Positions 1-64,000 of a stretch of 64,000 nucleotides of DNA are shown in pieces. Under the pieces are notes generated by a model that worked only from the letters and a program-made list of their open reading frames with translations, had not been told where the DNA came from and did no database searches. The stretch comes from Pseudovibrio sp. Alg231-02 (GTDB lineage Bacteria; Pseudomonadota; Alphaproteobacteria; Rhizobiales; Stappiaceae), in assembly GCF_900143565.1 (NCBI RefSeq), contig NZ_FREX01000006.1, forward strand, positions 1,753 to 65,752. Direction: 5' to 3'. The position numbers and the translations under genes are program-made. Within the stretch, counting starts at the first letter, position 1. Each line of letters opens with the position of its first letter.

Positions 1-2
1 GC

Positions 3-269
3 AAGGAGATGGCAGATCATCTAAGCCTGACATTAGTAACGGATGTTGCTGTATACTTCTGCGACCCACATTCACCGTGGCAACGCGGATCAAACGAAAA
101 CACGAACCGCTTGCTGCGGCAGTATTTGCCCCGAGGCACTGACTTATCTGTACACACGCAGCCTGAACTTGATGCAATCGCAAGACAACTCAACGAACGA
201 CCACGCAAGACCTTGCAATATCAAACTCCAGCTGAGAAGTTATCACAGTGTGTTGCCGCGACCAGTTGA
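3..269 (+). pseudogene. IS30-family transposase, C-terminal end (cut by window edge)
   Basis: This is the last ~88 residues of an IS30-type DDE transposase. The visible motif DPHSPWQRGSNENTN carries the third catalytic acidic residue (the E of SNEN) and is diagnostic of the family. It is followed by the usual LLRQYLPRGTDLS and NERPRKTL segments and a normal C-terminus. The frame stays open to the left edge, so I cannot tell whether the element is intact; only the 3' end is seen. The ATG at 9 is internal, not a real start. A decayed copy of the same 3' end occurs at 10,926-10,964. Confidence 0.85.
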
Positions 270-460
270 ATCCACCACCCGTCGCTGCCATTCAGGCCGT
301 TCAATCAAGGGCTGAGTACAGTTTAGATAAGTGTTGCGTGATCTCTGAAACGAAATTTCTTTAAAATCCGCCCTCAAAAGAACGCAATACTATCTCTACT
401 TTTGAACGCGATCAAATATCGTGGGGATTATCCGTTCGAAGTCAGTTTGCGATATAGTTT

Positions 461-2479
461 CTATGGCGTCCAATCGCTGTTTTCTTTTAACTTCTCATAA
501 AGAGCGGATTGTTTTTGTTGGGCTTCAGACAATTCTTGTAGTGTGAGCTTCTTCAAGACCCTATCTCGAGCACGTGCCGCTAACTCAAACCCTCTCTTGT
601 GAGCTACCATAGAATACCAGATATATGCTTGTGAATAGTTTCTATCGATACCTACACCTTTTTCGTAACTGTCTCCGAGAGAAAATTGTGCTCTGGCATA
701 ACCTTGCTCAGAAGCAAGTTTGTACCATTTTACCGCTTCAGCATCATCTTGTGGTGCACCCATTCCTCGGGAGAGCATGACACCGAGATTATGTTGTGCC
801 TTGGCAACGCCCTGCTCAGCGGCGAGCGTGATCAACTTCGCAGCCTCCACATAGTCTCTTGGTACGCCTTCTCCTTTGAGGTGCATGTACCCGAGATAAC
901 TCTGAGCTGCGGCATGGTCCTGCCGAGCGGCGAGCCTGTACCACTTTACTGCCTCTGCATTATTCAGTTCTACGCCTTGGCCATTGTCGTACATAGCGCC
1001 CAGATAGGTTTGAGCGGCAGCATGGCCCTGCTTGGCAGCGAGCCCGTACCATTTTACAGCCTCCGTATAATCCTTTGGTATGCCATCTCCATCACCGTGC
1101 GCACGGCCAAGTTTATATTGAGCTTCAGCGTCGCCTTTTCCAGCGGCTCGAACTATAGATTGAAAGTATTCACCACTGAGCTTTTGTTTGACAATGACTT
1201 CATCTTGTTGGGCTTGCGCTAAATCTTTCCGGTTGAGCTTCCTTGCGGCCAGATCTCTCGCTTTTTCCGCCTTCACAAACCCATTTGCGGCTGCAATAGA
1301 ATACCAGACATATGCTGGTATATAGCTTTGAGCGACGCCGTAGCCCTTCGCATACATACCACCGTAATTATATTGCGCCCTTGTATGGCCTTGTTCGGCG
1401 GCGGACTGATACCATTCGATCGCCTCTTCATAATTTTGAGCAACGCCTTGTCCATTGGCGTACAGCTCTCCGAGATTATTTTGTGCCTGAGAATGGCCCA
1501 GCATAGCAGCGTGCTTGTACCATTTTGCTGCCTCTTCATAGTTTTGCACTACACCTTGCCCAATGGCATACATATATCCAAGATTATATCGCGCTGAGGT
1601 GTGACCCCGTTCAGCAGCCAGCTTGTACCATTTTGCCGCCGCCTCATAGCTTTGAGTGACGCCTCGGCCATTCTTATACAAATCTCCAAGATAATTTTGT
1701 GCTTGCCATTGCCCTTGCTCAGCGGCGAGTTTGTACCATTCAGCTGCCTTTGCATAACTCTGAGCGACCCCTTGGCCACTGGTGTAACTGACTCCGAGAT
1801 TGTACTGTGCAAAGGCGTAGCCCTGCTCAGCGGCAAGTTTGTACCATTTTGCCGCTTCCGCATAATTGCGTGGTACACCTGCACCAATGACGTACATAAA
1901 CCCGAGATTATATTGCGCAATGGGATCACCTTGCTCAACAGCCAGTTTGTACCATTTCAGAGCCTCAGCAAAATCCTGCTGTACGCCTTGCGCATTTTTG
2001 TGCATGTCTCCAAGATTATTTTGGGCTGTGACATGACCTTGCTCAGCGGCGACCTTAAACCACTTTAGAGCCTCCACATAACTCTGTGGCACGCCTTGCC
2101 CGGTGAAATACATAGCGCCTAGACTATTTTGCGCATCGGCATTGCCCAGTTTAGCGGCGAGCTTGTACCATTTTAGAGCTTCTACAAGATTTTGTGGTAC
2201 GCCCATTCCGTTTTCATGGATGTACCCGAGATTATATTGCGCGTCGCTGTCACCTTGCTCAACTGCGGCCCTGAACCATTTCTCCGCCTCAGTGTAACTC
2301 TGTGCTACGTTGTCTCCTTCATCATAGGCGACCCCAAGTTTATACTGCGCTGCGGCATCACCTTTTTCTGCGCTTTGAGTAATAGATTGAAAATCTTCAC
2401 TATAAGCAGGAAGAATCTCCGAAAATGACGTGGCCATAACAAAGGCCCATAAGCTTATTTTGGTAAACAGCGATGACAT
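461..2479 (-). CDS. Exported Sel1-repeat (SLR/TPR-like) protein, 672 aa
   Basis: A hydrophobic N-terminal signal (residues 1-28, ending near PAYSED) precedes about 17 Sel1-like repeats of 36 residues (pattern A-x2-G-x2-xAQYNLG-xMY-x2-G-x-GV-x2-NY-xEA-x-KWY). Sel1 solenoids bind protein partners in the periplasm or outside the cell. The protein is built from two modules. Each ends in the same capping sequence (YVWYSIAA...RD.AARKL...LAQAQ near residue 400 and YIWYSMVA...RD.VLKKL...LSEAQ near 650), so it looks like a duplication or fusion of two Sel1 proteins. The start has only a weak A/G-rich ribosome site. Many long antisense reading frames here are by-products of the repeats. The partner and role are unknown. 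Confidence 0.85.
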   Translation of the reverse strand: MSSLFTKISLWAFVMATSFSEILPAYSEDFQSITQSAEKGDAAAQYKLGVAYDEGDNVAQSYTEAEKWFRAAVEQGDSDAQYNLGYIHENGMGVPQNLVEALKWYKLAAKLGNADAQNSLGAMYFTGQGVPQSYVEALKWFKVAAEQGHVTAQNNLGDMHKNAQGVQQDFAEALKWYKLAVEQGDPIAQYNLGFMYVIGAGVPRNYAEAAKWYKLAAEQGYAFAQYNLGVSYTSGQGVAQSYAKAAEWYKLAAEQGQWQAQNYLGDLYKNGRGVTQSYEAAAKWYKLAAERGHTSARYNLGYMYAIGQGVVQNYEEAAKWYKHAAMLGHSQAQNNLGELYANGQGVAQNYEEAIEWYQSAAEQGHTRAQYNYGGMYAKGYGVAQSYIPAYVWYSIAAANGFVKAEKARDLAARKLNRKDLAQAQQDEVIVKQKLSGEYFQSIVRAAGKGDAEAQYKLGRAHGDGDGIPKDYTEAVKWYGLAAKQGHAAAQTYLGAMYDNGQGVELNNAEAVKWYRLAARQDHAAAQSYLGYMHLKGEGVPRDYVEAAKLITLAAEQGVAKAQHNLGVMLSRGMGAPQDDAEAVKWYKLASEQGYARAQFSLGDSYEKGVGIDRNYSQAYIWYSMVAHKRGFELAARARDRVLKKLTLQELSEAQQKQSALYEKLKENSDWTP

Positions 2480-3063
2480 ACTTTTCTTCTAAATCTAATA
2501 TGGAATATACAGAACATTGATTAGTAGAGATATTTAATGCTCACAACTGTTGGAGAGTAATAAAGTCTCATACTCAGTAATAATGATTCATACTAAAGAA
2601 TATAGTATCATACTGACGAGAAATTGGTGGACTTTGCTGCCATTCGCTGACTGTGTGAAATGAGGTAAGCGAGAGCTTGTTGCCAGCAACGAGGGCCACT
2701 AGCCGCCGTTGGGGCGTTTTTAGCAAGGGTTGAACCAGTTCCACCAAGAAGCTTCTTCAGTAGCTTCTGTAAACGATCTGTAACTACTCAAACGGCCCCT
2801 TTGCTGACATTCAGCCCACTTCAAAATCTACTTACTCGCCTCCCGAAAGTTGACATTGGTCGATGGCGCAGCATTTTGGGTTCGTAAGTGACTGTGAAGC
2901 GGGACAGATAGCTAACGTTCGCATCATACTTTCCAATAAGCGTTTTAGAGACCGAACGCCCCGAACAGTACGGCCTCCAATTTTCACACATTTTTGGATG
3001 TTTTCTACTTTTTAGAACTAGGGGCGGAGCCTCGGCTAACAAGGATCCGCCGGTTGGAAGATT
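2480..3063. other. Gene-free stretch with a decayed repeat
   Basis: No convincing gene is present. The first 150 bases are AT-rich and probably hold the promoter of the Sel1 gene. From about 2,630 to 2,810 there is a diverged copy of a dispersed repeat also found at 6,423-6,515 and 10,970-11,130. The remainder (2,820-3,020) looks like further decayed intergenic sequence without recognisable coding signal. Confidence 0.5.
2630..2810. repeat. Dispersed intergenic repeat, copy A
   Basis: It begins with GGACTTTGCTGCCATTC, continues with GAGGTAAGCGAGAG and then TGTTGCCAGCA, and carries a GGGCGTTT segment near 2,715. The same order of blocks appears in copies B (6,423) and C (10,970) with scattered substitutions. 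No coding potential or terminal inverted repeat was seen. Confidence 0.55.
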
Positions 3064-4080
3064 TTATTGATCACCTGATACCCACAGCGCCAGTTTACCC
3101 TTCACATGTCCTGTCTCCAGCTTTTCATGCGCACGAACCACATCGCCCAATTCGAAAAACTCGGTATGAGGAAGGCTCAACTCGCCAGCCTCAACCAAAT
3201 TAACGATTTCCCGAATTTCCGCGCCGAAACTCGCATCGTCGACAAAAGCCAAAATTTTCTCGACACCGCGTTCTTTCGCTTCAGCGATTTGAGCTTCGAC
3301 ATCTCCGTCATCCGTCAATGTTGCGATATTAACGAGCCGACCGCCTCGCTTTAACAAGGCCACAGGATCAGCAAGCGAGTCGGCGCTTATGGTGTCGACG
3401 ATCAAATTCAAGCCATTTGGAGCCCATTTGGAAATTTCGTCGCTAATACTTTGAGTTTTGTAGTCAATCGGGAAATCGGCTCCCAGGGACTTAACATAGT
3501 CCAAATTGGCGCCACTGCAGGTGGTGGCTACCTCTGCGCCAGCCCATTTTGCCAATTGAACGGCAAAACTGCCCACACCACCGGAAGCACCATTGATGAG
3601 TATCTTCTTGCTCTCACCCTTCCTGAGCGCACCTTTTTCAGCCCCGAACAGTGCCTGCCAGGCCGTCACACCTGCAGTCGGAATGGTCGATGCAGATTCC
3701 AAGGTCATATCTGCAGGGATCAGCGCAACCCGGCACTTATCGACCACAAGGTACTCTGCATAGGACCCAGGTTTCCCCGCAGAAAACATATTGGTTGCGG
3801 AAGCAACTCTATCGCCCTCAGAGAACTCGGTGACGTTTTTGCCTGTCGCCACCACGACACCCGAAGCGTCCACCCCGAGAACCAAAGGGAACTTGGCGTT
3901 TGGCATCGCCGAGGCGAGGTGTCCTTCTCGCATTTTCCAATCTGCCGGATTGACCCCCGCGTAGGCCACTTTGATCAGCACGTCGTCGGCTTCAAGGTCT
4001 GGAATGGGGAGTTGCGCGATTTCGAACATTGCTGCACCGCCCCATTGCTTAATTACTGCTGCTGTCATTGATTTTGTCAT
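3064..4080 (-). CDS. NAD(P)H:quinone oxidoreductase-like MDR protein, 338 aa
   Basis: This is a zinc-independent medium-chain dehydrogenase/reductase of the quinone oxidoreductase type. It has an N-terminal GroES-like domain (VAYAGVNPADWKMREG, then FPLVLGVDASGVV) and a Rossmann domain with the nucleotide loop INGASGGVGSFAVQLAKW near residue 165. No structural zinc cysteine cluster is present. It would reduce quinones or enones with NADPH in the cytoplasm. The ATG is preceded by GGAGAG at good spacing. It lies downstream of, and in line with, the haloalkane dehalogenase, and a 20-bp near-palindrome (4,131-4,150) sits in its promoter. The LysR gene at 5,289 may control both. The substrate is unknown. 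Confidence 0.85.
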   Translation of the reverse strand: MTKSMTAAVIKQWGGAAMFEIAQLPIPDLEADDVLIKVAYAGVNPADWKMREGHLASAMPNAKFPLVLGVDASGVVVATGKNVTEFSEGDRVASATNMFSAGKPGSYAEYLVVDKCRVALIPADMTLESASTIPTAGVTAWQALFGAEKGALRKGESKKILINGASGGVGSFAVQLAKWAGAEVATTCSGANLDYVKSLGADFPIDYKTQSISDEISKWAPNGLNLIVDTISADSLADPVALLKRGGRLVNIATLTDDGDVEAQIAEAKERGVEKILAFVDDASFGAEIREIVNLVEAGELSLPHTEFFELGDVVRAHEKLETGHVKGKLALWVSGDQ

Positions 4081-4130
4081 GTGTCTCTCCGAACATTATT
4101 TATCTCGATCCCCAAGGGGATTGGTTTCAA

Positions 4131-4150
4131 TCAACTGAATTTTCAATTGA
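4131..4150. promoter_or_regulatory. Near-perfect palindrome, candidate operator
   Basis: The sequence TCAACTGAATTTTCAATTGA is a 20-bp palindrome with one mismatched pair, 50 bp upstream of the quinone oxidoreductase start. It has the size and T...A ends of a LysR-type operator. The assignment to the neighbouring LysR protein is inference. Confidence 0.4.
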
Positions 4151-4230
4151 GTCTGTGATTGCGCCAAGGGTCCGCTGGTGATCACGTCGAACTAGCGGTT
4201 CTTTCCTTGGCGCATTGTGACGGTTACCTG

Positions 4231-5181
4231 TCAGAACCGCATCAACCACTCGGCCAGAGCCTTGCCGATTTCATCGGGATAGTCCTCTTGAACGAAATGC
4301 CCCCCTTGGCCAAGAAACACCGTCTCAAGGTTATTCAGGTTCTTCTGCAAATACTCGGCTTGGGCCATCGGAAGTATCGCGCCTGGATCGACGTGGAACA
4401 TCAATTTCGGCAGATCACTGGCCAGCAACCACGCGTTATTTGCCGTCGCCACCTCATAGACATCTGCCGGTTCGCCAGCGATTGGAATTTCGCGTGGCCA
4501 GTCCAACAATATTTTCCGGCTCTCGGCTGTTGGGTAATAGCGGTTATACTCTGCCATAACTTCATCCGAGAGCGGTCCATTCGGGCTGCCGTATCGCATA
4601 AATTGATCCAGTAAAATGTTCTGGTTCATGATCATTTCTTCGCCAACACCGGGCGTGTTCACATTGTGTACGAATTCCGCGAAATCGCCCAGTGACTCGT
4701 AGCTTTCGTAGGGAATAAAGCCCGGTGTCATCGCCTCCATAAAGGCAATTGCGGACACACGTTCGGGACGCGTGCGCGCATAGTGCCAGCCCAGACCTGA
4801 CCCCCAATCATGGATCACCAACACGGCATCCTTCAAATCCAGAGCGTCAAGAAAGGTGAACATATATTCCGCGCTGTCGGCATAGGTATTTTCAAGTACT
4901 GGCTTGTCGCTATCGCCCATTCCGATCAGATCAGGTGCAATCACGCGGTGTGTGGCTGACAGGTGCGGGATGATGTTGCGCCAAAGATAAGAAGAGGCAG
5001 GGTTGCCGTGCAAAAAGACAACGGGGCGCCCTTCGCCCTCATCAACATAAGCGATCTTCTGGCCCAGCACTGTCATATAACTTTTGTCCTGCGCTTGATG
5101 AGTGTCCGCGAATGCGGGCAGCGGCATTACGGATGCGGCTGTAACCAAGGCGGCAAATTTTAGTAAGGTTCTGCGTTTCAT
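4231..5181 (-). CDS. Haloalkane dehalogenase (DhaA-like, exported), 316 aa
   Basis: An alpha/beta-hydrolase with the full active-site set of DhaA-type (HLD-II) haloalkane dehalogenases: halide-binding Asn in HGNPASSYLWRN (N60), nucleophile Asp and halide-binding Trp in VIHDWGS (D125, W126), catalytic Glu in AFMEA (E149) and His in GGHFVQEDYPD (H295). It would hydrolyse carbon-halogen bonds to alcohol and halide. An N-terminal signal (KRRTLLK followed by a hydrophobic stretch ending AFADTHQ) resembles a twin-arginine leader, so the enzyme is predicted to be periplasmic, which is unusual for this family. The ATG at 5,181 is chosen because GGAGAT precedes it; an upstream ATG at 5,208 lacks a ribosome site. 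The LysR gene is divergent. Confidence 0.85.
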   Translation of the reverse strand: MKRRTLLKFAALVTAASVMPLPAFADTHQAQDKSYMTVLGQKIAYVDEGEGRPVVFLHGNPASSYLWRNIIPHLSATHRVIAPDLIGMGDSDKPVLENTYADSAEYMFTFLDALDLKDAVLVIHDWGSGLGWHYARTRPERVSAIAFMEAMTPGFIPYESYESLGDFAEFVHNVNTPGVGEEMIMNQNILLDQFMRYGSPNGPLSDEVMAEYNRYYPTAESRKILLDWPREIPIAGEPADVYEVATANNAWLLASDLPKLMFHVDPGAILPMAQAEYLQKNLNNLETVFLGQGGHFVQEDYPDEIGKALAEWLMRF

Positions 5182-5211
5182 AGATATCTCCAGTTTTCTG
5201 TTGAGCAATAT

Positions 5212-5278
5212 CTATGTTTCAATTACCTCTTTATAAATTGCATAATTTCGAACACGGTGTTTGCCTGATGAAACATAG
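5212..5278. promoter_or_regulatory. Intergenic inverted repeat between dehalogenase and LysR gene
   Basis: CTATGTTTCA (5,212-5,221) and its exact reverse complement TGAAACATAG (5,269-5,278) flank 47 bases of AT-rich promoter DNA in the divergent intergenic region. Widely spaced paired sites are consistent with LysR tetramer binding, which is an inference. Confidence 0.45.
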
Positions 5279-5288
5279 GGGATGCGAA

Positions 5289-6191
5289 ATGCGGTCCATC
5301 GACTGGGAAATGATGCCTTTTTTTCTGGCTGTGGCGCGCAAGGGAAGCCTGCGCGCTGGGGCTGAGATGCTGAACGCCAATCATGTTACGGTGAACCGCA
5401 ACATCAAGGTATTGGAAGCCAGCTATGGCGTTCAGCTTTTTACCCGTTCTCGCCGCGGTTTTGAGTTAACCGAAGCGGGAGAGGCTCTTTTGCCAATGGC
5501 GGAAGAAGCCGAGCAGGTATTTCTTGGAGCGCGTCGCCGGGTCGAAGGCTTGGATAGAACCGAAACTGGAACGATTAAATTTTCTCTGCCGCCTGCTATG
5601 GCCCTTGATGTCGTCGCGCCGATACTGGCGCGGTTTCATCAGGCCTATCCAGGCATCGATGTGGAACTGCGATTGACCAACGCGCAAGAGGATATCAATC
5701 AAGCGGAAACGGATGTCTCTCTTCGAGCGGCATATGAGGTAACCGATGACGTCACCGCGCGCAAACTTTACCCCATGGCAATCGGGATCTACGCCAATCA
5801 ACAGTATATTGATGAGGTTTTACCCACTGCCGGACCCGAGGGTGCCGGATTGAGTTGGGTTGGTTGGACGAAATCACGTGAAAATCCGGCGTGGCTGAAG
5901 CAATCTCAATTTCCTGCCGCCGATATTCGCTACTCCTCAAGCGAAACATATATGCACATTAGCCTTCTAAGGCAGGGATGTGGAATGTCATTTCTGCCTG
6001 TTGTTTTTGAACATATTTTCCCCGATTTGCGCCAAGTGCCAAATACCGAGATTGAATTTGATCGCACCTTATTCATCTTGCTGCACTCAGAATTGCGACG
6101 AACGGTTCGGGTTCGCAGGTTCGTGGATTTTTTGGCGGATGGCCTTGGTGAACTGAAGCCCAAGATGCAAGGCGCACTTTATCAGAAGTAG
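5289..6191 (+). CDS. LysR-family transcriptional regulator, 300 aa
   Basis: An N-terminal winged helix (MRSIDWEMMPFFLAVARKGSLRAGAEMLNANHVTVNRNIKVLEASYGVQLFTRSRRGFELTEAG) is followed by a periplasmic-binding-protein-like effector domain. The ATG at 5,289 matches the family start and is preceded by AGGGGA; the upstream ATG at 5,214 would add 25 atypical residues. It is transcribed divergently from the haloalkane dehalogenase, and the inverted repeat between them is a candidate site. By family habit it would sense a substrate or product of the dehalogenase/quinone reductase pair and activate them; the effector is unknown. Confidence 0.88.
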   Translation: MRSIDWEMMPFFLAVARKGSLRAGAEMLNANHVTVNRNIKVLEASYGVQLFTRSRRGFELTEAGEALLPMAEEAEQVFLGARRRVEGLDRTETGTIKFSLPPAMALDVVAPILARFHQAYPGIDVELRLTNAQEDINQAETDVSLRAAYEVTDDVTARKLYPMAIGIYANQQYIDEVLPTAGPEGAGLSWVGWTKSRENPAWLKQSQFPAADIRYSSSETYMHISLLRQGCGMSFLPVVFEHIFPDLRQVPNTEIEFDRTLFILLHSELRRTVRVRRFVDFLADGLGELKPKMQGALYQK

Positions 6192-6422
6192 ACCAAGCGC
6201 TACGAACCTGAAAACGGCAATCAAATCTTTGCCAATGACCGGCCTGTACGATGGCCAAAGTGCAGCTTCGGGTAACAGGTCTCAAACCCGACCTTGGATG
6301 CGGCGTATCACTTTATGATACAGGCCCAACTGGACCGAGCGTGCACATTTAGGCGTTACGAACAACAACAAGGGAACATTGAATCTCATTCACCCAAGTT
6401 TGGTGATTTTGAACTGGTAAGA

Positions 6423-6515
6423 TGCGGACTTTGCTGACGTTCAATGCACTGCGAAAAATCCGGCCAGTGAGAGGCCGTTGCTAGCGTCGAGGGCCAGGAG
6501 CTGCCGTTCGACGAC
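6423..6515. repeat. Dispersed intergenic repeat, copy B
   Basis: Opens with GCGGACTTTGCTGACGTTCA, then CACTGCG, CAGTGAGAG and CCGTTGCTAGC, in the same order as copies at 2,630 and 10,970. It is shorter than copy A and lies directly next to the inverted-repeat arm that starts at 6,531. Confidence 0.5.
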
Positions 6516-6530
6516 TTCTATCTGTCCCGA

Positions 6531-6686
6531 CCTGCATTTATAATCCGCTCGACCTGCAAACATCGCGATTTTGAGCCCGAATTAAATGCGTCTATCTGAG
6601 AGCTCAAACCCAGATTATTTGCGAATGAGCTCACGCTGTTTGCAACCAGCCTGCAATCATGAGCTCGAACCCACATTAATTGCGAA
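6531..6686 (+). repeat. Left arm of 156-bp inverted repeat
   Basis: This arm starts CCTGCATTTATAATCCG and ends ACATTAATTGCGAAC. The reverse complement of 9,229-9,385 matches it along its whole length with about 18 mismatches counted by eye (~88% identity). Inside are GAGCTC-started sub-units ending in TTGCGAA or TTTGCAA. Together the arms enclose the MFS exporter and its LysR regulator. Confidence 0.8.
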
Positions 6687-6972
6687 CAACGAAAACAGAA
6701 TTTATGATCAGTGATTTATACCTCATAGATAACCTAATTAAGCGGACTACCTTAACTGGTCCGGATTGGAAATCATCCAGAAACACGTTTTCTTCAGCAC
6801 AATCTATACGATGATTTCTAAACAGGGTAAGCAGACAATATTGTTCAATGAAATCAGTGCGAATTTTCGAGTTTCCTGACCATCTGCCAAACCACCGTTT
6901 GCTATACGGTCCAAAGACAGCTCGGAGCCCATTTGGTCAGATGCCGCGCTCTCGATCAACGGCAGCTATTCG

Positions 6973-8199
6973 TTACGCAGTGACCTTTGTTGACGGTCTC
7001 TCTCTTAACAAGAAGGCTAACAATGCTGCCCCAACAGCCAACCAGATCGAACCGATCCAAACCAGGTTGTAGCTTGCCGTTGCGGTAAAAACGTAACCTC
7101 CGATGAACGCCCCCAATGCTCCACCAATAGCATGTCCGGCTGATATCAGGCCCATAGCCAAGCCCATCATTTTGATCCCGACATGGCTTGCCACCAAGCT
7201 GGCGGTCACAGGCACAGTCGAATAATCCACTGCCCCGAACAAAATAGCGAACAAGAACAGCATTTCGATAGACATGCCAGGAAGACCGCTGAGTAGGATA
7301 AATGTCAGCGCACGAAGGAGGTAAATAGCCGCCAGAAGCATCGAACGATTGACCTGATCCGTGAGCCAACCGGCTGCGATCATCCCGACAAGGTTGACCA
7401 GAGACAGCACACCATATGCCGTAGCACTTGGGATTGGCGGAAACCCGCAGAACGATGCAAACGGCAGCAGGTGGGTTTCGATCACGCCCGTCGTGGTGAA
7501 ACCACAAATCAAAAAGCTCCAGAACAGCAGGTGAAACGCGGGTTGGCGCATAATTACCGCAAGGTCCTGGCGAAGAGTTGAGGTTTTTTCGCCCGACTCG
7601 TTCTCTCCATGTTGTGGGGTGTCCGCGCGCATACTCATTCGGATACAAGGGATCAGGGCAAGACTGCTGAGTGACAGGACACCAAAACTCCAACGCCAGC
7701 TTGCGAAGGCCAGCAAGGCGGCGATCAGTGGCACGATCAGAAACTGCCCGCCCGTCGCGCCGGACGTCCCGATCCCTGTAGCTAACCCTTGGTTTTCAGA
7801 GAAATTGCGGGTGACAGCGGTTGCTACAACATGGGTGGCAACGATGCCAAAACCCATGGCGCTGAAACCGGCAAACCCGATAACAAACATCAGCTTTCCA
7901 TTCATCATGGCGACCATTGCGCAGCCAATACCCAGCAAGCCCATGCCAAGGTTGAGTGTGAATTGTGATCCGCGACGATCCACAAGACGTCCGGCAAAGG
8001 GGGCAACGATAGCCATAGTTACGAGTGCCGCCGCACCCACACCGGAGATGTAGCTGCTGCTCCAGCTAAATTCTGTTTGCCAAACCGGCATGATTAGCCC
8101 AAGGGCGGCGCGGCTTGAAAATGCCAGTGAAAGTGCCAGGAAGCCGAAGAGAACGACGGTCCAGTTTTGGCGCGATGGTGTAATGTTGGTCGTGGACAT
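6973..8199 (-). CDS. MFS transporter, 408 aa
   Basis: A major facilitator permease with about 12 hydrophobic segments. The loop 2-3 signature is GRLVDRRGSQ near residue 72, followed by helix patterns typical of the oxalate/formate-antiporter-like (COG2814/COG2223) MFS group. It would move a small organic solute across the inner membrane. The ATG at 8,199 is chosen because AAGGAGG precedes it; the upstream ATG at 8,247 has no ribosome site. It is divergent from a LysR regulator and both sit between the arms of the 156-bp inverted repeat. The substrate cannot be read from the sequence. Confidence 0.88.
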   Translation of the reverse strand: MSTTNITPSRQNWTVVLFGFLALSLAFSSRAALGLIMPVWQTEFSWSSSYISGVGAAALVTMAIVAPFAGRLVDRRGSQFTLNLGMGLLGIGCAMVAMMNGKLMFVIGFAGFSAMGFGIVATHVVATAVTRNFSENQGLATGIGTSGATGGQFLIVPLIAALLAFASWRWSFGVLSLSSLALIPCIRMSMRADTPQHGENESGEKTSTLRQDLAVIMRQPAFHLLFWSFLICGFTTTGVIETHLLPFASFCGFPPIPSATAYGVLSLVNLVGMIAAGWLTDQVNRSMLLAAIYLLRALTFILLSGLPGMSIEMLFLFAILFGAVDYSTVPVTASLVASHVGIKMMGLAMGLISAGHAIGGALGAFIGGYVFTATASYNLVWIGSIWLAVGAALLAFLLRERPSTKVTA

Positions 8200-8267
8200 G
8201 AACGCCTCCTTGTTCTGCTGAAATGCCATGAGCACAGAGAAATGCATAACGAGAAACTGGCTAATTC

Positions 8268-8286
8268 ACTTTAGCTGAGCTAAAGT
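8268..8286. promoter_or_regulatory. Perfect 19-bp palindrome, candidate LysR operator
   Basis: ACTTTAGCTGAGCTAAAGT is a perfect palindrome around a central G. It ends five bases before the LysR start codon at 8,292, so a bound protein would block or overlap its own translation start region. It lies in the divergent MFS/LysR promoter and is the obvious candidate for autorepression and MFS control (inference). Confidence 0.6.
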
Positions 8287-8291
8287 TATTT

Positions 8292-9161
8292 ATGGCTATT
8301 CGCATTCAGGATCTCTACACTTTTCACGTCGTCGCGCGGACGGGCGCAATGCAAGATGCAGCGCATGAACTCAGCGTCACCCCCGGCGCAATAAGTCAAA
8401 GAATACGCGCGGTTGAAGAGCGCTACGGCTTGCGGCTCTTTACCCGCAGTAAGAACGGCATCGCGCTGACCGAAGCCGGGCTTGCCCTCCAGTCGGATGT
8501 CAGTGCCGCATTTTCCCAGATCGAAAATGCGAATGAAAAGCACTTCACAAGCTGGAAAAATATTGTGCGGATCAGCTCATCTGCGACGTTTGCGCATTCC
8601 CACCTCGTCAGTTCCCTTGGGCGATTTGCAGATGCCTATTCCACAATCAAAGTATCCGTTGAGTTAGAGGATCGTCTGGTTGATCTCAAGACGGAGCCAG
8701 TCGATCTGGCAATCCGCCATGGGCTGGGCCGATATGCGGGCGTGCGTTCTGAATGGCTTTGTTCGCCAGAATTAATTCTGGTTGCCAGTCCTGCACTACT
8801 TGGCAAGCACGGTCCTCTCGATACCCCTAACGACTGCCTCCGGTACAAATTACTTCCTGAGGCGACGGGAAAAGACTGGTTGAAATGGTTTAAAGCCCAT
8901 GGAGTCGATGCGAAAGGGGCTACCTATGGCACGACATACGGCAACGATTTTCTAACCGTGAAAGCGGCTGTTGAAGGTCAGGGCCTCGCCTTGCTAAACG
9001 ATATTTATGTGAAGGAGGCATTGGCGACGGGCCGATTGGTTCGCGCCTTGGATAGCGCTTGGCCAACAGCCTTTGCCTACTACGCCGTCGCACTCGAGGA
9101 AACTTTTGAAAGACCATCTGTGTCAGCGCTCGTAAATTGGCTGAAACAGGAGCTAGGTTAA
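8292..9161 (+). CDS. LysR-family transcriptional regulator (GcvA-like), 289 aa
   Basis: An N-terminal HTH (LYTFHVVARTGAMQDAAHELSVTPGAISQRIRAVEERYGLRLFTRSKNGIALTEAG) and an effector domain including LAIRHGLGRYAGVRSEWL, characteristic of the GcvA/AmpR-like branch. No Shine-Dalgarno sequence precedes the ATG; the space is occupied by a 19-bp palindrome, hinting at a leaderless or autoregulated message. It is divergent from the MFS transporter, its likely target. The 3' end is followed within 70 bp by the right inverted-repeat arm. Confidence 0.88.
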   Translation: MAIRIQDLYTFHVVARTGAMQDAAHELSVTPGAISQRIRAVEERYGLRLFTRSKNGIALTEAGLALQSDVSAAFSQIENANEKHFTSWKNIVRISSSATFAHSHLVSSLGRFADAYSTIKVSVELEDRLVDLKTEPVDLAIRHGLGRYAGVRSEWLCSPELILVASPALLGKHGPLDTPNDCLRYKLLPEATGKDWLKWFKAHGVDAKGATYGTTYGNDFLTVKAAVEGQGLALLNDIYVKEALATGRLVRALDSAWPTAFAYYAVALEETFERPSVSALVNWLKQELG

Positions 9162-9228
9162 TCGCTTACCATGTGAAGCTGCCATTGGCGCAGCCGCGGC
9201 GAAGGTCCGATTTGCCCGCTCTGCTACC

Positions 9229-9385
9229 GTTCGCAATTAATGTGGGTTCGGACTTATGATTGCAGGCTGGTTGCAAACAATGTGGGCTCATTCGCAAATA
9301 ATATGGGTTTGAGCCCTCAGATAAAGTCATTTAATTCGGGTTCAAAATGAGGATGTTTGCAAGCCGAACGGATTATAAATGCAGG
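9229..9385 (-). repeat. Right arm of 156-bp inverted repeat
   Basis: Reads, on the minus strand, CCTGCATTTATAATCCG through to ACATTAATTGCGAAC and pairs with 6,531-6,686 in inverted orientation at roughly 88% identity by eye. The pair bounds a 2.85-kb MFS/LysR cassette. Confidence 0.8.
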
Positions 9386-9897
9386 TTAGTACATCTATCA
9401 AGGGTTGCGCAAGGCTTTGCAGATGAGACTACGGTCTCTTTCTGAAGAGCTCTTCTCAGCATATGATTATGTGAAGCGCCCGATAAGATAAGGGGCATTT
9501 TGAGCCCAAAGCGGCTCTGGAATGGAGTTGTCCCCGTTGTCCCCCTCAGATATATCGTTGAGGTTTTTGCATCTATCTAGGGCAAATAGAAGCACGAAAT
9601 CTGATCTCGACCATGTGTAAAAAAGTATAATGTTTTCATTGGATTAAATGCGGAACCGTATCAGTAAGAAAACACTAACCAAATGTTAACGCGCTCTTTT
9701 CAATGTATTTTTCCAATAAAAATCTATTTATAATTTGAAAACTGAAATTTTTAAATGAGACCTATTCGAATAAAATATAGTGCAATTTAACAATACTAAT
9801 ATCTATGGGCATATTTCTATTGGTAACGAAGTAATATTGAATACATTTATTTATTGTTATGAAAATAGTTAGCCTCTTTTAGATGATGGGTAATAGC

Positions 9898-9919
9898 TTC
9901 ACCTTATAAATCAGGTGAA
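9898..9919. promoter_or_regulatory. Inverted repeat upstream of LuxR gene
   Basis: TTCACCT, eight bases, then AGGTGAA. It lies about 50 bp before the luxR start. Its ends (ACCT...AGGT) resemble a lux box, but the spacing is shorter than the classic 20-bp box, so binding by the LuxR protein is only a possibility. Confidence 0.35.
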
Positions 9920-9969
9920 TATTTCGTAAGGTAAGATTGTTGGAGGCATTATATGTAGGGGCGTATAAA

Positions 9970-10689
9970 ATGAACTCATTGACTGTTGCACTAGAATTTA
10001 TTGAATCTGTTAATAATGAAGAGACACCTGATCTTGTTTCTAAGTGTCTTGCTGAACTTGGTCAGTCTTTTGGCTTTACAAGTTTTTGCCTTGCTGCGAT
10101 CCCCGAAGCTAACGCATCCTTTGATGGGGCTATTATGTTGAGTGGTTGGCAGCCTGAATGGCAACAACGTTATCTCGACCGTGATTACGTACAAAACGAT
10201 CCGATTGTCGCGAAAGCGCGTACTGCTAATCGTCCATTCCTTTGGTCCAGCGTTGCTCGTGATAGCAATCTTTCTGCAGCTGCACAGCAAGTTCTGTCAG
10301 AAGCGCGCGATTACGGAATGTATGACGGAGTGTGTGTGCCAGTGCGTGGCCTGCAGAACTATCAAGGCATGCTGACTTTTGGTGGACCAGAAGTTAGACT
10401 GAATGAACGCGAAATCAGTGTTCTTCATCTGGTTGGTATTTATGCGAATAATAAAGTGCGAGAACTAGCTGGTTCAAACATCAGTCGTCCTCGTCATCGC
10501 ATTACTCCTCGTGAACTTGAGTGTCTGAAGTGGGCGGCTGCAGGCAAGACAAGTTGGGAGATCAGTCAGATCCTAAACATCTCTCAGCATACTGCGGACT
10601 GGTATCTGGCTTCGGCTGCCAGAAAGTTGCATGCTTCGAACAGAACGCACGCGGTAGCTGAGGGTTTTCGGTTCGGCCTTATTCAATAA
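9970..10689 (+). CDS. LuxR-type quorum-sensing regulator without a nearby synthase (LuxR solo), 239 aa
   Basis: The N-terminal half is an autoinducer-binding domain that keeps the acyl-homoserine-lactone pocket signature: W64-x3-Y68-x8-D77-P78 and W92. The C-terminal half is a LuxR helix-turn-helix (TPRELECLKWAAAGKTSWEISQILNISQHTADWYLASAARKLHASNRTHAVAEG). It would act as a cytoplasmic signal-dependent transcription factor. No luxI-type synthase lies in the window, so it is a solo here. The ATG at 9,970 has TAGGGG upstream; a TTG at 9,937 would add 11 residues. The upstream DNA is AT-rich and the gene stands alone between repeat-laden gaps, suggesting acquisition. Confidence 0.87.
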   Translation: MNSLTVALEFIESVNNEETPDLVSKCLAELGQSFGFTSFCLAAIPEANASFDGAIMLSGWQPEWQQRYLDRDYVQNDPIVAKARTANRPFLWSSVARDSNLSAAAQQVLSEARDYGMYDGVCVPVRGLQNYQGMLTFGGPEVRLNEREISVLHLVGIYANNKVRELAGSNISRPRHRITPRELECLKWAAAGKTSWEISQILNISQHTADWYLASAARKLHASNRTHAVAEGFRFGLIQ

Positions 10690-10925
10690 GTCTAAACGAC
10701 ACTTACTTATGCTCTCGGCAGGGTTCGCACCGCGCTTCCTGCTGTTTGCACTTTTACGGCATCCCGATTGTCCCAATTCAACCGATCTGTAAGGTGCAGC
10801 TACTCACGAGGCGATTAAGGCGTTGACTGTAAGCTTTTCTTTGAGTGCTTCGTAAGTGGCCGATGAAGGTTGTAAAGTAGCTCCCGCTGGTCGAGTTTTG
10901 TCTCCAGATCAACGTCCCCCTTGCA

Positions 10926-10964
10926 GCTGAGAAGTTTGCCGAATGTGTTGCAACGATTAGTTGA
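10926..10964 (+). pseudogene. IS30-type transposase 3' remnant
   Basis: The codons read AEKFAECVATIS-stop and match the last residues of the transposase at the left edge of the window (AEKLSQCVAATS-stop), including the following TTGA.CCCACC. Only this tail is recognisable; the rest is decayed. It marks a past IS insertion next to repeat copy C. Confidence 0.55.
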
Positions 10965-10969
10965 GCCCA

Positions 10970-11130
10970 CCAGACTTTACTTCCATTCACTGCACTGCGT
11001 GAACTGAGGTAAGTGAGAGGCTGTTGCCAGCATCATGGGCCAACAGCGGACATTCGGGCGTTTCAAGCAGTGGTTGAGCTAACTCACCCAGAAGCGTCTT
11101 TAGCTATCTTCATGAAGTGCCTGCAATTCT
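10970..11130. repeat. Dispersed intergenic repeat, copy C
   Basis: Starts GACTTTACTTCCATTC and continues CACTGCACTGCGTGAAC, GAGGTAAGTGAGAGGCTG, TTGCCAGCAT and GGGCGTTTCA, colinear with copies A (2,630) and B (6,423). It abuts the IS30 3' remnant, so the repeat may derive from DNA once linked to that IS. Confidence 0.55.
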
Positions 11131-11509
11131 CTAAACAGCCATTCAGGTAGCCTGCCGTTCGGCCTAATTTTCACTCCTGTCGTCGTGATCATGGGCCAAA
11201 ACACTCCCTTACTCAAATCAACCGATCTGTCCATAAGGCTTCGATGGGGAACAAACTTGTATTAATCTACAATGAGAAAAGTCAATGTCTTGCAGAGTGC
11301 CTTTACGGTTAGCGGAGCCATGACTTATTAACGCTATCTCTGGAATTTTCTAGTGTAATTTAAAAGTTGATTGAAACTTCATACATAGAGTCATCATAAT
11401 TTATTCAACCTTCATACAACAATACAATCTTACATTGAACTGCTTTTCATAGTTCGTTTGTATGCGAGGATTTTAACTTAACTTCGTCGGGTAGTTTAGG
11501 AACATAGGA

Positions 11510-13519
11510 GTGAAGGTCATTTTTTCAGCTTCATATATTGGAAAAAAAAATATCGTCGAAACAATTGATGAGTTTGAAATTGGCCTTTCTGTGCGAGATC
11601 GGGACGGTGAAACGCATATCAAGGCCTATGTCCAGCACCTAGAGGAACATTGGTGCGGCGTAGGCGTCCGCATTGTCTTTCGTGGTGGCGGTTCATGTGA
11701 ATTGCAAAGTAGTTTTGGAATCGATCGCTTGGGATACGCACTTGAAACCGATTTCGGTCTGCAGTGCGAGGCAGTTAATGTAATCGGCCGCCTATTGTCA
11801 AACCATCTGCCCGCGCAAAACTTTCTTTCTGAGCTAAAGAACCGACTTGATAATAGCCTGACGCGGATTAGACACCGTTGGGCGCATAACGCTGCGAATG
11901 GGCATCGAATTGATCGCTTTTCAATCTATTTTTTCGCCTCTCCGAGACTTGTCCTAGCAGCGCCCTCTACGGCAATGGGACGATGGGACATTCTTGGTGT
12001 TAAAGAAGGAGAACAAGATCGCAAAGCATTTGAAGACTTCCATAGTCTATACGATGATCCCAAGAAACTTGGACCAGTAACCCAAGAACACTTAAAGGAA
12101 ATTTCAAGCTTCAGTGGTCATGAGAAGCTCAACCTTTTGAGTGGAACAAAAACGAGCGATTACCATGCGGCATTTAACGCCTTTGAAAAGACACGAAGAT
12201 ACAAGACCTACGGACATACCGTGTGTTCGGGATATCCTGCGGCTAACGCAACAGCATATGCAGCTCGCTCCGATGGTAGTGATTGGCGCGGCGGCGTGTA
12301 TTTCGAAAATGGCGATTACGCATCAGTTAGGTGCGGGGGCCACTATTTCGTCTTGAGATCTCGTATTCACGAAGCAAATCTCAATTTTGAGATCGATTGG
12401 TCGTCGAAACTTAACAAGTTTGTTTTTTTGGGAGGGAACAACTCGAATAGTTCCCAGGGTCTCTCTGGAGGCTTTACTAACAAAGACCGCTTTGTATCCC
12501 TCGAAAGCATGCATACAGCCTTCAGAGCACTTCTGGAAAGAGTTATTGCACTCGATCCTGACTGGCCTATCTGGCTGGAGGAGATGTTTGTTGGGCCCTT
12601 TGATCCTAAACATCCGGTCCTAGAAGGACTGGGGGTGCCCTTAAGACATCAAAACATGGTCGGAACGCTCATCGATAAAGGCTATAGCTCGCTAAAGAAA
12701 AAGACTGAGAACTTCGCAGCAAAAAAAGTAAAGATAGCAGCGGAAAAACAAGCCGCTATCGACTTGCCCAGCCAAATTGCTGACGGTGCGGTATTTGGAG
12801 ATTTCAACACAGAGGGCCTGAAATTCTTCGAACAAGCTGAAATCAAAGGTAATGCCAGATTGTTTATGGCACAAACGGTTAGTAGTCGAAGTGCCAAGCG
12901 CCGCAGACGAGCGATGATCCCATACATGGGTGCAGACAACAGCCTACCTCTGACACCAAAGCATGTATCGCGTATGCTGTTATACAATAGTCCTAAGGCT
13001 CTACTCTTGATGCCGAACAACATGCTTGGTGTCGAGCGTCGGGATCTGCTTGAAGCTGCCTTTCGTACATACTTCGAATTACCAGCTGGAGCTGAGAATC
13101 CGTTTCTTAAAGGGGATGAGAGTATTCTCTATCTCGATGTTGAAGGTTGTGGAGATGAGGCCATACAGATACGTGTCACGCGAGTGGAAAAGTCTGGCGG
13201 CTACGATTTCGTGGCATTCTCCGTTGTTGAGAATAGTCATTCGCTACGCTTTTATGGCGTCAAAAGAAGCGGAGCCGGTTTATCCATACTAACCACGCCA
13301 AATGGCCGACAATCCTACTTGCGGCCTTCCTACTTCAATGGAAAAAGCGATTTGCCACCTCGGGAAAAAGCGTGGCTTGAGGCTGGTATCCGACGTGCCT
13401 TCCCTCTGAAGCCAAGTCAGGTTGATGAAGTACTTGCTATCCTTGAGAAAGAATGGATTGCCCTGTCAAAGATCTATCCGGGGTGTCCAGAAGAACAAGT
13501 ACTAAGGAGTGTCTCCTAG
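11510..13519 (+). CDS. Unknown protein, first gene of MoxR/VWA system, 669 aa
   Basis: I do not recognise this protein. It has no signal peptide or clear membrane span. Residues 1-130 look like a mixed alpha/beta domain (opening MKVIFSASYIGKK). A middle region around 255-330 is rich in Gly, Ser, Asn and aromatics (SDGSDWRGGVYFENGDYASVRCGGHYF). A basic, Lys-rich helical stretch spans ~390-420 (KKKTENFAAKKVKIAAEK), and an SSRSAKRRRRAM segment lies near 465. The GTG start at 11,510 has TTAGGA upstream. Its stop codon directly abuts the ATG of the MoxR ATPase, so the two are translationally coupled. In MoxR/VWA systems the extra gene is usually the variable effector or target, which is what I infer here. 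Nothing identifies a catalytic site. Confidence 0.75.
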   Translation: MKVIFSASYIGKKNIVETIDEFEIGLSVRDRDGETHIKAYVQHLEEHWCGVGVRIVFRGGGSCELQSSFGIDRLGYALETDFGLQCEAVNVIGRLLSNHLPAQNFLSELKNRLDNSLTRIRHRWAHNAANGHRIDRFSIYFFASPRLVLAAPSTAMGRWDILGVKEGEQDRKAFEDFHSLYDDPKKLGPVTQEHLKEISSFSGHEKLNLLSGTKTSDYHAAFNAFEKTRRYKTYGHTVCSGYPAANATAYAARSDGSDWRGGVYFENGDYASVRCGGHYFVLRSRIHEANLNFEIDWSSKLNKFVFLGGNNSNSSQGLSGGFTNKDRFVSLESMHTAFRALLERVIALDPDWPIWLEEMFVGPFDPKHPVLEGLGVPLRHQNMVGTLIDKGYSSLKKKTENFAAKKVKIAAEKQAAIDLPSQIADGAVFGDFNTEGLKFFEQAEIKGNARLFMAQTVSSRSAKRRRRAMIPYMGADNSLPLTPKHVSRMLLYNSPKALLLMPNNMLGVERRDLLEAAFRTYFELPAGAENPFLKGDESILYLDVEGCGDEAIQIRVTRVEKSGGYDFVAFSVVENSHSLRFYGVKRSGAGLSILTTPNGRQSYLRPSYFNGKSDLPPREKAWLEAGIRRAFPLKPSQVDEVLAILEKEWIALSKIYPGCPEEQVLRSVS

Positions 13520-14638
13520 ATGGCAATCAACGCGATGACCGTAAGCGCAGGTCGTGCACTTGAGGTACTGAAATCTGCTTGGGATATGCAGCTAAATACA
13601 GGCAAAGCTTTTTCCTGGATGATGCATGGCCCCCCCGGCGTAGGAAAAACACAGGTTGCGGAAGCGCTCGCCTGCTATGTTGGCGGTAAACTTTACGATG
13701 TGCGTTTGACCCAGATCGACACGGCTGATTTGCGCGGTTTACCCTATTATGATCACCAAAGCCGCACCACCCAGTGGTACCGCCCCGAAGATCTTCCACG
13801 CTGTGAGACCCCTGCGGTGTTGTTTCTGGACGAAATCACAGCTGCGTCCCCCTTGCTCCAACCCACAGTGTATGGTCTCTTGCAGGAACGCCGCGTTGGT
13901 GTGCATGTTATCCCAGATCAAACTTTGATAATTGCCGCTGGCAACACTGTTGATGATGGTGCCATTGCCTATGAAATGGGCTCTGCAATTTCAGATCGTC
14001 TGATTCATATGATAGTACAGGCTGAACCCGAGGACTGGTTGAAGAGCTTCGCACTTAAAAGCGGACTTCACCCGGCAGTCCCCGCCTTTATTAAATCCCG
14101 TCCCGACTTACTAGAGACCCTTTCTGCCTCTATGCAAGCAGAGCATATGATAGCCGCTACACCGCGATCTTGGGAACGTGTCAGTCATATTATGACCCAT
14201 GTTGCCGATCGGCAGAACCGTATGGTCATGGTAGCTGGTGCCGTGGGAACTGCCGTGGCGAGCGAGTTTCTTCGCGCCGCTGATGACATCGAAGCCAGCG
14301 TCACTATTGAAGCGCTTGTTGAGGCTCCCCGTAAATCCCGAGCACCTCTTTATCCCAACACCTTACACGGACTTAATGCGCTGATATTTGGATTGGTGGG
14401 CTACTTGAACGACAAAAACATCGACGCAGTGATCGAGTGCACTCTAGACATTGGTGAACTGCAAATACTGAACCCGAAATCTGTTGAGCTGAAAAAAATT
14501 CCTTTGCGGGAGATAGCAACAGCTGGATTTGAAATGATCATTGAGACTAGTCTACAGAAGGGGCTGGCCGACCATATTCTCTCAAATCCTGCTTATCATG
14601 ATCATCAAAAAAAACGTGAAGCACAAGGGTTGGCGTGA
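13520..14638 (+). CDS. MoxR-type AAA+ ATPase, 372 aa
   Basis: An AAA+ ATPase with Walker A GPPGVGKT (residues 37-44), Walker B AVLFLDEITAA (99-109) and a sensor-1 style IIAAGN segment (near 136-141), in the arrangement of MoxR proteins. MoxR ATPases work as chaperone-like remodelling machines paired with a von Willebrand factor A protein, usually the next gene, as here. It starts immediately after the upstream stop codon and overlaps or abuts the downstream gene (GTGA), so all three are one transcription and translation unit. No regulator is adjacent. Confidence 0.88.
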   Translation: MAINAMTVSAGRALEVLKSAWDMQLNTGKAFSWMMHGPPGVGKTQVAEALACYVGGKLYDVRLTQIDTADLRGLPYYDHQSRTTQWYRPEDLPRCETPAVLFLDEITAASPLLQPTVYGLLQERRVGVHVIPDQTLIIAAGNTVDDGAIAYEMGSAISDRLIHMIVQAEPEDWLKSFALKSGLHPAVPAFIKSRPDLLETLSASMQAEHMIAATPRSWERVSHIMTHVADRQNRMVMVAGAVGTAVASEFLRAADDIEASVTIEALVEAPRKSRAPLYPNTLHGLNALIFGLVGYLNDKNIDAVIECTLDIGELQILNPKSVELKKIPLREIATAGFEMIIETSLQKGLADHILSNPAYHDHQKKREAQGLA

Positions 14639-15951
14639 CAATGTCAACTTACCACTCCCAGCGCGCGACTGCTGCGCTTCAGAAGCTTATCGAGTTTGAT
14701 CCTACCTTCGGCTCCCTGTCTCTTTGGTGCTTGCACCGGGATGCCACTGCTGAAGAAACCCTCATTGTAATGCGAGATGCTCAAGGAGAAGCATCTATCG
14801 CGTCAGTCAGGTACGAAATAGCGCCAGCCTATACAGATGGCAGGGTGATCTATTATGGCTCCCAATTCGAGAGATGGAATCTCGAAGAACAAATGGCAGT
14901 GTGCGCCCATGAGATCTTGCATATCGCTTTTCAGCATATACCACGAGCACGCAAACTCTTATCGCGCTTTGGTACTCAGTATTCCCGCCAGATCTTCAAC
15001 ATTGCTGCAGATGCCCTCATTAATGAGAGTCTGACACAAGCCGGTTATCGATTACCACAGCCACATGTATCATTGAATGCTATTCTGAAGGATGTTCTCC
15101 ATTCTAATCAGAGAGCAGATGCGGCCCTAGCCACGCTGGATGTTGAAAGCCTCTATGTCCAGCTTTTTGATATTTCTGAAAAAGGAGGAAAGCAGGCACT
15201 CGCTCTCAATGTACTCTCATCCAGACTAGCTCCGGATGTTTCAGCTGATGGCAAACTTAGCGCTGAAGATGAGTTGTCCTCCGCCGAATGGCAGCAAAGA
15301 CTTGATCGTGCTCTTAGATCGGGGGCAAGTGCAGGCAGAGGTCTTGGTTCGATCAGCACTAGGTTAGGCGATATTCCGAAATCCTTTACGCCATGGGAAG
15401 TGATCTTGCGTCGCATGGTAACAAAGATGGTAACTTACATGCCTCAATATCGCTTTGAGGCACCCACAAGGAGATGGCTTGCATTAGACGCAGAAGCCCA
15501 AAAGACCGGCCATTGGTCACCAGCTTTCGAGCCAGGTAGACGTAAAGCCCTCGCCAAACGCGGAAAGGTCACTGTTTGCGTAGATGTTTCAGGCTCAATC
15601 TCGCAATCAATACTGGCACGATTTGCCAGTGAAATTGAGGGTATTTCTCGTCGTACCGGCGCTGAAATTATTCTGATCATCTTTGACCATGGTATCCAAC
15701 TGATCCATGAGCTTACAAAACACAATTTGCTTGAAGAGTTGAATGGCCTAGATTTCCATTCTGGAGGTGGCACATCCTTTAAAGAGCCGATAGAAGAAGC
15801 TCTCAAACATGATCCTTCGATCATTGTGGTTCTAACTGACCTAGTCGGTCAGTTTGGTCCTAAACCGGGACGCACTCCGGTGGTTTGGGCATGTTGTCAC
15901 GGTAATACTGAAACTGTACCATTTGGACGCGTAATTTATTTGTCTCGATAA
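14635..15951 (+). CDS. DUF2201-type protein: metallopeptidase-like domain plus VWA domain, 438 aa
   Basis: The N-terminal part has a zinc-protease signature AHEILHIAFQH (HExxH at residues 92-96), as in the putative metallopeptidase domain of the DUF2201 family. The C-terminal part is a VWA-like fold with a MIDAS start VCVDVSGSIS (D317-x-S-x-S) and a later TDLVG. MoxR ATPases commonly partner such VWA proteins. The GTG at 14,635 overlaps the MoxR stop (GTGA); an ATG at 14,641 is an alternative start two codons on. HExxH plus VWA suggests a metal-dependent, possibly proteolytic, effector controlled by the ATPase. Whether it cuts anything, and whether the 669-aa protein is its substrate, is unknown. 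Confidence 0.85.
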   Translation: MTMSTYHSQRATAALQKLIEFDPTFGSLSLWCLHRDATAEETLIVMRDAQGEASIASVRYEIAPAYTDGRVIYYGSQFERWNLEEQMAVCAHEILHIAFQHIPRARKLLSRFGTQYSRQIFNIAADALINESLTQAGYRLPQPHVSLNAILKDVLHSNQRADAALATLDVESLYVQLFDISEKGGKQALALNVLSSRLAPDVSADGKLSAEDELSSAEWQQRLDRALRSGASAGRGLGSISTRLGDIPKSFTPWEVILRRMVTKMVTYMPQYRFEAPTRRWLALDAEAQKTGHWSPAFEPGRRKALAKRGKVTVCVDVSGSISQSILARFASEIEGISRRTGAEIILIIFDHGIQLIHELTKHNLLEELNGLDFHSGGGTSFKEPIEEALKHDPSIIVVLTDLVGQFGPKPGRTPVVWACCHGNTETVPFGRVIYLSR

Positions 15952-16463
15952 AGTGGCAACAAAGATATCTCCTCTCCACTGTTTTCAATGCGCTTCTTGG
16001 TAGTTCGATCTTTCAGCAACACAACATAGTTCGCAACCGCCCGAAACGCGTTTCGTGACTTCAATAAATGGGGATTTTACGAGTAGCGACGTTACTGCAG
16101 ATCGTCCTAATTTTTTGGACGTGTTTTAGCTTTGTAAGCTTCGAACTAACACGAATGGCAGGTGAGATTGCTACGAACCAGCCTCATGTGCGGATCAACC
16201 GATCTACTCGCTAAGGTACTCAGAAGCATCTCCCAGCAGCCTACAGCAACCTATGAGTGAAACACGCGAATGTCGGGTTTTGAGCCTCTGTGTCGGTTAT
16301 GAACTGCTGTTTACCGATGTTTTCGCAGTTGCAGCGAAGGTCGGCTTTGTCTGCACTGGTGCCCCTGAGTATCTGTGTCGCAACCGGCAAGGTGTTATCA
16401 GAAGGCTCCGAAGCGAAATCGACTAGCGGTTGAGAGCAAGTTGAGAAGGCTTACAATCCATAT

Positions 16464-16581
16464 GAGCGTCAATGTCCGCAAATGGTCAGGTGTGTTGCTG
16501 ATAACCCATGACCGCAACGTGGCCGCGATTGCAAACACAAATATTGAGTTGGATGACAGTGCTACTTTGGAAAACAGTTAG
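16464..16581 (+). pseudogene. Possible remnant of an ABC-transporter ATPase C-terminus
   Basis: The open frame ends with GVLLITHDRNVAAIANTNIELDDSATLENS, which resembles the H-loop region and tail of MacB/LolD-type ATPases (VxxVTHDxxxAxxADRxxxLxDG). Walker A, signature and Walker B motifs are absent upstream. If real, it is a decayed fragment; the match is short and could be chance. Confidence 0.3.
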
Positions 16582-16608
16582 GATTGGATTTGAAAGAGAA
16601 CCGGGCTT

Positions 16609-16962
16609 GCGAACCTGCGCACCTGAAGTGCGCACTTAGGCCGCGCACCCAAACCTTAAGGTTCGCACTCCCAGAGTGAGCTTTCGGAGTAAAGTATTAT
16701 GATTGAAGTATTTATCTTTCAATGAGTTAAATGGCATTGTTGCGTTGCAGCGTATCTGTGCTGCTGTGTGCGAACTGCGAACCCAGAGTGCGCACCCAAA
16801 ATCCAAAGGTTCGCACTTTGAATTGGTTTTCCTGACTTCTGACGTAATTTCATAAAGACTATTATTCAATAAGTTAGAGAGATAATATCGCATTGCGGTA
16901 CTTCCATGGCCTTTAGGTGCGAACCGCGAACCCAAAGTGCGAACCCAAAATTTTCCTCTGTA
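16609..16962. repeat. Cluster of three GTGCGAAC/GCGCACCCAAA repeats
   Basis: Related blocks occur at 16,609-16,670, 16,769-16,823 and 16,917-16,962, about 150 bp apart. Each combines GCGAACC or GTGCGAAC, a CAGAGTGCG or CAAAGTGCG core followed by CACCCAAA or AACCCAAA. The first two end in the inverse GGTTCGCAC. The mixture of direct and inverted copies of one octamer suggests a protein-binding array. It marks the change from AT-moderate to GC-rich DNA at about 16,970. Confidence 0.55.
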
Positions 16963-17441
16963 ACTGGCGATCTGGGGCGCAAAGCCCCACCGCATACGAT
17001 TGCGGCTTGGAAGGACCCAAAAGCCGGGGTCGCGGATGCATGGTATGGGATTGTGCCGAGGATATTGCACGGCTTGACTGCGGCTGGAGGAGGAGGCCGC
17101 AGCGTTGCCGAGCATAGCGATAACCTGCCCGAACCAGCCTGTTTCTGTCGCGCCAGAAGTGCAGGGTCATTTGTTGGGGAGTGCGGGGCAAGGCAGCTGA
17201 ACCCAGCCCAACGCGGTTACGAGACGAAAGCAGGCGGGACTGGACGACACCGGCAAGCAAGGCGCCTCTTGTTTTTAAGCATGCACCGGCCACATTCAGC
17301 ATGCACCAAGATACACACGAGATTAGCGGTATGACACCTATAAGCCCTTGATTGTGCGTATGGGTATGGCTTTGTGCGGTACCGGGATAGGCGCGAGTAG
17401 GCCATGTGTAGGAGACACAAGCGACAAGAGGAGCAAGCGCC

Positions 17442-17645
17442 ATGCACGTGAACTACATCTACACCGAACACCCCCAATGGGGGACGGAAATCCTACGCTA
17501 CACAAACGAGGAAATGCGCGAGGTCTTCGGTGACAAGCTCACTGAGGAAATCTGGGCCGGCAAGATTATCCTGCACAAGGGCGGTGCCTACCTGGACATG
17601 CTGTCAGCCGTGCGCGAAAAGCTGGCAGCAGAAATCGAAGCCTAA
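17442..17645 (+). CDS. Small hypothetical protein, 67 aa
   Basis: A short acidic protein (MHVNYIYTEHPQWGTEILRY and onward) with a good ribosome site (AGAGGAG) before the ATG and sensible amino-acid composition. No family is recognised. It lies at the left part of the presumed integrated element, upstream of another small gene in the same direction, with about 100 bp between them. Confidence 0.55.
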   Translation: MHVNYIYTEHPQWGTEILRYTNEEMREVFGDKLTEEIWAGKIILHKGGAYLDMLSAVREKLAAEIEA

Positions 17646-17743
17646 ACCACACAAGACTGGGAAGAAGACTAGCCCCGCCACAAGTGCGGGGTAGGGATCG
17701 TGAAAGATGGGCAAAGTGCCTGTCCCTAACGGAGGAAGGGCTT

Positions 17744-17965
17744 ATGAGAACCAGTACAATCAGGATTGTAGTACAGCAGCTACCCAGAGCGGGGTTTGAC
17801 GAACACAGGTCTTATGAGGCGTGCGACCCAATCGCCTCCGAGCTAGACGACAAGGCCGCTGTTAAGGCCCGAGTAAATGCAGACAGCATGACCCTAACAG
17901 TAGAAGTGAACACCGACCAGCTCCTCGACGCAGCGACCACACTTCGAGAGCTTGGTCTGATTTGA
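17744..17965 (+). CDS. Small hypothetical protein, 73 aa
   Basis: The ATG at 17,744 is preceded by a strong GGAGGAAGG. A longer frame from 17,684 exists but lacks such a site. The product (MRTSTIRIVVQQLPRAGFDE...) is acidic, with a beta-rich start and a C-terminal helix (DQLLDAATTLRELGLI). No known family. It sits between the 67-aa gene and the protease gene, inside the presumed integrated element. Confidence 0.5.
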   Translation: MRTSTIRIVVQQLPRAGFDEHRSYEACDPIASELDDKAAVKARVNADSMTLTVEVNTDQLLDAATTLRELGLI

Positions 17966-18221
17966 ACCAACTGGTTGTCAGTGCATGGATTATAACCCCG
18001 CCTCAGCGCGGGGTTTGCTGGTTGGCAAGATTGGATTAGCCAGAAGATTCGTTTGTGGTAAAGGAGGCCAGTACACCCCTTCCCGGTCTATGGGTTTAGT
18101 TATTGTGAGCGCAGAAGTTCATCATTTTTTCACCACGAGTCATTGGGTGTGGGCTGCACTCCTCACATTATGAGCTTGTGCTCGTCTCTTGGATGTCAGT
18201 GTAAACACCAAGGAAATAGAG

Positions 18222-19169
18222 ATGATAATGCAAAGGCTTGAACTTGCACAAAGAATAATGAGTGACTTTATTAGAACCAAATCAGAAGCTGAGCTACCGG
18301 TCTCAATGTGTTTTGTAGATACCGGGGTGCAAGAGCTGGTTATTGGCTTGGATTTGAAGCGTAAGATGAAACATGAAGAGCTTATTGCTAGGGTTCAATG
18401 TTTGATTGGGAAAACACCAATACGGTTGGAGGCAGTTTCGCCTCAGAGGATGAGCCACAATAATCAACTTCAGGTTCGTCCGGTTCAAGGTGCTCTACAA
18501 ATGGAAGGTGCTGACCGAGGTATTGGAACGATTACTGCACCTTGTACAATTATTGAAGATTTTGGTTTTCTTGTTTCCGGACATGTTGCAAAGGAAGTCG
18601 ATCAGGCCATTTATCAGACTGGCTCTCCTGATGAGATCGGAACAGTAGCGTTCATATCAGACTACATGAATGGCTCGTGCGATGCTGCATGGGTTCTTGC
18701 CAATGAAGCGGGTAAAGAACTTTTCAGCCAAGGTATCATTTGGAGAAAAGGTGGGACAATTGACAACCCAAACTTCTTTGCAATTGATGAAGTATGGTCT
18801 TCCGAAAAATACGAGATCGGTCAAAACGTATTTATGGCAGGGTCAAATATTGAAGATGTAAAGGAAGGAGTAGTTTTGGGGAAAGACGCGACTGTGAGAT
18901 TTTCGGATGGTGGCACGCTTACCAACCAAGTGATCACTTCTTACTCGACAACTCCAGGTGATAGTGGAGCGCCGGTTTTCGTACCGCTTAGTTCAAGCCG
19001 GTCAAACAAGAAAGTCGCATTTCTTGGCATTAATGCCGGGATCACAGATCCTGATAACCCTCCTTTAGATCTAAAGAAAGGTAGCTATGGTGTATTTTCT
19101 CCCTGGGAAGCCATTCAGTATAATATAGGCATTACAGATGGTGATATCATTACTCCTTGGGAGGTATAG
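18222..19169 (+). CDS. Trypsin-like (chymotrypsin-fold) serine protease, 315 aa
   Basis: The C-terminal two thirds show a full S1-type triad in the right order: His in FLVSGHVAK (H121), Asp in GSCDAAWV (D154) and Ser in TPGDSGAPVF (S248, the GDSG motif). There is no signal peptide, so it is predicted to be cytoplasmic, unlike most bacterial S1 proteases. The N-terminal ~90 residues form a separate domain with the pattern ELVIGLDLKRKMKHEELIARVQ, perhaps a regulatory or partner-binding part. The ATG at 18,222 is favoured by AAGGAA at seven bases; a TTG at 18,189 would add 11 residues. It is flanked by small genes on the integrated element. A role in element or phage biology is possible but not shown. 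Confidence 0.7.
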   Translation: MIMQRLELAQRIMSDFIRTKSEAELPVSMCFVDTGVQELVIGLDLKRKMKHEELIARVQCLIGKTPIRLEAVSPQRMSHNNQLQVRPVQGALQMEGADRGIGTITAPCTIIEDFGFLVSGHVAKEVDQAIYQTGSPDEIGTVAFISDYMNGSCDAAWVLANEAGKELFSQGIIWRKGGTIDNPNFFAIDEVWSSEKYEIGQNVFMAGSNIEDVKEGVVLGKDATVRFSDGGTLTNQVITSYSTTPGDSGAPVFVPLSSSRSNKKVAFLGINAGITDPDNPPLDLKKGSYGVFSPWEAIQYNIGITDGDIITPWEV

Positions 19170-19255
19170 ATATACGTCTAAAAGCTTGAGAGGCACTGCG
19201 CCTCCCAAGCCAGAATATTCCATGAGAGGCAGGACCTCTCGGTATTCCATATTTT

Positions 19256-19519
19256 TTAGTCTTTTGAGACTTCCAGTGCGCAAGGATCAAGCAGTTCGGA
19301 GATCCTCTCGCTACTTGCCTGCGCATTTTCTATGTGATTGCGCACAGTATCAAACAGCGTCAGCAACGCTTCATATTCCTGGGTATGCTCCATGCGCTCG
19401 CTCATCACCACGCTCATGGAATAAACTAGATTTTTGAGGTGGTTGGTCGATAGTCGAAGCTGATCCACTTCATTGCGAAGGGACGTATGGGCACTACTCT
19501 TTTTACCAGTTTCAGTCAT
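19256..19519 (-). CDS. Hypothetical helical protein, 87 aa
   Basis: A short, largely alpha-helical, heptad-like protein (LRNEVDQLRLSTNHLKNLVYSMSVVMSERMEHTQEYEALLTLFDTVRNHIENA). AGGG precedes the tandem ATGATG start. It is convergent with the protease gene. No known family is recognised; the composition suggests a small coiled-coil or helical-bundle protein. Confidence 0.5.
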   Translation of the reverse strand: MTETGKKSSAHTSLRNEVDQLRLSTNHLKNLVYSMSVVMSERMEHTQEYEALLTLFDTVRNHIENAQASSERISELLDPCALEVSKD

Positions 19520-19885
19520 CATAAAGCCCTCTCTACTGGGGTGTTAAATGAACCACTCAGCAGAAGGCTTGTGACAACCCACTGGTGAGCGGGAGGTTCA
19601 CAACCTGGTAGAGTCAGGCGGGTTTATTCCCCCGCGAAGGGGTATTGTATTCACCGCCCTCCCGCCCATAAGCGAGAGTTTGCGTAAGGAGGGCTAACTC
19701 CAAACACAAATTGACCGCCGAAATAACGGCAGCGGTGACCGCTACTTGTGAGAGGTTTCGACGCCTCAAGATGACCATGCGATGATTGGCGCAAGGTGTC
19801 AATGCAAGGAAACCGAATTCCTCCACAAACCCATAGCATTAGCCGGTCATGAATGTAGAGGGTAGAAGTGCCGGTGACTTCACCT
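19520..19885. other. Gene-free stretch in the integrated element
   Basis: Two overlapping minus-strand frames (19,614-19,839) exist, but neither has a ribosome site or family resemblance. I see no other structure. Confidence 0.4.
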
Positions 19886-20266
19886 TCACCTGTTTATAGC
19901 GCGTTGTATGGTGAGAACTGCCGCCACAGCACGGCGATGAGCGGTAGAACGGGTCAGCCCGACTTGAATGCAGATGGGTCGCCAGCGGAAACCTTCTGCC
20001 CGCATCCAGAGTATTTTCCGGTCATCAGGCTCAGAGATGTATCGTAGCCAATCGATGGCTTCTTCCATGTGCTGAATGTCTTTGGCGCTGGGCACCGCCC
20101 GGATTTGGGTTTTGTTGTAGCCATACGCCTCATGAACATCATGGATGACTTGCGGCCAGATGTTGCCATCCCGCCGTGGTGTAGATCTTGGCGGATTTGG
20201 AAGCCGTCGTAATGTGCTGGCCGCAAGTTCAAGCCGGTCGACGATCTGGGTGGTGGTGAGCGCCAT
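19886..20266 (-). CDS. DUF6362-like protein with C-terminal helix-turn-helix, 126 aa
   Basis: The pattern of an N-terminal helix with AASTLRRLP, then WPQVIHDVHEAYGY, a central MEEAIDWLRYI, and a C-terminal helix-turn-helix (ILWMRAEGFRWRPICIQVGLTRSTAHRRAVAAVLTI) matches DUF6362, a family common in prophages and integrative elements of alphaproteobacteria. AGAGGA precedes the ATG. It is the last gene of a minus-strand run (HTH/excisionase, winged-helix protein, 164-aa protein, this gene). Probably a DNA-binding element protein; the function is unproven. Confidence 0.65.
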   Translation of the reverse strand: MALTTTQIVDRLELAASTLRRLPNPPRSTPRRDGNIWPQVIHDVHEAYGYNKTQIRAVPSAKDIQHMEEAIDWLRYISEPDDRKILWMRAEGFRWRPICIQVGLTRSTAHRRAVAAVLTIQRAINR

Positions 20267-20274
20267 ACGATCCT

Positions 20275-20769
20275 CTAGGTGGATGCTTTTGAGGTGACTT
20301 GCGCTTCCAATACGCTGTGCAGCACACGGATGTGGAAGTCCCGCGCTGCCATGATGAGCTCAGTAAGGGCAATCAGTTGGCCAGGTGTGGGAGCGATCGT
20401 TTTGGAACTGCGCCGCCAGGCCTGACAGGTAGCGAAGATCACATCGGTTGGATAGCTGCCCAGATCCTGGATCCAATCTTCAATCAGCTGTGTGATGGCC
20501 TCTGGTGAGAGCCGTTTTTGCGGATAGTGGTTGAGAAGCTGACCAACAGCCAGGCTCACTGGTTTTGACCCACCAGGTGCGTTGGCCTGTGTGAGTGTGC
20601 TGAGCAGTTGCTCCAGTTCCTCAATCTCTTGAGCCGTTCTTGGTGTTGGTCGTCGTTCTGGCCGGGAGACTATCAGCTGCTGTAACAGCCTCATCCCAGG
20701 CTCTCTGCCAAACATGGGAAATGGATTTTTTGCGTTTGGAGGGTTCATGGGATCGAACAGATTGCTCAT
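20275..20769 (-). CDS. Hypothetical element protein, 164 aa
   Basis: The ATG at 20,769 is preceded by AAGGAGA; an upstream ATG at 20,817 is not. The product has a Pro-rich N-terminus, a central Glu-rich helix (AQEIEELEQLLSTLTQ) and a C-terminal helical region (LSPEAITQLIEDWIQDLGSYPTDVIFATCQAWRRSS) of the kind seen in phage and plasmid replication-accessory proteins. No firm family. Its first 149 bases overlap the end of the upstream winged-helix gene in another frame, an unusually long overlap. Four codons separate it from the DUF6362 gene. Confidence 0.6.
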   Translation of the reverse strand: MSNLFDPMNPPNAKNPFPMFGREPGMRLLQQLIVSRPERRPTPRTAQEIEELEQLLSTLTQANAPGGSKPVSLAVGQLLNHYPQKRLSPEAITQLIEDWIQDLGSYPTDVIFATCQAWRRSSKTIAPTPGQLIALTELIMAARDFHIRVLHSVLEAQVTSKAST

Positions 20770-21301
20770 GGGATTTCTCCTTGGCTGGTCTTTGAGGTTT
20801 TGCCCGATGTTGCTCACAGGTCGGGTTTTGGGGGTAAGGGGGAAAAGGTTCTTTTGATGGTTCTAAATGACGGTTCAAGGGGGCACCACGTGCCGGTTGG
20901 TGCGGCACCACGTGCCGGTTGTTGGCAGGGCCTTCCGGCACACCATGCCGCTTGTGTGTTCTCGGTTTGGTCACCTCCAGATTTTCTAGCGCAGGATGGT
21001 CATTTTGATCGGGAATGGCCCTGCGCCCGTCAAAGCCAGTAAGGACGAAAATGTCGGACCTGCGAGAGCCATTGGCACGGCGACGTTGGTAGCGGGTGAT
21101 CAGACCCAGCGCTTCCAGATCATTCAGGCAATTGCGCAGCTTGCGCTCCGAGCAGCAGCAGGCCTCCTGTAGCGTGGCTTGCGAGGGCCAGCACAGACCG
21201 TACTCATCTGCAAAGTTGGCGATGGTGATGAGTATAAACTTCTCGATTGGATCGGTGATGTCGCTCCGCCCGTAGGCCCAGGTGATGGCTTGAACGCTCA
21301 T
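20621..21301 (-). CDS. Winged-helix replication-type protein, 226 aa
   Basis: Residues 1-100 form a winged helix (DPIEKFILITIANFADEYGLCWPSQATLQEACCCSERKLRNCLNDLEALGLITRYQRRR) like the HTH_36 domain of phage and plasmid replication initiators. The rest is a low-complexity tail rich in Pro, Lys, Arg and Ser. The ATG at 21,301 overlaps the upstream stop as ATGA. The tail overlaps the next gene by 149 bp in another frame. Either the overlap is real or the functional end is earlier; a frameshift product cannot be excluded. Confidence 0.65.
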   Translation of the reverse strand: MSVQAITWAYGRSDITDPIEKFILITIANFADEYGLCWPSQATLQEACCCSERKLRNCLNDLEALGLITRYQRRRANGSRRSDIFVLTGFDGRRAIPDQNDHPALENLEVTKPRTHKRHGVPEGPANNRHVVPHQPARGAPLNRHLEPSKEPFPPYPQNPTCEQHRAKPQRPAKEKSHEQSVRSHEPSKRKKSISHVWQRAWDEAVTAADSLPARTTTNTKNGSRD

Positions 21302-21546
21302 AGGTTTGAAATCCTGTTCTCTCGGATTTCCTTTTGCTTGAGCCATTCAATGACAGAGGTGCGGCGATAAAACACCCGGCGCCCAGTACGCACACACGGC
21401 GGACCAATGCGCATGGTCTGCCAACGGCCCAGCGTGTCGACACAAACGCCAAGCTCTTTGGCCAGCTCAGCGCGGGTCATCCAACCATCGAGGATGGCCT
21501 TAGGTTCTGTTTGTTCAAGTTCCAGGGTAGGGACGTTGTCTTCCAT
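21298..21546 (-). CDS. Excisionase/AlpA-like helix-turn-helix protein, 82 aa
   Basis: A MerR-like HTH_17 domain (WMTRAELAKELGVCVDTLGRWQTMRIGPPCVRTGRRVFYRRTSVIEWLKQKE) typical of AlpA and excisionase proteins. The ATG at 21,546 has GGAGGAG upstream; the longer frame from 21,642 is unsupported. It starts the minus-strand element gene run and lies 65 bp from an array of TAGGCGTT-type iterons (21,612-21,655), a plausible binding region. By family it would direct excision or repress element genes. Confidence 0.7.
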   Translation of the reverse strand: MEDNVPTLELEQTEPKAILDGWMTRAELAKELGVCVDTLGRWQTMRIGPPCVRTGRRVFYRRTSVIEWLKQKEIRENRISNL

Positions 21547-21611
21547 GTGCTCCTCCAAAGCAGAACCGCTCGGGTTCAAACAGTTTGCGGAAAAGCTAAG
21601 CATGGAAGGCC

Positions 21612-21655
21612 AATAGGCGCGTAGGCGTTGATGGGCGTTCATAGGCGTTCAAACG
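21612..21655. repeat. TAGGCGTT-type iterons upstream of the excisionase-like gene
   Basis: Four head-to-tail copies of a ~10-bp unit (TAGGCGCG, TAGGCGTTGA, TGGGCGTTCA, TAGGCGTTCA) end in the inverse AACGCC. A second array of the same unit occurs at 24,084-24,119 beside the integrase start. Paired arrays on both sides of the int/xis region suggest arm-type or excisionase binding sites. Confidence 0.55.
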
Positions 21656-22104
21656 CCTGGGCATTGCCTATTGAGGCGAAGCAGGTTTCTGAATAATGCA
21701 GCTCAACATGTGAAAAGAGGCACAAAACTCTTCTCGTTTAAATCATGAGGGTTTGGAATATCCTATAGATATCAATGGGTAGTTTTAGAGTTTCGGGTGC
21801 TGCCAAACCTTCCAGTATTTCAAAAGGTTGACGCATTGGTCAAATCAACTTTGTTGAAACAACACAATTGAGAGATTGGCCTGTTGTTAGCCGGTAAAGG
21901 TCTTAAGTTTTGCTGGAAATAGCCTGACCTAAACAGCAGGCTGAATGCGAACTACATGCGGTGATGTGTTCTTTGATGAGGCCCAATAGAAGCTGGATGC
22001 CACAAGGCAGTACTCAAACAGCAGATATTAGACGCAGGTGATTTGCCTCGCGCCTCAACTTTTCTTCTTCATGATGTCTGGGTTGCGAGAGGGGAGGGAA
22101 ACCA
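21656..22104. other. Gene-free stretch between divergent element genes
   Basis: AT-moderate DNA between the excisionase-like gene and the 201-aa gene. No open frame has a ribosome site or recognisable product. It probably contains the two divergent promoters. Confidence 0.4.
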
Positions 22105-22710
22105 ATGACACTGCCATCAAAAGAGTATTTCACTTTAATTGAAGCCGGCGCGCGATGGGGAACTCCATTAGGCACCCTTGCAGGTTGGGCAGAAGTTGGC
22201 CGGTTTCGCATTGTCACCAGTACGCCGCATATCGCTTGCGGTGATCGGCGCGTTTTTGGCATGGTGGAGCTGTTTGGATCAGACCTGTTCAAGATGCTGA
22301 GCACGACAGGAAAGCGCTCCCGTTGTTGTTTGGTCCAGCGTGTGATCCCGTTTCATCAGGATTGTACTGAGCTGCTTTATGTGACCAAGCCAAAACAAGG
22401 CTTGAGGGTCCAGCCCGATGAGCTCTGGATTCCGGCGATTGATCTTTATCGCTTTGAAGAGAAATACGGCCTTGCCCAGCGTGCTAGCAAGGGGGGACGT
22501 GAGCCGAAGTATGATTGGGAAGGAATATGGGCGCCGCTTTGCGCGCATATCTTTGCTGAAGGCGTTCTCAAATCCATGCAGGACCTCGCAAATGAAGTGC
22601 AGGCCTGGTTTATTGAGGCGTCTCCAACGGGAGAGGCACCTGATATGAGTACCATCCGCCGCCGTATTCGCCCCATTTGGGAGGCACTGAAGAAGGAGCA
22701 GGAGAATTAG
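22105..22710 (+). CDS. Hypothetical element protein, 201 aa
   Basis: GGGAGGG precedes the ATG. The N-terminus (FTLIEAGARWGTPLGTLAGWAEVGRFRI) looks like a helix-turn-helix adaptor; the C-terminus (SMQDLANEVQAWFIEASPTGEAPDMSTIRRRIRPIWEALKKEQEN) resembles the tail of small proteins often placed beside integrases. It is convergent with the integrase and overlaps its last ~100 bases on the opposite strand. Function unknown; probable DNA-binding role in the element. Confidence 0.6.
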   Translation: MTLPSKEYFTLIEAGARWGTPLGTLAGWAEVGRFRIVTSTPHIACGDRRVFGMVELFGSDLFKMLSTTGKRSRCCLVQRVIPFHQDCTELLYVTKPKQGLRVQPDELWIPAIDLYRFEEKYGLAQRASKGGREPKYDWEGIWAPLCAHIFAEGVLKSMQDLANEVQAWFIEASPTGEAPDMSTIRRRIRPIWEALKKEQEN

Positions 22711-23968
22711 AGGGAGGTGCTGGTATGTTTGTGCGAGGGCTGGTGGTAACCTGCTGTGCCTGTTGGGATGGTTTTTGTCTTACGTATTCGGCCACCGCAT
22801 TAACGCTTTCACGTAATGGAGATTCCATCAGATGGGCGTAGCGCTGGGTTGTGCCCATTTGGGTGTGACCCAAGAGCCTGCCGATTACTTCCAGTGAGGC
22901 ACCACCAGAGACGAGCAGAGATGCAAACGTATGGCGTAGGTCATGAATGCGCACATCGCTGATCTCTGTTTGCTTTAAGATGCCCTGCCAATACCGACGC
23001 ATTTCATGAACGGGCTTGCCAGTCCCATCTCCCGGAAACAGCCAGGGGCAGTCCTCTGGTACAGTTGTTAACCGCCGTCTCACTAGGTCAGCCACTTCTG
23101 CGGAAATAGGCAGGCGATGGGTGCGCTTCTGTTTGGTAGTTGTGGCCCGCTTAAACCACGTGAGCAGTTCAAGATTGAAGTGTTCAAAGCGAGCATGGCG
23201 AACTTCTCCAAGGCGGGCGCCAGTTAGCAAGCACAGGCGGATTACATCTGCTCCGCGCTTGTCTTCACTGTTTTCTAGCGCTTCTGAGAGACGGTTGATC
23301 TCGTCAAAGGACAGAAACCGCTCACGGGCATTTTCAGGGCGTTTGTGAAATCCTTGAGCGGGGTTATCAGAGCGCATCTTCCATTGAACTGACAGATTAA
23401 ACATCTTGCGCAGGATCTCACCAAGCCGATTGGCGCGGATTGGTGTCGGGCAAGGGGCAGATCTGCGCAGTAGTTTCTTGGCAGGACGATGGCGTCCAGC
23501 AGCCATCTCACGCAAGAGCCTGTTGACGTCTGCTGGAGAAATCTCGCGCACCAACCGATTGCGCCACTGCGGCAGTACCAGTTTGGTCAGCATGGAAATC
23601 TGGTCAGAGCGGTTACGGGCGGCAAGCTTGGGCAGATGCTCGTCGATGTAGCGCTCAACCAAATCGCTTATGCGGGGCACAACACGTTCTGCTTCGCGGT
23701 TGCCCAGCGGGTCGCACTCCATCTCAATCTCACGGCGGATAGTTTTGGCGCGTTCGCGGGCTGCTACCACGCTCCAAGCGGGCCACATGCCAATGGTGTA
23801 ACGGCGCTGGCGGCCATTGACACGGTAGGAAAGATTGAACGCTTTGGAACCAGATTTATAGATTACCAGCGCAAAACCCAGGACCTCAGTGTCAAACAAT
23901 TGATATTGGCGCACGGTGGGTTTTGCAGCGCGTGCTATCTTTTCTGTAAGGCGTTGACGACTAGGCAC
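22610..23968 (-). CDS. Tyrosine recombinase / integrase, 452 aa
   Basis: An N-terminal DUF4102-like arm-binding part (FDTEVLGFALVIYKSGSKAFNLSYRVNGRQRRYTIG), a SAM-like core and a C-terminal catalytic domain with all key residues: R252 (TGARLGEVR), a Lys in TTKQKRTHR, H342-x2-R345 (HDLRHTF), H368 (LGHTQMG) and nucleophile Y377 (TTQRYAH). About 60 extra Pro- and Ser-rich residues follow and overlap the convergent gene. It catalyses site-specific integration and excision. Iterons lie 115-150 bp upstream of its start. Its attachment site is not visible near the gene; the tRNA-fMet half at 31,407 is a candidate. Confidence 0.9.
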   Translation of the reverse strand: MPSRQRLTEKIARAAKPTVRQYQLFDTEVLGFALVIYKSGSKAFNLSYRVNGRQRRYTIGMWPAWSVVAARERAKTIRREIEMECDPLGNREAERVVPRISDLVERYIDEHLPKLAARNRSDQISMLTKLVLPQWRNRLVREISPADVNRLLREMAAGRHRPAKKLLRRSAPCPTPIRANRLGEILRKMFNLSVQWKMRSDNPAQGFHKRPENARERFLSFDEINRLSEALENSEDKRGADVIRLCLLTGARLGEVRHARFEHFNLELLTWFKRATTTKQKRTHRLPISAEVADLVRRRLTTVPEDCPWLFPGDGTGKPVHEMRRYWQGILKQTEISDVRIHDLRHTFASLLVSGGASLEVIGRLLGHTQMGTTQRYAHLMESPLRESVNAVAEYVRQKPSQQAQQVTTSPRTNIPAPPSNSPAPSSVPPKWGEYGGGWYSYQVPLPLETPQ

Positions 23969-24083
23969 AATTCACTCCCCCTCACATAACATCCAAGTAA
24001 TGCGTAGTGTGCCAGCTCTTGCAAGATCGAAGTCTCCTGGTACAGCACATGTACTCGCGGGGAAGCGTAAAGGCAGCTGCCTC

Positions 24084-24119
24084 TAGGCGTATAGGCGTTC
24101 ATGGGTGTTAATAGGTGTT
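24084..24119. repeat. TAGGCGTT-type iterons upstream of the integrase
   Basis: Copies TAGGCGTA, TAGGCGTTCA, TGGGTGTTAA and TAGGTGTTGG in tandem at ~10-bp spacing, the same unit as the array at 21,612-21,655. They sit in the divergent region between the integrase and the five-gene ThiF operon. Confidence 0.5.
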
Positions 24120-24260
24120 GGAAGGAAAAAGTGCTAATGAAAAGAACAATCGAAGTAGCGTTAAATCATGCATGCTTTGGCAAACAGGTACTTTGTTTAA
24201 ATTTCTGTTTTCACAAAGTTAACTAGTAGATAGGAATATGTAATTTTAGTTGTATTTCAG

Positions 24261-25220
24261 GTGATCAAATTGCGTCTAAAATGGCTTCGATTGCTGGCAC
24301 AAAAGCACATTGACCTTGAGATAAGTAACTCACCGAAGCTAAGGACGCGTATTGTCGAACGACCTGGTTTATGGATGACCTCCGCAGAGCTTGGGTTGTT
24401 GCGGAATGATCTTCGCTCGATCGCAGCCAAGACGTTGGCTGCTAAAGACCTTAATTATGGTGTCTTCTCTGCAGACTTGAGTGTTTTTGAACATTTGGTC
24501 ATAACGGTTGTCTACCGAATAGAAGACCATCGGCCCATTGCCTTTAACGCCTTAAGGCTAATGCCCTGCGATTTAGGAGCTGAGAAGCATGAGGTCCTGC
24601 ATCTTGGATTGGTTATGGTCGACCCCGACGAGCGCAGCCACGGACTATCATGGGTGCTTTATGGGCTAACTTGCTTTCTTCTATTTTTGCGAAACCAGTT
24701 CCGTCCCCTATGGGTTTCAAATGTCACACAGGTACCAGCCGTTGTTGGTATGGTGTCTACAACGTTTTCAAAGGTCTATCCAAATCCTGCACGAAAGACC
24801 CGTCAAAGCCTGAAGCATCTTTTACTGGGCAGGGCAGTCATGAAACACTATCGCTATGCTTTTGGTGTTGATAATGAAGCAGGCTTTGATGAAATGCGGT
24901 CTGTGATTACCGACGCCTATAAAGGTGGGTCAGATAATCTCAAAAAGAGATTTGAAGAGGCTGCACCTCATCGTGATCCTATATTCAATGTCTACTGCCA
25001 GACGACACTGGACTATGAGCGCGGCGATGATGTCCTGCAGTTGGGCAAGATTGATCTGGCTGCAGCTCAGAGCTATCTCCGGCATCAGGTTCCACGTAAG
25101 TCTTTGCGCTCTCTGCTTACGGCAGTTGGTTTTATCTTGTTACAACGGCTTTTTTTGCCTGTGTTTCACTGGTTTGATACTGCGCGTAGCTGGAAGACAT
25201 TAAGGCCTTTTGAGAGATGA
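24261..25220 (+). CDS. GNAT-like protein, first gene of ThiF/nitroreductase operon, 319 aa
   Basis: A central segment (HLGLVMVDPDERSHGLSWVLYGLTCFLLFL, residues ~115-145) resembles the acetyl-CoA binding strand-loop-helix of GNAT acyltransferases, with a weak V-x-P-x2-R-x2-G pattern. The C-terminus has a hydrophobic stretch (LLTAVGFILLQRLFLPVFHWF) that may touch the membrane. The start is GTG with no clear ribosome site. The end overlaps the ThiF gene by 4 bp (ATGA). I do not recognise a named family. The role is inferred from the operon: an acyl transfer step working with the adenylating enzyme downstream. Confidence 0.6.
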   Translation: MIKLRLKWLRLLAQKHIDLEISNSPKLRTRIVERPGLWMTSAELGLLRNDLRSIAAKTLAAKDLNYGVFSADLSVFEHLVITVVYRIEDHRPIAFNALRLMPCDLGAEKHEVLHLGLVMVDPDERSHGLSWVLYGLTCFLLFLRNQFRPLWVSNVTQVPAVVGMVSTTFSKVYPNPARKTRQSLKHLLLGRAVMKHYRYAFGVDNEAGFDEMRSVITDAYKGGSDNLKKRFEEAAPHRDPIFNVYCQTTLDYERGDDVLQLGKIDLAAAQSYLRHQVPRKSLRSLLTAVGFILLQRLFLPVFHWFDTARSWKTLRPFER

Positions 25221-26095
25221 GTTTACCCTTTTCCTATGATGAATTCACAGGTCGAAACATCGGTTTCCTTACCCCTGATCAGCAAGAGAAATTAGCTAAT
25301 GCAACCGTTTTTGTTTGCGGTACAGGAGGTATGGGCGGGGCCTGCATCATGTCGCTGGTTCGGGCCGGGGTTGGCAGGCTTATCATTGCTGATCTGGATG
25401 GTTTTGAAGTTTCCAACCTGAACAGGCAGCTGTTTGCAACGCTGGATACCATTGACCAGCACAAGGCCGAGGCAACCAAAGAAGCCTGTCTGAAGATCAA
25501 TCCACAGGTCAGGGTCGATATCCATCGCGAAGATTGGCCAGAGCATATCGATAGTATCATGCACAGTTGTGATGTGGCTGTTAATGGTTGTGATGATCTC
25601 GGCGGCTCGCTCCTACTTTATCGAAGTGCTCGCAACCACGGCAAAACCGTGATTGATGCTTATGCGTCCCCGCTGCCTTCTGTTTATGTCACAGCACCCA
25701 AAGACCCGATGCCGGAAGAGCGGTTGGACTATCCAACCATTGGGACTGACTGGAATGACTTGACTGATGAGCAGCGAACCCTGTCTTTTCTGCGAGAGGC
25801 AGAGCATATTGTTTTGCACTCTTCTTCCCGCAACTATGTTGATGTGAAAATGGCTGGCGAAGTTGCTTCCGGCAAACGCAGCCGCATGTCGTTTGCTCCT
25901 ATGGTTATTACCACTGGCATGCTGATGAGCTACGAGGTCTTCGCTGTGCTTTTGGGACAGGTCAGTTCAACGGGTTGCAGAGGTTATTTTTTCAATCCTT
26001 ACAGGGCACGTGTTGAGCATCCAAAACCCATTTGGCAAACCATATTCCTTAGGCCTTTAGTCCGCCGTTTCCTAACAAAGATGCAGGGGACCTAA
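25217..26095 (+). CDS. ThiF/MoeB-family E1-like adenylating enzyme, 292 aa
   Basis: A Rossmann ATP-binding start VFVCGTGGMGGACIMSLVRAGVGRLIIADLDGFEVSNLNRQ, with the D-x3-x2-NLNRQ signature of ThiF/MoeB/E1 enzymes, and a later NGCDDLGGSLLLYRSA region. The CxxC zinc pairs of MoeB and ThiF are not present and there is no obvious catalytic Cys, so it may adenylate a carboxyl group without making a thioester. It overlaps the upstream gene by ATGA and ends one base before the membrane-protein gene. ThiF domains joined to nitroreductase domains are known in single proteins such as mycobacterial Rv1355c; here they are separate genes of one operon. The substrate is unknown. Confidence 0.8.
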   Translation: MSLPFSYDEFTGRNIGFLTPDQQEKLANATVFVCGTGGMGGACIMSLVRAGVGRLIIADLDGFEVSNLNRQLFATLDTIDQHKAEATKEACLKINPQVRVDIHREDWPEHIDSIMHSCDVAVNGCDDLGGSLLLYRSARNHGKTVIDAYASPLPSVYVTAPKDPMPEERLDYPTIGTDWNDLTDEQRTLSFLREAEHIVLHSSSRNYVDVKMAGEVASGKRSRMSFAPMVITTGMLMSYEVFAVLLGQVSSTGCRGYFFNPYRARVEHPKPIWQTIFLRPLVRRFLTKMQGT

Positions 26096-26096
26096 C

Positions 26097-27305
26097 ATGC
26101 CTCCGGCCAACCTTCTCGTCGACAGCGTGATATCGATCTCTGCCTTTTTCGGGGCATTTGTGGTGATCATCGTATTGAAACCGCGTGGTGCCCAGGACTA
26201 TCTTGTGAGCCGTTTTTTGTTTGTGCTCTATCTGGTTGCCGGACTCATGCTTGTGCGTACAATCGACTGGTATACGGGGAGTGCTTTTTTCAAAGTTGCA
26301 ACACTGATTTTGGCGAGCCTTATTCCATTAAGTATCTTGCTACTTACAGAAGCTCTGTTGCGGCGACACGCACCTCTCTGGAGCAAATGGGTGACAGCTT
26401 CAGGGACTGCCCTATTGCTCATTCTCTCAGTTTTTTCGCAGACATTTGTTGGGCCTGTGTCCACTATTGCACTGTTCACGTTTCAGGCTTATGCGTTTGG
26501 CCTTGCTGCTTATCTCATTGTAACGCGTGACAAAGCTTCTTTAACGGCAGAAGAAAACAAGACCATCTCGCGCTTTGCTTTGGCTTTGGTTCTTATCCTT
26601 CCTTTGCTGATAACGGACTTCCCCCAGCTAAGTTCGCTGTTTCCTGCAAGGCTTGCGGGCATCGCTGTGCTTTTCAGCTGTTGGTTGGTCATGAATTTAA
26701 GACGGTCACAGTTCATCCGTTGTGATGCAGTGATCACCTTCGGGGTGACTTTAGCAATAACGTTCGGCGTCACTTGGTGTCTCGGTCAGGTGCTTCCACT
26801 TGATGCAAGAACACAGATGCAAGTGGCAAGCATGCTACTTGCCTTCCTGATGCTCTTTACCCTGTTGCTGGAAGCATACTGGTCGTGGACAAATAAGCGA
26901 AACCATGGGTTATTGCATCATGTGGTTGGAGGTTCGATCGCGAGCCTGGACAGCTTTTTGCGTTTCAAGCAGGACAATTCTCTATTGGGAAATGCCTTGG
27001 TATTGCAGCCGTCAGACCTTGGTGACTTCGATCTGGATTTTCTACGGGAGCTGTTTAGCAATAGCCCAGTCTTACGCAGGCCGGATAACACAACTGATGC
27101 CGAGCTGTCAGAGCGGGCCAAAGAACAGATGGACTGGCTCTTCAAGAAGTACGACGCCACCCATATCCTGCTGGTTGGAGAGAACCCATTGCGGTTGCTT
27201 GCTCTAAGCCTGCCTCAGATTACCAATTCTTCGGGTGGAGAGTTGGAGTTTGAGGTGTTCCAGCGAACGGCCTACCTGATTTCTCAAAGTGAAAATGTGA
27301 AATGA
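26097..27305 (+). CDS. Polytopic membrane protein with cytoplasmic C-terminal domain, 402 aa
   Basis: Residues 1-265 hold about eight hydrophobic helices (for example VISISAFFGAFVVIIVL, VATLILASLIPLSILLL, ALALVLILPLLITDFP, MLLAFLMLFTLLLEAYW). They are followed by a ~135-residue soluble part (HHVVGGSIASLDSFLRF... KKYDATHILLVGENPLRLLALSLPQI). The layout recalls membrane sensor proteins with an N-terminal multi-helix input, but no kinase or cyclase motif is seen. The next gene overlaps by ATGA. It may anchor the soluble enzymes of the operon at the membrane or export their product; this is inference. Confidence 0.75.
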   Translation: MPPANLLVDSVISISAFFGAFVVIIVLKPRGAQDYLVSRFLFVLYLVAGLMLVRTIDWYTGSAFFKVATLILASLIPLSILLLTEALLRRHAPLWSKWVTASGTALLLILSVFSQTFVGPVSTIALFTFQAYAFGLAAYLIVTRDKASLTAEENKTISRFALALVLILPLLITDFPQLSSLFPARLAGIAVLFSCWLVMNLRRSQFIRCDAVITFGVTLAITFGVTWCLGQVLPLDARTQMQVASMLLAFLMLFTLLLEAYWSWTNKRNHGLLHHVVGGSIASLDSFLRFKQDNSLLGNALVLQPSDLGDFDLDFLRELFSNSPVLRRPDNTTDAELSERAKEQMDWLFKKYDATHILLVGENPLRLLALSLPQITNSSGGELEFEVFQRTAYLISQSENVK

Positions 27306-28411
27306 TAGAGATTGTTGAGCGTAATCTGCGCTCGTTTTACGAAGTTCCCTTTAATGCGTATGCCGCTTGCAATCCCTACGTCTCACCTATGAAGAGCGAT
27401 ATCCATCGCTTTCTGTCAGTAGACCAAAACCCGCTGTTCGAAAGCGAGAATGATTTCACGTTTTTCACAGCGATTAAAGATGGGCAGCCCATAGGCCGGA
27501 TTACAGCGCATATCCACCGTGCCTCGCACGCTCTGCACGATCCTGATTTGGCCTATTTCGGCTTTTTCGATACGGTCAATGACAGCGATATCGCAGATCA
27601 GTTGCTTTTCAGAGCAGAAAATTGGGCCCGCGGCAGGGGCTTAAAGCGTATTTGTGGCAACTTTAATCTGACAGCCATGCAGCAGATTGGCGTGCAAACA
27701 CAAGGTTTTGGTAACGCTCCTTACACTGACATGATCTGCGGTCCCTCTTATCTCCCAGATTTGCTTGAGGAAAACGGATATAATCGCACCTTTCCCATGA
27801 GTACGTTTGAGCTCGACCTCACTGCCATTGAGGAGGCCCAAATGGGAAGTGCCGAAAAGCAGCAGGCGTTATTGGAGCAAGGTTTTCAGTTTGTCCCGAT
27901 AACACGTCGCCATCTGACAGAGCGGCTGGAAGAGGCGCGGCAGATACTAAATGAGAGCTTTGCCGATAACCCGATGTTCGTGCCGGTAACAGCAGAAGAG
28001 TTTCAGTTTCAGGCCAAAGAGATGAAGTGGATTATTGATCCAAGAATTTCCTGCTTGCTGCATTACAAGGGCGCGCTTGCAGGTGTTGTGATTGCTATTC
28101 CTGACCTTAATCCGTTCCTAAAAGATACAAAGTCGCGATTTGGCTGGTCTACACCGTGGCATTTTCTCATGCATCGGATGAAGCGTAAGCGCGCTATCGT
28201 TATCTTGCAGGGCGTCCTTCCCCGTTTTCAAAGCATGGGCGTAAACCCGATGATGCTGGCGCATGTCATGACGCAAATGAAACGGGCAGGGTATGAGCGT
28301 GCCGGCGGCACATGGATCTCAGAAAGCAATCATGCCAGTTTGCGACAGGTGGAAAAAGCTGGTGGGCAGCCACTTCACGGTCTGCACCTGTTTCAGAAAG
28401 AGCTGATTTAG
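27302..28411 (+). CDS. GNAT-superfamily-like protein, 369 aa
   Basis: Two GNAT-like segments can be seen. The N-terminal half has FFTAIKDGQPIGRITAHIHRA, FGFFDTVNDSDIADQLLFRAENWARGRGLKRICG and then NLTAMQQIGVQTQGF. The C-terminal half has CLLHYKGALAGVVIAIPDLN and VLPRFQSMGVNPMMLAHVMTQMKRAGYERAGGTWISESNHASLRQVEKAGG, the last being typical of the GNAT helix and final strands (ExNxxxxxxxEKxGG). It starts within the stop of the membrane-protein gene (ATGA) and its stop directly abuts the nitroreductase ATG. Probably an acyl- or aminoacyl-transferase; donor and acceptor are unknown. Confidence 0.65.
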   Translation: MIEIVERNLRSFYEVPFNAYAACNPYVSPMKSDIHRFLSVDQNPLFESENDFTFFTAIKDGQPIGRITAHIHRASHALHDPDLAYFGFFDTVNDSDIADQLLFRAENWARGRGLKRICGNFNLTAMQQIGVQTQGFGNAPYTDMICGPSYLPDLLEENGYNRTFPMSTFELDLTAIEEAQMGSAEKQQALLEQGFQFVPITRRHLTERLEEARQILNESFADNPMFVPVTAEEFQFQAKEMKWIIDPRISCLLHYKGALAGVVIAIPDLNPFLKDTKSRFGWSTPWHFLMHRMKRKRAIVILQGVLPRFQSMGVNPMMLAHVMTQMKRAGYERAGGTWISESNHASLRQVEKAGGQPLHGLHLFQKELI

Positions 28412-29425
28412 ATGGAACATATTCTCACCGCAGATCAGTTCAAGGAGCTGGTTCTACAAGCAAACCTCGCACCTTCCGTTCATAACGTGCAGCCCGCCCG
28501 CTGGCGGCGTGCTCCCGGAGGTCGCATTGAAGTCATCGCTGATCTCACGCGTGCACTCCCTGCGGCTGACCCGCATAATCAGGATGTTGCGCTGTCTTGC
28601 GGCTGCGCCATTGAAGGTATGTTGATAGCGCTTTCTGCAATCGGCTTAGCTGGATGCGTTGAGAATATGGCCAATCTCTCCGCAGAACGTGGTGACCTAG
28701 CTCCTGTGGTGGCGACAATCAAAATAGTGCAGGGCGGGCGTGACTCATTATATCCTTTTATGGCGCAGCGCTACACATGGCGTAGTGCGTTTCAACCCTC
28801 ACAACCCACTGAGTTGGACGCCTTGCAAAGCTGGGACCACAGGGTATCAGACGCAACTGTAACCACGGACCCGAGCGCAATTGCTATGCTTTCAGTTCTG
28901 AATGATAAGGCCAGCCTGCGCTTCATGAGTGAGCCGCGGTATCGTGCCGAGCTGGTCAGCTGGATGCGTTTGCAGAAGCGTCATTCTCGGTATGCGCTGG
29001 ATGGAATGAACCTTGAAGCCCTGCATATGAGCGTGTTTGAGGGGATTGGCGCTGGGCTGGTGCTAAGCCCTTCTGTCTTCCCGTTTCTGCGTCGCCTTGG
29101 GCTTGCTTCAGGCATTGTGAGCGAAGACAAGAAAACTACTAGCGTCAGCGCCATTGCTCTTTTTCACCGGCCGAGAGAAGAAAACCGCATAGTCTCAGGG
29201 CGTGCGTTTTATCGGTTCTGGTTGAAGATAACCGAGTTGGGCTTTACGGGTTGGCCCATGGCAGCGCTTGCGGATGATGAGGCCACCAATCAAACCTGCT
29301 GCAAACACTTTGGCATTCCTGAGGATCACCAGTTCATCAATGCAATGCGATTAGGCAAGGTCTTTGAGCAACCACAGGTTCGGGCTCGCATTCCGGCAGA
29401 GCACCTCATATGGGAGAGCGAGTAA
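28412..29425 (+). CDS. Nitroreductase-family (Acg-like) flavoprotein, 337 aa
   Basis: The N-terminal LVLQANLAPSVHNVQPARWR is the FMN-binding start of nitroreductase-fold proteins of the Acg/ThiF-linked branch (APSxHNxQPxxW), followed by SCGCAIEGMLIALSAIGLAG in the usual position. The protein is longer than simple nitroreductases, consistent with a fold with two half domains. It would catalyse an FMN-dependent redox step. It follows the GNAT-like gene without a gap and closes the five-gene operon. The pairing with a ThiF enzyme mirrors natural ThiF-nitroreductase fusions. Confidence 0.75.
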   Translation: MEHILTADQFKELVLQANLAPSVHNVQPARWRRAPGGRIEVIADLTRALPAADPHNQDVALSCGCAIEGMLIALSAIGLAGCVENMANLSAERGDLAPVVATIKIVQGGRDSLYPFMAQRYTWRSAFQPSQPTELDALQSWDHRVSDATVTTDPSAIAMLSVLNDKASLRFMSEPRYRAELVSWMRLQKRHSRYALDGMNLEALHMSVFEGIGAGLVLSPSVFPFLRRLGLASGIVSEDKKTTSVSAIALFHRPREENRIVSGRAFYRFWLKITELGFTGWPMAALADDEATNQTCCKHFGIPEDHQFINAMRLGKVFEQPQVRARIPAEHLIWESE

Positions 29426-29476
29426 GATAGGAGCCTCTTTGCAGATTGCCCCTGTCTTACTCTGCTAAGTGAATGC

Positions 29477-29773
29477 TTATTCTGCGATAGCGCTGCCGCC
29501 ATCCGGGCGATTGATATCGAGCAACAGCTTTTCAGTCTTCGCATCTTCTACTTTGCGGATAAGCCGCTTGGCTTCAGCATTGTCACGCAGTGTTTTGGTC
29601 AGATTAACTGTGGTCTGCAGCAGCATCACCAAACCCATAGCAAGGTAGGCTTTGACCCAGATATCAATCTCAGAAAAGATGATACCCGCAGCTGTCATGC
29701 CCAAGGCGACTGCAAAGCTGAAGTAAGAAAAATTGATCCACATTGGAGTATGTTGATTGAAATTCTCGTTCAT
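29477..29773 (-). CDS. YiaA/YiaB-family inner-membrane protein, 98 aa
   Basis: Two transmembrane helices (WINFSYFSFAVALGMTAAGIIF and VKAYLAMGLVMLLQTTVNLTKTLRDN) match the YiaAB two-helix domain, followed by a charged cytoplasmic tail. It lies 45 bp downstream of the PspA-like gene in the same direction, so the two are probably one operon that responds to membrane stress. It is convergent with the nitroreductase operon. The role is not known in detail for the family. Confidence 0.8.
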   Translation of the reverse strand: MNENFNQHTPMWINFSYFSFAVALGMTAAGIIFSEIDIWVKAYLAMGLVMLLQTTVNLTKTLRDNAEAKRLIRKVEDAKTEKLLLDINRPDGGSAIAE

Positions 29774-29818
29774 GATTATTTTCCTGAATAGTGTTAAAGT
29801 AAATAAAGGCGGGACAGA

Positions 29819-30508
29819 TTAAATATCTGTCTGCTTGGTTCTGGCGCGCAGGCGCTCCAATACATCCTGACCTGAGGTTTTCAAAGCAACGCCACATCCC
29901 GCAGCCGCAAGTTTCTCGGTGACATATTCCGGGCTACCTTTTTCTTCCAGGTCCTTCATCGCTTTTAGTGTGTGGTCTACATGGGATTGCCGCTCTTGCA
30001 GGCGTTTCAGCGTGGCAGTTGCATCAACCAGACTGGATGTATCGCCCTCTGGCAGCTTGTGATGCAGCTTTTGTGCGCTGTCTTTAACCTGTGCAATGCG
30101 CTGGCCTTGCTGAAGGGTGCGAAGCTGAGCCTCGGCAGCATGTAATTGCTTGCGCAGGTCCTTGATCTGCTGATCAAATTCACCAAGCAGATCATGAGAC
30201 TGCTTCTTCTCATCCTCCAGAATGGCGATGCTTTCTGCACCTTCCTGAGCCAGTGTATCCTTGCCCTTTTCAAGAGCCGTTACCACCCGTTCTTCCAGAC
30301 CGCCAATCTTACTGGCGAGGCCTTGATGGCGTTTGCTTTCCGTATTCGCCTGTGCCATCGCCAGTGCCAGCGCTTTACGCATGGTCTCAACTTCCGTTAC
30401 CGCCTCTTTAATCTGCTGGCGCAAAAGCAAAAGCGCGTGCTGGTCCATAAAGTCTTCACTGCGCTTGTTAGCTGAGCCACGGATTAATGTCATAACTTGC
30501 TTGAACAT
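29819..30508 (-). CDS. PspA/IM30-family membrane-stress protein, 229 aa
   Basis: A long coiled-coil protein (residues ~30-170, for example RQQIKEAVTEVETMRKALALAMAQANTESKRHQ and EFDQQIKDLRKQLHAAEAQLRTL) with the FKQVMTLIRGSANKRSEDFMD start of PspA-like proteins, which polymerise on damaged inner membranes. The ATG at 30,508 has GGAGAGG upstream; the frame to 30,532 lacks one. It shares a promoter region with the divergent TetR gene. That region holds three TGAAC-N3-GTTCA operators, two of them within 65 bp of this start, so it is probably repressed by TetR. The YiaAB gene follows. Confidence 0.82.
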   Translation of the reverse strand: MFKQVMTLIRGSANKRSEDFMDQHALLLLRQQIKEAVTEVETMRKALALAMAQANTESKRHQGLASKIGGLEERVVTALEKGKDTLAQEGAESIAILEDEKKQSHDLLGEFDQQIKDLRKQLHAAEAQLRTLQQGQRIAQVKDSAQKLHHKLPEGDTSSLVDATATLKRLQERQSHVDHTLKAMKDLEEKGSPEYVTEKLAAAGCGVALKTSGQDVLERLRARTKQTDI

Positions 30509-30525
30509 TTCGCCTCTCCGTAATA

Positions 30526-30594
30526 TGAACATTGTTCATGATTTGAAAATACACGAAAATGAACGTTGTTCAAGTAAAAAATGAACGCTGTTCA
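30526..30594. promoter_or_regulatory. Three tandem palindromic operators (TGAACNNTGTTCA)
   Basis: TGAACATTGTTCA (30,526-30,538), TGAACGTTGTTCA (30,560-30,572) and TGAACGCTGTTCA (30,582-30,594) all follow the inverted repeat TGAAC-N3-GTTCA. They fill the gap between the divergent pspA-like and tetR genes; the third ends 18 bp before the TetR start. Size, symmetry and position are those of TetR-family operators. Confidence 0.8.
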
Positions 30595-30611
30595 AAAAGT
30601 GAGAGGTTGGC

Positions 30612-31211
30612 ATGATAGGAAAGCGGGAAGCCAAGAAAGCAGCCATGAGAGAGAAGCTGCTTTCAATCACGCGCCAGCACGTGGTTCAGCATGGCCTGGC
30701 CAATATTCGTGCGCGCGATATTACCGCAGAAGCTGGTTGTGCACTCGGCTCTCTTTATACTGCATTCGATGATCTGGACGACTTGATTATTCAGGTAAAC
30801 TCACAAACATTACAAGAGCTTGGCGAGCGGATAACGCAAAGCGTTCAAGCAAAGGACACTCCTGCTGATGTACTTGTCACCGCCGCAGTTGCCTATATGG
30901 AATTCGCCTACGAGAACAGAAATCTCTGGGAAGCTTTGTTCGACCATAAAATGAAGGAAGGCATACCAGTTCCAGAATGGCATTTACAGGAGCATCTGGT
31001 GCTCTTCAAGAACATTGCTGAGCCCCTTGGAGTATTGCGTTCTGACTTGCCCCCGGAGGAACTTGCCACGCAGGCTAAGACTTTATTTGCGGCAATCCAT
31101 GGGAATGTTCTGCTTAGCGTGCAGGGCCGGTTCATTGCCGTTGAGAAAGAGGCCCTCAAACTCCAGATTGTGAATCTGACGCAGATAATTATTAAGGGCA
31201 TGACAAGATAG
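30612..31211 (+). CDS. TetR-family transcriptional repressor, 199 aa
   Basis: An N-terminal TetR helix-turn-helix (LLSITRQHVVQHGLANIRARDITAEAGCALGSLYTAFDDLDDLIIQVNSQTLQEL) and a C-terminal ligand domain of the WHG type (NLWEALFDHKMKEGIPVPEWHL). The ATG has a GAGAGG ribosome site. It is divergent from the PspA/YiaAB pair with three matching palindromes between them, so it most likely represses both itself and that pair until a ligand binds. The ligand is unknown. Confidence 0.88.
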   Translation: MIGKREAKKAAMREKLLSITRQHVVQHGLANIRARDITAEAGCALGSLYTAFDDLDDLIIQVNSQTLQELGERITQSVQAKDTPADVLVTAAVAYMEFAYENRNLWEALFDHKMKEGIPVPEWHLQEHLVLFKNIAEPLGVLRSDLPPEELATQAKTLFAAIHGNVLLSVQGRFIAVEKEALKLQIVNLTQIIIKGMTR

Positions 31212-31406
31212 AGTCTGGATCGTGAATTGGAAGATACCCAAATACCTACGTCAACACCACGTCAACCGCTGTATTCATTTTGAGCTGTACATGACATCGT
31301 TTTATATTGTTCGGCGTCGTTGAAAGTCGCAAGAGTTGCTAAGCTGTTTCAGAAACTTGCTATCTAACCTATTGATATTATTAAATAGTAGATTTTACTA
31401 AATTAG

Positions 31407-31454
31407 AGGCTCATAACCTGAAGGTCGTAGGTTCAAATCCTACCCCCGCAACCA
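31407..31454 (+). tRNA. 3' half of initiator tRNA-fMet, likely attachment-site scar
   Basis: Starting inside the anticodon stem, the sequence reads AGG-CTCATAA-CCT (CAT anticodon), variable region, T-arm GTAGG-TTCAAAT-CCTAC, then CCCCGCA-A-CCA. The A at position 72 is the initiator-specific C1-A72 mismatch base. The 5' half (acceptor strand, D-arm) is missing; upstream bases are unrelated AT-rich DNA. The tRNA's terminator is still present. Integrative elements using tRNA 3' ends leave this kind of duplication, so the sequence to the left is probably island DNA. It is not a functional tRNA. Confidence 0.82.
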
Positions 31455-31460
31455 AAGATT

Positions 31461-31491
31461 AAAACCCGTTATCAATTCGATGACGGGTTTT
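31461..31491 (+). terminator. Rho-independent terminator after tRNA-fMet half
   Basis: AAAACCCGT and ACGGGTTTT pair around a loop that can also form ATC/GAT, followed by TTTTGTTG. It directly follows the CCA end, as expected for a tRNA gene terminator left in place. Confidence 0.75.
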
Positions 31492-31535
31492 TTGTTGTCT
31501 AAATTTTGAAGCACGACAACTCCGATTACCGCACC

Positions 31536-31853
31536 CTAGCCCTCAGCTTTAAATGACTTGTCGCTATAGATGAAGCGGGGGCCGCGGCCGTAGCTGGAGG
31601 CGGCGTCGCCGGCGTTGTAGAGCTCGCATTTGTCCAGAGACAGGCAGCCGCACCCCATACAGCCTTCCAGCTGCGCTCTCAGGTTCTCCATGCGTGCAAT
31701 GCGCTCATTCAGATGAACTTTGAATTGCTGGCTTAAGCGTTGCCACTCTGCTTTGTTTGGCGCACGGTCTGGAAGAAGTGTCCCGAGTTTACTACATCTG
31801 CCGTGACTTAGTTTGATAGGTAAGAAAGGTCGGAGTTTAACATCTTCAAGCAC
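31536..31853 (-). pseudogene. soxR: SoxR C-terminal fragment
   Basis: The part from about residue 25 onward is clearly SoxR: LGTLLPDRAPNKAEWQRLSQQFKVHLNERIARMENLRAQLEGCMGCGCLSLDKCELYNAGD, including the four-cysteine [2Fe-2S] motif C-x2-C-x-C-x5-C. The MerR-type DNA-binding domain that should precede it is missing; the first ~22 residues of the frame are unrelated. Without it the protein could not act as the redox-sensing activator. The break lies between this remnant and nnrS, close to the island edge, suggesting loss by rearrangement. Confidence 0.8.
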
Positions 31854-31868
31854 AGGGGCAACTCCCCC

Positions 31869-33062
31869 TCACTTCTTCCCCCATGCCAGCAGTGGTCCGA
31901 AGGTTACCACGTAGACCACGAATGCCAGGATCCATGCTAGCGCTGACACATCGTAAAGCCTTGTTGCGAGGTCTGGGAATAGGCCTGCGGAGAAGCGGAG
32001 GAGGACTGATGTGGCCATTGCGCAGTAGAGGAAGGTGGCACCGCGGCTTGCTTTTAGCTCCTGACCAGTATGGCCGAGGGTTGCGCGGGTCATGACGGCC
32101 AAGGTCATCATACCCAAAACACCAGCCATAAGCAGGTGTTGGGCTCCGGTGATGTCCAGCAGGTCTGGCAGTAGGATGGCAAAGCCAAGTGCAAGCAGAC
32201 CCAGCGGCATAAACAGATAGCTTGTATGCAGCACCAGAACCAGAGGTTCTTTGAAAGTATACTGCCCTTTCCAGCGAACCAGACGTGCAAAGTGCAGCGC
32301 TCCGGCAACGAGAAGTACCACACCTGCCAGCCAATGATCTTGCAGCGCAGTCCAGACAAGCAGTGCGATCAGGAGGGCAAGCAGTGAGATCTTGTCGAAC
32401 ACCTGCATTGGGCTCGCTGGCAAGTTCTTGCTGCCTTGCTTCACCAGCCAGTTACGGGTGAAGGAGGGAATAATCCGGCCACCGATCAGGCCAACCATCA
32501 GAACCATGGTGGAGATACCCAGACGCATACCATAGCCCTGCGCTGCGTACCCATCGCTCCAGGCTTCCCAATGGAACAACAGATTGGATGCAATGAGCAC
32601 GCCCAGCAAACCCAGCACGATCAGATTACGCCAGTTTTTGCCTGCCATAATTTCACGCAGACACGCAATGGCCAGCACCAATGGCATTGCAACATCAAGC
32701 GCGGCAACAACGCCTGCAGGAAGATAAGCGCCGAACAGGATCGCGGCACGGCCAATCACCCAAAGGCTGAACAGGACTATGAGTGGCCTGCCCACAATAG
32801 GCATACGCCCGGTCCAGTTGGGAATAGCGGTCAGCAAGAACCCTGCAACAACGGCACTTAGATAGCCGAAAAGGAACTCATGAGCGTGCCACGAGACAGG
32901 ATCAAACGCAATCGGCAGCTCGATGTGCCCGGAAACGAGTGGTATCCAGAGCAGCATAAGCACGATTGCCCAGACTGCGCTGGCGAGGAAGAACGGCCTG
33001 AACCCATAACTGAATAGTACAGGGCCTTGCCAGGATCTGACTTGTTCCATAGTGGTCGACAT
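31869..33062 (-). CDS. nnrS: NnrS-family membrane protein, 397 aa
   Basis: A polytopic membrane protein with about 12 hydrophobic helices and the NnrS-type signatures LFSYGFRPFFLASAVWA, HAHEFLFGYLSAVVAGFLLTAIPNWTGR and TRATLGHTGQELKAS. NnrS is a haem- and copper-containing membrane protein that helps cells resist nitric oxide and sits in nitrite/NO-reduction regulons. The ATG at 33,062 is chosen as the most family-like start (MSTTMEQVRSW); the upstream frame to 33,101 is not supported. An FNR/NNR-type box (33,262-33,275) lies about 200 bp upstream. It is in line with the nir genes. Confidence 0.88.
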   Translation of the reverse strand: MSTTMEQVRSWQGPVLFSYGFRPFFLASAVWAIVLMLLWIPLVSGHIELPIAFDPVSWHAHEFLFGYLSAVVAGFLLTAIPNWTGRMPIVGRPLIVLFSLWVIGRAAILFGAYLPAGVVAALDVAMPLVLAIACLREIMAGKNWRNLIVLGLLGVLIASNLLFHWEAWSDGYAAQGYGMRLGISTMVLMVGLIGGRIIPSFTRNWLVKQGSKNLPASPMQVFDKISLLALLIALLVWTALQDHWLAGVVLLVAGALHFARLVRWKGQYTFKEPLVLVLHTSYLFMPLGLLALGFAILLPDLLDITGAQHLLMAGVLGMMTLAVMTRATLGHTGQELKASRGATFLYCAMATSVLLRFSAGLFPDLATRLYDVSALAWILAFVVYVVTFGPLLAWGKK

Positions 33063-33118
33063 GAGGCGCTCTTTTGGCTTTATTGATGCGCGCGTGCACA
33101 TTCAGTGATCGATGCGTT

Positions 33119-33449
33119 AGAGCGCGTTCCGTTTGATTGCATTCAATCAGACGACAAGAATTCGCTCCACCAAAGATGCTAGAGCGCGATGCGTAAATGA
33201 AAATGAACGCAACGTGCTCTAGCTTTTACAGTCAGCTTCATCAATCTAACTCACCATGTCCTTGACTATTATTAAGTGCATTCTGCATTTATAGCATGCT
33301 CTCGAAAAGCGGGTCCGGTTTTCGGGTGAGAATATGCCTGGTCTAGAGCGTGTTCCCGAAAAGTGGTTCCGGTTTTTGGATAAGAATACGCGCGAAATTA
33401 AAGAGTTAGAGCTTGGTGCGTGAATGCATATGAACGCAACATGCTCTAA
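33119..33449. repeat. Cluster of REP-like palindromic elements
   Basis: Two elements of the form AGAGC...GCGT-loop-ACGC...GCTCT (33,180-33,221 and 33,405-33,449) and two of the GAAAAG-x-GG-x2-CCGGTTTT type (33,303-33,330 and 33,357-33,385). The CCGGTTTTCGG type recurs at 36,190-36,240. Such elements are scattered between genes in Rhizobiales-related genomes. Confidence 0.6.
33262..33275. promoter_or_regulatory. FNR/NNR-type box upstream of nnrS
   Basis: TTGACTATTATTAA fits TTGAC-N4-RTCAA with one mismatch. It lies ~200 bp before the nnrS start and has the same core as sites near nirS (40,021) and the cupredoxin (about 36,146). It would place nnrS under low-oxygen or NO control. Confidence 0.5.
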
Positions 33450-34042
33450 TGAGAGGAGAGTGTCTCGATACGCCAGCTCGTCCAGGATATCTCTTAGCTG
33501 GCTTATGGCCATACAAGCACTGAAACCACCACATGGCATCCCATGCAGTGTTGAACCAGAATTCCCGGAAGTCGGGATGAGCAAGGCGGTAGGCAATACC
33601 TGCGCTACTTGTTTAAAAATGTTTCTTCAGCATTGGCTACACGCCTTGCCCGGGCTTTCTTATAATGAACTACGTCGCCTCTTTTGCCTATAAGGCACGA
33701 TAGCCGGTTTCCCGGAAAGAAAGTGGCTTATCCAGACACGTTTCCATGCCCAAACAGTTCCTCCGTCTTTGACAAACACATCTGCAAAAGCAGGTTTTAC
33801 TGCCGGTACGTCTGCATCCGTCACCGCGTGATACCCTATAGTCCTGGGCCCTTCCCCTCAAACCATGCGGTCACGTTTGAAGTTCGGTTCACCGGACCAC
33901 TGAAAGGTGCGTTACGTCTTCCAACAGCCCAACCCAACCTACGACAAACTGACGGTCGCTCCGCCAGCAGCCCGTTACGTAGGCATAGGTTCAGAGTATG
34001 GGAGGAAAACACGAGGGGGATAAGTTTACCCTTAAAACCAGT

Positions 34043-35575
34043 CTAGTTTTCAGGTGTTCCAACACCTGCAATCCTGTTGCCTATGTTGTACTTGCCGCGA
34101 GGCTTTCTCATGGGCAGGCGCCGCACTTCTTCCAGCGTTTGTGCATCATAAACAATGACAGCCCCATCCTCTTCCCAAACCGAAACCAGGGCGTATTTGC
34201 CATCATCTGTGAACTCCACATGGGCCGCACGGGAGCCTTTTTGAGGGCGCAGGGTCTTTACAATCTCAAGGCTCTGCTTGTCTATCACCTGGATCGCGTC
34301 TTTGTCTGGACCAAAGAAAACATCTACCCAGACATAGGGTGAGTTCTCGTGCGTCCGGGTGAAGAAGCCGGAGCCGAGCATCTCAATCTGTTTGATGGTC
34401 TCCCATGACTTCATGTCTACAATGGAAACCAGCGGTTCTCTCAGATGCGGGGTGGCCATGACGGTCCGCTCACCCATCTTCCAGGTAGAACCTGAACCCA
34501 GATGTGGCAGGCCTGCCAAGTCCAGATCAGCAATCTTGTGTCCGATAACCAAATCAACCACCTGTCCACCAATGCCACTGGGGGAAGCACCCATCACGTA
34601 TTCATCGCTTGGGTCGAGATAGAAATCTTCAACCAAACTTTTGACCGTGATCTTGCGCAAAGGGAACGGGTCTTTGTTAGGCGCAGGCCCCTCAACACGC
34701 CAGTCATGGGCAAATCCGTAATGCGGCGGATTAGGGCCATAAAACACTTCCCAAATGGAGGGCGCATCCTTCAGCGCCAACACAAAGCTCTTGCGTTTGG
34801 CGGCGAGGTAAACAGCGGAGACACGGCTTGGTGTGCCGTCCTTGCCTTGAACATGCTCTAGTTTCTGCGGGCTCAAATCATCAGCGGAGAGAATGACAAA
34901 GGTGTTGGGCAGATAATTCGCCACGGCAATCCACTTGCCATCGTGGCTCAAAGCAATATTCCGGCTGTTCAGCCCGGCACGAATACGGCTCACCTCCTGT
35001 AACGCGTAAAGGTCATACTTCAGGATCCAGCCATCGCGGGACATGATGTAGACGTAGCGCCCATCAGGGGAGAACTTGGGCTGCCCGCGTGTCCCGAATG
35101 GAATCTTGAAACGCGTCAAAACCTCGAAGCTGTCGCCATCCACCAGGCTGACAGAATGGTCGAGCGTCTCCACGACCAATGTCAGGTTCATCGGGTCGGC
35201 AGACCAGACAGGCTTCACAGTCGCTTTGTAATCATCGTTGGCAATCAGGCTCGCGGAAATCTGCTCAATCGACCATGTCGGTGCAGGCTTCAATGGCGTC
35301 TTGAGAAAAGCGCTGAGTGCATCAATCTCCTGGTCGCTCAGCATATCCTGAAAGGATGGCATCTCAGTTGCATTTCGCCCACGTTTGATTGTGTCTTGCA
35401 ACGCCGTGCCGCGCATACTTCCCAAAGTTTCGGGAAGCAGAGCCGGACCGATCAGGCCCAAACGGTTCTCACCGTGGCACTCTACACAATGCCTTTGGTA
35501 AAGAGCGACAGGGTCGGCAAGGCAAGCAGATGCTGAAAGAACAGCCGAACCAAGAGCAACAAGGAGCCTGATCAT
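34043..35575 (-). CDS. nirN: Cytochrome c - d1-type beta-propeller protein, NirN-like, 510 aa
   Basis: A signal peptide (residues 1-20) is followed by a single c-type haem motif C30-VEC-H34 and a cytochrome c domain (DTIKRGRNATEMPSFQDMLSDQEIDALSAFLK). An eight-bladed d1-type propeller fills the rest (FSPDGRYVYIMSRDGWILKYDLYALQEVSRIRAG and similar). This layout matches NirN, a periplasmic protein of the last step of haem d1 formation and its transfer to NirS; a NirC-NirF fusion is the alternative. It belongs to the minus-strand nir cluster. The clear difference from nirS is the shorter N-terminus and the weaker similarity of the propeller. Confidence 0.72.
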   Translation of the reverse strand: MIRLLVALGSAVLSASACLADPVALYQRHCVECHGENRLGLIGPALLPETLGSMRGTALQDTIKRGRNATEMPSFQDMLSDQEIDALSAFLKTPLKPAPTWSIEQISASLIANDDYKATVKPVWSADPMNLTLVVETLDHSVSLVDGDSFEVLTRFKIPFGTRGQPKFSPDGRYVYIMSRDGWILKYDLYALQEVSRIRAGLNSRNIALSHDGKWIAVANYLPNTFVILSADDLSPQKLEHVQGKDGTPSRVSAVYLAAKRKSFVLALKDAPSIWEVFYGPNPPHYGFAHDWRVEGPAPNKDPFPLRKITVKSLVEDFYLDPSDEYVMGASPSGIGGQVVDLVIGHKIADLDLAGLPHLGSGSTWKMGERTVMATPHLREPLVSIVDMKSWETIKQIEMLGSGFFTRTHENSPYVWVDVFFGPDKDAIQVIDKQSLEIVKTLRPQKGSRAAHVEFTDDGKYALVSVWEEDGAVIVYDAQTLEEVRRLPMRKPRGKYNIGNRIAGVGTPEN

Positions 35576-35690
35576 TGAATAAACTCGAATTAGGGGAAAG
35601 TACCTCTGAAGCGCAGTCGCACTGCTGGTTCAAAGCCACGCAAAACAAAGGCAAAGCAGTTCATGCGTTTCACCTTAAATGCGAACTGCT

Positions 35691-36110
35691 TTAAGGGGTG
35701 ACGGTCACCATGCCTATCATCTTCTGCGTTTCCCAATGCGGTCCACACAGATATTGCTGCGATCCCGCGCTCAGGAATGTGAACTCGAAGATCTCTTCAG
35801 GAAACAATCGATCGGACTCTTTCTCACCCGCCTCATTCAAATGAACGGTGTGGCTTGTCCGCTTATCAACATTCACCCAGCGAACGGTGGTGCCAACAGG
35901 GACAGAAAGTTTCTCAGGGCAGAACCGATACTTGTACATCTTCACGATTGTAACGCCATCCGCCTCAGCTGCCGGATATCCAAACATATCGACATAACGA
36001 GCTTCTGCTTTTGCACACAGTGCAGCAGCTTTGTCATCCGCCGCAACGGCAGGTGCTACCATAAAAAGACCCAGAAGAAGTGCGGAACAGTGAAGAAATC
36101 TTGAGTACAT
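35691..36110 (-). CDS. Exported cupredoxin (type 1 copper protein), 139 aa
   Basis: A signal peptide (residues 1-23, ending VAADDK) precedes a plastocyanin/azurin-like fold (YRFCPEKLSVPVGTTVRWVNVDKRTSHTVHL). The copper ligands are the His of TSHTV and the C-x2-H-x5-M set in YLCGPHWETQKM. It would carry electrons in the periplasm. Its position between the NirN-like gene and the NirT fusion makes it a likely electron donor to NirS in place of, or beside, cytochrome c. A partial FNR-like sequence lies about 35 bp upstream of its start. Confidence 0.82.
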   Translation of the reverse strand: MYSRFLHCSALLLGLFMVAPAVAADDKAAALCAKAEARYVDMFGYPAAEADGVTIVKMYKYRFCPEKLSVPVGTTVRWVNVDKRTSHTVHLNEAGEKESDRLFPEEIFEFTFLSAGSQQYLCGPHWETQKMIGMVTVTP

Positions 36111-36140
36111 AAAGCGCCCCCTTGCAAATGCATATCCAAA

Positions 36141-36160
36141 AATCAGTTACTATTATTGAC
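36141..36160. promoter_or_regulatory. Weak FNR/NNR-like sequence upstream of the cupredoxin
   Basis: GTTACTATTATTGACAAG shares the ACTATTATT core with the nnrS box and the overall TTGAC half site, but the symmetry is poor. Reported as a possible degenerate site only. Confidence 0.3.
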
Positions 36161-36184
36161 AAGGATACGCTCGGAAAAACTTAG

Positions 36185-36240
36185 AGCAAGTTCTGCATAT
36201 CTCTGAAAAGTGGAAACCGGTTTTCGGATAAAGATACGCA
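36185..36240. repeat. CCGGTTTTCGG palindromic repeat
   Basis: Contains TGAAAAGTGGAAACCGGTTTTC followed by GGATAAAGATACGC. It is the same family as the elements at 33,303-33,385. Confidence 0.55.
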
Positions 36241-36274
36241 AAAGCAAAAGAATAAAGGAGGATCCAACCTCCAG

Positions 36275-36304
36275 AAAAAAAGGTGGCCAATTGCTCGGCC
36301 ACCC
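36275..36304 (-). terminator. Rho-independent terminator after the NirT fusion gene
   Basis: On the minus strand GGTGGCC, eight-base loop and GGCCACC are followed by a run of seven T. It lies 12 bp past the stop codon of the multihaem gene, so that gene is transcribed apart from the cupredoxin gene. Confidence 0.8.
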
Positions 36305-36315
36305 TTTGTGTTTTC

Positions 36316-38103
36316 TTAGCGTCCTACCACATTGATTTGGGCAGTTTCGTCATCCAGTGCCAGACTGGTGTTCAACGTCACGTGGTGGAAACGTGCAGCT
36401 GAGAAGTCATCATGGATAGCAAAGCCAACTGTGTAGGTCTTGCCAGCTTCAAGCAGCACATCACCTGGCTTGTCGCTTGCCAACGGACGGGAGAAGACCA
36501 CAGTCCACATGCCAGCAGAAAGCTTGGCAGAAGCAGTGATATCACCGTCGTTTTGGACGCGACGCTCAAGCAGGTAGCCATTGGTTGCGGAACCGTCAGC
36601 ATAGACGCGCATCAGATCCATGAAGGTGCCGTCAGCCAGCAGCTGGTCGATCTCTTCAGCAGATTTCAGCTTGTTCCAACCACCTTGAGCCTTACCACGA
36701 CGCCCTTTGATCTCGACCTTTGTCCGGGTCTCACTCAGGTACTTCTGGATGGACTCTTTCGCCTTCAGCATCTCAGCAACATCACCGGAAGCAGCGATTG
36801 CTTCAGGGCCCGGATCAAACGGCATGTAAGTGTTGTCTGCATGGCATGTTGCCCAGCAACCAACCTGTTCACCCATCTTGATACCGGTGCCGGAGATCAT
36901 CATGGCAACCTTGATCTGGTTTTCAGGGTCCATCTTGCCACCGTCAACAAATGGTGCAGGTGCATGAGGAGCATCTGGCCACTGCAGGCGGAAGTAGACA
37001 TTCTCATCATCATGAGCAGCCTGCATCGTTGCGTTGATCACACCACGCTTCCCAGGAATAGGGGTCGGCTCGGTGTTGTCAGTGCCTTTGACGATCTTGT
37101 TGCCAATGTTGTTCAGCTCTTTCGCATGACAGGTTGTGCACTGGTCACCACCTTTTGTCAGCGGACGAGCACCACCGTGCTGCTTACCGTTCTGCACAAA
37201 CTCGAAGGAAGCCTGACCAGGGTAGAACAAAGTCATGTCTACGCTGTCCACTCCGCTCCAGTCGATGTTGGCACCAACAGTGTCGCCTGCATCAGCAGCA
37301 GGTGCGTCACCGGCAGCTTTTGCACGTTCTTCAGCAACGGCCGCGTCAACAGCTGCAGCAATCTGAGCCTGTGTAGCTTCCTGCTGCGCTTTCTTCGCAG
37401 TGCTTGCAGCCTCAGCTTCAGCAGCTTCTTTGGCCTCAATGCGAGCGAGGCTTTCCATGTATTCTTTTGGAATTTCGCGAACGAAGTTCTGGTTTGGTGC
37501 TTCGATCATTTCCAGATATTCGTCAGAGGCACGATCACGAACGTTGGTGTGCGCAATACCCTTGTGGCAATCAATACAGGTCTGTCCTGTCTTCATCGCA
37601 TTCAGGTGCTGCTGACGAGCGCGTGGCTTCTGGAATTCCGGCATCATGGATTCAAAATCATGACAGTTGCGGCATTCACGAGAGTCAGAGGACTTCATCC
37701 GTGACCATTCGTTTTTAGCCAGATGCAGACGTTTGTTCTCGAATTTCTCACGTGTATTGATCGTGCCGACCAGCTTGCCCCAAACTTCTTTGGATGCCTT
37801 GATCTTGCGGATGATCTTATGTGTCCAGTCTTTAGGTACGTGACAGTCTGAGCAAACTGCACCAACACCTGACCGGTTTACGTCGTGGATCGTGCCCTGG
37901 TATTCCTGATAGACGAAGTCATTCATCTCGTGGCACGAGACGCAGAATTCTTTTGTGTTTGTCGCTTCCATGGCGGTGTTGAAACCACCCCAGAAGATAA
38001 TGCCGACGACAAAGGCCGCCAAGAGGCCACCTACCGGCATTCCCCATAGGAAATACCTGCGCCAGATCGGCTTTTTCTTTTCCGTATCGTTGGACTGGGT
38101 CAT
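36316..38103 (-). CDS. NirT/NapC-like tetrahaem quinol dehydrogenase fused to an ethylbenzene-dehydrogenase-type haem domain, 595 aa
   Basis: One membrane anchor (residues ~20-42) is followed by a NapC/NirT-type domain with four c-haem motifs (CVSCH at 54-58, CSDCH, CRNCH, CIDCH). NapC/NirT proteins pass electrons from quinol to periplasmic reductases. Then comes an Ala- and Glu-rich helical linker (~220-285), a fifth motif CTTCH, and a C-terminal domain resembling the haem-binding domain of ethylbenzene/DMSO dehydrogenases, with the unusual CWATCH (C-x3-CH) motif. The ATG at 38,103 has GGAG upstream; the TTG at 38,169 is unlikely. It follows nirS after a terminator, so it probably serves as electron donor for nitrite reduction. 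A large antisense frame (36,412-37,704) is a shadow. Confidence 0.85.
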
Positions 38104-38233
38104 TTCCAGGCTCCGTTTTGGATTTTCTGTCGACCCATCCTTGCCGGGTCGTGTGCGGTCGGCTTTCAAGATACGGGGAGCAAATCCGCCATCTCCGACT
38201 GGTGTCCAGCCGTTGCAGTCTCGATACCGCTGA

Positions 38234-38265
38234 TAAAAAAGAAGGGCGGGCGTGGTGCCCGCCCC
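38234..38265 (-). terminator. Rho-independent terminator after nirS
   Basis: On the minus strand GGGCGGGC, a five-base loop and GCCCGCCC are followed by TTCTTTTTTA. It lies just past the nirS stop codon and separates nirS from the NirT fusion gene. Confidence 0.9.
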
Positions 38266-38287
38266 TCAAAAGGATCGTTAGATCACA

Positions 38288-39961
38288 TTAGGTAACGTGG
38301 TTCGAACGGATATGAACGTTGAACTTACCGGTTGGAGCGTAAAGGCCCTTAATCCGGGTTTTCTCTTCAAGGGTGTCTGCGTCGTAAACAACGATTTCAC
38401 CGTTTGGAGCAAGAGAGTCGCCCATATTCCAGTTGGATACCCAAACTTCAGTACCATCTGCGTTGAACTCGAAGTGAACAGCAGCATTGCCTTCTGTTTC
38501 AGTAACCTGGATTGTTTTCACAATCTCACCGGTTTCTTTCGAGATCACCTGTACAGCCTGCTGTACTTCTGGATCTGGGTGTTTGGTCTGGTCAGCCCAT
38601 ACGTACTTGGATTTTGGATGTGTACGGATGAACAGGCCTGGGCCGTCAGTTTCAACTTCGTAACACTTCTTCCAAGCTTCATCCGGACGTCCTGCTGGGT
38701 CGTTTGACCAAACAGAAACAGTACCAACGCCGAGGTGGGTTGTACCTGCAACCGGACCACACTTAGGATCGTTCCAGTTAGCACCCGGACCTGGGTGTGG
38801 AAGAGCAGCAACGTCGATCATAGCTTCGAGCTTGCGCTCTTTGGTGTCGACAACAACCATTTTGTTCGATGCGTTAGCAGCGATCTGGAAGTAACGGCCT
38901 GTTGGATCGAAGAAGCCGTCATGCAGGAACTTAGCGGAGTCGATTTTGTCGATACGAAGGTTGTCGATATCGGAGTAATCAACCTGCCACATCTGGCCAA
39001 GTTCTTTAACAGCAACCAGCCATGTAGGCTCATTTGGAGTTGTGTAGATAGCAGCAACGCGGCTTTCTTCTACATAATCTCCGTCCACGTTCACGCCGCG
39101 GGTTGAAACAACCTTAAGCGGTTCCATGGTCACTGCGTCAGAAATCACGAAGTGTGGAGGCCAGTAAGCACCACCAATGATGTATTTGCCATCGCCGGAT
39201 ACGGCAACGTCACGTGCATCATAAGCAACGGTAACTTCAGAAACGAGCATCTTGTCTGGTGTCTGCCAGAGGTCGATTTTCGTCATCTTGCCATCACGGC
39301 CCATGGTGTACCAGAAACGACCTGGATTCTCAGGCTCTGCCAGTTTGTGGTGCTCGGATGCTTTGATCACGTGCACTGCATAACCGGTAGGAATATGAAC
39401 CAGAACTTCTTTGGTGTCGCCGTCGATGACTGCAACTTTACCTGCATCACGCTCGATAACAACGAAGAAGTTTTCCCAGTTGCGGCCATGCATAGGCTTG
39501 GTTGGGTAATCTTTTTCTTCGACGTAAACCTTGCGGGTTTCCTTCATCTGAGCAAGTGACATCTCAGGTGGCTTTGGCGGATCCAACATAATGTAGGTCG
39601 CCATGTCTTTGATTTCTTGCTCGCTCAGGATTTCCGAGAAGTTGTTCATGCCGCCTTCTGTGCCCCAGGCGATGATCTTCTCAAGGCGTTCCTGACCTAG
39701 CTGAAGGGTACCACCTTCAGTGACGGTGCCGTCTTTGCCTTTTTTCTTCCAATGCGGCTCAAGGTTTTTACCTGTCGCGCCCTTGCGCAAAACGCCGTGA
39801 CAGCCTGCGCACTGCTCAAAATAAAGCTGCTTAGAACGTTCAAAGGCTTCTTCGCTCAGTGTTGGACCTTCAGCAAATGCAGGTGCAGCTGCACTACCAA
39901 GCAACATCGCGAAGCCGGCCGCTAAAGCGTACCCTGACCCACGTCTCTTATTTTGTAACAT
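38288..39961 (-). CDS. nirS: Cytochrome cd1 nitrite reductase NirS, 557 aa
   Basis: A signal peptide (residues 1-30, ending PAFAEGP) precedes a cytochrome c domain (CAGCH at 51-55) and the large d1 propeller. Conserved blocks include GKNLEPHW near the N-terminus, ISDAVTMEPLKVVSTRG, ALPHPGPGANWNDPKCGPVAGTTHLG and NADGTEVWVSNWN. The length is as expected. It reduces nitrite to nitric oxide in the periplasm. The ATG at 39,961 has GGAGATTGAGA upstream; the frame to 39,994 does not. An FNR/NNR-type box is centred ~66 bp upstream. The haem d1 synthesis genes nirE, D, L, G, H and J are not in the window. Confidence 0.95.
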   Translation of the reverse strand: MLQNKRRGSGYALAAGFAMLLGSAAAPAFAEGPTLSEEAFERSKQLYFEQCAGCHGVLRKGATGKNLEPHWKKKGKDGTVTEGGTLQLGQERLEKIIAWGTEGGMNNFSEILSEQEIKDMATYIMLDPPKPPEMSLAQMKETRKVYVEEKDYPTKPMHGRNWENFFVVIERDAGKVAVIDGDTKEVLVHIPTGYAVHVIKASEHHKLAEPENPGRFWYTMGRDGKMTKIDLWQTPDKMLVSEVTVAYDARDVAVSGDGKYIIGGAYWPPHFVISDAVTMEPLKVVSTRGVNVDGDYVEESRVAAIYTTPNEPTWLVAVKELGQMWQVDYSDIDNLRIDKIDSAKFLHDGFFDPTGRYFQIAANASNKMVVVDTKERKLEAMIDVAALPHPGPGANWNDPKCGPVAGTTHLGVGTVSVWSNDPAGRPDEAWKKCYEVETDGPGLFIRTHPKSKYVWADQTKHPDPEVQQAVQVISKETGEIVKTIQVTETEGNAAVHFEFNADGTEVWVSNWNMGDSLAPNGEIVVYDADTLEEKTRIKGLYAPTGKFNVHIRSNHVT

Positions 39962-40020
39962 TCTCAATCTCCAATGCTGGTGAGACGAGGTCACAGTGAA
40001 TTGAACGGCCGCTGTCCTCC

Positions 40021-40034
40021 TTGACTAATGTTAA
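40021..40034. promoter_or_regulatory. FNR/NNR-type box upstream of nirS
   Basis: TTGACTAATGTTAA, a TTGAC-N4-GTCAA-like palindrome with one mismatch, centred about 66 bp upstream of the nirS start. CRP/FNR-family activators such as NNR or DNR bind sites of this type in denitrification promoters. Confidence 0.6.
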
Positions 40035-40365
40035 GCAAGAAAACTTAGAACCCCGCCCTGAAACATCACGCCTCAAAAAACCGCCGAAAACTCCCCATTT
40101 AGCCAAACTTGCGACAGAACGTCTCAACCGGGCTTTTCATTCAGTGGACAATAACCATGCGTTGAAACAGCCTTGAGCTGGAACTCGGCATTAAAACAGA
40201 TAACGTATTGAAGTAATTGACTTTAATTTTATGAGCAGCTGTCGTGTGTGGCAGTCAAGGAGAATGACGAACGATCGTTCAGCTGATTCTTGCTTTTGAG
40301 ACTCCAGTTTTGCGTACTTCCAAAAACAGGCCCACAGACTCGCACATAGTTTTCAACTTCGATCG

Positions 40366-40385
40366 AATTAAACGTTTATATTTTG
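40366..40385. promoter_or_regulatory. LacI-type operator, copy 1
   Basis: AATTAAACGTTTATATTTTG, containing the palindrome TAAACGTTTA with a central CG typical of LacI-family operators, lies 84 bp upstream of the GH42 start. An identical 20-mer is at 42,477. Confidence 0.7.
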
Positions 40386-40469
40386 CAGCGCTCTCTGATA
40401 TATCTCTGGTGTGAGTGATTCTTTGAGCGTCACTTTTTGAGAGATAGTCGTTGTATTGAGGCGTTTTGA

Positions 40470-42440
40470 ATGTTGGAGTTGGGGACCTGTTATTATCCTG
40501 AGCAATGGCCAGAAGCCATTTGGGCTGATGATGCGTATCAGATGGTTGAGCTTGGGTTGAAATGGGTACGTATTGCTGAGTTTTCGTGGGCTTTGGTTGA
40601 ACCGGAGGAGGGGAAGTTCGATTGGGCTTGGTTGGACAGAGCTGTCAACGTGCTCGGTCAAGCAGGGCTGGATGTTGTTATGTGTACACCAACCGCAGCT
40701 CCTCCCAAATGGCTCATCGATAAGCATCCAGAAATTCTTCCCGTCGATGAAAACGGAGTAACACGAAAATTTGGAGCGAGGCGCCACTACTGCTTTTCAA
40801 ACCCAATTTATCTTGAGTATGCGACAAAAATTGCGGAAGCATTTGCTCAAAGATATGGTCAGAATCCGTATGTCAAAGCCTGGCAGATTGACAATGAGTA
40901 CGGGGATCACGACACAATTCATAGTTATTCGCCTGCAGCAAAGCGGGCCTTTGGCGAGTGGTTAGAACACCGTTATAGCTCAATCGAGCAGCTAAACGAG
41001 GCATGGGGAACATGCTTCTGGGGTATGAAATACTCCGCATTCTCTCAGATTGAGCTGCCGAACAATCTGGTGGAGGAGCCAAGCCCAACTCATTTGTTGG
41101 ATTACTATCGCTTTTCCTCTGATCAGGTCGTTAAGTTCAATCGGGCTCAAGTAGATACCCTTCGGAAATTTGTTGGAAGCTCGCCAATCACGCATAACTT
41201 TATGGGCCACAATGCGGACTATGATCATTATGCCGTTGGTGCGGATATCGACTTTGCCTCTTGGGACAGCTACCCCATGGGTGCACTTGTCTACTCGCCG
41301 AAGGAAGATGCTGAGAAAGCAAAGCTTCTGCGGGTTGGTTTGCCAGATCAACCTGCGTTTAATCATGATCTGTATCGCCATGTTGGCAAAGGTAAAGCCT
41401 GGGTGATGGAGCAGCAACCCGGACCTGTGAACTGGGCGAAGCATAACCAATCTCCTCAGGATGGCATGATCCGCCTTTGGACGTGGCTGGCTTATGCGCA
41501 CGGCATTGATGTTGTCTGTTACTTCCGTTGGCGCCAATCAAAATTCGCGCAAGAGCAGTTTCATACAGGTCTTCTCTTGCCGAACAATGAGCCCGATCAG
41601 GCTTTTAGTGAAGTGGCTCAAGTGGCGAACGAGTGCAAACTGCTGCCCGAAGCCGGTGAAAAGCAAAAAACACAGGTTGCGCTTGTCCTTGATTATCCAT
41701 CTCGATGGGCAGCTCGTACCTTACCTCAGGGAGCTGACTACTCCAGCGCGAAAGTTGCGATGGATTGGTACGCAACACTCTCCAGGATGGGCGCGGATGT
41801 CGATATCATTGGCCCGCACTCCGATCTCAGTGATTACAAGCTGATCATCCTCCCGGATATGATCATAGATAATCCGAAATTTACTTCGCGATTAAATGAG
41901 GCAGCCGCCAAGGTCTTTCTGGGGCCGCGCTCTGGCAGTAAAACTGAACACATGCATGTTTCGGAGCCTTTGCCACCAGGCAGCCTCAAAGAGCTCATCA
42001 ACCTTGATGTTGTGCGGGTGGAGTCTTTGCCTCGTTACAATCAAGATCAGTTTGTTTTCGAGGGGGAGCATGGAAATGTTACCAACTGGCGGGAGAGCAT
42101 TAAGGCCTCTGAGGAGGTCTTAGGGCACTTCAGGTCCGATTATCGCGATGGGCATCCGGCATTGGTTGGTAATCAGAAATGCATCTATGCAGCGGCACAC
42201 GTTGACGATGCTTTGCAGGAAAGAATAGCAGCTTATCTTGTGAAATGGGCGGACGTTGAGTTGCATGCAGGCCTACAAGAAGGTCTCCGTATTACGTGTC
42301 GCGGACAGCTTAAGTTTGCGTTCAACTTCACCAATGAAACCAAGTATCTGAATCTGCCGGAAGCGGCGGTGATCTATGTAGGGGCAGAGCACATATCGGC
42401 CTTTGGAGTTGTAATCTGGTCAGACAGTCCGATTGAGTGA
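40470..42440 (+). CDS. GH42 beta-galactosidase, 656 aa
   Basis: A glycoside hydrolase family 42 enzyme. The start MLELGTCYYPEQWPEAIWADDAYQMVELGLKWVRIAEFSWALVEPEEGKFDW is typical. The acid/base Glu is in AWQIDNEYG and the nucleophile Glu in WVMEQQPGPVNW. The C-terminal trimerisation and small beta domains are of normal length. It has no signal peptide, so it acts in the cytoplasm on imported beta-galactosides. It is the first gene of the run with the ABC importer, the GH63-like enzyme and LacI, and has its own LacI-type operator 84 bp upstream. Confidence 0.9.
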   Translation: MLELGTCYYPEQWPEAIWADDAYQMVELGLKWVRIAEFSWALVEPEEGKFDWAWLDRAVNVLGQAGLDVVMCTPTAAPPKWLIDKHPEILPVDENGVTRKFGARRHYCFSNPIYLEYATKIAEAFAQRYGQNPYVKAWQIDNEYGDHDTIHSYSPAAKRAFGEWLEHRYSSIEQLNEAWGTCFWGMKYSAFSQIELPNNLVEEPSPTHLLDYYRFSSDQVVKFNRAQVDTLRKFVGSSPITHNFMGHNADYDHYAVGADIDFASWDSYPMGALVYSPKEDAEKAKLLRVGLPDQPAFNHDLYRHVGKGKAWVMEQQPGPVNWAKHNQSPQDGMIRLWTWLAYAHGIDVVCYFRWRQSKFAQEQFHTGLLLPNNEPDQAFSEVAQVANECKLLPEAGEKQKTQVALVLDYPSRWAARTLPQGADYSSAKVAMDWYATLSRMGADVDIIGPHSDLSDYKLIILPDMIIDNPKFTSRLNEAAAKVFLGPRSGSKTEHMHVSEPLPPGSLKELINLDVVRVESLPRYNQDQFVFEGEHGNVTNWRESIKASEEVLGHFRSDYRDGHPALVGNQKCIYAAAHVDDALQERIAAYLVKWADVELHAGLQEGLRITCRGQLKFAFNFTNETKYLNLPEAAVIYVGAEHISAFGVVIWSDSPIE

Positions 42441-42476
42441 GTAAGGTGATCAAAACATAAGTAGCTTTACATATAA

Positions 42477-42496
42477 AATTAAACGTTTATATTTTG
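42477..42496. promoter_or_regulatory. LacI-type operator, copy 2
   Basis: The same 20 bases as at 40,366 (core TAAACGTTTA), between the GH42 stop and the ATPase gene, 31 bp before the ATPase ATG. An internal promoter controlled by the operon's LacI protein is likely. Confidence 0.7.
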
Positions 42497-42527
42497 AGTG
42501 GCCTTGCTCAGCTTCGGGGGGAGATCC

Positions 42528-43682
42528 ATGGCAGGCGTAGATATCAAGCAGCTTTACAAAAGCTTCGGCAAGACAGAAGTGCTCACCGGGATCGATCTGA
42601 GTATCCGGGATGGAGAGTTCGTCAGCTTCCTTGGTCCGTCTGGATGCGGAAAGACGACGCTCCTGCGTTCCATTGCAGGGCTTGAAGAGGTGTCTGGTGG
42701 CTCTGTCAGGTTGGGAGAGCGTAACATAACGCAGTTGCCGCCTGCAAAGCGGGATATTGCGATGGTGTTTCAGAACTACGCGCTCTATCCGCACATGAAC
42801 GTCTACAAGAACCTGTCTTTCGGTCTTTCCTTAAATGGTGTCCCTAAAGTGGAGATTGAAGAACGAGTACAGACTGCCGCACGAATTCTGCAAATTTCCG
42901 ACCTTTTGAAACGCCGCCCAAGACAGCTTTCGGGTGGACAGCGTCAGCGCGTGGCTATTGGGCGTGCCATTGTCCGTGATCCTAAATTATTCCTCTTGGA
43001 TGAGCCTCTGTCCAATCTGGATGCAGGTCTTAGAGTGAGCATGCGGGTGGAACTTGCCAGTCTTCACCGCCGTCTGGGTGTGACTATGATTTACGTCACG
43101 CATGATCAGGTAGAAGCAATGACGCTTTCTAGTCGTGTCGTTGTTCTGAACAAAGGAGTGGTGGCACAGTTCGGTACACCGCTTGAGTTGTTTTATGCTC
43201 CGCAAAACCTGTTTGTTGCCGGTTTCATCGGTTCACCCAAGATGAACATGATGAAAGTAAACGCCAATGCTATCAATGAGATGAGTATCGCACTCACATC
43301 AGAAAGCATTTCTGGCTCTATTTCGTTTCAGTTAAGTGCTCCCGTGCAACAAGTCCCCGAACAGCCTCACACTTTTGGTATTCGCCCAGAAAATGTGGGG
43401 CTGGTTGAGGAAGCCGAGTCTCATATGAGCGGCAACGTGGAACTGGTCGAACGATTGGGAACAGAAAGCCAGGTTCATGTTCGTTTGGACTCTGGTCAGG
43501 GGCTCACGGCCGTCACCAGAGGAACGCATCCGGTCAATATGGGCGACAGGGTCCATCTCAATTTTCCAGCAGAGCACTGCCATCTTTTTAGTCCTGAGGG
43601 GGAGGCCTATCCACGCAAGTTGGATGGGGAAACGCGTTCATTGATTGAACGTCAGGAGACTGCAGCACTTTGCATTGCATAG
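42528..43682 (+). CDS. Sugar ABC transporter ATPase (MalK/UgpC type), 384 aa
   Basis: Walker A GPSGCGKTTL, Q-loop FQNYALYPHM, signature [16 protein letters not shown], Walker [14 protein letters not shown]-loop [12 protein letters not shown] and a C-terminal TOBE-type regulatory domain. It powers the importer formed with the next three genes. The ATG at 42,528 follows GGGGGGAGA; the upstream frame to 42,498 is not needed. It lies just after the second operator copy. Confidence 0.92.
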   Translation: MAGVDIKQLYKSFGKTEVLTGIDLSIRDGEFVSFLGPSGCGKTTLLRSIAGLEEVSGGSVRLGERNITQLPPAKRDIAMVFQNYALYPHMNVYKNLSFGLSLNGVPKVEIEERVQTAARILQISDLLKRRPRQLSGGQRQRVAIGRAIVRDPKLFLLDEPLSNLDAGLRVSMRVELASLHRRLGVTMIYVTHDQVEAMTLSSRVVVLNKGVVAQFGTPLELFYAPQNLFVAGFIGSPKMNMMKVNANAINEMSIALTSESISGSISFQLSAPVQQVPEQPHTFGIRPENVGLVEEAESHMSGNVELVERLGTESQVHVRLDSGQGLTAVTRGTHPVNMGDRVHLNFPAEHCHLFSPEGEAYPRKLDGETRSLIERQETAALCIA

Positions 43683-43695
43683 AAGGAGGAGAGGA

Positions 43696-44934
43696 ATGAA
43701 AAAGCGTCTGAAACAATTAGCGATGGTGACAGCAGTTACCTCAATGGCTTTGGGAGGAGCCAGTGCTGCATTCGCAGAAGAGGTGCTCCGCTTTGCAACA
43801 TGGAACAGCAGCGAGAACCTCGCTATTCTACAGGAAATCTCAAAGCGTTTTGAAGCTGCAAATCCCGGCGTAAAAGTGCAGGTAGAATCCTACGGTGATG
43901 GTTATGACAAGAAGCTCATTGCAGCATTCGGGGCCGGAAACCCACCTGATGTTATGTACATGTGGAACTACCCTAAATACTACAAGTCTCTGATGCCTCT
44001 TGACGAGTTGATGGCGCGTGATGCTGAGAGCATGGATCTTGAGGATATTCCTGCGGGCCTAATCAATACCACGCGGATAGAAGGCAAGGCCTACGGCATT
44101 CCTGCGGGCTTCACCACTCATGTCGTCTTCTACAACAAAGATATGTTTGAAGCTGCTGGTGTTGCCGAGCCAAAAACAGGATGGACTTGGTCAGATCTGC
44201 GTGAAAAAGCCGCGCAATTCCGCGACGAGGGCAGTAAGACCTATGGTTTTGCTGTGGAAGCCAAGCCAGATCCATATGACTATGAGCAGTTCTTCTGGTC
44301 CAACGGTACGCGCTTTATTGCGGAAGATGGCAGTTCAGTTGATGGATACATGAACAGTCCGGAAGCTGTCGAAGTGCTGACCATGTTTGCTGAAATGGCG
44401 AAAAACGAAGAGGCAACGGTTCTCGGCATTGGTGATAGCACCTCTGGCTCTGCACTCTTTAAAGGTAGCAAACTGGCCATGTTCCAGAGTGCGATGTGGT
44501 CCAAGGGGGGCATTGACAAAGCAGGCATAAACTATGGTGTTGCCATGTTACCTGCGTTTGGTGACAAGCCTGTTCATTCATCAATCGGCGCCTCTGCTAT
44601 GTCCGTCGCGAAGGCGACGAAAAATCCTGAGCTGGCTTGGGAATTTGTTAAATTCTACGCCTCCCCAGAGGCCGTCAAGTTGCGTGAAAACGACTTACCA
44701 ATCCGCACAAGTGTCGCTGAAGAGATGAACCTTACAGCTGACCCGATCTACAAGCCATTTTTTGAAATGCTGGCCCTTTCTGATCGGGAATCCAACGCGT
44801 TTCTCAAGCACAAAAACTGGAGCAAGATCCAGACTAATCTTGAACGTGCGATTGAGGCGACCATGATCGAAAAAGGTAACGCTAAGAAACACTTGGACAG
44901 TGCTGTCGCGCGCTCTAAGCGTCACCTGAAATAA
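43696..44934 (+). CDS. Sugar ABC transporter substrate-binding protein, 412 aa
   Basis: Signal peptide (MKKRLKQLAMVTAVTSMALGGASAAFAEE) and an extracellular binding protein fold of the COG1653/MalE type (LRFATWNSSENLAILQEISKRFEAANPGVKVQVESYGDGYDKKLIAAFGAGNPPDVMYMW). AGGAGGAGAGGA precedes the ATG. It captures the sugar in the periplasm for the permease pair downstream. The neighbouring GH42 and GH63-like enzymes suggest a galactose- or glucose-containing glycoside as ligand. Confidence 0.92.
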   Translation: MKKRLKQLAMVTAVTSMALGGASAAFAEEVLRFATWNSSENLAILQEISKRFEAANPGVKVQVESYGDGYDKKLIAAFGAGNPPDVMYMWNYPKYYKSLMPLDELMARDAESMDLEDIPAGLINTTRIEGKAYGIPAGFTTHVVFYNKDMFEAAGVAEPKTGWTWSDLREKAAQFRDEGSKTYGFAVEAKPDPYDYEQFFWSNGTRFIAEDGSSVDGYMNSPEAVEVLTMFAEMAKNEEATVLGIGDSTSGSALFKGSKLAMFQSAMWSKGGIDKAGINYGVAMLPAFGDKPVHSSIGASAMSVAKATKNPELAWEFVKFYASPEAVKLRENDLPIRTSVAEEMNLTADPIYKPFFEMLALSDRESNAFLKHKNWSKIQTNLERAIEATMIEKGNAKKHLDSAVARSKRHLK

Positions 44935-44955
44935 GAATTGTTGGGGGAGGGAGAG

Positions 44956-45900
44956 ATGTCTACATTGGTCGTGCAGGATGAAGCATCTGAGGAGCGGCAT
45001 CGCTTCATCGAAAAGCTAACACCATATCTATTCATCTCTCCCTGGATCTTGGGCTTCCTGTTTTTCACATTGGGGCCGCTCATCTTCTCGTTCATCATGA
45101 GCTTTTATGACTGGCCTGTGGTGGGAGAGCGTACATTTGTTGGGCTACAGAATTACGAGGTGATGCTGACAGAAGATCCGCTGTTCTGGGACAGTCTCTG
45201 GATTACCGTCAAGTTCGGTCTGTTCTTCGTGCCATTTAATGTGATCCTTGGATTGTTGCTGGCTGTACTGCTCAATCAGAAAGTCTTTGGCACAGGCGTC
45301 TTTAGAACGATCTTCTATCTGCCCTCGGTAATCTCCGGCGTTGCGCTGGTAACCATCTGGGCGTGGATCTACAGCCACGAATACGGCATCCTGAACTTTC
45401 TGCTTGGATTGGCAGGTATCGAAGGGCCGAATTGGTTGGGGGATCCAAACTGGTCGCTGCTGGCTATCGTGATTGCATCTCTTTGGGGCCTGGGCGGCAC
45501 CATGCTCATATTGCTGACTGGCCTGCAATCCATCCCGAAAGAACTTTACGAGGCGGCCAAAATGTCTGGTGTGCCAGCGTGGGCACGACTTATCTATATT
45601 ACCATCCCAATGCTCTCACCCATGCTGCTTTTCACTGTGATCACGTCGATCATCTCAGCCTTTCAGCAACTCACAATTGCGCTGTTGCTTACCGGTGGTG
45701 GACCATTGGAGAGCACCTATTTCTTCGCCATGTACATTTACGACAATGCCTTCAAGTATTTCGAGATGGGTTTTGCTGCTGCAAACTCATGGGTCATGTT
45801 CCTGATCATTCTTGTCCTGTCCATGTTGGTCCTGAAATCATCTTCCGCGTGGGTTTACTATGAAGGGGAGATGAAGAACTCGGAGGCAGCTGATGACTAG
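44956..45900 (+). CDS. Sugar ABC transporter permease (MalF/UgpA type), 314 aa
   Basis: Six hydrophobic helices and the inner-membrane permease EAA loop (YEAAKMSGVPAWARLIYITIPMLSPMLLF). GGGAGGGAGAG precedes the ATG. It overlaps the following permease gene by 8 bp. Together they form the membrane channel of the importer. Confidence 0.92.
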   Translation: MSTLVVQDEASEERHRFIEKLTPYLFISPWILGFLFFTLGPLIFSFIMSFYDWPVVGERTFVGLQNYEVMLTEDPLFWDSLWITVKFGLFFVPFNVILGLLLAVLLNQKVFGTGVFRTIFYLPSVISGVALVTIWAWIYSHEYGILNFLLGLAGIEGPNWLGDPNWSLLAIVIASLWGLGGTMLILLTGLQSIPKELYEAAKMSGVPAWARLIYITIPMLSPMLLFTVITSIISAFQQLTIALLLTGGGPLESTYFFAMYIYDNAFKYFEMGFAAANSWVMFLIILVLSMLVLKSSSAWVYYEGEMKNSEAADD

Positions 45901-46705
45901 AGCTCTCACATATGGCGCCCTGCTGTTTCTCTCAGCAATGTTCATCATACCGTTCTATTGGACATTCATCACGGCAGTAAAAAGCATTGGCGAGCTCTAT
46001 CAGTTCCCGCCAGTCTTCTGGCCCGATGAGGTTATGTGGGATAATTTTGTCACCGCTTGGTTCAAGCAACCATTCGATGTCTATCTCAAGAATTCTGTGA
46101 TTGTGGTGATCCTTTCCACCATCGGGCAATTGTTTTCCTGCTCTCTGGTAGCTTTCGGTTTTGCCCGCTTCAAGTTCAGAGGCCGAGATGCCATTTTCGT
46201 CCTGTTGCTCTCCACCATGATGATCCCGTGGGATGTGAAAATGATCCCGCTTTACATGGAGTTCAACATGCTCGGCTGGATCAACACACTCAAACCACTG
46301 ATCGTTCCGGCCTACTTCGCAGATGCGTTCTTCGTGTTCCTGCTGCGCCAGTACATCATGACTGTACCCATCGAGATTGACGAAGCCGCCCGCATGGATG
46401 GCGCCAACTCCTGGCAAATCTATTGGCGTATTCATCTGCCGTTGATGATGCCTGCTCTGGTGTTGGTTGGCACGTTCCACTTCATGAACGCGTGGAACGA
46501 CTATCTCGGTCCGCTGATCTATCTGAACGACCAATCCAAATATACACTCACGCTGGGCCTTTCCATGTTCAAAGGTCTGCATGAAACGGACATCACGTCC
46601 ATCGCGGCCATTACTGTGGTTCTTTGCATCCCGCCGCTGATCCTGTTCTTTTTTGCGCAGCGCTACATCATGGACGGCTCAATCGGCTCCTCGGTGAAAG
46701 GATAA
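45893..46705 (+). CDS. Sugar ABC transporter permease (MalG/UgpE type), 270 aa
   Basis: Six hydrophobic helices and the EAA loop (IEIDEAARMDGANSWQIYWRIHLPLMMPALVLV). It starts inside the end of the previous permease gene, so the two are co-translated. Second half of the membrane channel of the glycoside importer. Confidence 0.92.
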   Translation: MTRALTYGALLFLSAMFIIPFYWTFITAVKSIGELYQFPPVFWPDEVMWDNFVTAWFKQPFDVYLKNSVIVVILSTIGQLFSCSLVAFGFARFKFRGRDAIFVLLLSTMMIPWDVKMIPLYMEFNMLGWINTLKPLIVPAYFADAFFVFLLRQYIMTVPIEIDEAARMDGANSWQIYWRIHLPLMMPALVLVGTFHFMNAWNDYLGPLIYLNDQSKYTLTLGLSMFKGLHETDITSIAAITVVLCIPPLILFFFAQRYIMDGSIGSSVKG

Positions 46706-46708
46706 GGC

Positions 46709-48421
46709 ATGACGCTATTTGACTTCGACCGCGTGCCATTCTCCCGCCACCAGCGCTTTACAACGCTCTCCATGATGTGCGGTCAGGATGATGAACAACG
46801 CTGCTATCTACGCTATGTCGCTGGTGGAGATGAGCGACCAAGCCTGGGCCGCTTGTGCAAGCTGGAGTTTCTGAGCAAGGATGGCACAGTACTCACCCCT
46901 CAGTTCACGCTGTCTCCACATCGTCTGGATGTTGATCTGTTCTCAAATGAGAGAAAGCAGGGATATGTCAGCTTCTGCATTGGTGAGGGAGAACTGCTAC
47001 ATATCAAAGGGCAGGGCGTCTTACTGAAGTTCACCTTGGAAGGCTCCCGCTATGATTACGCTTTCCAACACCCCAACGGAGACCAATGTATCGTTGCAGC
47101 AGGTGAAAACCTGCGCCTGACACCGTTCACAACAGCTGGTGATGCCGTTGTTGAAGGCAACTGGCGCCGCGATCATGCAGACAACGTTTCCCTGATCTTT
47201 TCTGGAGAGCAGTTTGAAGGTGGTATAATCCTTCACCGCCGCCTCTGTCCTGAAGTCGAGAAACAGTCCTTCGAAGAAGCTCAGGCAACATCTCGGCAAG
47301 CCTTTTTCAACTGGCATGGCAAGCAAGACCAAAGTGAAGCGGAGCAACTCGCCACCTACCTCCTTTGGGCAAACACTGTTCCTGCAGAAGGAGCGCTAAC
47401 GCATCCGTCTACCTACATGTCCAAGAACCACATGATCAATATCTGGAGCTGGGACAACGCCTTTTCTGCAATCGGGCTTGCTGGTATCGATCCTGATCTG
47501 GCATTTAGTCAGTTCGCTGCAATTTTTGACTGGCAAGATGACAGCGGACTACTGCCAGATTTTGTGCACGATGCTGGCGCTTCCTTTGCATTCACAAAAC
47601 CACCCGTCCACGGTTGGGCACTCCTGCACATCTTTGAAGCCTATCGTGATTGCTTTAACTCAGAGCAGCTCGTGTATCTCAGAGACAAGATGGAACGCCA
47701 GCTCAGCTATTGGCTCACGCATACACGCGCAAGTGAACAGGAGCTTCCCAGCTACTTTCACGGCAACGACAGTGGCTGGGACAACGCCAGTTTCTTCGAT
47801 CACGGCGGTCCGGTCGTTGGACCAGACCTGCCAACATTCCTATGCCTGACAGCCACCTGCATTGCGCGGCTCTACCGCACATCAGAAGACCCGAATACCG
47901 CGAGTAAGTTTGATTATGTCAGCAAACAAATGAAAGACCTGATGATAAACCAGCTATGGAACGGCAAGACCTTCGACTTCCGCAAACCTGCTCAGCCAAA
48001 CTTGGTCTTGCCAGACACTAGCCTAGCGCAGTTTATGCCTCTTCTGCTTGGCAGTGATCTGCCAAGAGAGATTGCAGGCAAACTCATAGAAAGGTTCAAT
48101 ACTCAGGGCTTTCTCACAGAATGGGGACCTGCTACTGAAAACCCGCAGAGCACGTATTATGAAGCCGATGGGTATTGGCGTGGGCCAATATGGGCTCCAA
48201 CGACACTGCTGATCTTTGACGGTTTATGCCGGCAAGGCGAAATCCGGCTGGCTCACGAGCTGGCAAAGCGGTTCATGAAAACCTGCGAGGCCTCAGGAAT
48301 GGCGGAAAACTTTGATGCCTTGACTGGAGCCGGTCTTCGCGACAAAGCCTTCGCTTGGACATCTGCCGTTTATCTTCGTTTTCAGAATGTGCTTTCTAAA
48401 GCGCAACTGACCCCAGCTTGA
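46709..48421 (+). CDS. GH63-like (alpha/alpha)6 glycoside hydrolase, 570 aa
   Basis: The C-terminal two thirds fit the GH63/trehalase-like toroid: SKNHMINIWSWDNAFSAIGLAGIDPDLAFSQF, HGNDSGWDNASFFDHGGPVVGPDLPTFL and TEWGPATENPQSTYYEADGYWRGPIWAPTTLLIFDGL, with acidic residues at the sites expected for catalysis. The N-terminal ~200 residues are a beta-rich domain. No signal peptide. Bacterial GH63 members cleave alpha-glucosides or glucosyl/mannosyl glycerate. Beside a GH42 enzyme this suggests that the imported molecule carries both alpha- and beta-linked sugars or that two molecules are handled. Confidence 0.75.
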   Translation: MTLFDFDRVPFSRHQRFTTLSMMCGQDDEQRCYLRYVAGGDERPSLGRLCKLEFLSKDGTVLTPQFTLSPHRLDVDLFSNERKQGYVSFCIGEGELLHIKGQGVLLKFTLEGSRYDYAFQHPNGDQCIVAAGENLRLTPFTTAGDAVVEGNWRRDHADNVSLIFSGEQFEGGIILHRRLCPEVEKQSFEEAQATSRQAFFNWHGKQDQSEAEQLATYLLWANTVPAEGALTHPSTYMSKNHMINIWSWDNAFSAIGLAGIDPDLAFSQFAAIFDWQDDSGLLPDFVHDAGASFAFTKPPVHGWALLHIFEAYRDCFNSEQLVYLRDKMERQLSYWLTHTRASEQELPSYFHGNDSGWDNASFFDHGGPVVGPDLPTFLCLTATCIARLYRTSEDPNTASKFDYVSKQMKDLMINQLWNGKTFDFRKPAQPNLVLPDTSLAQFMPLLLGSDLPREIAGKLIERFNTQGFLTEWGPATENPQSTYYEADGYWRGPIWAPTTLLIFDGLCRQGEIRLAHELAKRFMKTCEASGMAENFDALTGAGLRDKAFAWTSAVYLRFQNVLSKAQLTPA

Positions 48422-48428
48422 GTACCCT

Positions 48429-49469
48429 ATGGCGCAAAGACCGACGATCAAAACAATTGCTAAGGAAACCGGGCTTTCAACGGCAACAGTATCGAAAGCA
48501 CTAAATGCCTCACCGCAGGTGCGCCCACGCACACGTGACAAAGTACTGCAAGCGGCTAAAGAGCTGGGATACGAACTTAACATCAGTGGAGTTCAACTCC
48601 GGACTGGCAAGACCTATCAGATAGCCATGATCACAGTCATTGCATCACCTGATGATGACGAATGGGCAGGTGTTGGTTACACGCAGCTGATCAGCGGAAT
48701 ATCCCGTGCAATTGAGCATACGCCTTACAGAGTTGTGCAGCATCAGGTTGCCAGTTTTGATGATAGCTTTGAGGTTATAAAACGCATCATTCAAAACAAA
48801 AAAGCCGATGGAATCATCATCTCCGGGACGAGAGCAAATGATCCGCGCATCAGCTTCATGCAAGAGCAGGACTTTCCGTTTGTTACCTACGGAACCAGTG
48901 ACGCCAGCGCACCCCATGCGTTTGTTGATACCGATAACCGCCGTATTGTGACGATCTGTGTTGAGCGTCTGCTCTCCAAAGGTCATCGCCGCATCGCGAT
49001 GATCAATGCCAGAGAAGAGTTGAACTATACTCAAAACCGTATTGAGGCTTACAAAGCCGCACTGTCAAAGGCGGGCCAGACATGCGACCCTTCACTGCTT
49101 GCTTACGGGCGCCTGACACCGGCCTTCGGGCGAGAACAGCTTTTTGAAATGTCTATGTTTGATGAGCCGCCGACTGCCTACATCTGTGCCAATGAAGCAA
49201 CCGCAATGGGGGTTCTGTCAGGCTTTCAGGTGCGTGGTATGGAACATGGCCGGGATGCTGTCGTTATTGCGACAGATGACCTGAACGTGTCGCAGTATTT
49301 CTCACCGCCAATTACAACATGTTATCTTCCGATATCAAAGCCGAGCGAAACGCTGGGCAAGTTCATGCTGGACTTAATTGGCGGTGAGGATCCTATCAAT
49401 CTCCAAAAGCTGTTCGTACCAGACCTCATCGAGCGCGGCGCAGATACCTGTAACTTGGAGAGACAGTAA
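48429..49469 (+). CDS. LacI-family transcriptional regulator, 346 aa
   Basis: LacI-type helix-turn-helix and hinge (TIKTIAKETGLSTATVSKALNASPQVRPRTRDKVLQAAKELGYELN) followed by a periplasmic-binding-protein-like sugar domain with the usual tail (GKFMLDLIGGEDP). It is the last gene of the glycoside operon. The two identical operators with central CG upstream of GH42 and the ATPase are its likely targets; it would release them when it binds the sugar. Confidence 0.9.
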   Translation: MAQRPTIKTIAKETGLSTATVSKALNASPQVRPRTRDKVLQAAKELGYELNISGVQLRTGKTYQIAMITVIASPDDDEWAGVGYTQLISGISRAIEHTPYRVVQHQVASFDDSFEVIKRIIQNKKADGIIISGTRANDPRISFMQEQDFPFVTYGTSDASAPHAFVDTDNRRIVTICVERLLSKGHRRIAMINAREELNYTQNRIEAYKAALSKAGQTCDPSLLAYGRLTPAFGREQLFEMSMFDEPPTAYICANEATAMGVLSGFQVRGMEHGRDAVVIATDDLNVSQYFSPPITTCYLPISKPSETLGKFMLDLIGGEDPINLQKLFVPDLIERGADTCNLERQ

Positions 49470-49476
49470 GGGCTCT

Positions 49477-50442
49477 TCAGCCGCTCCCATCTGCAATCAG
49501 AGCGACATTCTTATACCCTTGCTTTGCAAGCGCCTCTGCTCCGCGCCATGCGCGCAGGCCTGTGCGGCAGCAAAGGATGATACGGTGTGCCGCGGGGAAG
49601 TCGTGCTGGCCGAGTTCATCGGGGGCAAGGCGCAGTGCGGTATTGCAGACAGGTTGGGGGGCTTCCAATGCATCTCGAAGCTCAATCACTACGTCGTCCT
49701 GCCTCAGTTCACTAACTGAGATAAAGGGTGCATGCCAGTCCGGTTCTTTGGCGTTGAGAAACGAAAAGCCACCGAACTTAAATCCCTTAAAATCCACTGT
49801 GGTGAGACGACCCAATGGGCTGGGAGAAAAGTCCAGCAGCACCGCTAAAGTCATTTGTGCCTGTATGGCTCCGATGCTGCCGACCGAAGGGCCGAGGACA
49901 CCCGCACTGGCGCAATTGGCAGAGTTGGTTGGTGGGGAGGGGAAGACAGCTCGCAGTGATGGCGCACCACCACAAAAACCTCCGAGATAACCGGAGGTTC
50001 CAAGCGCAGAGGCTGAGATAAGCGGCTTGCCTTGTCGGTAGCACTCATCTGAGAGCGTGTAAGAGGCTGCAAACGTATCTGCAGCATCCACGATGATATC
50101 TGCCTGAGCAATCAGTCCGCCCGCATTCGCAGGTTCCAGAGCAATGTTAAGGGCGTGTAGCTCCACCTCTGGGTTGTATCCATGTAACCGAGCTGCTGCG
50201 GCATAGGCCTTGCTCTCCCCCACATTTGCCGGTGAATACAAAGGCTGTCGATGCAGATTACTCTCTTCAATCACATCGGGATCAACAATCGTGATAATGC
50301 CCACACCGGCACCGGTAAGATATTGCAGGACAGGGCAGCCTAAACCGCCAGCACCAACAACGAGGACATGAGCGGATAGCAACCGCTCTTGCCCTGCGGT
50401 TCCAACTTCTGGCAAGAGCATCTGGCGATCATAACGTGTCAT
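49477..50442 (-). CDS. thiF: ThiF sulfur-carrier adenylyltransferase with rhodanese-like tail, 321 aa
   Basis: An E1-like adenylating domain (VLVVGAGGLGCPVLQYLTGAGVGIITIVDPDVIEESNLHRQPLYS) activates the C-terminus of ThiS. The last ~45 residues (HDFPAAHRIILCCRTGLRAWRGAEALAKQGYKNVALIADG) look like the C-terminal half of a rhodanese domain with a CRTG loop, which could hand over sulfur. It is the last gene of the thi operon and overlaps thiE as ATGA. The rhodanese part is shorter than a full domain. Confidence 0.85.
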   Translation of the reverse strand: MTRYDRQMLLPEVGTAGQERLLSAHVLVVGAGGLGCPVLQYLTGAGVGIITIVDPDVIEESNLHRQPLYSPANVGESKAYAAAARLHGYNPEVELHALNIALEPANAGGLIAQADIIVDAADTFAASYTLSDECYRQGKPLISASALGTSGYLGGFCGGAPSLRAVFPSPPTNSANCASAGVLGPSVGSIGAIQAQMTLAVLLDFSPSPLGRLTTVDFKGFKFGGFSFLNAKEPDWHAPFISVSELRQDDVVIELRDALEAPQPVCNTALRLAPDELGQHDFPAAHRIILCCRTGLRAWRGAEALAKQGYKNVALIADGSG

Positions 50443-51032
50443 TGCTTACAAGCCTCCACCCATTCCTGAGTTCGGGCAATCGGATCGTGTGCCTGTAAAA
50501 TGTCTGTCACCACTGCAGCGCTATCAGCACCAGCTTCAAACACACCGGCAAGTCGCTCCGGCGTTAACCCACCTATGGCAACAAGAGGCGTCTCGCCCAC
50601 CATCTGTTTCCAGCGGCTGACACGCTCCAAACCTTGCGGTGCCCACTTCATTTTCTTCAGCTTGGTTGGATAGACCGGGCCCAGAGCGACATACTCGAGC
50701 TTGAAGGAGAGGGCGCGATCCAACTCGGCCTCATCATGGGTGGAAAGACCAAAGCGAACACCAGCCTTCTGGAGTGCAGCAAAGTCAGCACTGTCCATGT
50801 CTTCCTGTCCGAGATGAACGAAATCACAGCCAAGCTCTAACGCCAGCTCCCAATAGTCATTGATGATCAGTTGAACGCCATGTTGACGGCAATAGTCACG
50901 AGCCTGTGCAATTTGCAGACGAACAACCTGTTCAGGTTGGTCTTTGATCCGTAGTTGAACAAGCTTCACGCCCTGGGGGACAAGCTTTTCAATCCAGTCT
51001 GCGTCTCCGGCAATCAGATAAAACCGTTCCAT
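50439..51032 (-). CDS. thiE: Thiamine-phosphate synthase ThiE, 197 aa
   Basis: TIM-barrel enzyme joining the pyrimidine and thiazole halves of thiamine. Visible signatures: VKLVQLRIKD, LIINDYWELALELGCDFVHLGQEDM, GVRFGLSTHDEAELDRAL, YVALGPVYPTKLKK and PLVAIGGLTPERLAGVFEAGADSAAVVTDI. It overlaps thiG at TGATG and thiF at ATGA. The length is normal for a short ThiE. Confidence 0.9.
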   Translation of the reverse strand: MERFYLIAGDADWIEKLVPQGVKLVQLRIKDQPEQVVRLQIAQARDYCRQHGVQLIINDYWELALELGCDFVHLGQEDMDSADFAALQKAGVRFGLSTHDEAELDRALSFKLEYVALGPVYPTKLKKMKWAPQGLERVSRWKQMVGETPLVAIGGLTPERLAGVFEAGADSAAVVTDILQAHDPIARTQEWVEACKQ

Positions 51033-51799
51033 CAGATCAACTCCGCCATGCCAAGGGTTGGGGTAGAGGGAACCGCCATGTCGCGTGGGTCCATAGGGTC
51101 TGCGATGTATCCATTCCGCCCTGCTTCAATTGCCTGTGCCATGGCCTGCGCCATCAAAACCGGGTCACCCGCTTTGGCAACTGCGGTGTTGAGTAGAACA
51201 GCATCCATGCCAAGCTCCATTGCACGCGCGGCGTCAGAGGGGCGCCCAATACCAGCATCCACGATCAAGGGTACATCCGGAAAATGCGCCCGCATGGCCC
51301 GCAAGGCCTCAGGATTTCGCAGGCCCTGACCAGACCCGATGGGAGCCCCCCATGGCATCAGCAGTTCGCATCCGGCTTCCAACAGCTTTTCGCCAACCAC
51401 AAGATCATCAGTTGTGTATGGAAACACCTTGAAACCATCTGCACAGAGAAGCCTCGCAGCTTCGACCAACCCAAACACATCGGGCTGTAAGGTGTCTGAG
51501 TTGCCGATAACCTCTAGCTTGATCCAGTCAGTTCCAAATAACTCGCGAGCCATCTGTGCAGTAACAACGGCTTCTTGCACGCTATGGCACCCAGCGGTGT
51601 TGGGCAGAATTTTACAGCCACTATCTTTCAATAGCCCCCAGAAACCAGCCCCAGAACCGTCAGCGGTTTCGCGCCGCAAAGAGACCGTGATGATCTCTGC
51701 TCTGCTGGTCTCAATTGCTTTTTGCAATACTGCAGGAGAGGGATATTGCGCTGTCCCGAGCAACAGCCGGGAACTGATGTCTGTACCATAAAGCTGCAT
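51032..51799 (-). CDS. thiG: Thiazole synthase ThiG, 255 aa
   Basis: Forms the thiazole ring from DXP, ThiS thiocarboxylate and dehydroglycine. Signatures: [72 protein letters not shown] and [35 protein letters not shown]. The ATG at 51,799 follows GGGAGGG; the longer frame to 51,883 would run into thiS. It works with thiO, which supplies the imine. Confidence 0.95.
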
Positions 51800-51800
51800 G

Positions 51801-51994
51801 TTACCCTCCCTGCATAGGCGCAAGAACTTCCAATCTATCGCCTTCTGAAAGGGATGTCTTAGGGTAGTCCTCACGAGGAACAAAACGGCCGTTCAAAGCC
51901 GTCGCAACAGCGGGGCTGGTGAACTCTAGCTCCGTAAGAGCATCCTCCAACGTTTCGTTGGAGACCTCGCGTGGTTCCGCATTCACGATGATCT

Positions 51995-51998
<4 letters not shown>
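51801..51998 (-). CDS. thiS: Sulfur carrier protein ThiS, 65 aa
   Basis: A ubiquitin-like small protein ending in the essential Gly-Gly ([10 protein letters not shown]), where the thiocarboxylate is made. Start overlaps the thiO stop (ATGA); one base separates its stop from the thiG ATG. It carries sulfur for thiazole formation. Confidence 0.93.
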
Positions 51999-54962
<2,964 letters not shown>

Positions 54963-55151
54963 ACATGATTTTGCTAGAACGATTATGAACTAGTGTCAAG
55001 GCAGGTTCGGTTCAGGTGAGGTTCAGAAATCTTTTGTAAATTGGATTTTATGAGAGGGGAGTTGCTGACACTTATTGGATTTTGCGGTTTGCGTTCCTAT
55101 CTCTCATCTAAGAATTTCACATCTGGATATCGCGAAAAATAATATCAACGA

Positions 55152-57119
55152 ATGCCTGAAAACTATTCTCTCCCATCCGTTTTAGCTGGCCCAATCTTGC
55201 GTCGACTGGAAACCTCACGTTTAACATTCTGGCTCGCAGTGCGCGCTCCGGCGGATGTGAAACTGGATTTGCTCCCACAAGGCCGTGAGCCGCAAACCTA
55301 CGAGCTGACGAAAGCGCAAACTGAGGTAAACCTGATCTCAGCAGGGGTACATCTCCATTACCTCCTGATCGATCTGCCTCTCCAAAGCCCTCTACCGCAT
55401 GACACTTGGATCAGTTACCGCCTTGCTCTGCGTATGGAGGATGATGAGGAGGCTGGGTGGCAGGATCATTCCGTATGGGCTCCTGATCTCTGCTATGAAA
55501 ATCAGGAACTCCCAGGCTTTCTGCTAAGCTCAAAAGTTTCCTCACTCCTGCACGGGTCTTGCCGCAAACCACATCACGAATCCGGCGATGGTCTGGTCGC
55601 AGCTGATCTGTTTCTGGCAAAGCATATCAGAGCTGAGAAGGGCACCAAAGTTGATAAGGAAAAATGGCCAGCTGCCCTCGTGATGAGTGGCGATCAGATT
55701 TACTCAGATGATGTTGCTGGCCCCATGTTGCGAGCTATCCATGTGCTCATCGAAAAACTCGGCATCACTGAGGAACAGCTGGTGGGCTTGGAAAGCAAAG
55801 TGCCTGCAAAGGCATCAGATTTCTACCAGCACGGCGACACCTACTACCGCCGCGAAAAATTTCTCCCAAGTCTGGAGAAAAACCGAAAGCTCTGGCTTGT
55901 CTTGTTCGGTGGCGTAGAAAAACCGATCTTCACTGCTGATCATGCCCATAACCATCTGATCACACTTGCTGAATTCTTGGCAATGTACCTCCTCGTCTGG
56001 TCTCCGGCGCTATGGGAACTGGTTGAGACAGATGTCCCCGAAGGACTGACACCAGAAGAAGCAGCGCTCTATGAGAGCGAACAGAAAATCCTGAAGGAGT
56101 TTGTTGCGGGTCTCAGCCAGGTGCGCCGCCTGTTTGCCCATCTTCCGGTTGCGATGATCTTTGATGACCACGATGTCACTGATGACTGGAACCTCAACCG
56201 TGATTGGGAAGAGACCGCCTACGGCCATCCGTTCTCCCGACGGATCATTGGCAATGCCTTGTGTGCCTATATGCTCAATCAGGGGTGGGGCAACCGACCT
56301 GAAGCGTTCTCAGGTGGAACACTTGAAGCGATGACGCGAGCTGTCACGGTGCCCGGCACAAATAGCTACGATGAGTTTCTGGATCATCTCTTCGCCTTTG
56401 AAAACTGGGACTATCACTGGGAACTAGACCCACCACTGCTGGTGCTGGATACGCGCACACGTCGATGGAGATCTGAGCGGGCAGGGTATCTACCCTCGGG
56501 TCTTCTGGACTGGGAAGCGGTCACAGATTTACAACGATCTCTGCGCGGAAAAGACGCCGTGCTACTCGTCTCCGCAGCTCCGATCTTTGGCGTAAAGCTG
56601 ATCGAAACGCTGCAGAAGCTGCTCACGTTCATGGGCAAGCCGCTCATGGTGGATGCGGAATACTGGATGGCACATCCGGGAACGGCAGATGGCATTTTGA
56701 ACGTGTTCCGCCACCGCAAAACGCCAGATCGCTTTACGATCCTTTCCGGTGATGTGCACTACTCCTTTGTTTACGATGTCGAGTTGCGCGGACACTCTCG
56801 TGGGCCTGACATCTGGCAAATCTGCAGCAGTGGCATCAAAAACGAGTTCCCGACCAAGCTGCTTGATAAACTCGACCATCTGAACCGCTGGCTCTATGCG
56901 CCTCGCTCCCCCTTGAACTGGCTCACCAGACGGCGCGGCATGAAGGTTATTCCGCGCAAACCTGTGGGCACGCATCATGGCCGACGCTTGTTGAATGCAA
57001 GTGGCATTGGATTAGTTGAGTTTGATGAACACGGTGGCCCAGATCAAATCAGCCAGTTGCTGCCTGATGGACGTCAGGTCGTCTTTGTACGCCGCGAAGA
57101 AGAAGCACGCTGGGATTGA
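55152..57119 (+). CDS. PhoD-like metallophosphatase family protein, 655 aa
   Basis: Metal-site motifs of the PhoD/alkaline-phosphatase-D-like group appear in order: HGSCRKPH (near 134), ALVMSGDQIYSDD (near 178), MIFDDHDVTDDWN (near 336) and ILSGDVHYSFVYD (near 530). The first ~125 residues are a beta-rich domain (TFWLAVRAPADVKLDLL). There is no signal peptide, unlike classic secreted PhoD, so a cytoplasmic phosphodiesterase or phosphatase is more likely. It stands alone between the thi and murQ clusters. Substrate unknown. A weak stem (57,147-57,172) follows it. Confidence 0.78.
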   Translation: MPENYSLPSVLAGPILRRLETSRLTFWLAVRAPADVKLDLLPQGREPQTYELTKAQTEVNLISAGVHLHYLLIDLPLQSPLPHDTWISYRLALRMEDDEEAGWQDHSVWAPDLCYENQELPGFLLSSKVSSLLHGSCRKPHHESGDGLVAADLFLAKHIRAEKGTKVDKEKWPAALVMSGDQIYSDDVAGPMLRAIHVLIEKLGITEEQLVGLESKVPAKASDFYQHGDTYYRREKFLPSLEKNRKLWLVLFGGVEKPIFTADHAHNHLITLAEFLAMYLLVWSPALWELVETDVPEGLTPEEAALYESEQKILKEFVAGLSQVRRLFAHLPVAMIFDDHDVTDDWNLNRDWEETAYGHPFSRRIIGNALCAYMLNQGWGNRPEAFSGGTLEAMTRAVTVPGTNSYDEFLDHLFAFENWDYHWELDPPLLVLDTRTRRWRSERAGYLPSGLLDWEAVTDLQRSLRGKDAVLLVSAAPIFGVKLIETLQKLLTFMGKPLMVDAEYWMAHPGTADGILNVFRHRKTPDRFTILSGDVHYSFVYDVELRGHSRGPDIWQICSSGIKNEFPTKLLDKLDHLNRWLYAPRSPLNWLTRRRGMKVIPRKPVGTHHGRRLLNASGIGLVEFDEHGGPDQISQLLPDGRQVVFVRREEEARWD

Positions 57120-57145
57120 TCAAGAAAAAACTAGGTCCAAAACAA

Positions 57146-57173
57146 TACCTGTGGCCTGCAATTGTCACAGGTA
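57146..57173. terminator. Possible stem-loop after the PhoD-like gene
   Basis: TACCTGTG and CACAGGTA pair around a twelve-base loop. There is no T run, so it may be a weak terminator or an operator in front of murQ. Confidence 0.3.
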
Positions 57174-57276
57174 ACTGCTAGAAATCTATTGGGATTACGC
57201 AAGTTGCGGGTCTTTTCTAATATATCATTGCCATATCGTGAGTTGTTGGTATGCTATTGGTATCAGGGAGAGTCTC

Positions 57277-58233
57277 GTGTCCAGCATATCCAAAAAAGTG
57301 GGGTTTCCAGAACATTCCAATCCGCAGGAGTGGCGTGAAACCGAGCAAAGATCTTCACGTTATGCAGGCTTGGAAACATGGGGGACTGACGAAGTCCTCA
57401 AAGCCTTGCTGGGTGGTCAAATGCAAGCCCTCAACGCTGTTTGGTCTGCGTTGGGAGAGCTGGAAGCCGCAGTTGATGCAGCTGCCCAAAGACTACAGGG
57501 AACCGAAGGTCGACTTGTGTACGTCGGCGCAGGGACCTCAGGCAGACTGGGCGTTCTGGATGGCATTGAACTCATCCCTACATTTGGCTGGCCAGAGCAT
57601 CGCCTGATCTATGGTCTGGCAGGCGGTGAAGCTGGATTGTTACGCCCGCAGGAAGGCGCTGAGGACAGCGAAGAAGCAGGCCGTGCTTTCATTTTGGAGA
57701 ATAATGTCAGCGCTTCTGATGTCGTTTTAGGTGTTGCAGCAAGCGGCACCACACCTTTTACCCGCTCTGCCATTCAAACCGCCAGAGGCGCGGGGGCTTT
57801 GACCATATCACTGGCGAACAATCCACAAAGCCCGTTACTGGCCGATGCTGAGCATGAAATCCTGTTAAGGACGGGTCCTGAAGTATTGGCAGGATCAACC
57901 AGACTATCCGCAGGTACCAGCCAAAAAGCGGCGCTCAACCTGTTCTCTACGGCGCTTATGGTGCGGTTGAAGAAGGTATATCGTGGCTACATGGTGGATA
58001 TGCAGCTGACCAACATCAAGCTTGATCAGCGCGCCAAAGACATGGTGGTCTCACTCACCGCTTGCTCTCAGGAGAAAGCCGCTGCGGCCCTGCATGAAAG
58101 CGGAAGCCAGATTAAACTGGCTGTCTTGCTGGTGCTGGGAGCAACAAAACAACAGGCCACCAATGTATTGAATGAAACTCAGGGAGATTTGGGAGAATCT
58201 CTTCGGGTGCTTGGGTTACATCAACCTGATTGA
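57277..58233 (+). CDS. murQ: N-acetylmuramic acid 6-phosphate etherase MurQ, 318 aa
   Basis: SIS-fold enzyme with VYVGAGTSGRLGVLDGIELIPTF, GVAASGTTPFTRSAI, LAGSTRLSAGTSQKAALNLFSTALMVRLKKVYRGYMVDMQLTN and a C-terminal helical tail, all typical of MurQ. It splits MurNAc-6-phosphate into GlcNAc-6-phosphate and lactate in peptidoglycan or MurNAc use. GGGAGAG precedes the GTG at 57,277; the frame back to 57,238 lacks a site. It leads a run with an ABC importer and an oxidoreductase. No MurNAc kinase lies in the window, so phosphorylation must come from elsewhere. Confidence 0.9.
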   Translation: MSSISKKVGFPEHSNPQEWRETEQRSSRYAGLETWGTDEVLKALLGGQMQALNAVWSALGELEAAVDAAAQRLQGTEGRLVYVGAGTSGRLGVLDGIELIPTFGWPEHRLIYGLAGGEAGLLRPQEGAEDSEEAGRAFILENNVSASDVVLGVAASGTTPFTRSAIQTARGAGALTISLANNPQSPLLADAEHEILLRTGPEVLAGSTRLSAGTSQKAALNLFSTALMVRLKKVYRGYMVDMQLTNIKLDQRAKDMVVSLTACSQEKAAAALHESGSQIKLAVLLVLGATKQQATNVLNETQGDLGESLRVLGLHQPD

Positions 58234-58240
58234 TTTATGC

Positions 58241-58272
58241 GCGCATTGCGATCCGCTTAGATCGTAATGCGC
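58241..58272 (+). promoter_or_regulatory. Stem-loop between murQ and the binding-protein gene
   Basis: GCGCATTGCGATC and GATCGTAATGCGC can pair (13 bp, one mismatch) around a six-base loop. No T run follows. Hairpins at this place often shape the level of mRNA of the downstream binding-protein gene. Confidence 0.55.
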
Positions 58273-58366
58273 CAACAGGAATATTCGCCCGCTGGGGGGG
58301 GCAGGCGAGTTGCGATACCGACGGTTTTTCAAGGCGGTATTCGATTATTTGTTATGGGAGGAAATA

Positions 58367-59623
58367 ATGAAACACTATTTGTCATCAGGCATTGCTGCAT
58401 CCCTGCTTTTGGGCTCCGCATCCTTTGCTTTTGCTGCTTCAGAACTGACAATTGAGAGCTGGCGTAACGACGACTTGAGCATCTGGCAGGAAACCATTCT
58501 GCCTGCGTTTATGAAGGCGCATCCAGAGGTCAAAATCAGATTCTCGCCAACAGCTCCAACGCAATACAACGCTGCACTGAATGCAAAGCTGGAAGGTGGA
58601 ACCGCTGGTGATCTGATCACATGCCGTCCGTTTGATGGGTCGCTGGATCTTTACAGCAAAGGTTACCTGAAGAACCTGCAGGGCATGGCAACCCTCGACA
58701 ACTTCCCGGATTCAGCAAAAGGGGCGTGGAGCACAGATGATGGCAGCGCAACCTTCTGTGTGCCAATGGCCGCTGTGATCCACGGCTTCATCTACAACAA
58801 GGATGCTTTTGCTGAAGTCGGTGTTGAACCACCGAAAACTCAAGCAGAGTTCATTGCTGTTCTCGACAAGATCAAGGAAGACGGCAATTACATCCCAATG
58901 GCGATGGGCACGTTGGATCAGTGGGAATCCGCTGCAATGGGCTATCAGAATATTGGGCCAATGTACTGGAAAGGTGAGGAAGGTCGTAAGGCAGTCGTTG
59001 CTGGCACCGGCAAGTTGACGGATGATGGCTGGGTAAAGCCGTTTGAAGTGCTGGCAAGCTGGGGGCCGTACCTTGGGGATGGCTATGAAGCTCAATCCTA
59101 TCCGGATAGCCAAACCCTGTTCACACTGGGCCGCGCTGCAATCTATCCATCAGGCTCTTGGGAAATTGCAGGCTTCAACCGCGATTCAGACTTCGAGCTT
59201 GGCGCCTTCCGTCCACCTCTGCCAGCAGAGGGTGACAGCTGCTACATCTCAGACCACACTGACATCGGCATTGGCCTGAATGCAGCCTCGTCAAATTCTG
59301 AAGCTGCCATGAAGTTCCTTGAGTGGATGGGCACCAAAGAGTTTGCAGAACTCTATTCCAACGCTGTGCCGGGCTTCTTCTCTTTGTCCAAGCATGAGAT
59401 CTCGCTCACTGATCCATTGGCGGACGAGTTCATCTCCTGGCGTAAAGACTGTCAGTCCACCAACCGCTCTGCGGCACAGATCGTTTCTCGCGGTACTCCA
59501 AACCTCTGGAACGAAATGTGGGTCGTGTCTGCAAACGTCATCAATGGCAAGCAGACACCTGCGGACGCAGCGAACCAGCTTCAGAAGGGGCTGAGCGCCT
59601 GGTACGAACCTCAGATGGATTAA
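58367..59623 (+). CDS. Sugar ABC transporter substrate-binding protein, 418 aa
   Basis: Signal peptide (MKHYLSSGIAASLLLGSASFAFAAS) and a COG1653-type binding fold (LTIESWRNDDLSIWQETILPAFMKAHPEVKIRFSPTAPTQYNAALNAKLEGGTAGDLITC). GGGAGGA precedes the ATG; upstream in-frame codons to 58,310 are not used. It is bracketed by two hairpins (58,241 and 59,651), consistent with higher expression than its neighbours. The murQ context suggests a peptidoglycan-derived or similar amino sugar as ligand; this is inference. Confidence 0.92.
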   Translation: MKHYLSSGIAASLLLGSASFAFAASELTIESWRNDDLSIWQETILPAFMKAHPEVKIRFSPTAPTQYNAALNAKLEGGTAGDLITCRPFDGSLDLYSKGYLKNLQGMATLDNFPDSAKGAWSTDDGSATFCVPMAAVIHGFIYNKDAFAEVGVEPPKTQAEFIAVLDKIKEDGNYIPMAMGTLDQWESAAMGYQNIGPMYWKGEEGRKAVVAGTGKLTDDGWVKPFEVLASWGPYLGDGYEAQSYPDSQTLFTLGRAAIYPSGSWEIAGFNRDSDFELGAFRPPLPAEGDSCYISDHTDIGIGLNAASSNSEAAMKFLEWMGTKEFAELYSNAVPGFFSLSKHEISLTDPLADEFISWRKDCQSTNRSAAQIVSRGTPNLWNEMWVVSANVINGKQTPADAANQLQKGLSAWYEPQMD

Positions 59624-59650
59624 GCCATCTCTCTGACTGAATACAAAACA

Positions 59651-59680
59651 GCAGATGTGCGGACTGACCCGCGCATCTGC
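59651..59680 (+). promoter_or_regulatory. Stem-loop after the binding-protein gene
   Basis: GCAGATG-T-GCGG and CCGC-G-CATCTGC pair around a six-base loop. No T run follows. It lies between the binding protein and permease genes, where such a hairpin typically stabilises or attenuates the message. Confidence 0.65.
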
Positions 59681-59693
59681 ATTGCAATGAGAG

Positions 59694-60650
59694 ATGATGG
59701 AATTGGAACAGGACCTTATGGTCAGTGAGCGGAAGAAGAAGCCGCTCCGCTGGCATGTACTTGTCTTTTTGGCACCGGCAGTCATCATTTACACGATGAT
59801 CATGATCCTGCCGCTGGCCGAAACCCTGCGCTTTTCGTTCTTCCAAAGGGATACGACCACGCAAGTGATCTCGTTTGTCGGCTTGGAAAACTACATCAAG
59901 CTGTTCTTCGATCCGTACTGGGTCAAGCCGTTCCTCAATTCGCTTTGGAACAACTGCTATTTCTTCCTGATCCATATGCTGGTGCAAAATCCGATTGGTG
60001 TCCTGATTGCGGCTTTGCTCTCCATGGTGCATCTGCCGGGCAAGAAGTTTTATCGCACAGCCATCTTCATGCCGACCCTTCTGTCCTTCGTAGTCGTCGG
60101 GTTCGTCTGGAAGCTCATGCTCTCCCCGCTATGGGGCGTTTCCAAAGGTCTGATGAAGTCTGTCGGGGTTGGCAGTTGGTATCTACCGTTCCTTGGTAAA
60201 GAGGAAACAGCGCTGACTACACTTTCTCTCATCTCTGTCTGGCAGTTCATCGGCATTCCAATGATGCTGATTTATGCTGCGCTTCTCTCCATTCCTGATG
60301 AGGTGATTGAAGCAGCTGAATGTGATGGCGTGACCGGCATTTCCCAGTTCTTCAAGATCAAGCTGGTCCTGATCCTGCCAACCATCGGCATCATTTCCAT
60401 CTTAACCTTCGTAGGCAACTTCAACGCATTTGACTTGATCTACACCACGCAGGGGCCGCTTGCGGGGCCAAACTTCTCGACAGACCTGCTGGGCACGATC
60501 TTGTATCGAACGTTCTACGGGCAACAGTTGCAACCCGGTGACCCCAACATGGGTGCCGCCATTGCGACGGTGATGTTCTTCATCATCCTGATGGGTGTTG
60601 CTGTCTATCTCTTCTTTATTCAGCGCAAGCTGACCCGCTACGAGATGTGA
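59694..60650 (+). CDS. Sugar ABC transporter permease (MalF/UgpA type), 318 aa
   Basis: Six hydrophobic helices and the EAA loop (DEVIEAAECDGVTGISQFFKIKLVLILPTIGIISIL). ATGATG start; the ribosome site is only GAGA. It forms the membrane channel with the next gene. The 3' end lies 7 bp from the next start. Confidence 0.92.
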   Translation: MMELEQDLMVSERKKKPLRWHVLVFLAPAVIIYTMIMILPLAETLRFSFFQRDTTTQVISFVGLENYIKLFFDPYWVKPFLNSLWNNCYFFLIHMLVQNPIGVLIAALLSMVHLPGKKFYRTAIFMPTLLSFVVVGFVWKLMLSPLWGVSKGLMKSVGVGSWYLPFLGKEETALTTLSLISVWQFIGIPMMLIYAALLSIPDEVIEAAECDGVTGISQFFKIKLVLILPTIGIISILTFVGNFNAFDLIYTTQGPLAGPNFSTDLLGTILYRTFYGQQLQPGDPNMGAAIATVMFFIILMGVAVYLFFIQRKLTRYEM

Positions 60651-60657
60651 GGCGCAA

Positions 60658-61503
60658 ATGGCTATTTCTCGTGCAAGACGAAACCGAATGGCAGAACTGG
60701 GAGCGCATGTAATCCTGCTCACGTTTGCAGTGATCGCGCTTTTCCCTGTTCTTCTCATTCTCATCAATTCGCTCAAAACCAAAAAAGCAATCTTCCGCAA
60801 GCCCTTGGAACTCCCAACCTCCGAAACACTGGATCTGGTTGGGTATTCAACAGTGCTGCAGCAAGGCAACTTCCCGTTATATTTCTGGAACTCGCTGTTC
60901 GTGACCGGCGCGAGCTTGTGTCTCATTCTCCTGTTTGGGGCAATGGCAGCTTTTGCGCTCAGTGAATACAAGTTCCGCGGTAATCGCCTCATGGGTCTTT
61001 ATATGGCGCTGGGCATTATGATCCCAATCCGTTTGGGAACTGTCGGAATTCTCCGCCTGATGGTCGCAACAGATCTCGTGAACACGCATTGGGCACTCAT
61101 ACTGGTCTACACAGCGCAAGGCCTGCCACTGGCGATCTTCATTCTCTCCGAGTTCATGTCGATAGTGTCATCAGACCTCAAATCTGCTGGCCGCATTGAT
61201 GGCCTTTCGGAATACTCAATCTTCTTACGCCTCGTACTGCCTCTCATCAGACCCGCAATGGCAACAGTGGCTGTTTTCTCTATGATCCCGATTTGGAATG
61301 ATCTCTGGTTCCCACTCGTTCTGGCCCCCGCAGAGCACACCAAAACACTCACACTGGGCGCTCAGGTGTTCGTTGGGCAATACTCCAACAACTGGAACGC
61401 AATTCTCGCGGCTATGGCGCTGGCAGTCATTCCAGTCCTCATTCTCTACACGCTCTTTTCACGCCAACTTATTCGGGGCCTAACATCTGGAGCAGTCAAA
61501 TGA
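60658..61503 (+). CDS. Sugar ABC transporter permease (MalG type), 281 aa
   Basis: Six hydrophobic helices and the EAA-like loop (SDLKSAGRIDGLSEYSIFLRLVLPLIRPAMATVAVFSM). It overlaps the following oxidoreductase gene by 4 bp (ATGA). It makes up the importer channel with the previous permease. Confidence 0.92.
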   Translation: MAISRARRNRMAELGAHVILLTFAVIALFPVLLILINSLKTKKAIFRKPLELPTSETLDLVGYSTVLQQGNFPLYFWNSLFVTGASLCLILLFGAMAAFALSEYKFRGNRLMGLYMALGIMIPIRLGTVGILRLMVATDLVNTHWALILVYTAQGLPLAIFILSEFMSIVSSDLKSAGRIDGLSEYSIFLRLVLPLIRPAMATVAVFSMIPIWNDLWFPLVLAPAEHTKTLTLGAQVFVGQYSNNWNAILAAMALAVIPVLILYTLFSRQLIRGLTSGAVK

Positions 61504-62564
61504 GTAACAAACCTATCCGCGTGCTCGTGGCTGGCCTAGGAAACATGGGCAAGTCCCATGCTCTGGCGTATGAGACCAATTCGGGATTTGAGATCGTAGG
61601 GCTGGTCAATCGATCACCGGTGGAATTGCCTGAAGAGTTGAGTGGCTACACTATCCAATCTGATTTTGCGCAGGCTCTGGTCGAAACCAAACCCGATCTT
61701 GTGTCCATCTGCACTTATTCAGACAGCCATGCTGAATATGCAGTCATGGCGATGGAAGCAGGGGCGGATGTGTTTGTAGAAAAGCCACTGGCAACCACTC
61801 TGGAAGATGCTCAAAGTGTCGTGGAAACTGCTCGCAAGCTGGGATGTAAACTGGTGGTTGGTTATATCCTGCGCCATCACCCATCATGGACAACCCTCAT
61901 AGAGCAGTCGCGTAAACTGGGCGGGCCTTACGTCTTCCGCATGAACCTCAACCAGCAGTCCAGCGGCGCAACATGGCAAACCCACAAACAACTGATGCAA
62001 ACCACATCACCGATTGTCGACTGCGGCGTCCACTACATCGACGTCATGTGTCAGATCACCGACGCCAAGCCGGTCGAAGTGCGTGGCATGGGCGTGCGCC
62101 TGAGTGATGAACTGCCCGAGGATATGTACAATTACGGCCATTTGCAAGTCCAGTTCGAGGATGGCTCCGTCGGTTGGTACGAGGCAGGGTGGGGCCCGAT
62201 GATGTCGGAAACTGCGTTCTTCGTAAAAGATGTCGTCTCGAAAAATGGCAGCGTCTCGATTGTTATGGAAGGCGAGGCCCGTTCGGACGATATCGATATG
62301 CACACCAAAACCTCCACCATCCGGGTTCATTACGGCGAAACGGATGCGAACGGCGAGTTTACACGCAAAGACGATGTACTCAGCATGGATGGTGAACCGG
62401 GGCATCAGGCCCTGTGTGATCGCGAGCAAGCCTTTGTGCTCACAGCTATCCGTGAAGGGCTGAATTTAGAAGATCACATGAATGCAGCGGTAAATTCTCT
62501 GGCTGTCGTATTGGCGGCAGATCAGGCTGTGCGCACAGGCACAGCTCAGAAACTGGACTTGTAA
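61500..62564 (+). CDS. Gfo/Idh/MocA-family oxidoreductase, 354 aa
   Basis: NAD(P)-binding start VLVAGLGNMGKSHALAYETNSGFEIVGLVNRS and the family motif VFVEKPLATTLEDAQSVVETA, then a catalytic region (VDCGVHYIDVMCQITDAKPVEVRGMG) with a His near the active-site position. It would oxidise or reduce a sugar or its derivative in the cytoplasm. It lies between the permease and ATPase genes, one base before the latter. Its presence means that the imported sugar may need a redox step before MurQ-like processing. Substrate unknown. Confidence 0.88.
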   Translation: MSNKPIRVLVAGLGNMGKSHALAYETNSGFEIVGLVNRSPVELPEELSGYTIQSDFAQALVETKPDLVSICTYSDSHAEYAVMAMEAGADVFVEKPLATTLEDAQSVVETARKLGCKLVVGYILRHHPSWTTLIEQSRKLGGPYVFRMNLNQQSSGATWQTHKQLMQTTSPIVDCGVHYIDVMCQITDAKPVEVRGMGVRLSDELPEDMYNYGHLQVQFEDGSVGWYEAGWGPMMSETAFFVKDVVSKNGSVSIVMEGEARSDDIDMHTKTSTIRVHYGETDANGEFTRKDDVLSMDGEPGHQALCDREQAFVLTAIREGLNLEDHMNAAVNSLAVVLAADQAVRTGTAQKLDL

Positions 62565-62565
62565 T

Positions 62566-63663
62566 ATGGCTAACTTGAAAATCTCATCCCTCTACAAGTC
62601 TTTCGGTGCTGAGAATGTGCTGGATGGTATCAACCTTGATATCCAATCCGGTGAATTCCTCGTCTTGCTCGGGCCATCCGGCTGCGGAAAATCCACACTC
62701 CTGCGCATCATGGCAGGGCTGGAAGACGAAAGCGCGGGCGATATCGCCATTGAAGGCAAGTCCATCGCACACCTACCGCCATCGAAGCGTGAGATCGCCA
62801 TGGTCTTCCAGACCTACGCGCTTTATCCGCATTTGAGTGTGCGAGGAAACATGGAGCTGGTCCTAAAGCAGGCAAGGTACTCAAAGGCAGAAATCAAGGA
62901 TCGCGTTGCTGAAAGTGCACGTGCGCTGGAGCTGGACGCCTTGATGGACCGAAAGCCCTCTCAGCTCTCAGGTGGACAACGCCAACGTGTTGCAATTGGC
63001 CGTGCGATTGTGAGAGATCCCAAAATTTTCCTGTTTGATGAACCTCTCTCAAATCTGGATGCAGCATTGCGTGGGCAAGTGCGGTTGGAAATCGCGCGCC
63101 TTCATCAACGCCTGTCAGCAACCATGGTGTATGTGACCCATGATCAGGTCGAGGCTATGACACTGGCAGATCGTATTGTGGTTCTGAATGACGGCAAGAT
63201 CCAGCAGGTCGGCACACCGCGAGACCTTTATGAGCGTCCAGCAAACCTGTTCGTGGCCAGTTTCATCGGTTCGCCCAATATGAATTTTTTGCAGCTGGAA
63301 AAACTGAGCGAAAACAGTGCGCAGCTTAAGGATAGGACGCTACTCCCTATCTCCAACAAGGCCTCGGTCATCCCGACAAATGTCACACTCGGTATCCGTC
63401 CGTCTCACGGTATTTTGCACGATGAAGCAGGGGAGAGCTATCTGAAGGCAGAAGTCTTACTGGAAGAGTATCTGGGGGACACCACTTACGTGCATGTTGA
63501 GTTGGAAACTGGCGAGCAAATGGTTGTTCGCGAAGACCCGGAGATAACGCGCCGAACTGGTGACCAGGTCTACGTGGAGCTGACATTGTCGGGCGTACAT
63601 CTCTTCAATGCTGATACGGGCAAGCGGATGGACGTCAGCATTTCTGAACAGGAAACTGCTTAG
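62566..63663 (+). CDS. Sugar ABC transporter ATPase (UgpC type), 365 aa
   Basis: Walker [12 protein letters not shown]-loop [10 protein letters not shown], signature [16 protein letters not shown], Walker [17 protein letters not shown]-loop [12 protein letters not shown] and a TOBE domain at the C-terminus. It energises the murQ-linked importer and is the last gene of the run. It is similar in layout to the ATPase at 42,528 and could in principle cross-serve the other importer. Confidence 0.92.
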
Positions 63664-63694
63664 GGCTTAAACTGAGGGAACATGCAGATTTCCC

Positions 63695-64000
63695 TCAGCT
63701 CTCATCAATCTGCGGTTTGTAGTCAAACTCGATAAACTGCAGAAACTTGCGCAAGATATCGGTTTCATAGTTCTTTTTGTAAATTGCGCAAAGGTCTGCC
63801 GGAATGTCTTCCTTCAAGCGAATGAAACGCACATTCTTGGATTTCTGACTACGAAAACAGTCGCTAACCAAAGCAATCGCCTGACCGGAAGCAACCAGCG
63901 CCAACAAAGTACTCGGCTCCTGAACCTCAAAAGCGGCTTTGGGATAGAAGCCCTGATCCTTACATCTTGCAATCAAAAATGGTGTCGAGTTGGACATGCT
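63695..64000 (-). CDS. LysR-type effector domain, partial (cut by right edge)
   Basis: The C-terminal part of a LysR-family regulator: TPFLIARCKDQGFYPKAAFEVQEPSTLLALVASGQAIALVSDCFRSQ, then a tail of about 50 residues, shows the usual effector-domain pattern. The frame stays open through the window edge, so the DNA-binding domain lies outside. It is convergent with the murQ-linked operon. A regulator of that operon is possible but unproven. Confidence 0.65.
   Translation of the reverse strand, partial: SMSNSTPFLIARCKDQGFYPKAAFEVQEPSTLLALVASGQAIALVSDCFRSQKSKNVRFIRLKEDIPADLCAIYKKNYETDILRKFLQFIEFDYKPQIDES

Follow-up and report, generated by a model that had tools for sequence, protein, structure and literature searches.

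A five-gene operon of Pseudovibrio sp. Alg231-02 joining GNAT-fold, ThiF-like and Acg-like proteins to a receptor-like membrane protein, a candidate fatty amino-acid pathway

What might be made, and for what partner, by an operon that encodes a ThiF-like adenylating enzyme, two proteins of GNAT type, a polytopic membrane protein and a flavin oxidoreductase side by side in Pseudovibrio sp. Alg231-02? The window analysed here is the whole stretch of 64,000 nucleotides from contig NZ_FREX01000006.1 in which these five genes (A to E) lie, and they are listed together with their neighbours in Table 1. The preliminary description of this DNA had five plus-strand genes joined by ATGA overlaps or gaps of 0-1 bp, and the reading-frame coordinates bear this out: A and B, and likewise C and D, overlap by 4 bp each, B and C are separated by 1 bp, and D and E abut with a 0-bp gap. 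Both GNAT-like proteins also stand, D through Pfam and A through its predicted fold. Predicted promoters and terminators inside the operon were not above those of shuffled sequences, and the region 5′ of A contains short repeats only. Searches of one open-access library listed no paper that describes the five-gene operon.

Table 1. Features of the operon and its surroundings, in window coordinates.
Feature	Coordinates	Strand	Description
Tyrosine integrase	22610..23968	-	Arm-DNA-bind_3 domain; family match
Gene A	24261..25220	+	GTG start, 319 aa; hydrophobic C-terminal helix; GNAT fold, family without a name; proposed amino-acid N-acyltransferase
Gene B	25217..26095	+	292 aa; ThiF-like adenylating enzyme, proposed cyclase
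Gene C	26097..27305	+	402 aa; polytopic membrane protein, GPCR-like helix bundle and cytosolic C-terminal domain; proposed receptor/membrane partner
Gene D	27302..28411	+	369 aa; GNAT acyltransferase (PF00583); optional in other lineages
Gene E	28412..29425	+	337 aa; Acg-like FMN oxidoreductase, proposed desaturase
yiaAB-like gene	29477..29773	-	Two-helix membrane protein; PF05360
pspA/IM30-like gene	29819..30532	-	Family match
TetR-family regulator	30612..31211	+	Divergent from pspA; family match
tRNA-Met(CAT) 3′ end	31408..31454	+	Attachment scar, island right end; exact copy

Related loci numbered 116, of which 80 were studied. The same five-gene order, for which a search of genome neighbourhoods had been suggested, is found in 28 of the 80, a count that includes one locus (L038) with mere remnants of B, D and E; sixteen loci have A-B-C-E, and 30 have A-C alone. 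The full order is also present in one other genome of the genus, with protein identities of 57-77%, and this recurrence argues that the order is not due to chance. C adjoins A in 79 of the 80 loci, the exception (L100) being interrupted by a contig end, and A and C are joined by an ATGA overlap in 26 of the 32 A-C and A-C-E loci. A and C are the core of the operon, and B, D and E come and go: the tree of A requires at least nine changes for B and at least eight each for D and E, and a B ortholog is absent from 17 of the 18 genomes with an A-C locus. The dispensability of B, D and E in other lineages is unlike the picture in the preliminary description, which had treated all five genes as one unit not expected to occur singly in unrelated contexts. 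That expectation holds for the core, as among the 80 loci A is found without C nowhere save at the contig end; diverged relatives of D (24-30%) do occur in six loci that have none of the other four genes.

Gene A has no Pfam or NCBIfam match up to E = 1, and its profile found nothing meaningful among the sequences of solved structures. Its predicted structure is a GNAT fold (Z 11.1, with 158 residues aligned with GCN5), and its family retains H114 throughout (83/83) and a GNAT-loop-like pattern in 67 of 83 members; from this modelled fold and its gene partners we propose A as a candidate amino-acid N-acyltransferase. Assignment to the FeeM family (PF21926) was not supported, since none of 29 A proteins matches the FeeM profile up to E = 5 and profile comparison gave E 0.19, and a relation to OlsB-like proteins was undetectable by sequence, the alignments used for comparison being small (3 and 5 rows). 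Genuine FeeM matches do occur elsewhere in the same genome (two, at 107.5 and 79.7 bits). D is a GNAT protein (PF00583, 33.4 bits), and comparison of A with D gave no support for their being related duplicates. FeeM and the AHL synthases have GNAT-type folds, and TyzA has been likened to both (PMC10404671); neither is among the 50 structural matches listed for A, an absence that does not imply exclusion.

B is a member of the ThiF family (PF00899, 117.5 bits). Zinc CxxC motifs, the feature by which a sulfur-transfer E1 of the ThiF or MoeB kind was judged and which would have counted against the earlier description, are present in 0 of 46 proteins of the B family. No Cys is invariant, and C34, which lies in a glycine-rich loop and is kept in 44/46 proteins, is probably structural rather than catalytic. 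D126 is found in all 46 and aligns with the Asp of the TDN of ThiF; an Asp of TrzS, picked by similarity to the ATP-binding residue of ThiF, is essential (PMC12856293). As a ThiF-family protein with this invariant residue, B carries the adenylation Asp that characterises the oxz, tyz and trz cyclases. Scored with the B profile, ThiF proteins retrieved with the PRK14851 ThiF-nitroreductase model reach 94-118 bits and other ThiF-like proteins 68-92 bits; the profile also finds ubiquitin-type E1 enzymes and the MccB protein. This last result would suit an alternative in which B, as a genuine E1-like enzyme, activates a small protein or peptide and the operon serves protein modification or yields a peptide; we consider that most improbable, given the cysteine pattern of B and because no candidate ubiquitin-like or precursor-peptide gene was noticed among the listed frames of at least 60 aa between 22 and 31 kb.

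E is a nitroreductase (PF00881, 36.7 bits) and, judged by sequence comparison, an Acg-type flavin oxidoreductase. It scores 149.2 bits with the NCBIfam Rv3131/Acg family, under the cut-off of 199, versus 62 bits with the Rv1355c model, and its profile finds the Acg structure 2ymv (E 7.7e-19); for TrzS, Acg has been given as the nearest relative of solved structure (PMC12856293). B matches the Rv1355c/TrzS model at 91-223 and E at 372-652, in the same order, with no full-length match of B or E above the cut-off of that model, and known models cover B over its first half only. Rv1355c-type fusions above the family cut-off were found in 0 of 142 genomes of the class, and PRK14851-type proteins above cut-off in 0 of 398 genomes of the phylum. 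With regard to the FDO-A subgroup, E belongs to the nitroreductase superfamily and is Acg-related, yet it lies nearer the Acg-like oxidases than those associated with PRK14851, its profile giving 85-221 bits with Acg-like proteins of other genomes versus 41-71 bits with nitroreductases beside or fused to PRK14851-type ThiF proteins. Rv3131 itself has been assigned to a subgroup that is not considered to produce oxazolones (PMC10404671).

The position of E, together with the lack of FeeM likeness in A, would also fit a different product, with A, B and E acting on something other than an amino acid to build another kind of lipid, such as an acyl-amino-alcohol or an altered phospholipid headgroup, and the two acyltransferases working one after the other. 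Two loci are in keeping with this: in L018 diverged D relatives lie near an aminotransferase and a gene with an acyl-transferase domain, and in L044 an MFS/acyltransferase/AMP-binding fusion adjoins the operon. We regard such a product as distinctly unlikely, because among the proteins scored the B profile is nearest to the PRK14851-model ThiF proteins, and because the characterised pairs of ThiF and nitroreductase-superfamily proteins act on N-acyl amino acids (PMC10404671; PMC12856293).

The window's C has no Pfam or NCBIfam match up to E = 1 and no recognised output domain, and C is labelled a hypothetical protein in three annotated plasmid records. Its model (pLDDT 90.6) has about nine membrane helices and, from about residue 284, a cytosolic domain, which is conserved. 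Each of the 50 matches listed by the VIA structure search (Z 14.1-16.8) is either a receptor with seven helices or a designed receptor-like fold, and a Foldseek search gave nothing significant (best E 0.021). No convincing match to a transporter or PrsK-like family was seen among 41 C proteins, six of which match 7TMR-DISM (PF07695) weakly (best E 4.3e-4), the window's C not being one of them. The membrane component proposed earlier is borne out, and its predicted fold looks receptor-like rather than transporter-like, so that C would be a receptor or membrane partner for a lipid rather than a pump; the lack of a significant Foldseek match and of a recognised output domain weighs against a receptor.

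The genes for PspA, YiaAB and a TetR regulator, which the preliminary description did not take into account, are part of a conserved neighbourhood, being found near the operon in 19 of the 80 loci; RoxA-like cytochromes are nearby in 14, and in L044 the fusion noted above is adjacent. This recurrence of membrane and lipid genes is in keeping with the lipid pathway proposed below. PspA and YiaAB also bear on an unlikely alternative, in which C exports or flips the product of a cluster for a lipid antibiotic or surfactant and these two proteins give self-protection. Their presence nearby, the many membrane helices of C encoded amid enzyme genes, and the occurrence of acyl-tryptophans mainly in the culture supernatant (PMC12856293) all agree with export; the lack of a convincing transporter-family match across the 41 C proteins, the receptor-like nature of all of the structural matches listed, and the conserved cytosolic domain argue against it.

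The operon lies between an integrase and a tRNA attachment scar, and had been described as probable island cargo. The scar is real: 2 kb right of E, past three further genes, the 3′-terminal sequence of tRNA-Met(CAT) is repeated exactly. An island is also favoured by the integrase, by what is probably the empty site in a relative, and by scarcity within the genus (D is present in 2 of 16 genomes), but the left junction of the island was not found. The 64,000-nt window has no second copy of the tRNA-Met 3′ end, there is no tRNA at the contig start, and GC content across the operon, at 0.45-0.53 per kb, is unremarkable.

In our view the probable product of the operon is a fatty amino-acid compound, and we give a slightly better than even chance to a pathway of acyl-oxazolone-like or dehydro-acyl-amino-acid type that is linked to a membrane protein with receptor-like features. 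The earlier outline—acyl transfer, adenylation, flavin redox and a membrane part yielding a small modified molecule—fits, and the characterised ThiF/nitroreductase pairs make it more precise. From its fold and gene partners, A would acylate an amino acid with a fatty chain; B, by homology, would activate the carboxylate with ATP and carry out ring closure in the manner of TyzB and TrzS, and E, again by homology, would desaturate the amino-acid part using FMN and O2, so that either an acyl-oxazolone or a dehydroamino acid with an N-acyl group would result. D might add a second acyl group or acylate another acceptor. C, which stays next to A in loci lacking B, D and E, would by its fold be a receptor or membrane partner for the lipid, and PspA and YiaAB may relieve membrane stress, perhaps with the divergent TetR as their regulator. 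Counting against this pathway are the undetected sequence relation of A to FeeM or OlsB-like proteins in the small alignments compared, the higher scores of E with Acg-like proteins and the Rv3131 model, and the confinement of the model matches of B to its first half. A bolder reading, which we think unlikely, is that A and C are a new signal synthase/receptor pair with translationally coupled genes, in which A makes an N-acyl amino acid signal, the GPCR-like C senses it, and B, E and D, as optional tailoring enzymes, create signal dialects such as acyl-oxazolones.

The physiological role of acyl-oxazolones has been called a major unresolved question (PMC12856293). The operon, whose carriers include Ensifer adhaerens and Ruegeria, sets similar chemistry beside a membrane protein with receptor-like features in both rhizobia and marine Rhodobacterales. 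Lineages that keep A-C but have no B, D or E amount to deletion experiments done by nature, which makes this question testable. The proposed pathway would also offer a candidate function for two protein families, A and C, that have no Pfam or NCBIfam name.

Several known systems resemble parts of the operon. As modelled, C is like the 7TMR-DISM receptors (PF07695) in having a helix bundle and a cytosolic part, but the window's C lacks both a PF07695 match and a known output domain. In trzAS of mycolic-acid bacteria, TrzA and the Rv1355c-type ThiF-oxidase fusion TrzS produce acyl-tryptazolones, and the cyclisation and desaturation of N-acyl-tryptophan to an oxazolone by TrzS has been demonstrated; as in our operon, where the acyltransferase is a proposed one, an acyltransferase, a ThiF domain and a flavin oxidase are encoded together, with B and E matching the parts of the Rv1355c model in order, whereas the operon has three separate genes, and the parts of the paper covered give no counterpart of C or D (PMC12856293). 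Oxazolones are destroyed by acid and by methanol (PMC12856293). The oxzAB genes of Pseudoalteromonas rubra likewise combine an acyltransferase with ThiF-oxidase chemistry, but OxzB is a fusion, and no membrane gene is mentioned where they are discussed in the text covered from PMC10404671 and PMC12856293. The tyzACB genes (tyrazolones) encode a separate ThiF protein (TyzB) and oxidase (TyzC) and the acyltransferase TyzA, although the gene order differs and TyzA, of 322 aa, is FeeM/AHL-synthase-like by fold (PMC10404671). A trio of synthase, ThiF and nitroreductase also accompanies the N-acyl dehydrotyrosine producers Stieleria, Thalassotalea and Massilia, the three genes lying close together, and overlapping or less than 10 bp apart in the latter two, but the text covered makes no mention of C or D (PMC12479983). 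Against these systems, an A that is not FeeM-like by sequence and an E nearer to other flavin oxidases set the operon apart as a variant within a known kind of pathway.

The five open reading frames of the operon, encoding A (GNAT-fold protein), B (ThiF-like), C (polytopic membrane protein), D (GNAT) and E (Acg-like flavin oxidoreductase), were confirmed by ORF listing at the positions in the preliminary description. Genes A/B and C/D overlap by 4 bp, B and C are separated by 1 bp, and D and E adjoin without a gap. Pfam and NCBIfam place B in ThiF, D in GNAT and E in the nitroreductase superfamily, with Acg/Rv3131 the best-scoring family for E; A and C have no match in either collection.

A survey of 84,980 species (one genome each), scanned with a four-sequence A profile, gave 116 confirmed loci. 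The 80 best were retained, and their gene content was determined by tblastn with the five proteins as queries, counting hits within 6.5 kb. Among these, 30 are A-C, 28 A-B-C-D-E, 16 A-B-C-E and two A-C-E; A-B-C, E-A-C, D-E-A-B-C and A alone are represented once each. The five-gene order, for which a genome-neighbourhood search had been proposed, thus recurs in 28 of the best 80 loci, a count that takes in L038, with only remnants of B, D and E, and two loci with some split hits (L040 and L061). The lone A lies at the end of its contig (L100), and in the E-A-C locus (L068) E lies 6.5 kb off and matches only distantly (28%). Alphaproteobacteria account for 75 of the 80 loci, chiefly Hyphomicrobiales and Rhodobacterales, to which L100, a Rhodobacterales bin, is added; Lysobacter, Cupriavidus, Thermoanaerobaculia and Gemmatimonadia have one locus apiece, those of the last two coming from metagenome bins in which mis-binning is possible. 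The A family is rare: A is present in 3 of 385 genomes of the class, and its profile matches 8 of 398 genomes of the phylum. The C profile matches 4 of 199 genomes of the order, all four of which have A, and D is present in 2 of 16 genomes of the genus. The second of these (G010) has all five genes in the same order (57–77% identity) at a different place, adjoining a frame judged by eye to be transposase-like and two M16-peptidase-domain genes.

Across 83 A proteins, a quick tree requires at least nine changes in the presence of B, and at least eight each for D and E; leaving out the long-branched L024 reduces those of B to eight. Since five-gene operons (L097, L103 and the rearranged L099) branch early, repeated loss of B, D and E is the simpler reading, on a drawing that is midpoint-rooted only. 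Genes A and C share an ATGA overlap in 26 of the 32 A-C and A-C-E loci, the exceptions being L094 (−11) and five loci with gaps of 31–105 bp. The B profile was run against 18 genomes with an A-C locus (those of 16 of the 30 A-C loci, G370, and G312, whose contig and that of L084 appear to be one and the same), completeness being stated for only two. In one of them a B ortholog lies at another location (512 bits); in the other 17 the B-profile matches do not exceed 84 bits and are read as other ThiF/MoeB-like proteins.

All three of yiaAB, pspA and tetR are present in 19 of the 80 loci, and one other locus has only tetR; in L040 and L043, yiaAB and pspA are weaker matches (27–31%) in different orientation. 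Three loci (L026, L044 and L055) carry a gene of 1132–1217 aa between E and yiaAB; in L044 it has MFS, acyltransferase and AMP-binding domains, resembling LplT-Aas. RoxA-like diheme cytochrome genes, identified by Pfam in ten cases and only by blastp grouping in four, are found in 14 of the 80 loci, exclusively in five-gene operons (L027, L030, L031, L033, L035, L037, L052, L057, L061, L076, L080, L087, L102 and L103). They mostly adjoin E but are more distant in L035 and L052, and that of L102 is upstream. Thirteen of the 28 five-gene loci have psp/tetR genes (12 all three), 14 have the cytochrome, none has both and L097 has neither, these absences being provisional, since flanks never exceed 10 kb and not all contigs reach that far.

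The operon had been proposed as island cargo between an integrase and a tRNA scar. The scar holds: its 47 bp are identical to the 3′ end of tRNA-Met(CAT) genes present in this genome. In the relative G009, an intact tRNA-Met gene lies 0.2 kb from the counterpart of the gene following the scar (78% DNA identity), a likely empty site. The right end of the island is therefore at 31454; yiaAB, pspA and tetR are inside it, and the operon probably is too. The left end was not found: the 64-kb window has no second copy of the tRNA end, and the contig's first 1.9 kb, whose frames look transposase-like by eye, has no tRNA.

Features of the window and, where a locus is named, of other stretches
Feature	Position	Strand	Remarks
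LuxR-type regulator	9937-10689		autoinducer-binding domain; 14 kb from operon
Three adjacent genes	11510-15951		669-aa protein without Pfam match, AAA ATPase, 438-aa protein
sRNA-Xcc1 near-threshold match	19580-19666	−	52.6 bits; gathering score 53
Operon A–E	24261-29425	+	
tRNA-Met(CAT) scar	31408-31454		
Two weak BASRCI27-like matches	33111-33497	+	
Dispersed repeat	33114-33199		recurs at many places in the genus
Lnb_N-domain gene, L104 (Sulfitobacter)	15077-16120		between E and yiaAB-pspA-tetR
Second ThiF gene with divergent FeeM-type gene, L137 (G000:C5)	8651-11091		same genome as the window

The structure prediction suggested earlier for A gave a GNAT fold (four sequences; pLDDT 74.8, pTM 0.77), borne out by alignment with human GCN5 (Z 11.1, 158 residues at an rmsd of 3.1). 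The stretch LGLVMVDPDERSHG looks like the pyrophosphate loop of GNAT enzymes, and 67 of 83 A proteins fit a loose pattern for it; H114, G116, L117, L133 and Y134 are invariant in all 83. Acetyltransf_1 (Pfam) matches 7 of 29 A members weakly (best E 0.024), and FeeM none of the 29. From the fold, a hydrophobic C-terminal helix and the gene partners, we infer that A acylates an amino acid. Protein D is a GNAT, with Acetyltransf_1 in 18 of 19 members. Six diverged relatives (24–30%) occur in five genomes, in stretches that lack all of A, B, C and E. The L018 relative has an aminotransferase, an ABC transporter and an acyl-transferase-domain gene in its vicinity, the L017 relative a nucleotidyltransferase; these surroundings may be akin to bacterial sphingolipid clusters.

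The model of C (41 sequences; pLDDT 90.6, pTM 0.85) has nine helices and a cytosolic alpha/beta domain from about residue 284. The 50 matches that VIA lists all fall on seven-helix receptors or a designed receptor-like fold, over about 200 aligned residues and at Z 14.1–16.8, values only somewhat higher than the typical best Z of 14 for five mostly helical test models, and for helical bundles a Z below about 13 means little. Foldseek returned nothing under 0.001 (best 0.021), and 7TMR-DISM matches 6 of 41 C members weakly. A receptor-like C is a lead, not a proof.

A profile built from 20 B proteins recovers E. coli ThiF (1.2e-22, residues 20–150). R13, K83 and D126 are invariant in the 20; in a wider set R13 and D126 are present in 46 of 46 and C34 in 44, and CxxC in none. 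Scored with a B profile, ThiF proteins retrieved by the PRK14851 model, a number of which have a nitroreductase adjacent or fused, reach 94–118 bits, and other ThiF-like proteins 68–92 bits. Elsewhere in the genome that carries the window, another ThiF gene, scoring 312.9 bits to PRK14851, is oriented divergently to a true FeeM-type gene (107.5 bits) and may mark a second acyl-amino-acid locus; a further FeeM match lies at G000:C8.

TyzA (PMC10404671) and TrzA (PMC12856293) are described as acylating aromatic amino acids, followed by cyclisation with ATP and desaturation with O2 by TyzB with TyzC and by TrzS, respectively; N-acyl dehydrotyrosine producers have synthase, ThiF and nitroreductase genes together (PMC12479983). 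The parts of these three accounts that were consulted describe no counterpart of C or D. The E profile finds Acg (2ymv) at 7.7e-19 and scores 85–221 bits against Acg-like proteins of other genomes, as against 41–71 bits for nitroreductases accompanying PRK14851-type ThiF, which suggests that E may belong to another flavin-oxidase branch than TyzC and TrzS and runs against our hypothesis. In outline, the operon would work like the tyz, trz and N-acyl dehydrotyrosine systems. Strict membership in them is at most tentative, A belonging to another, or an undetectably distant, family from their synthases and E possibly to another oxidase branch.
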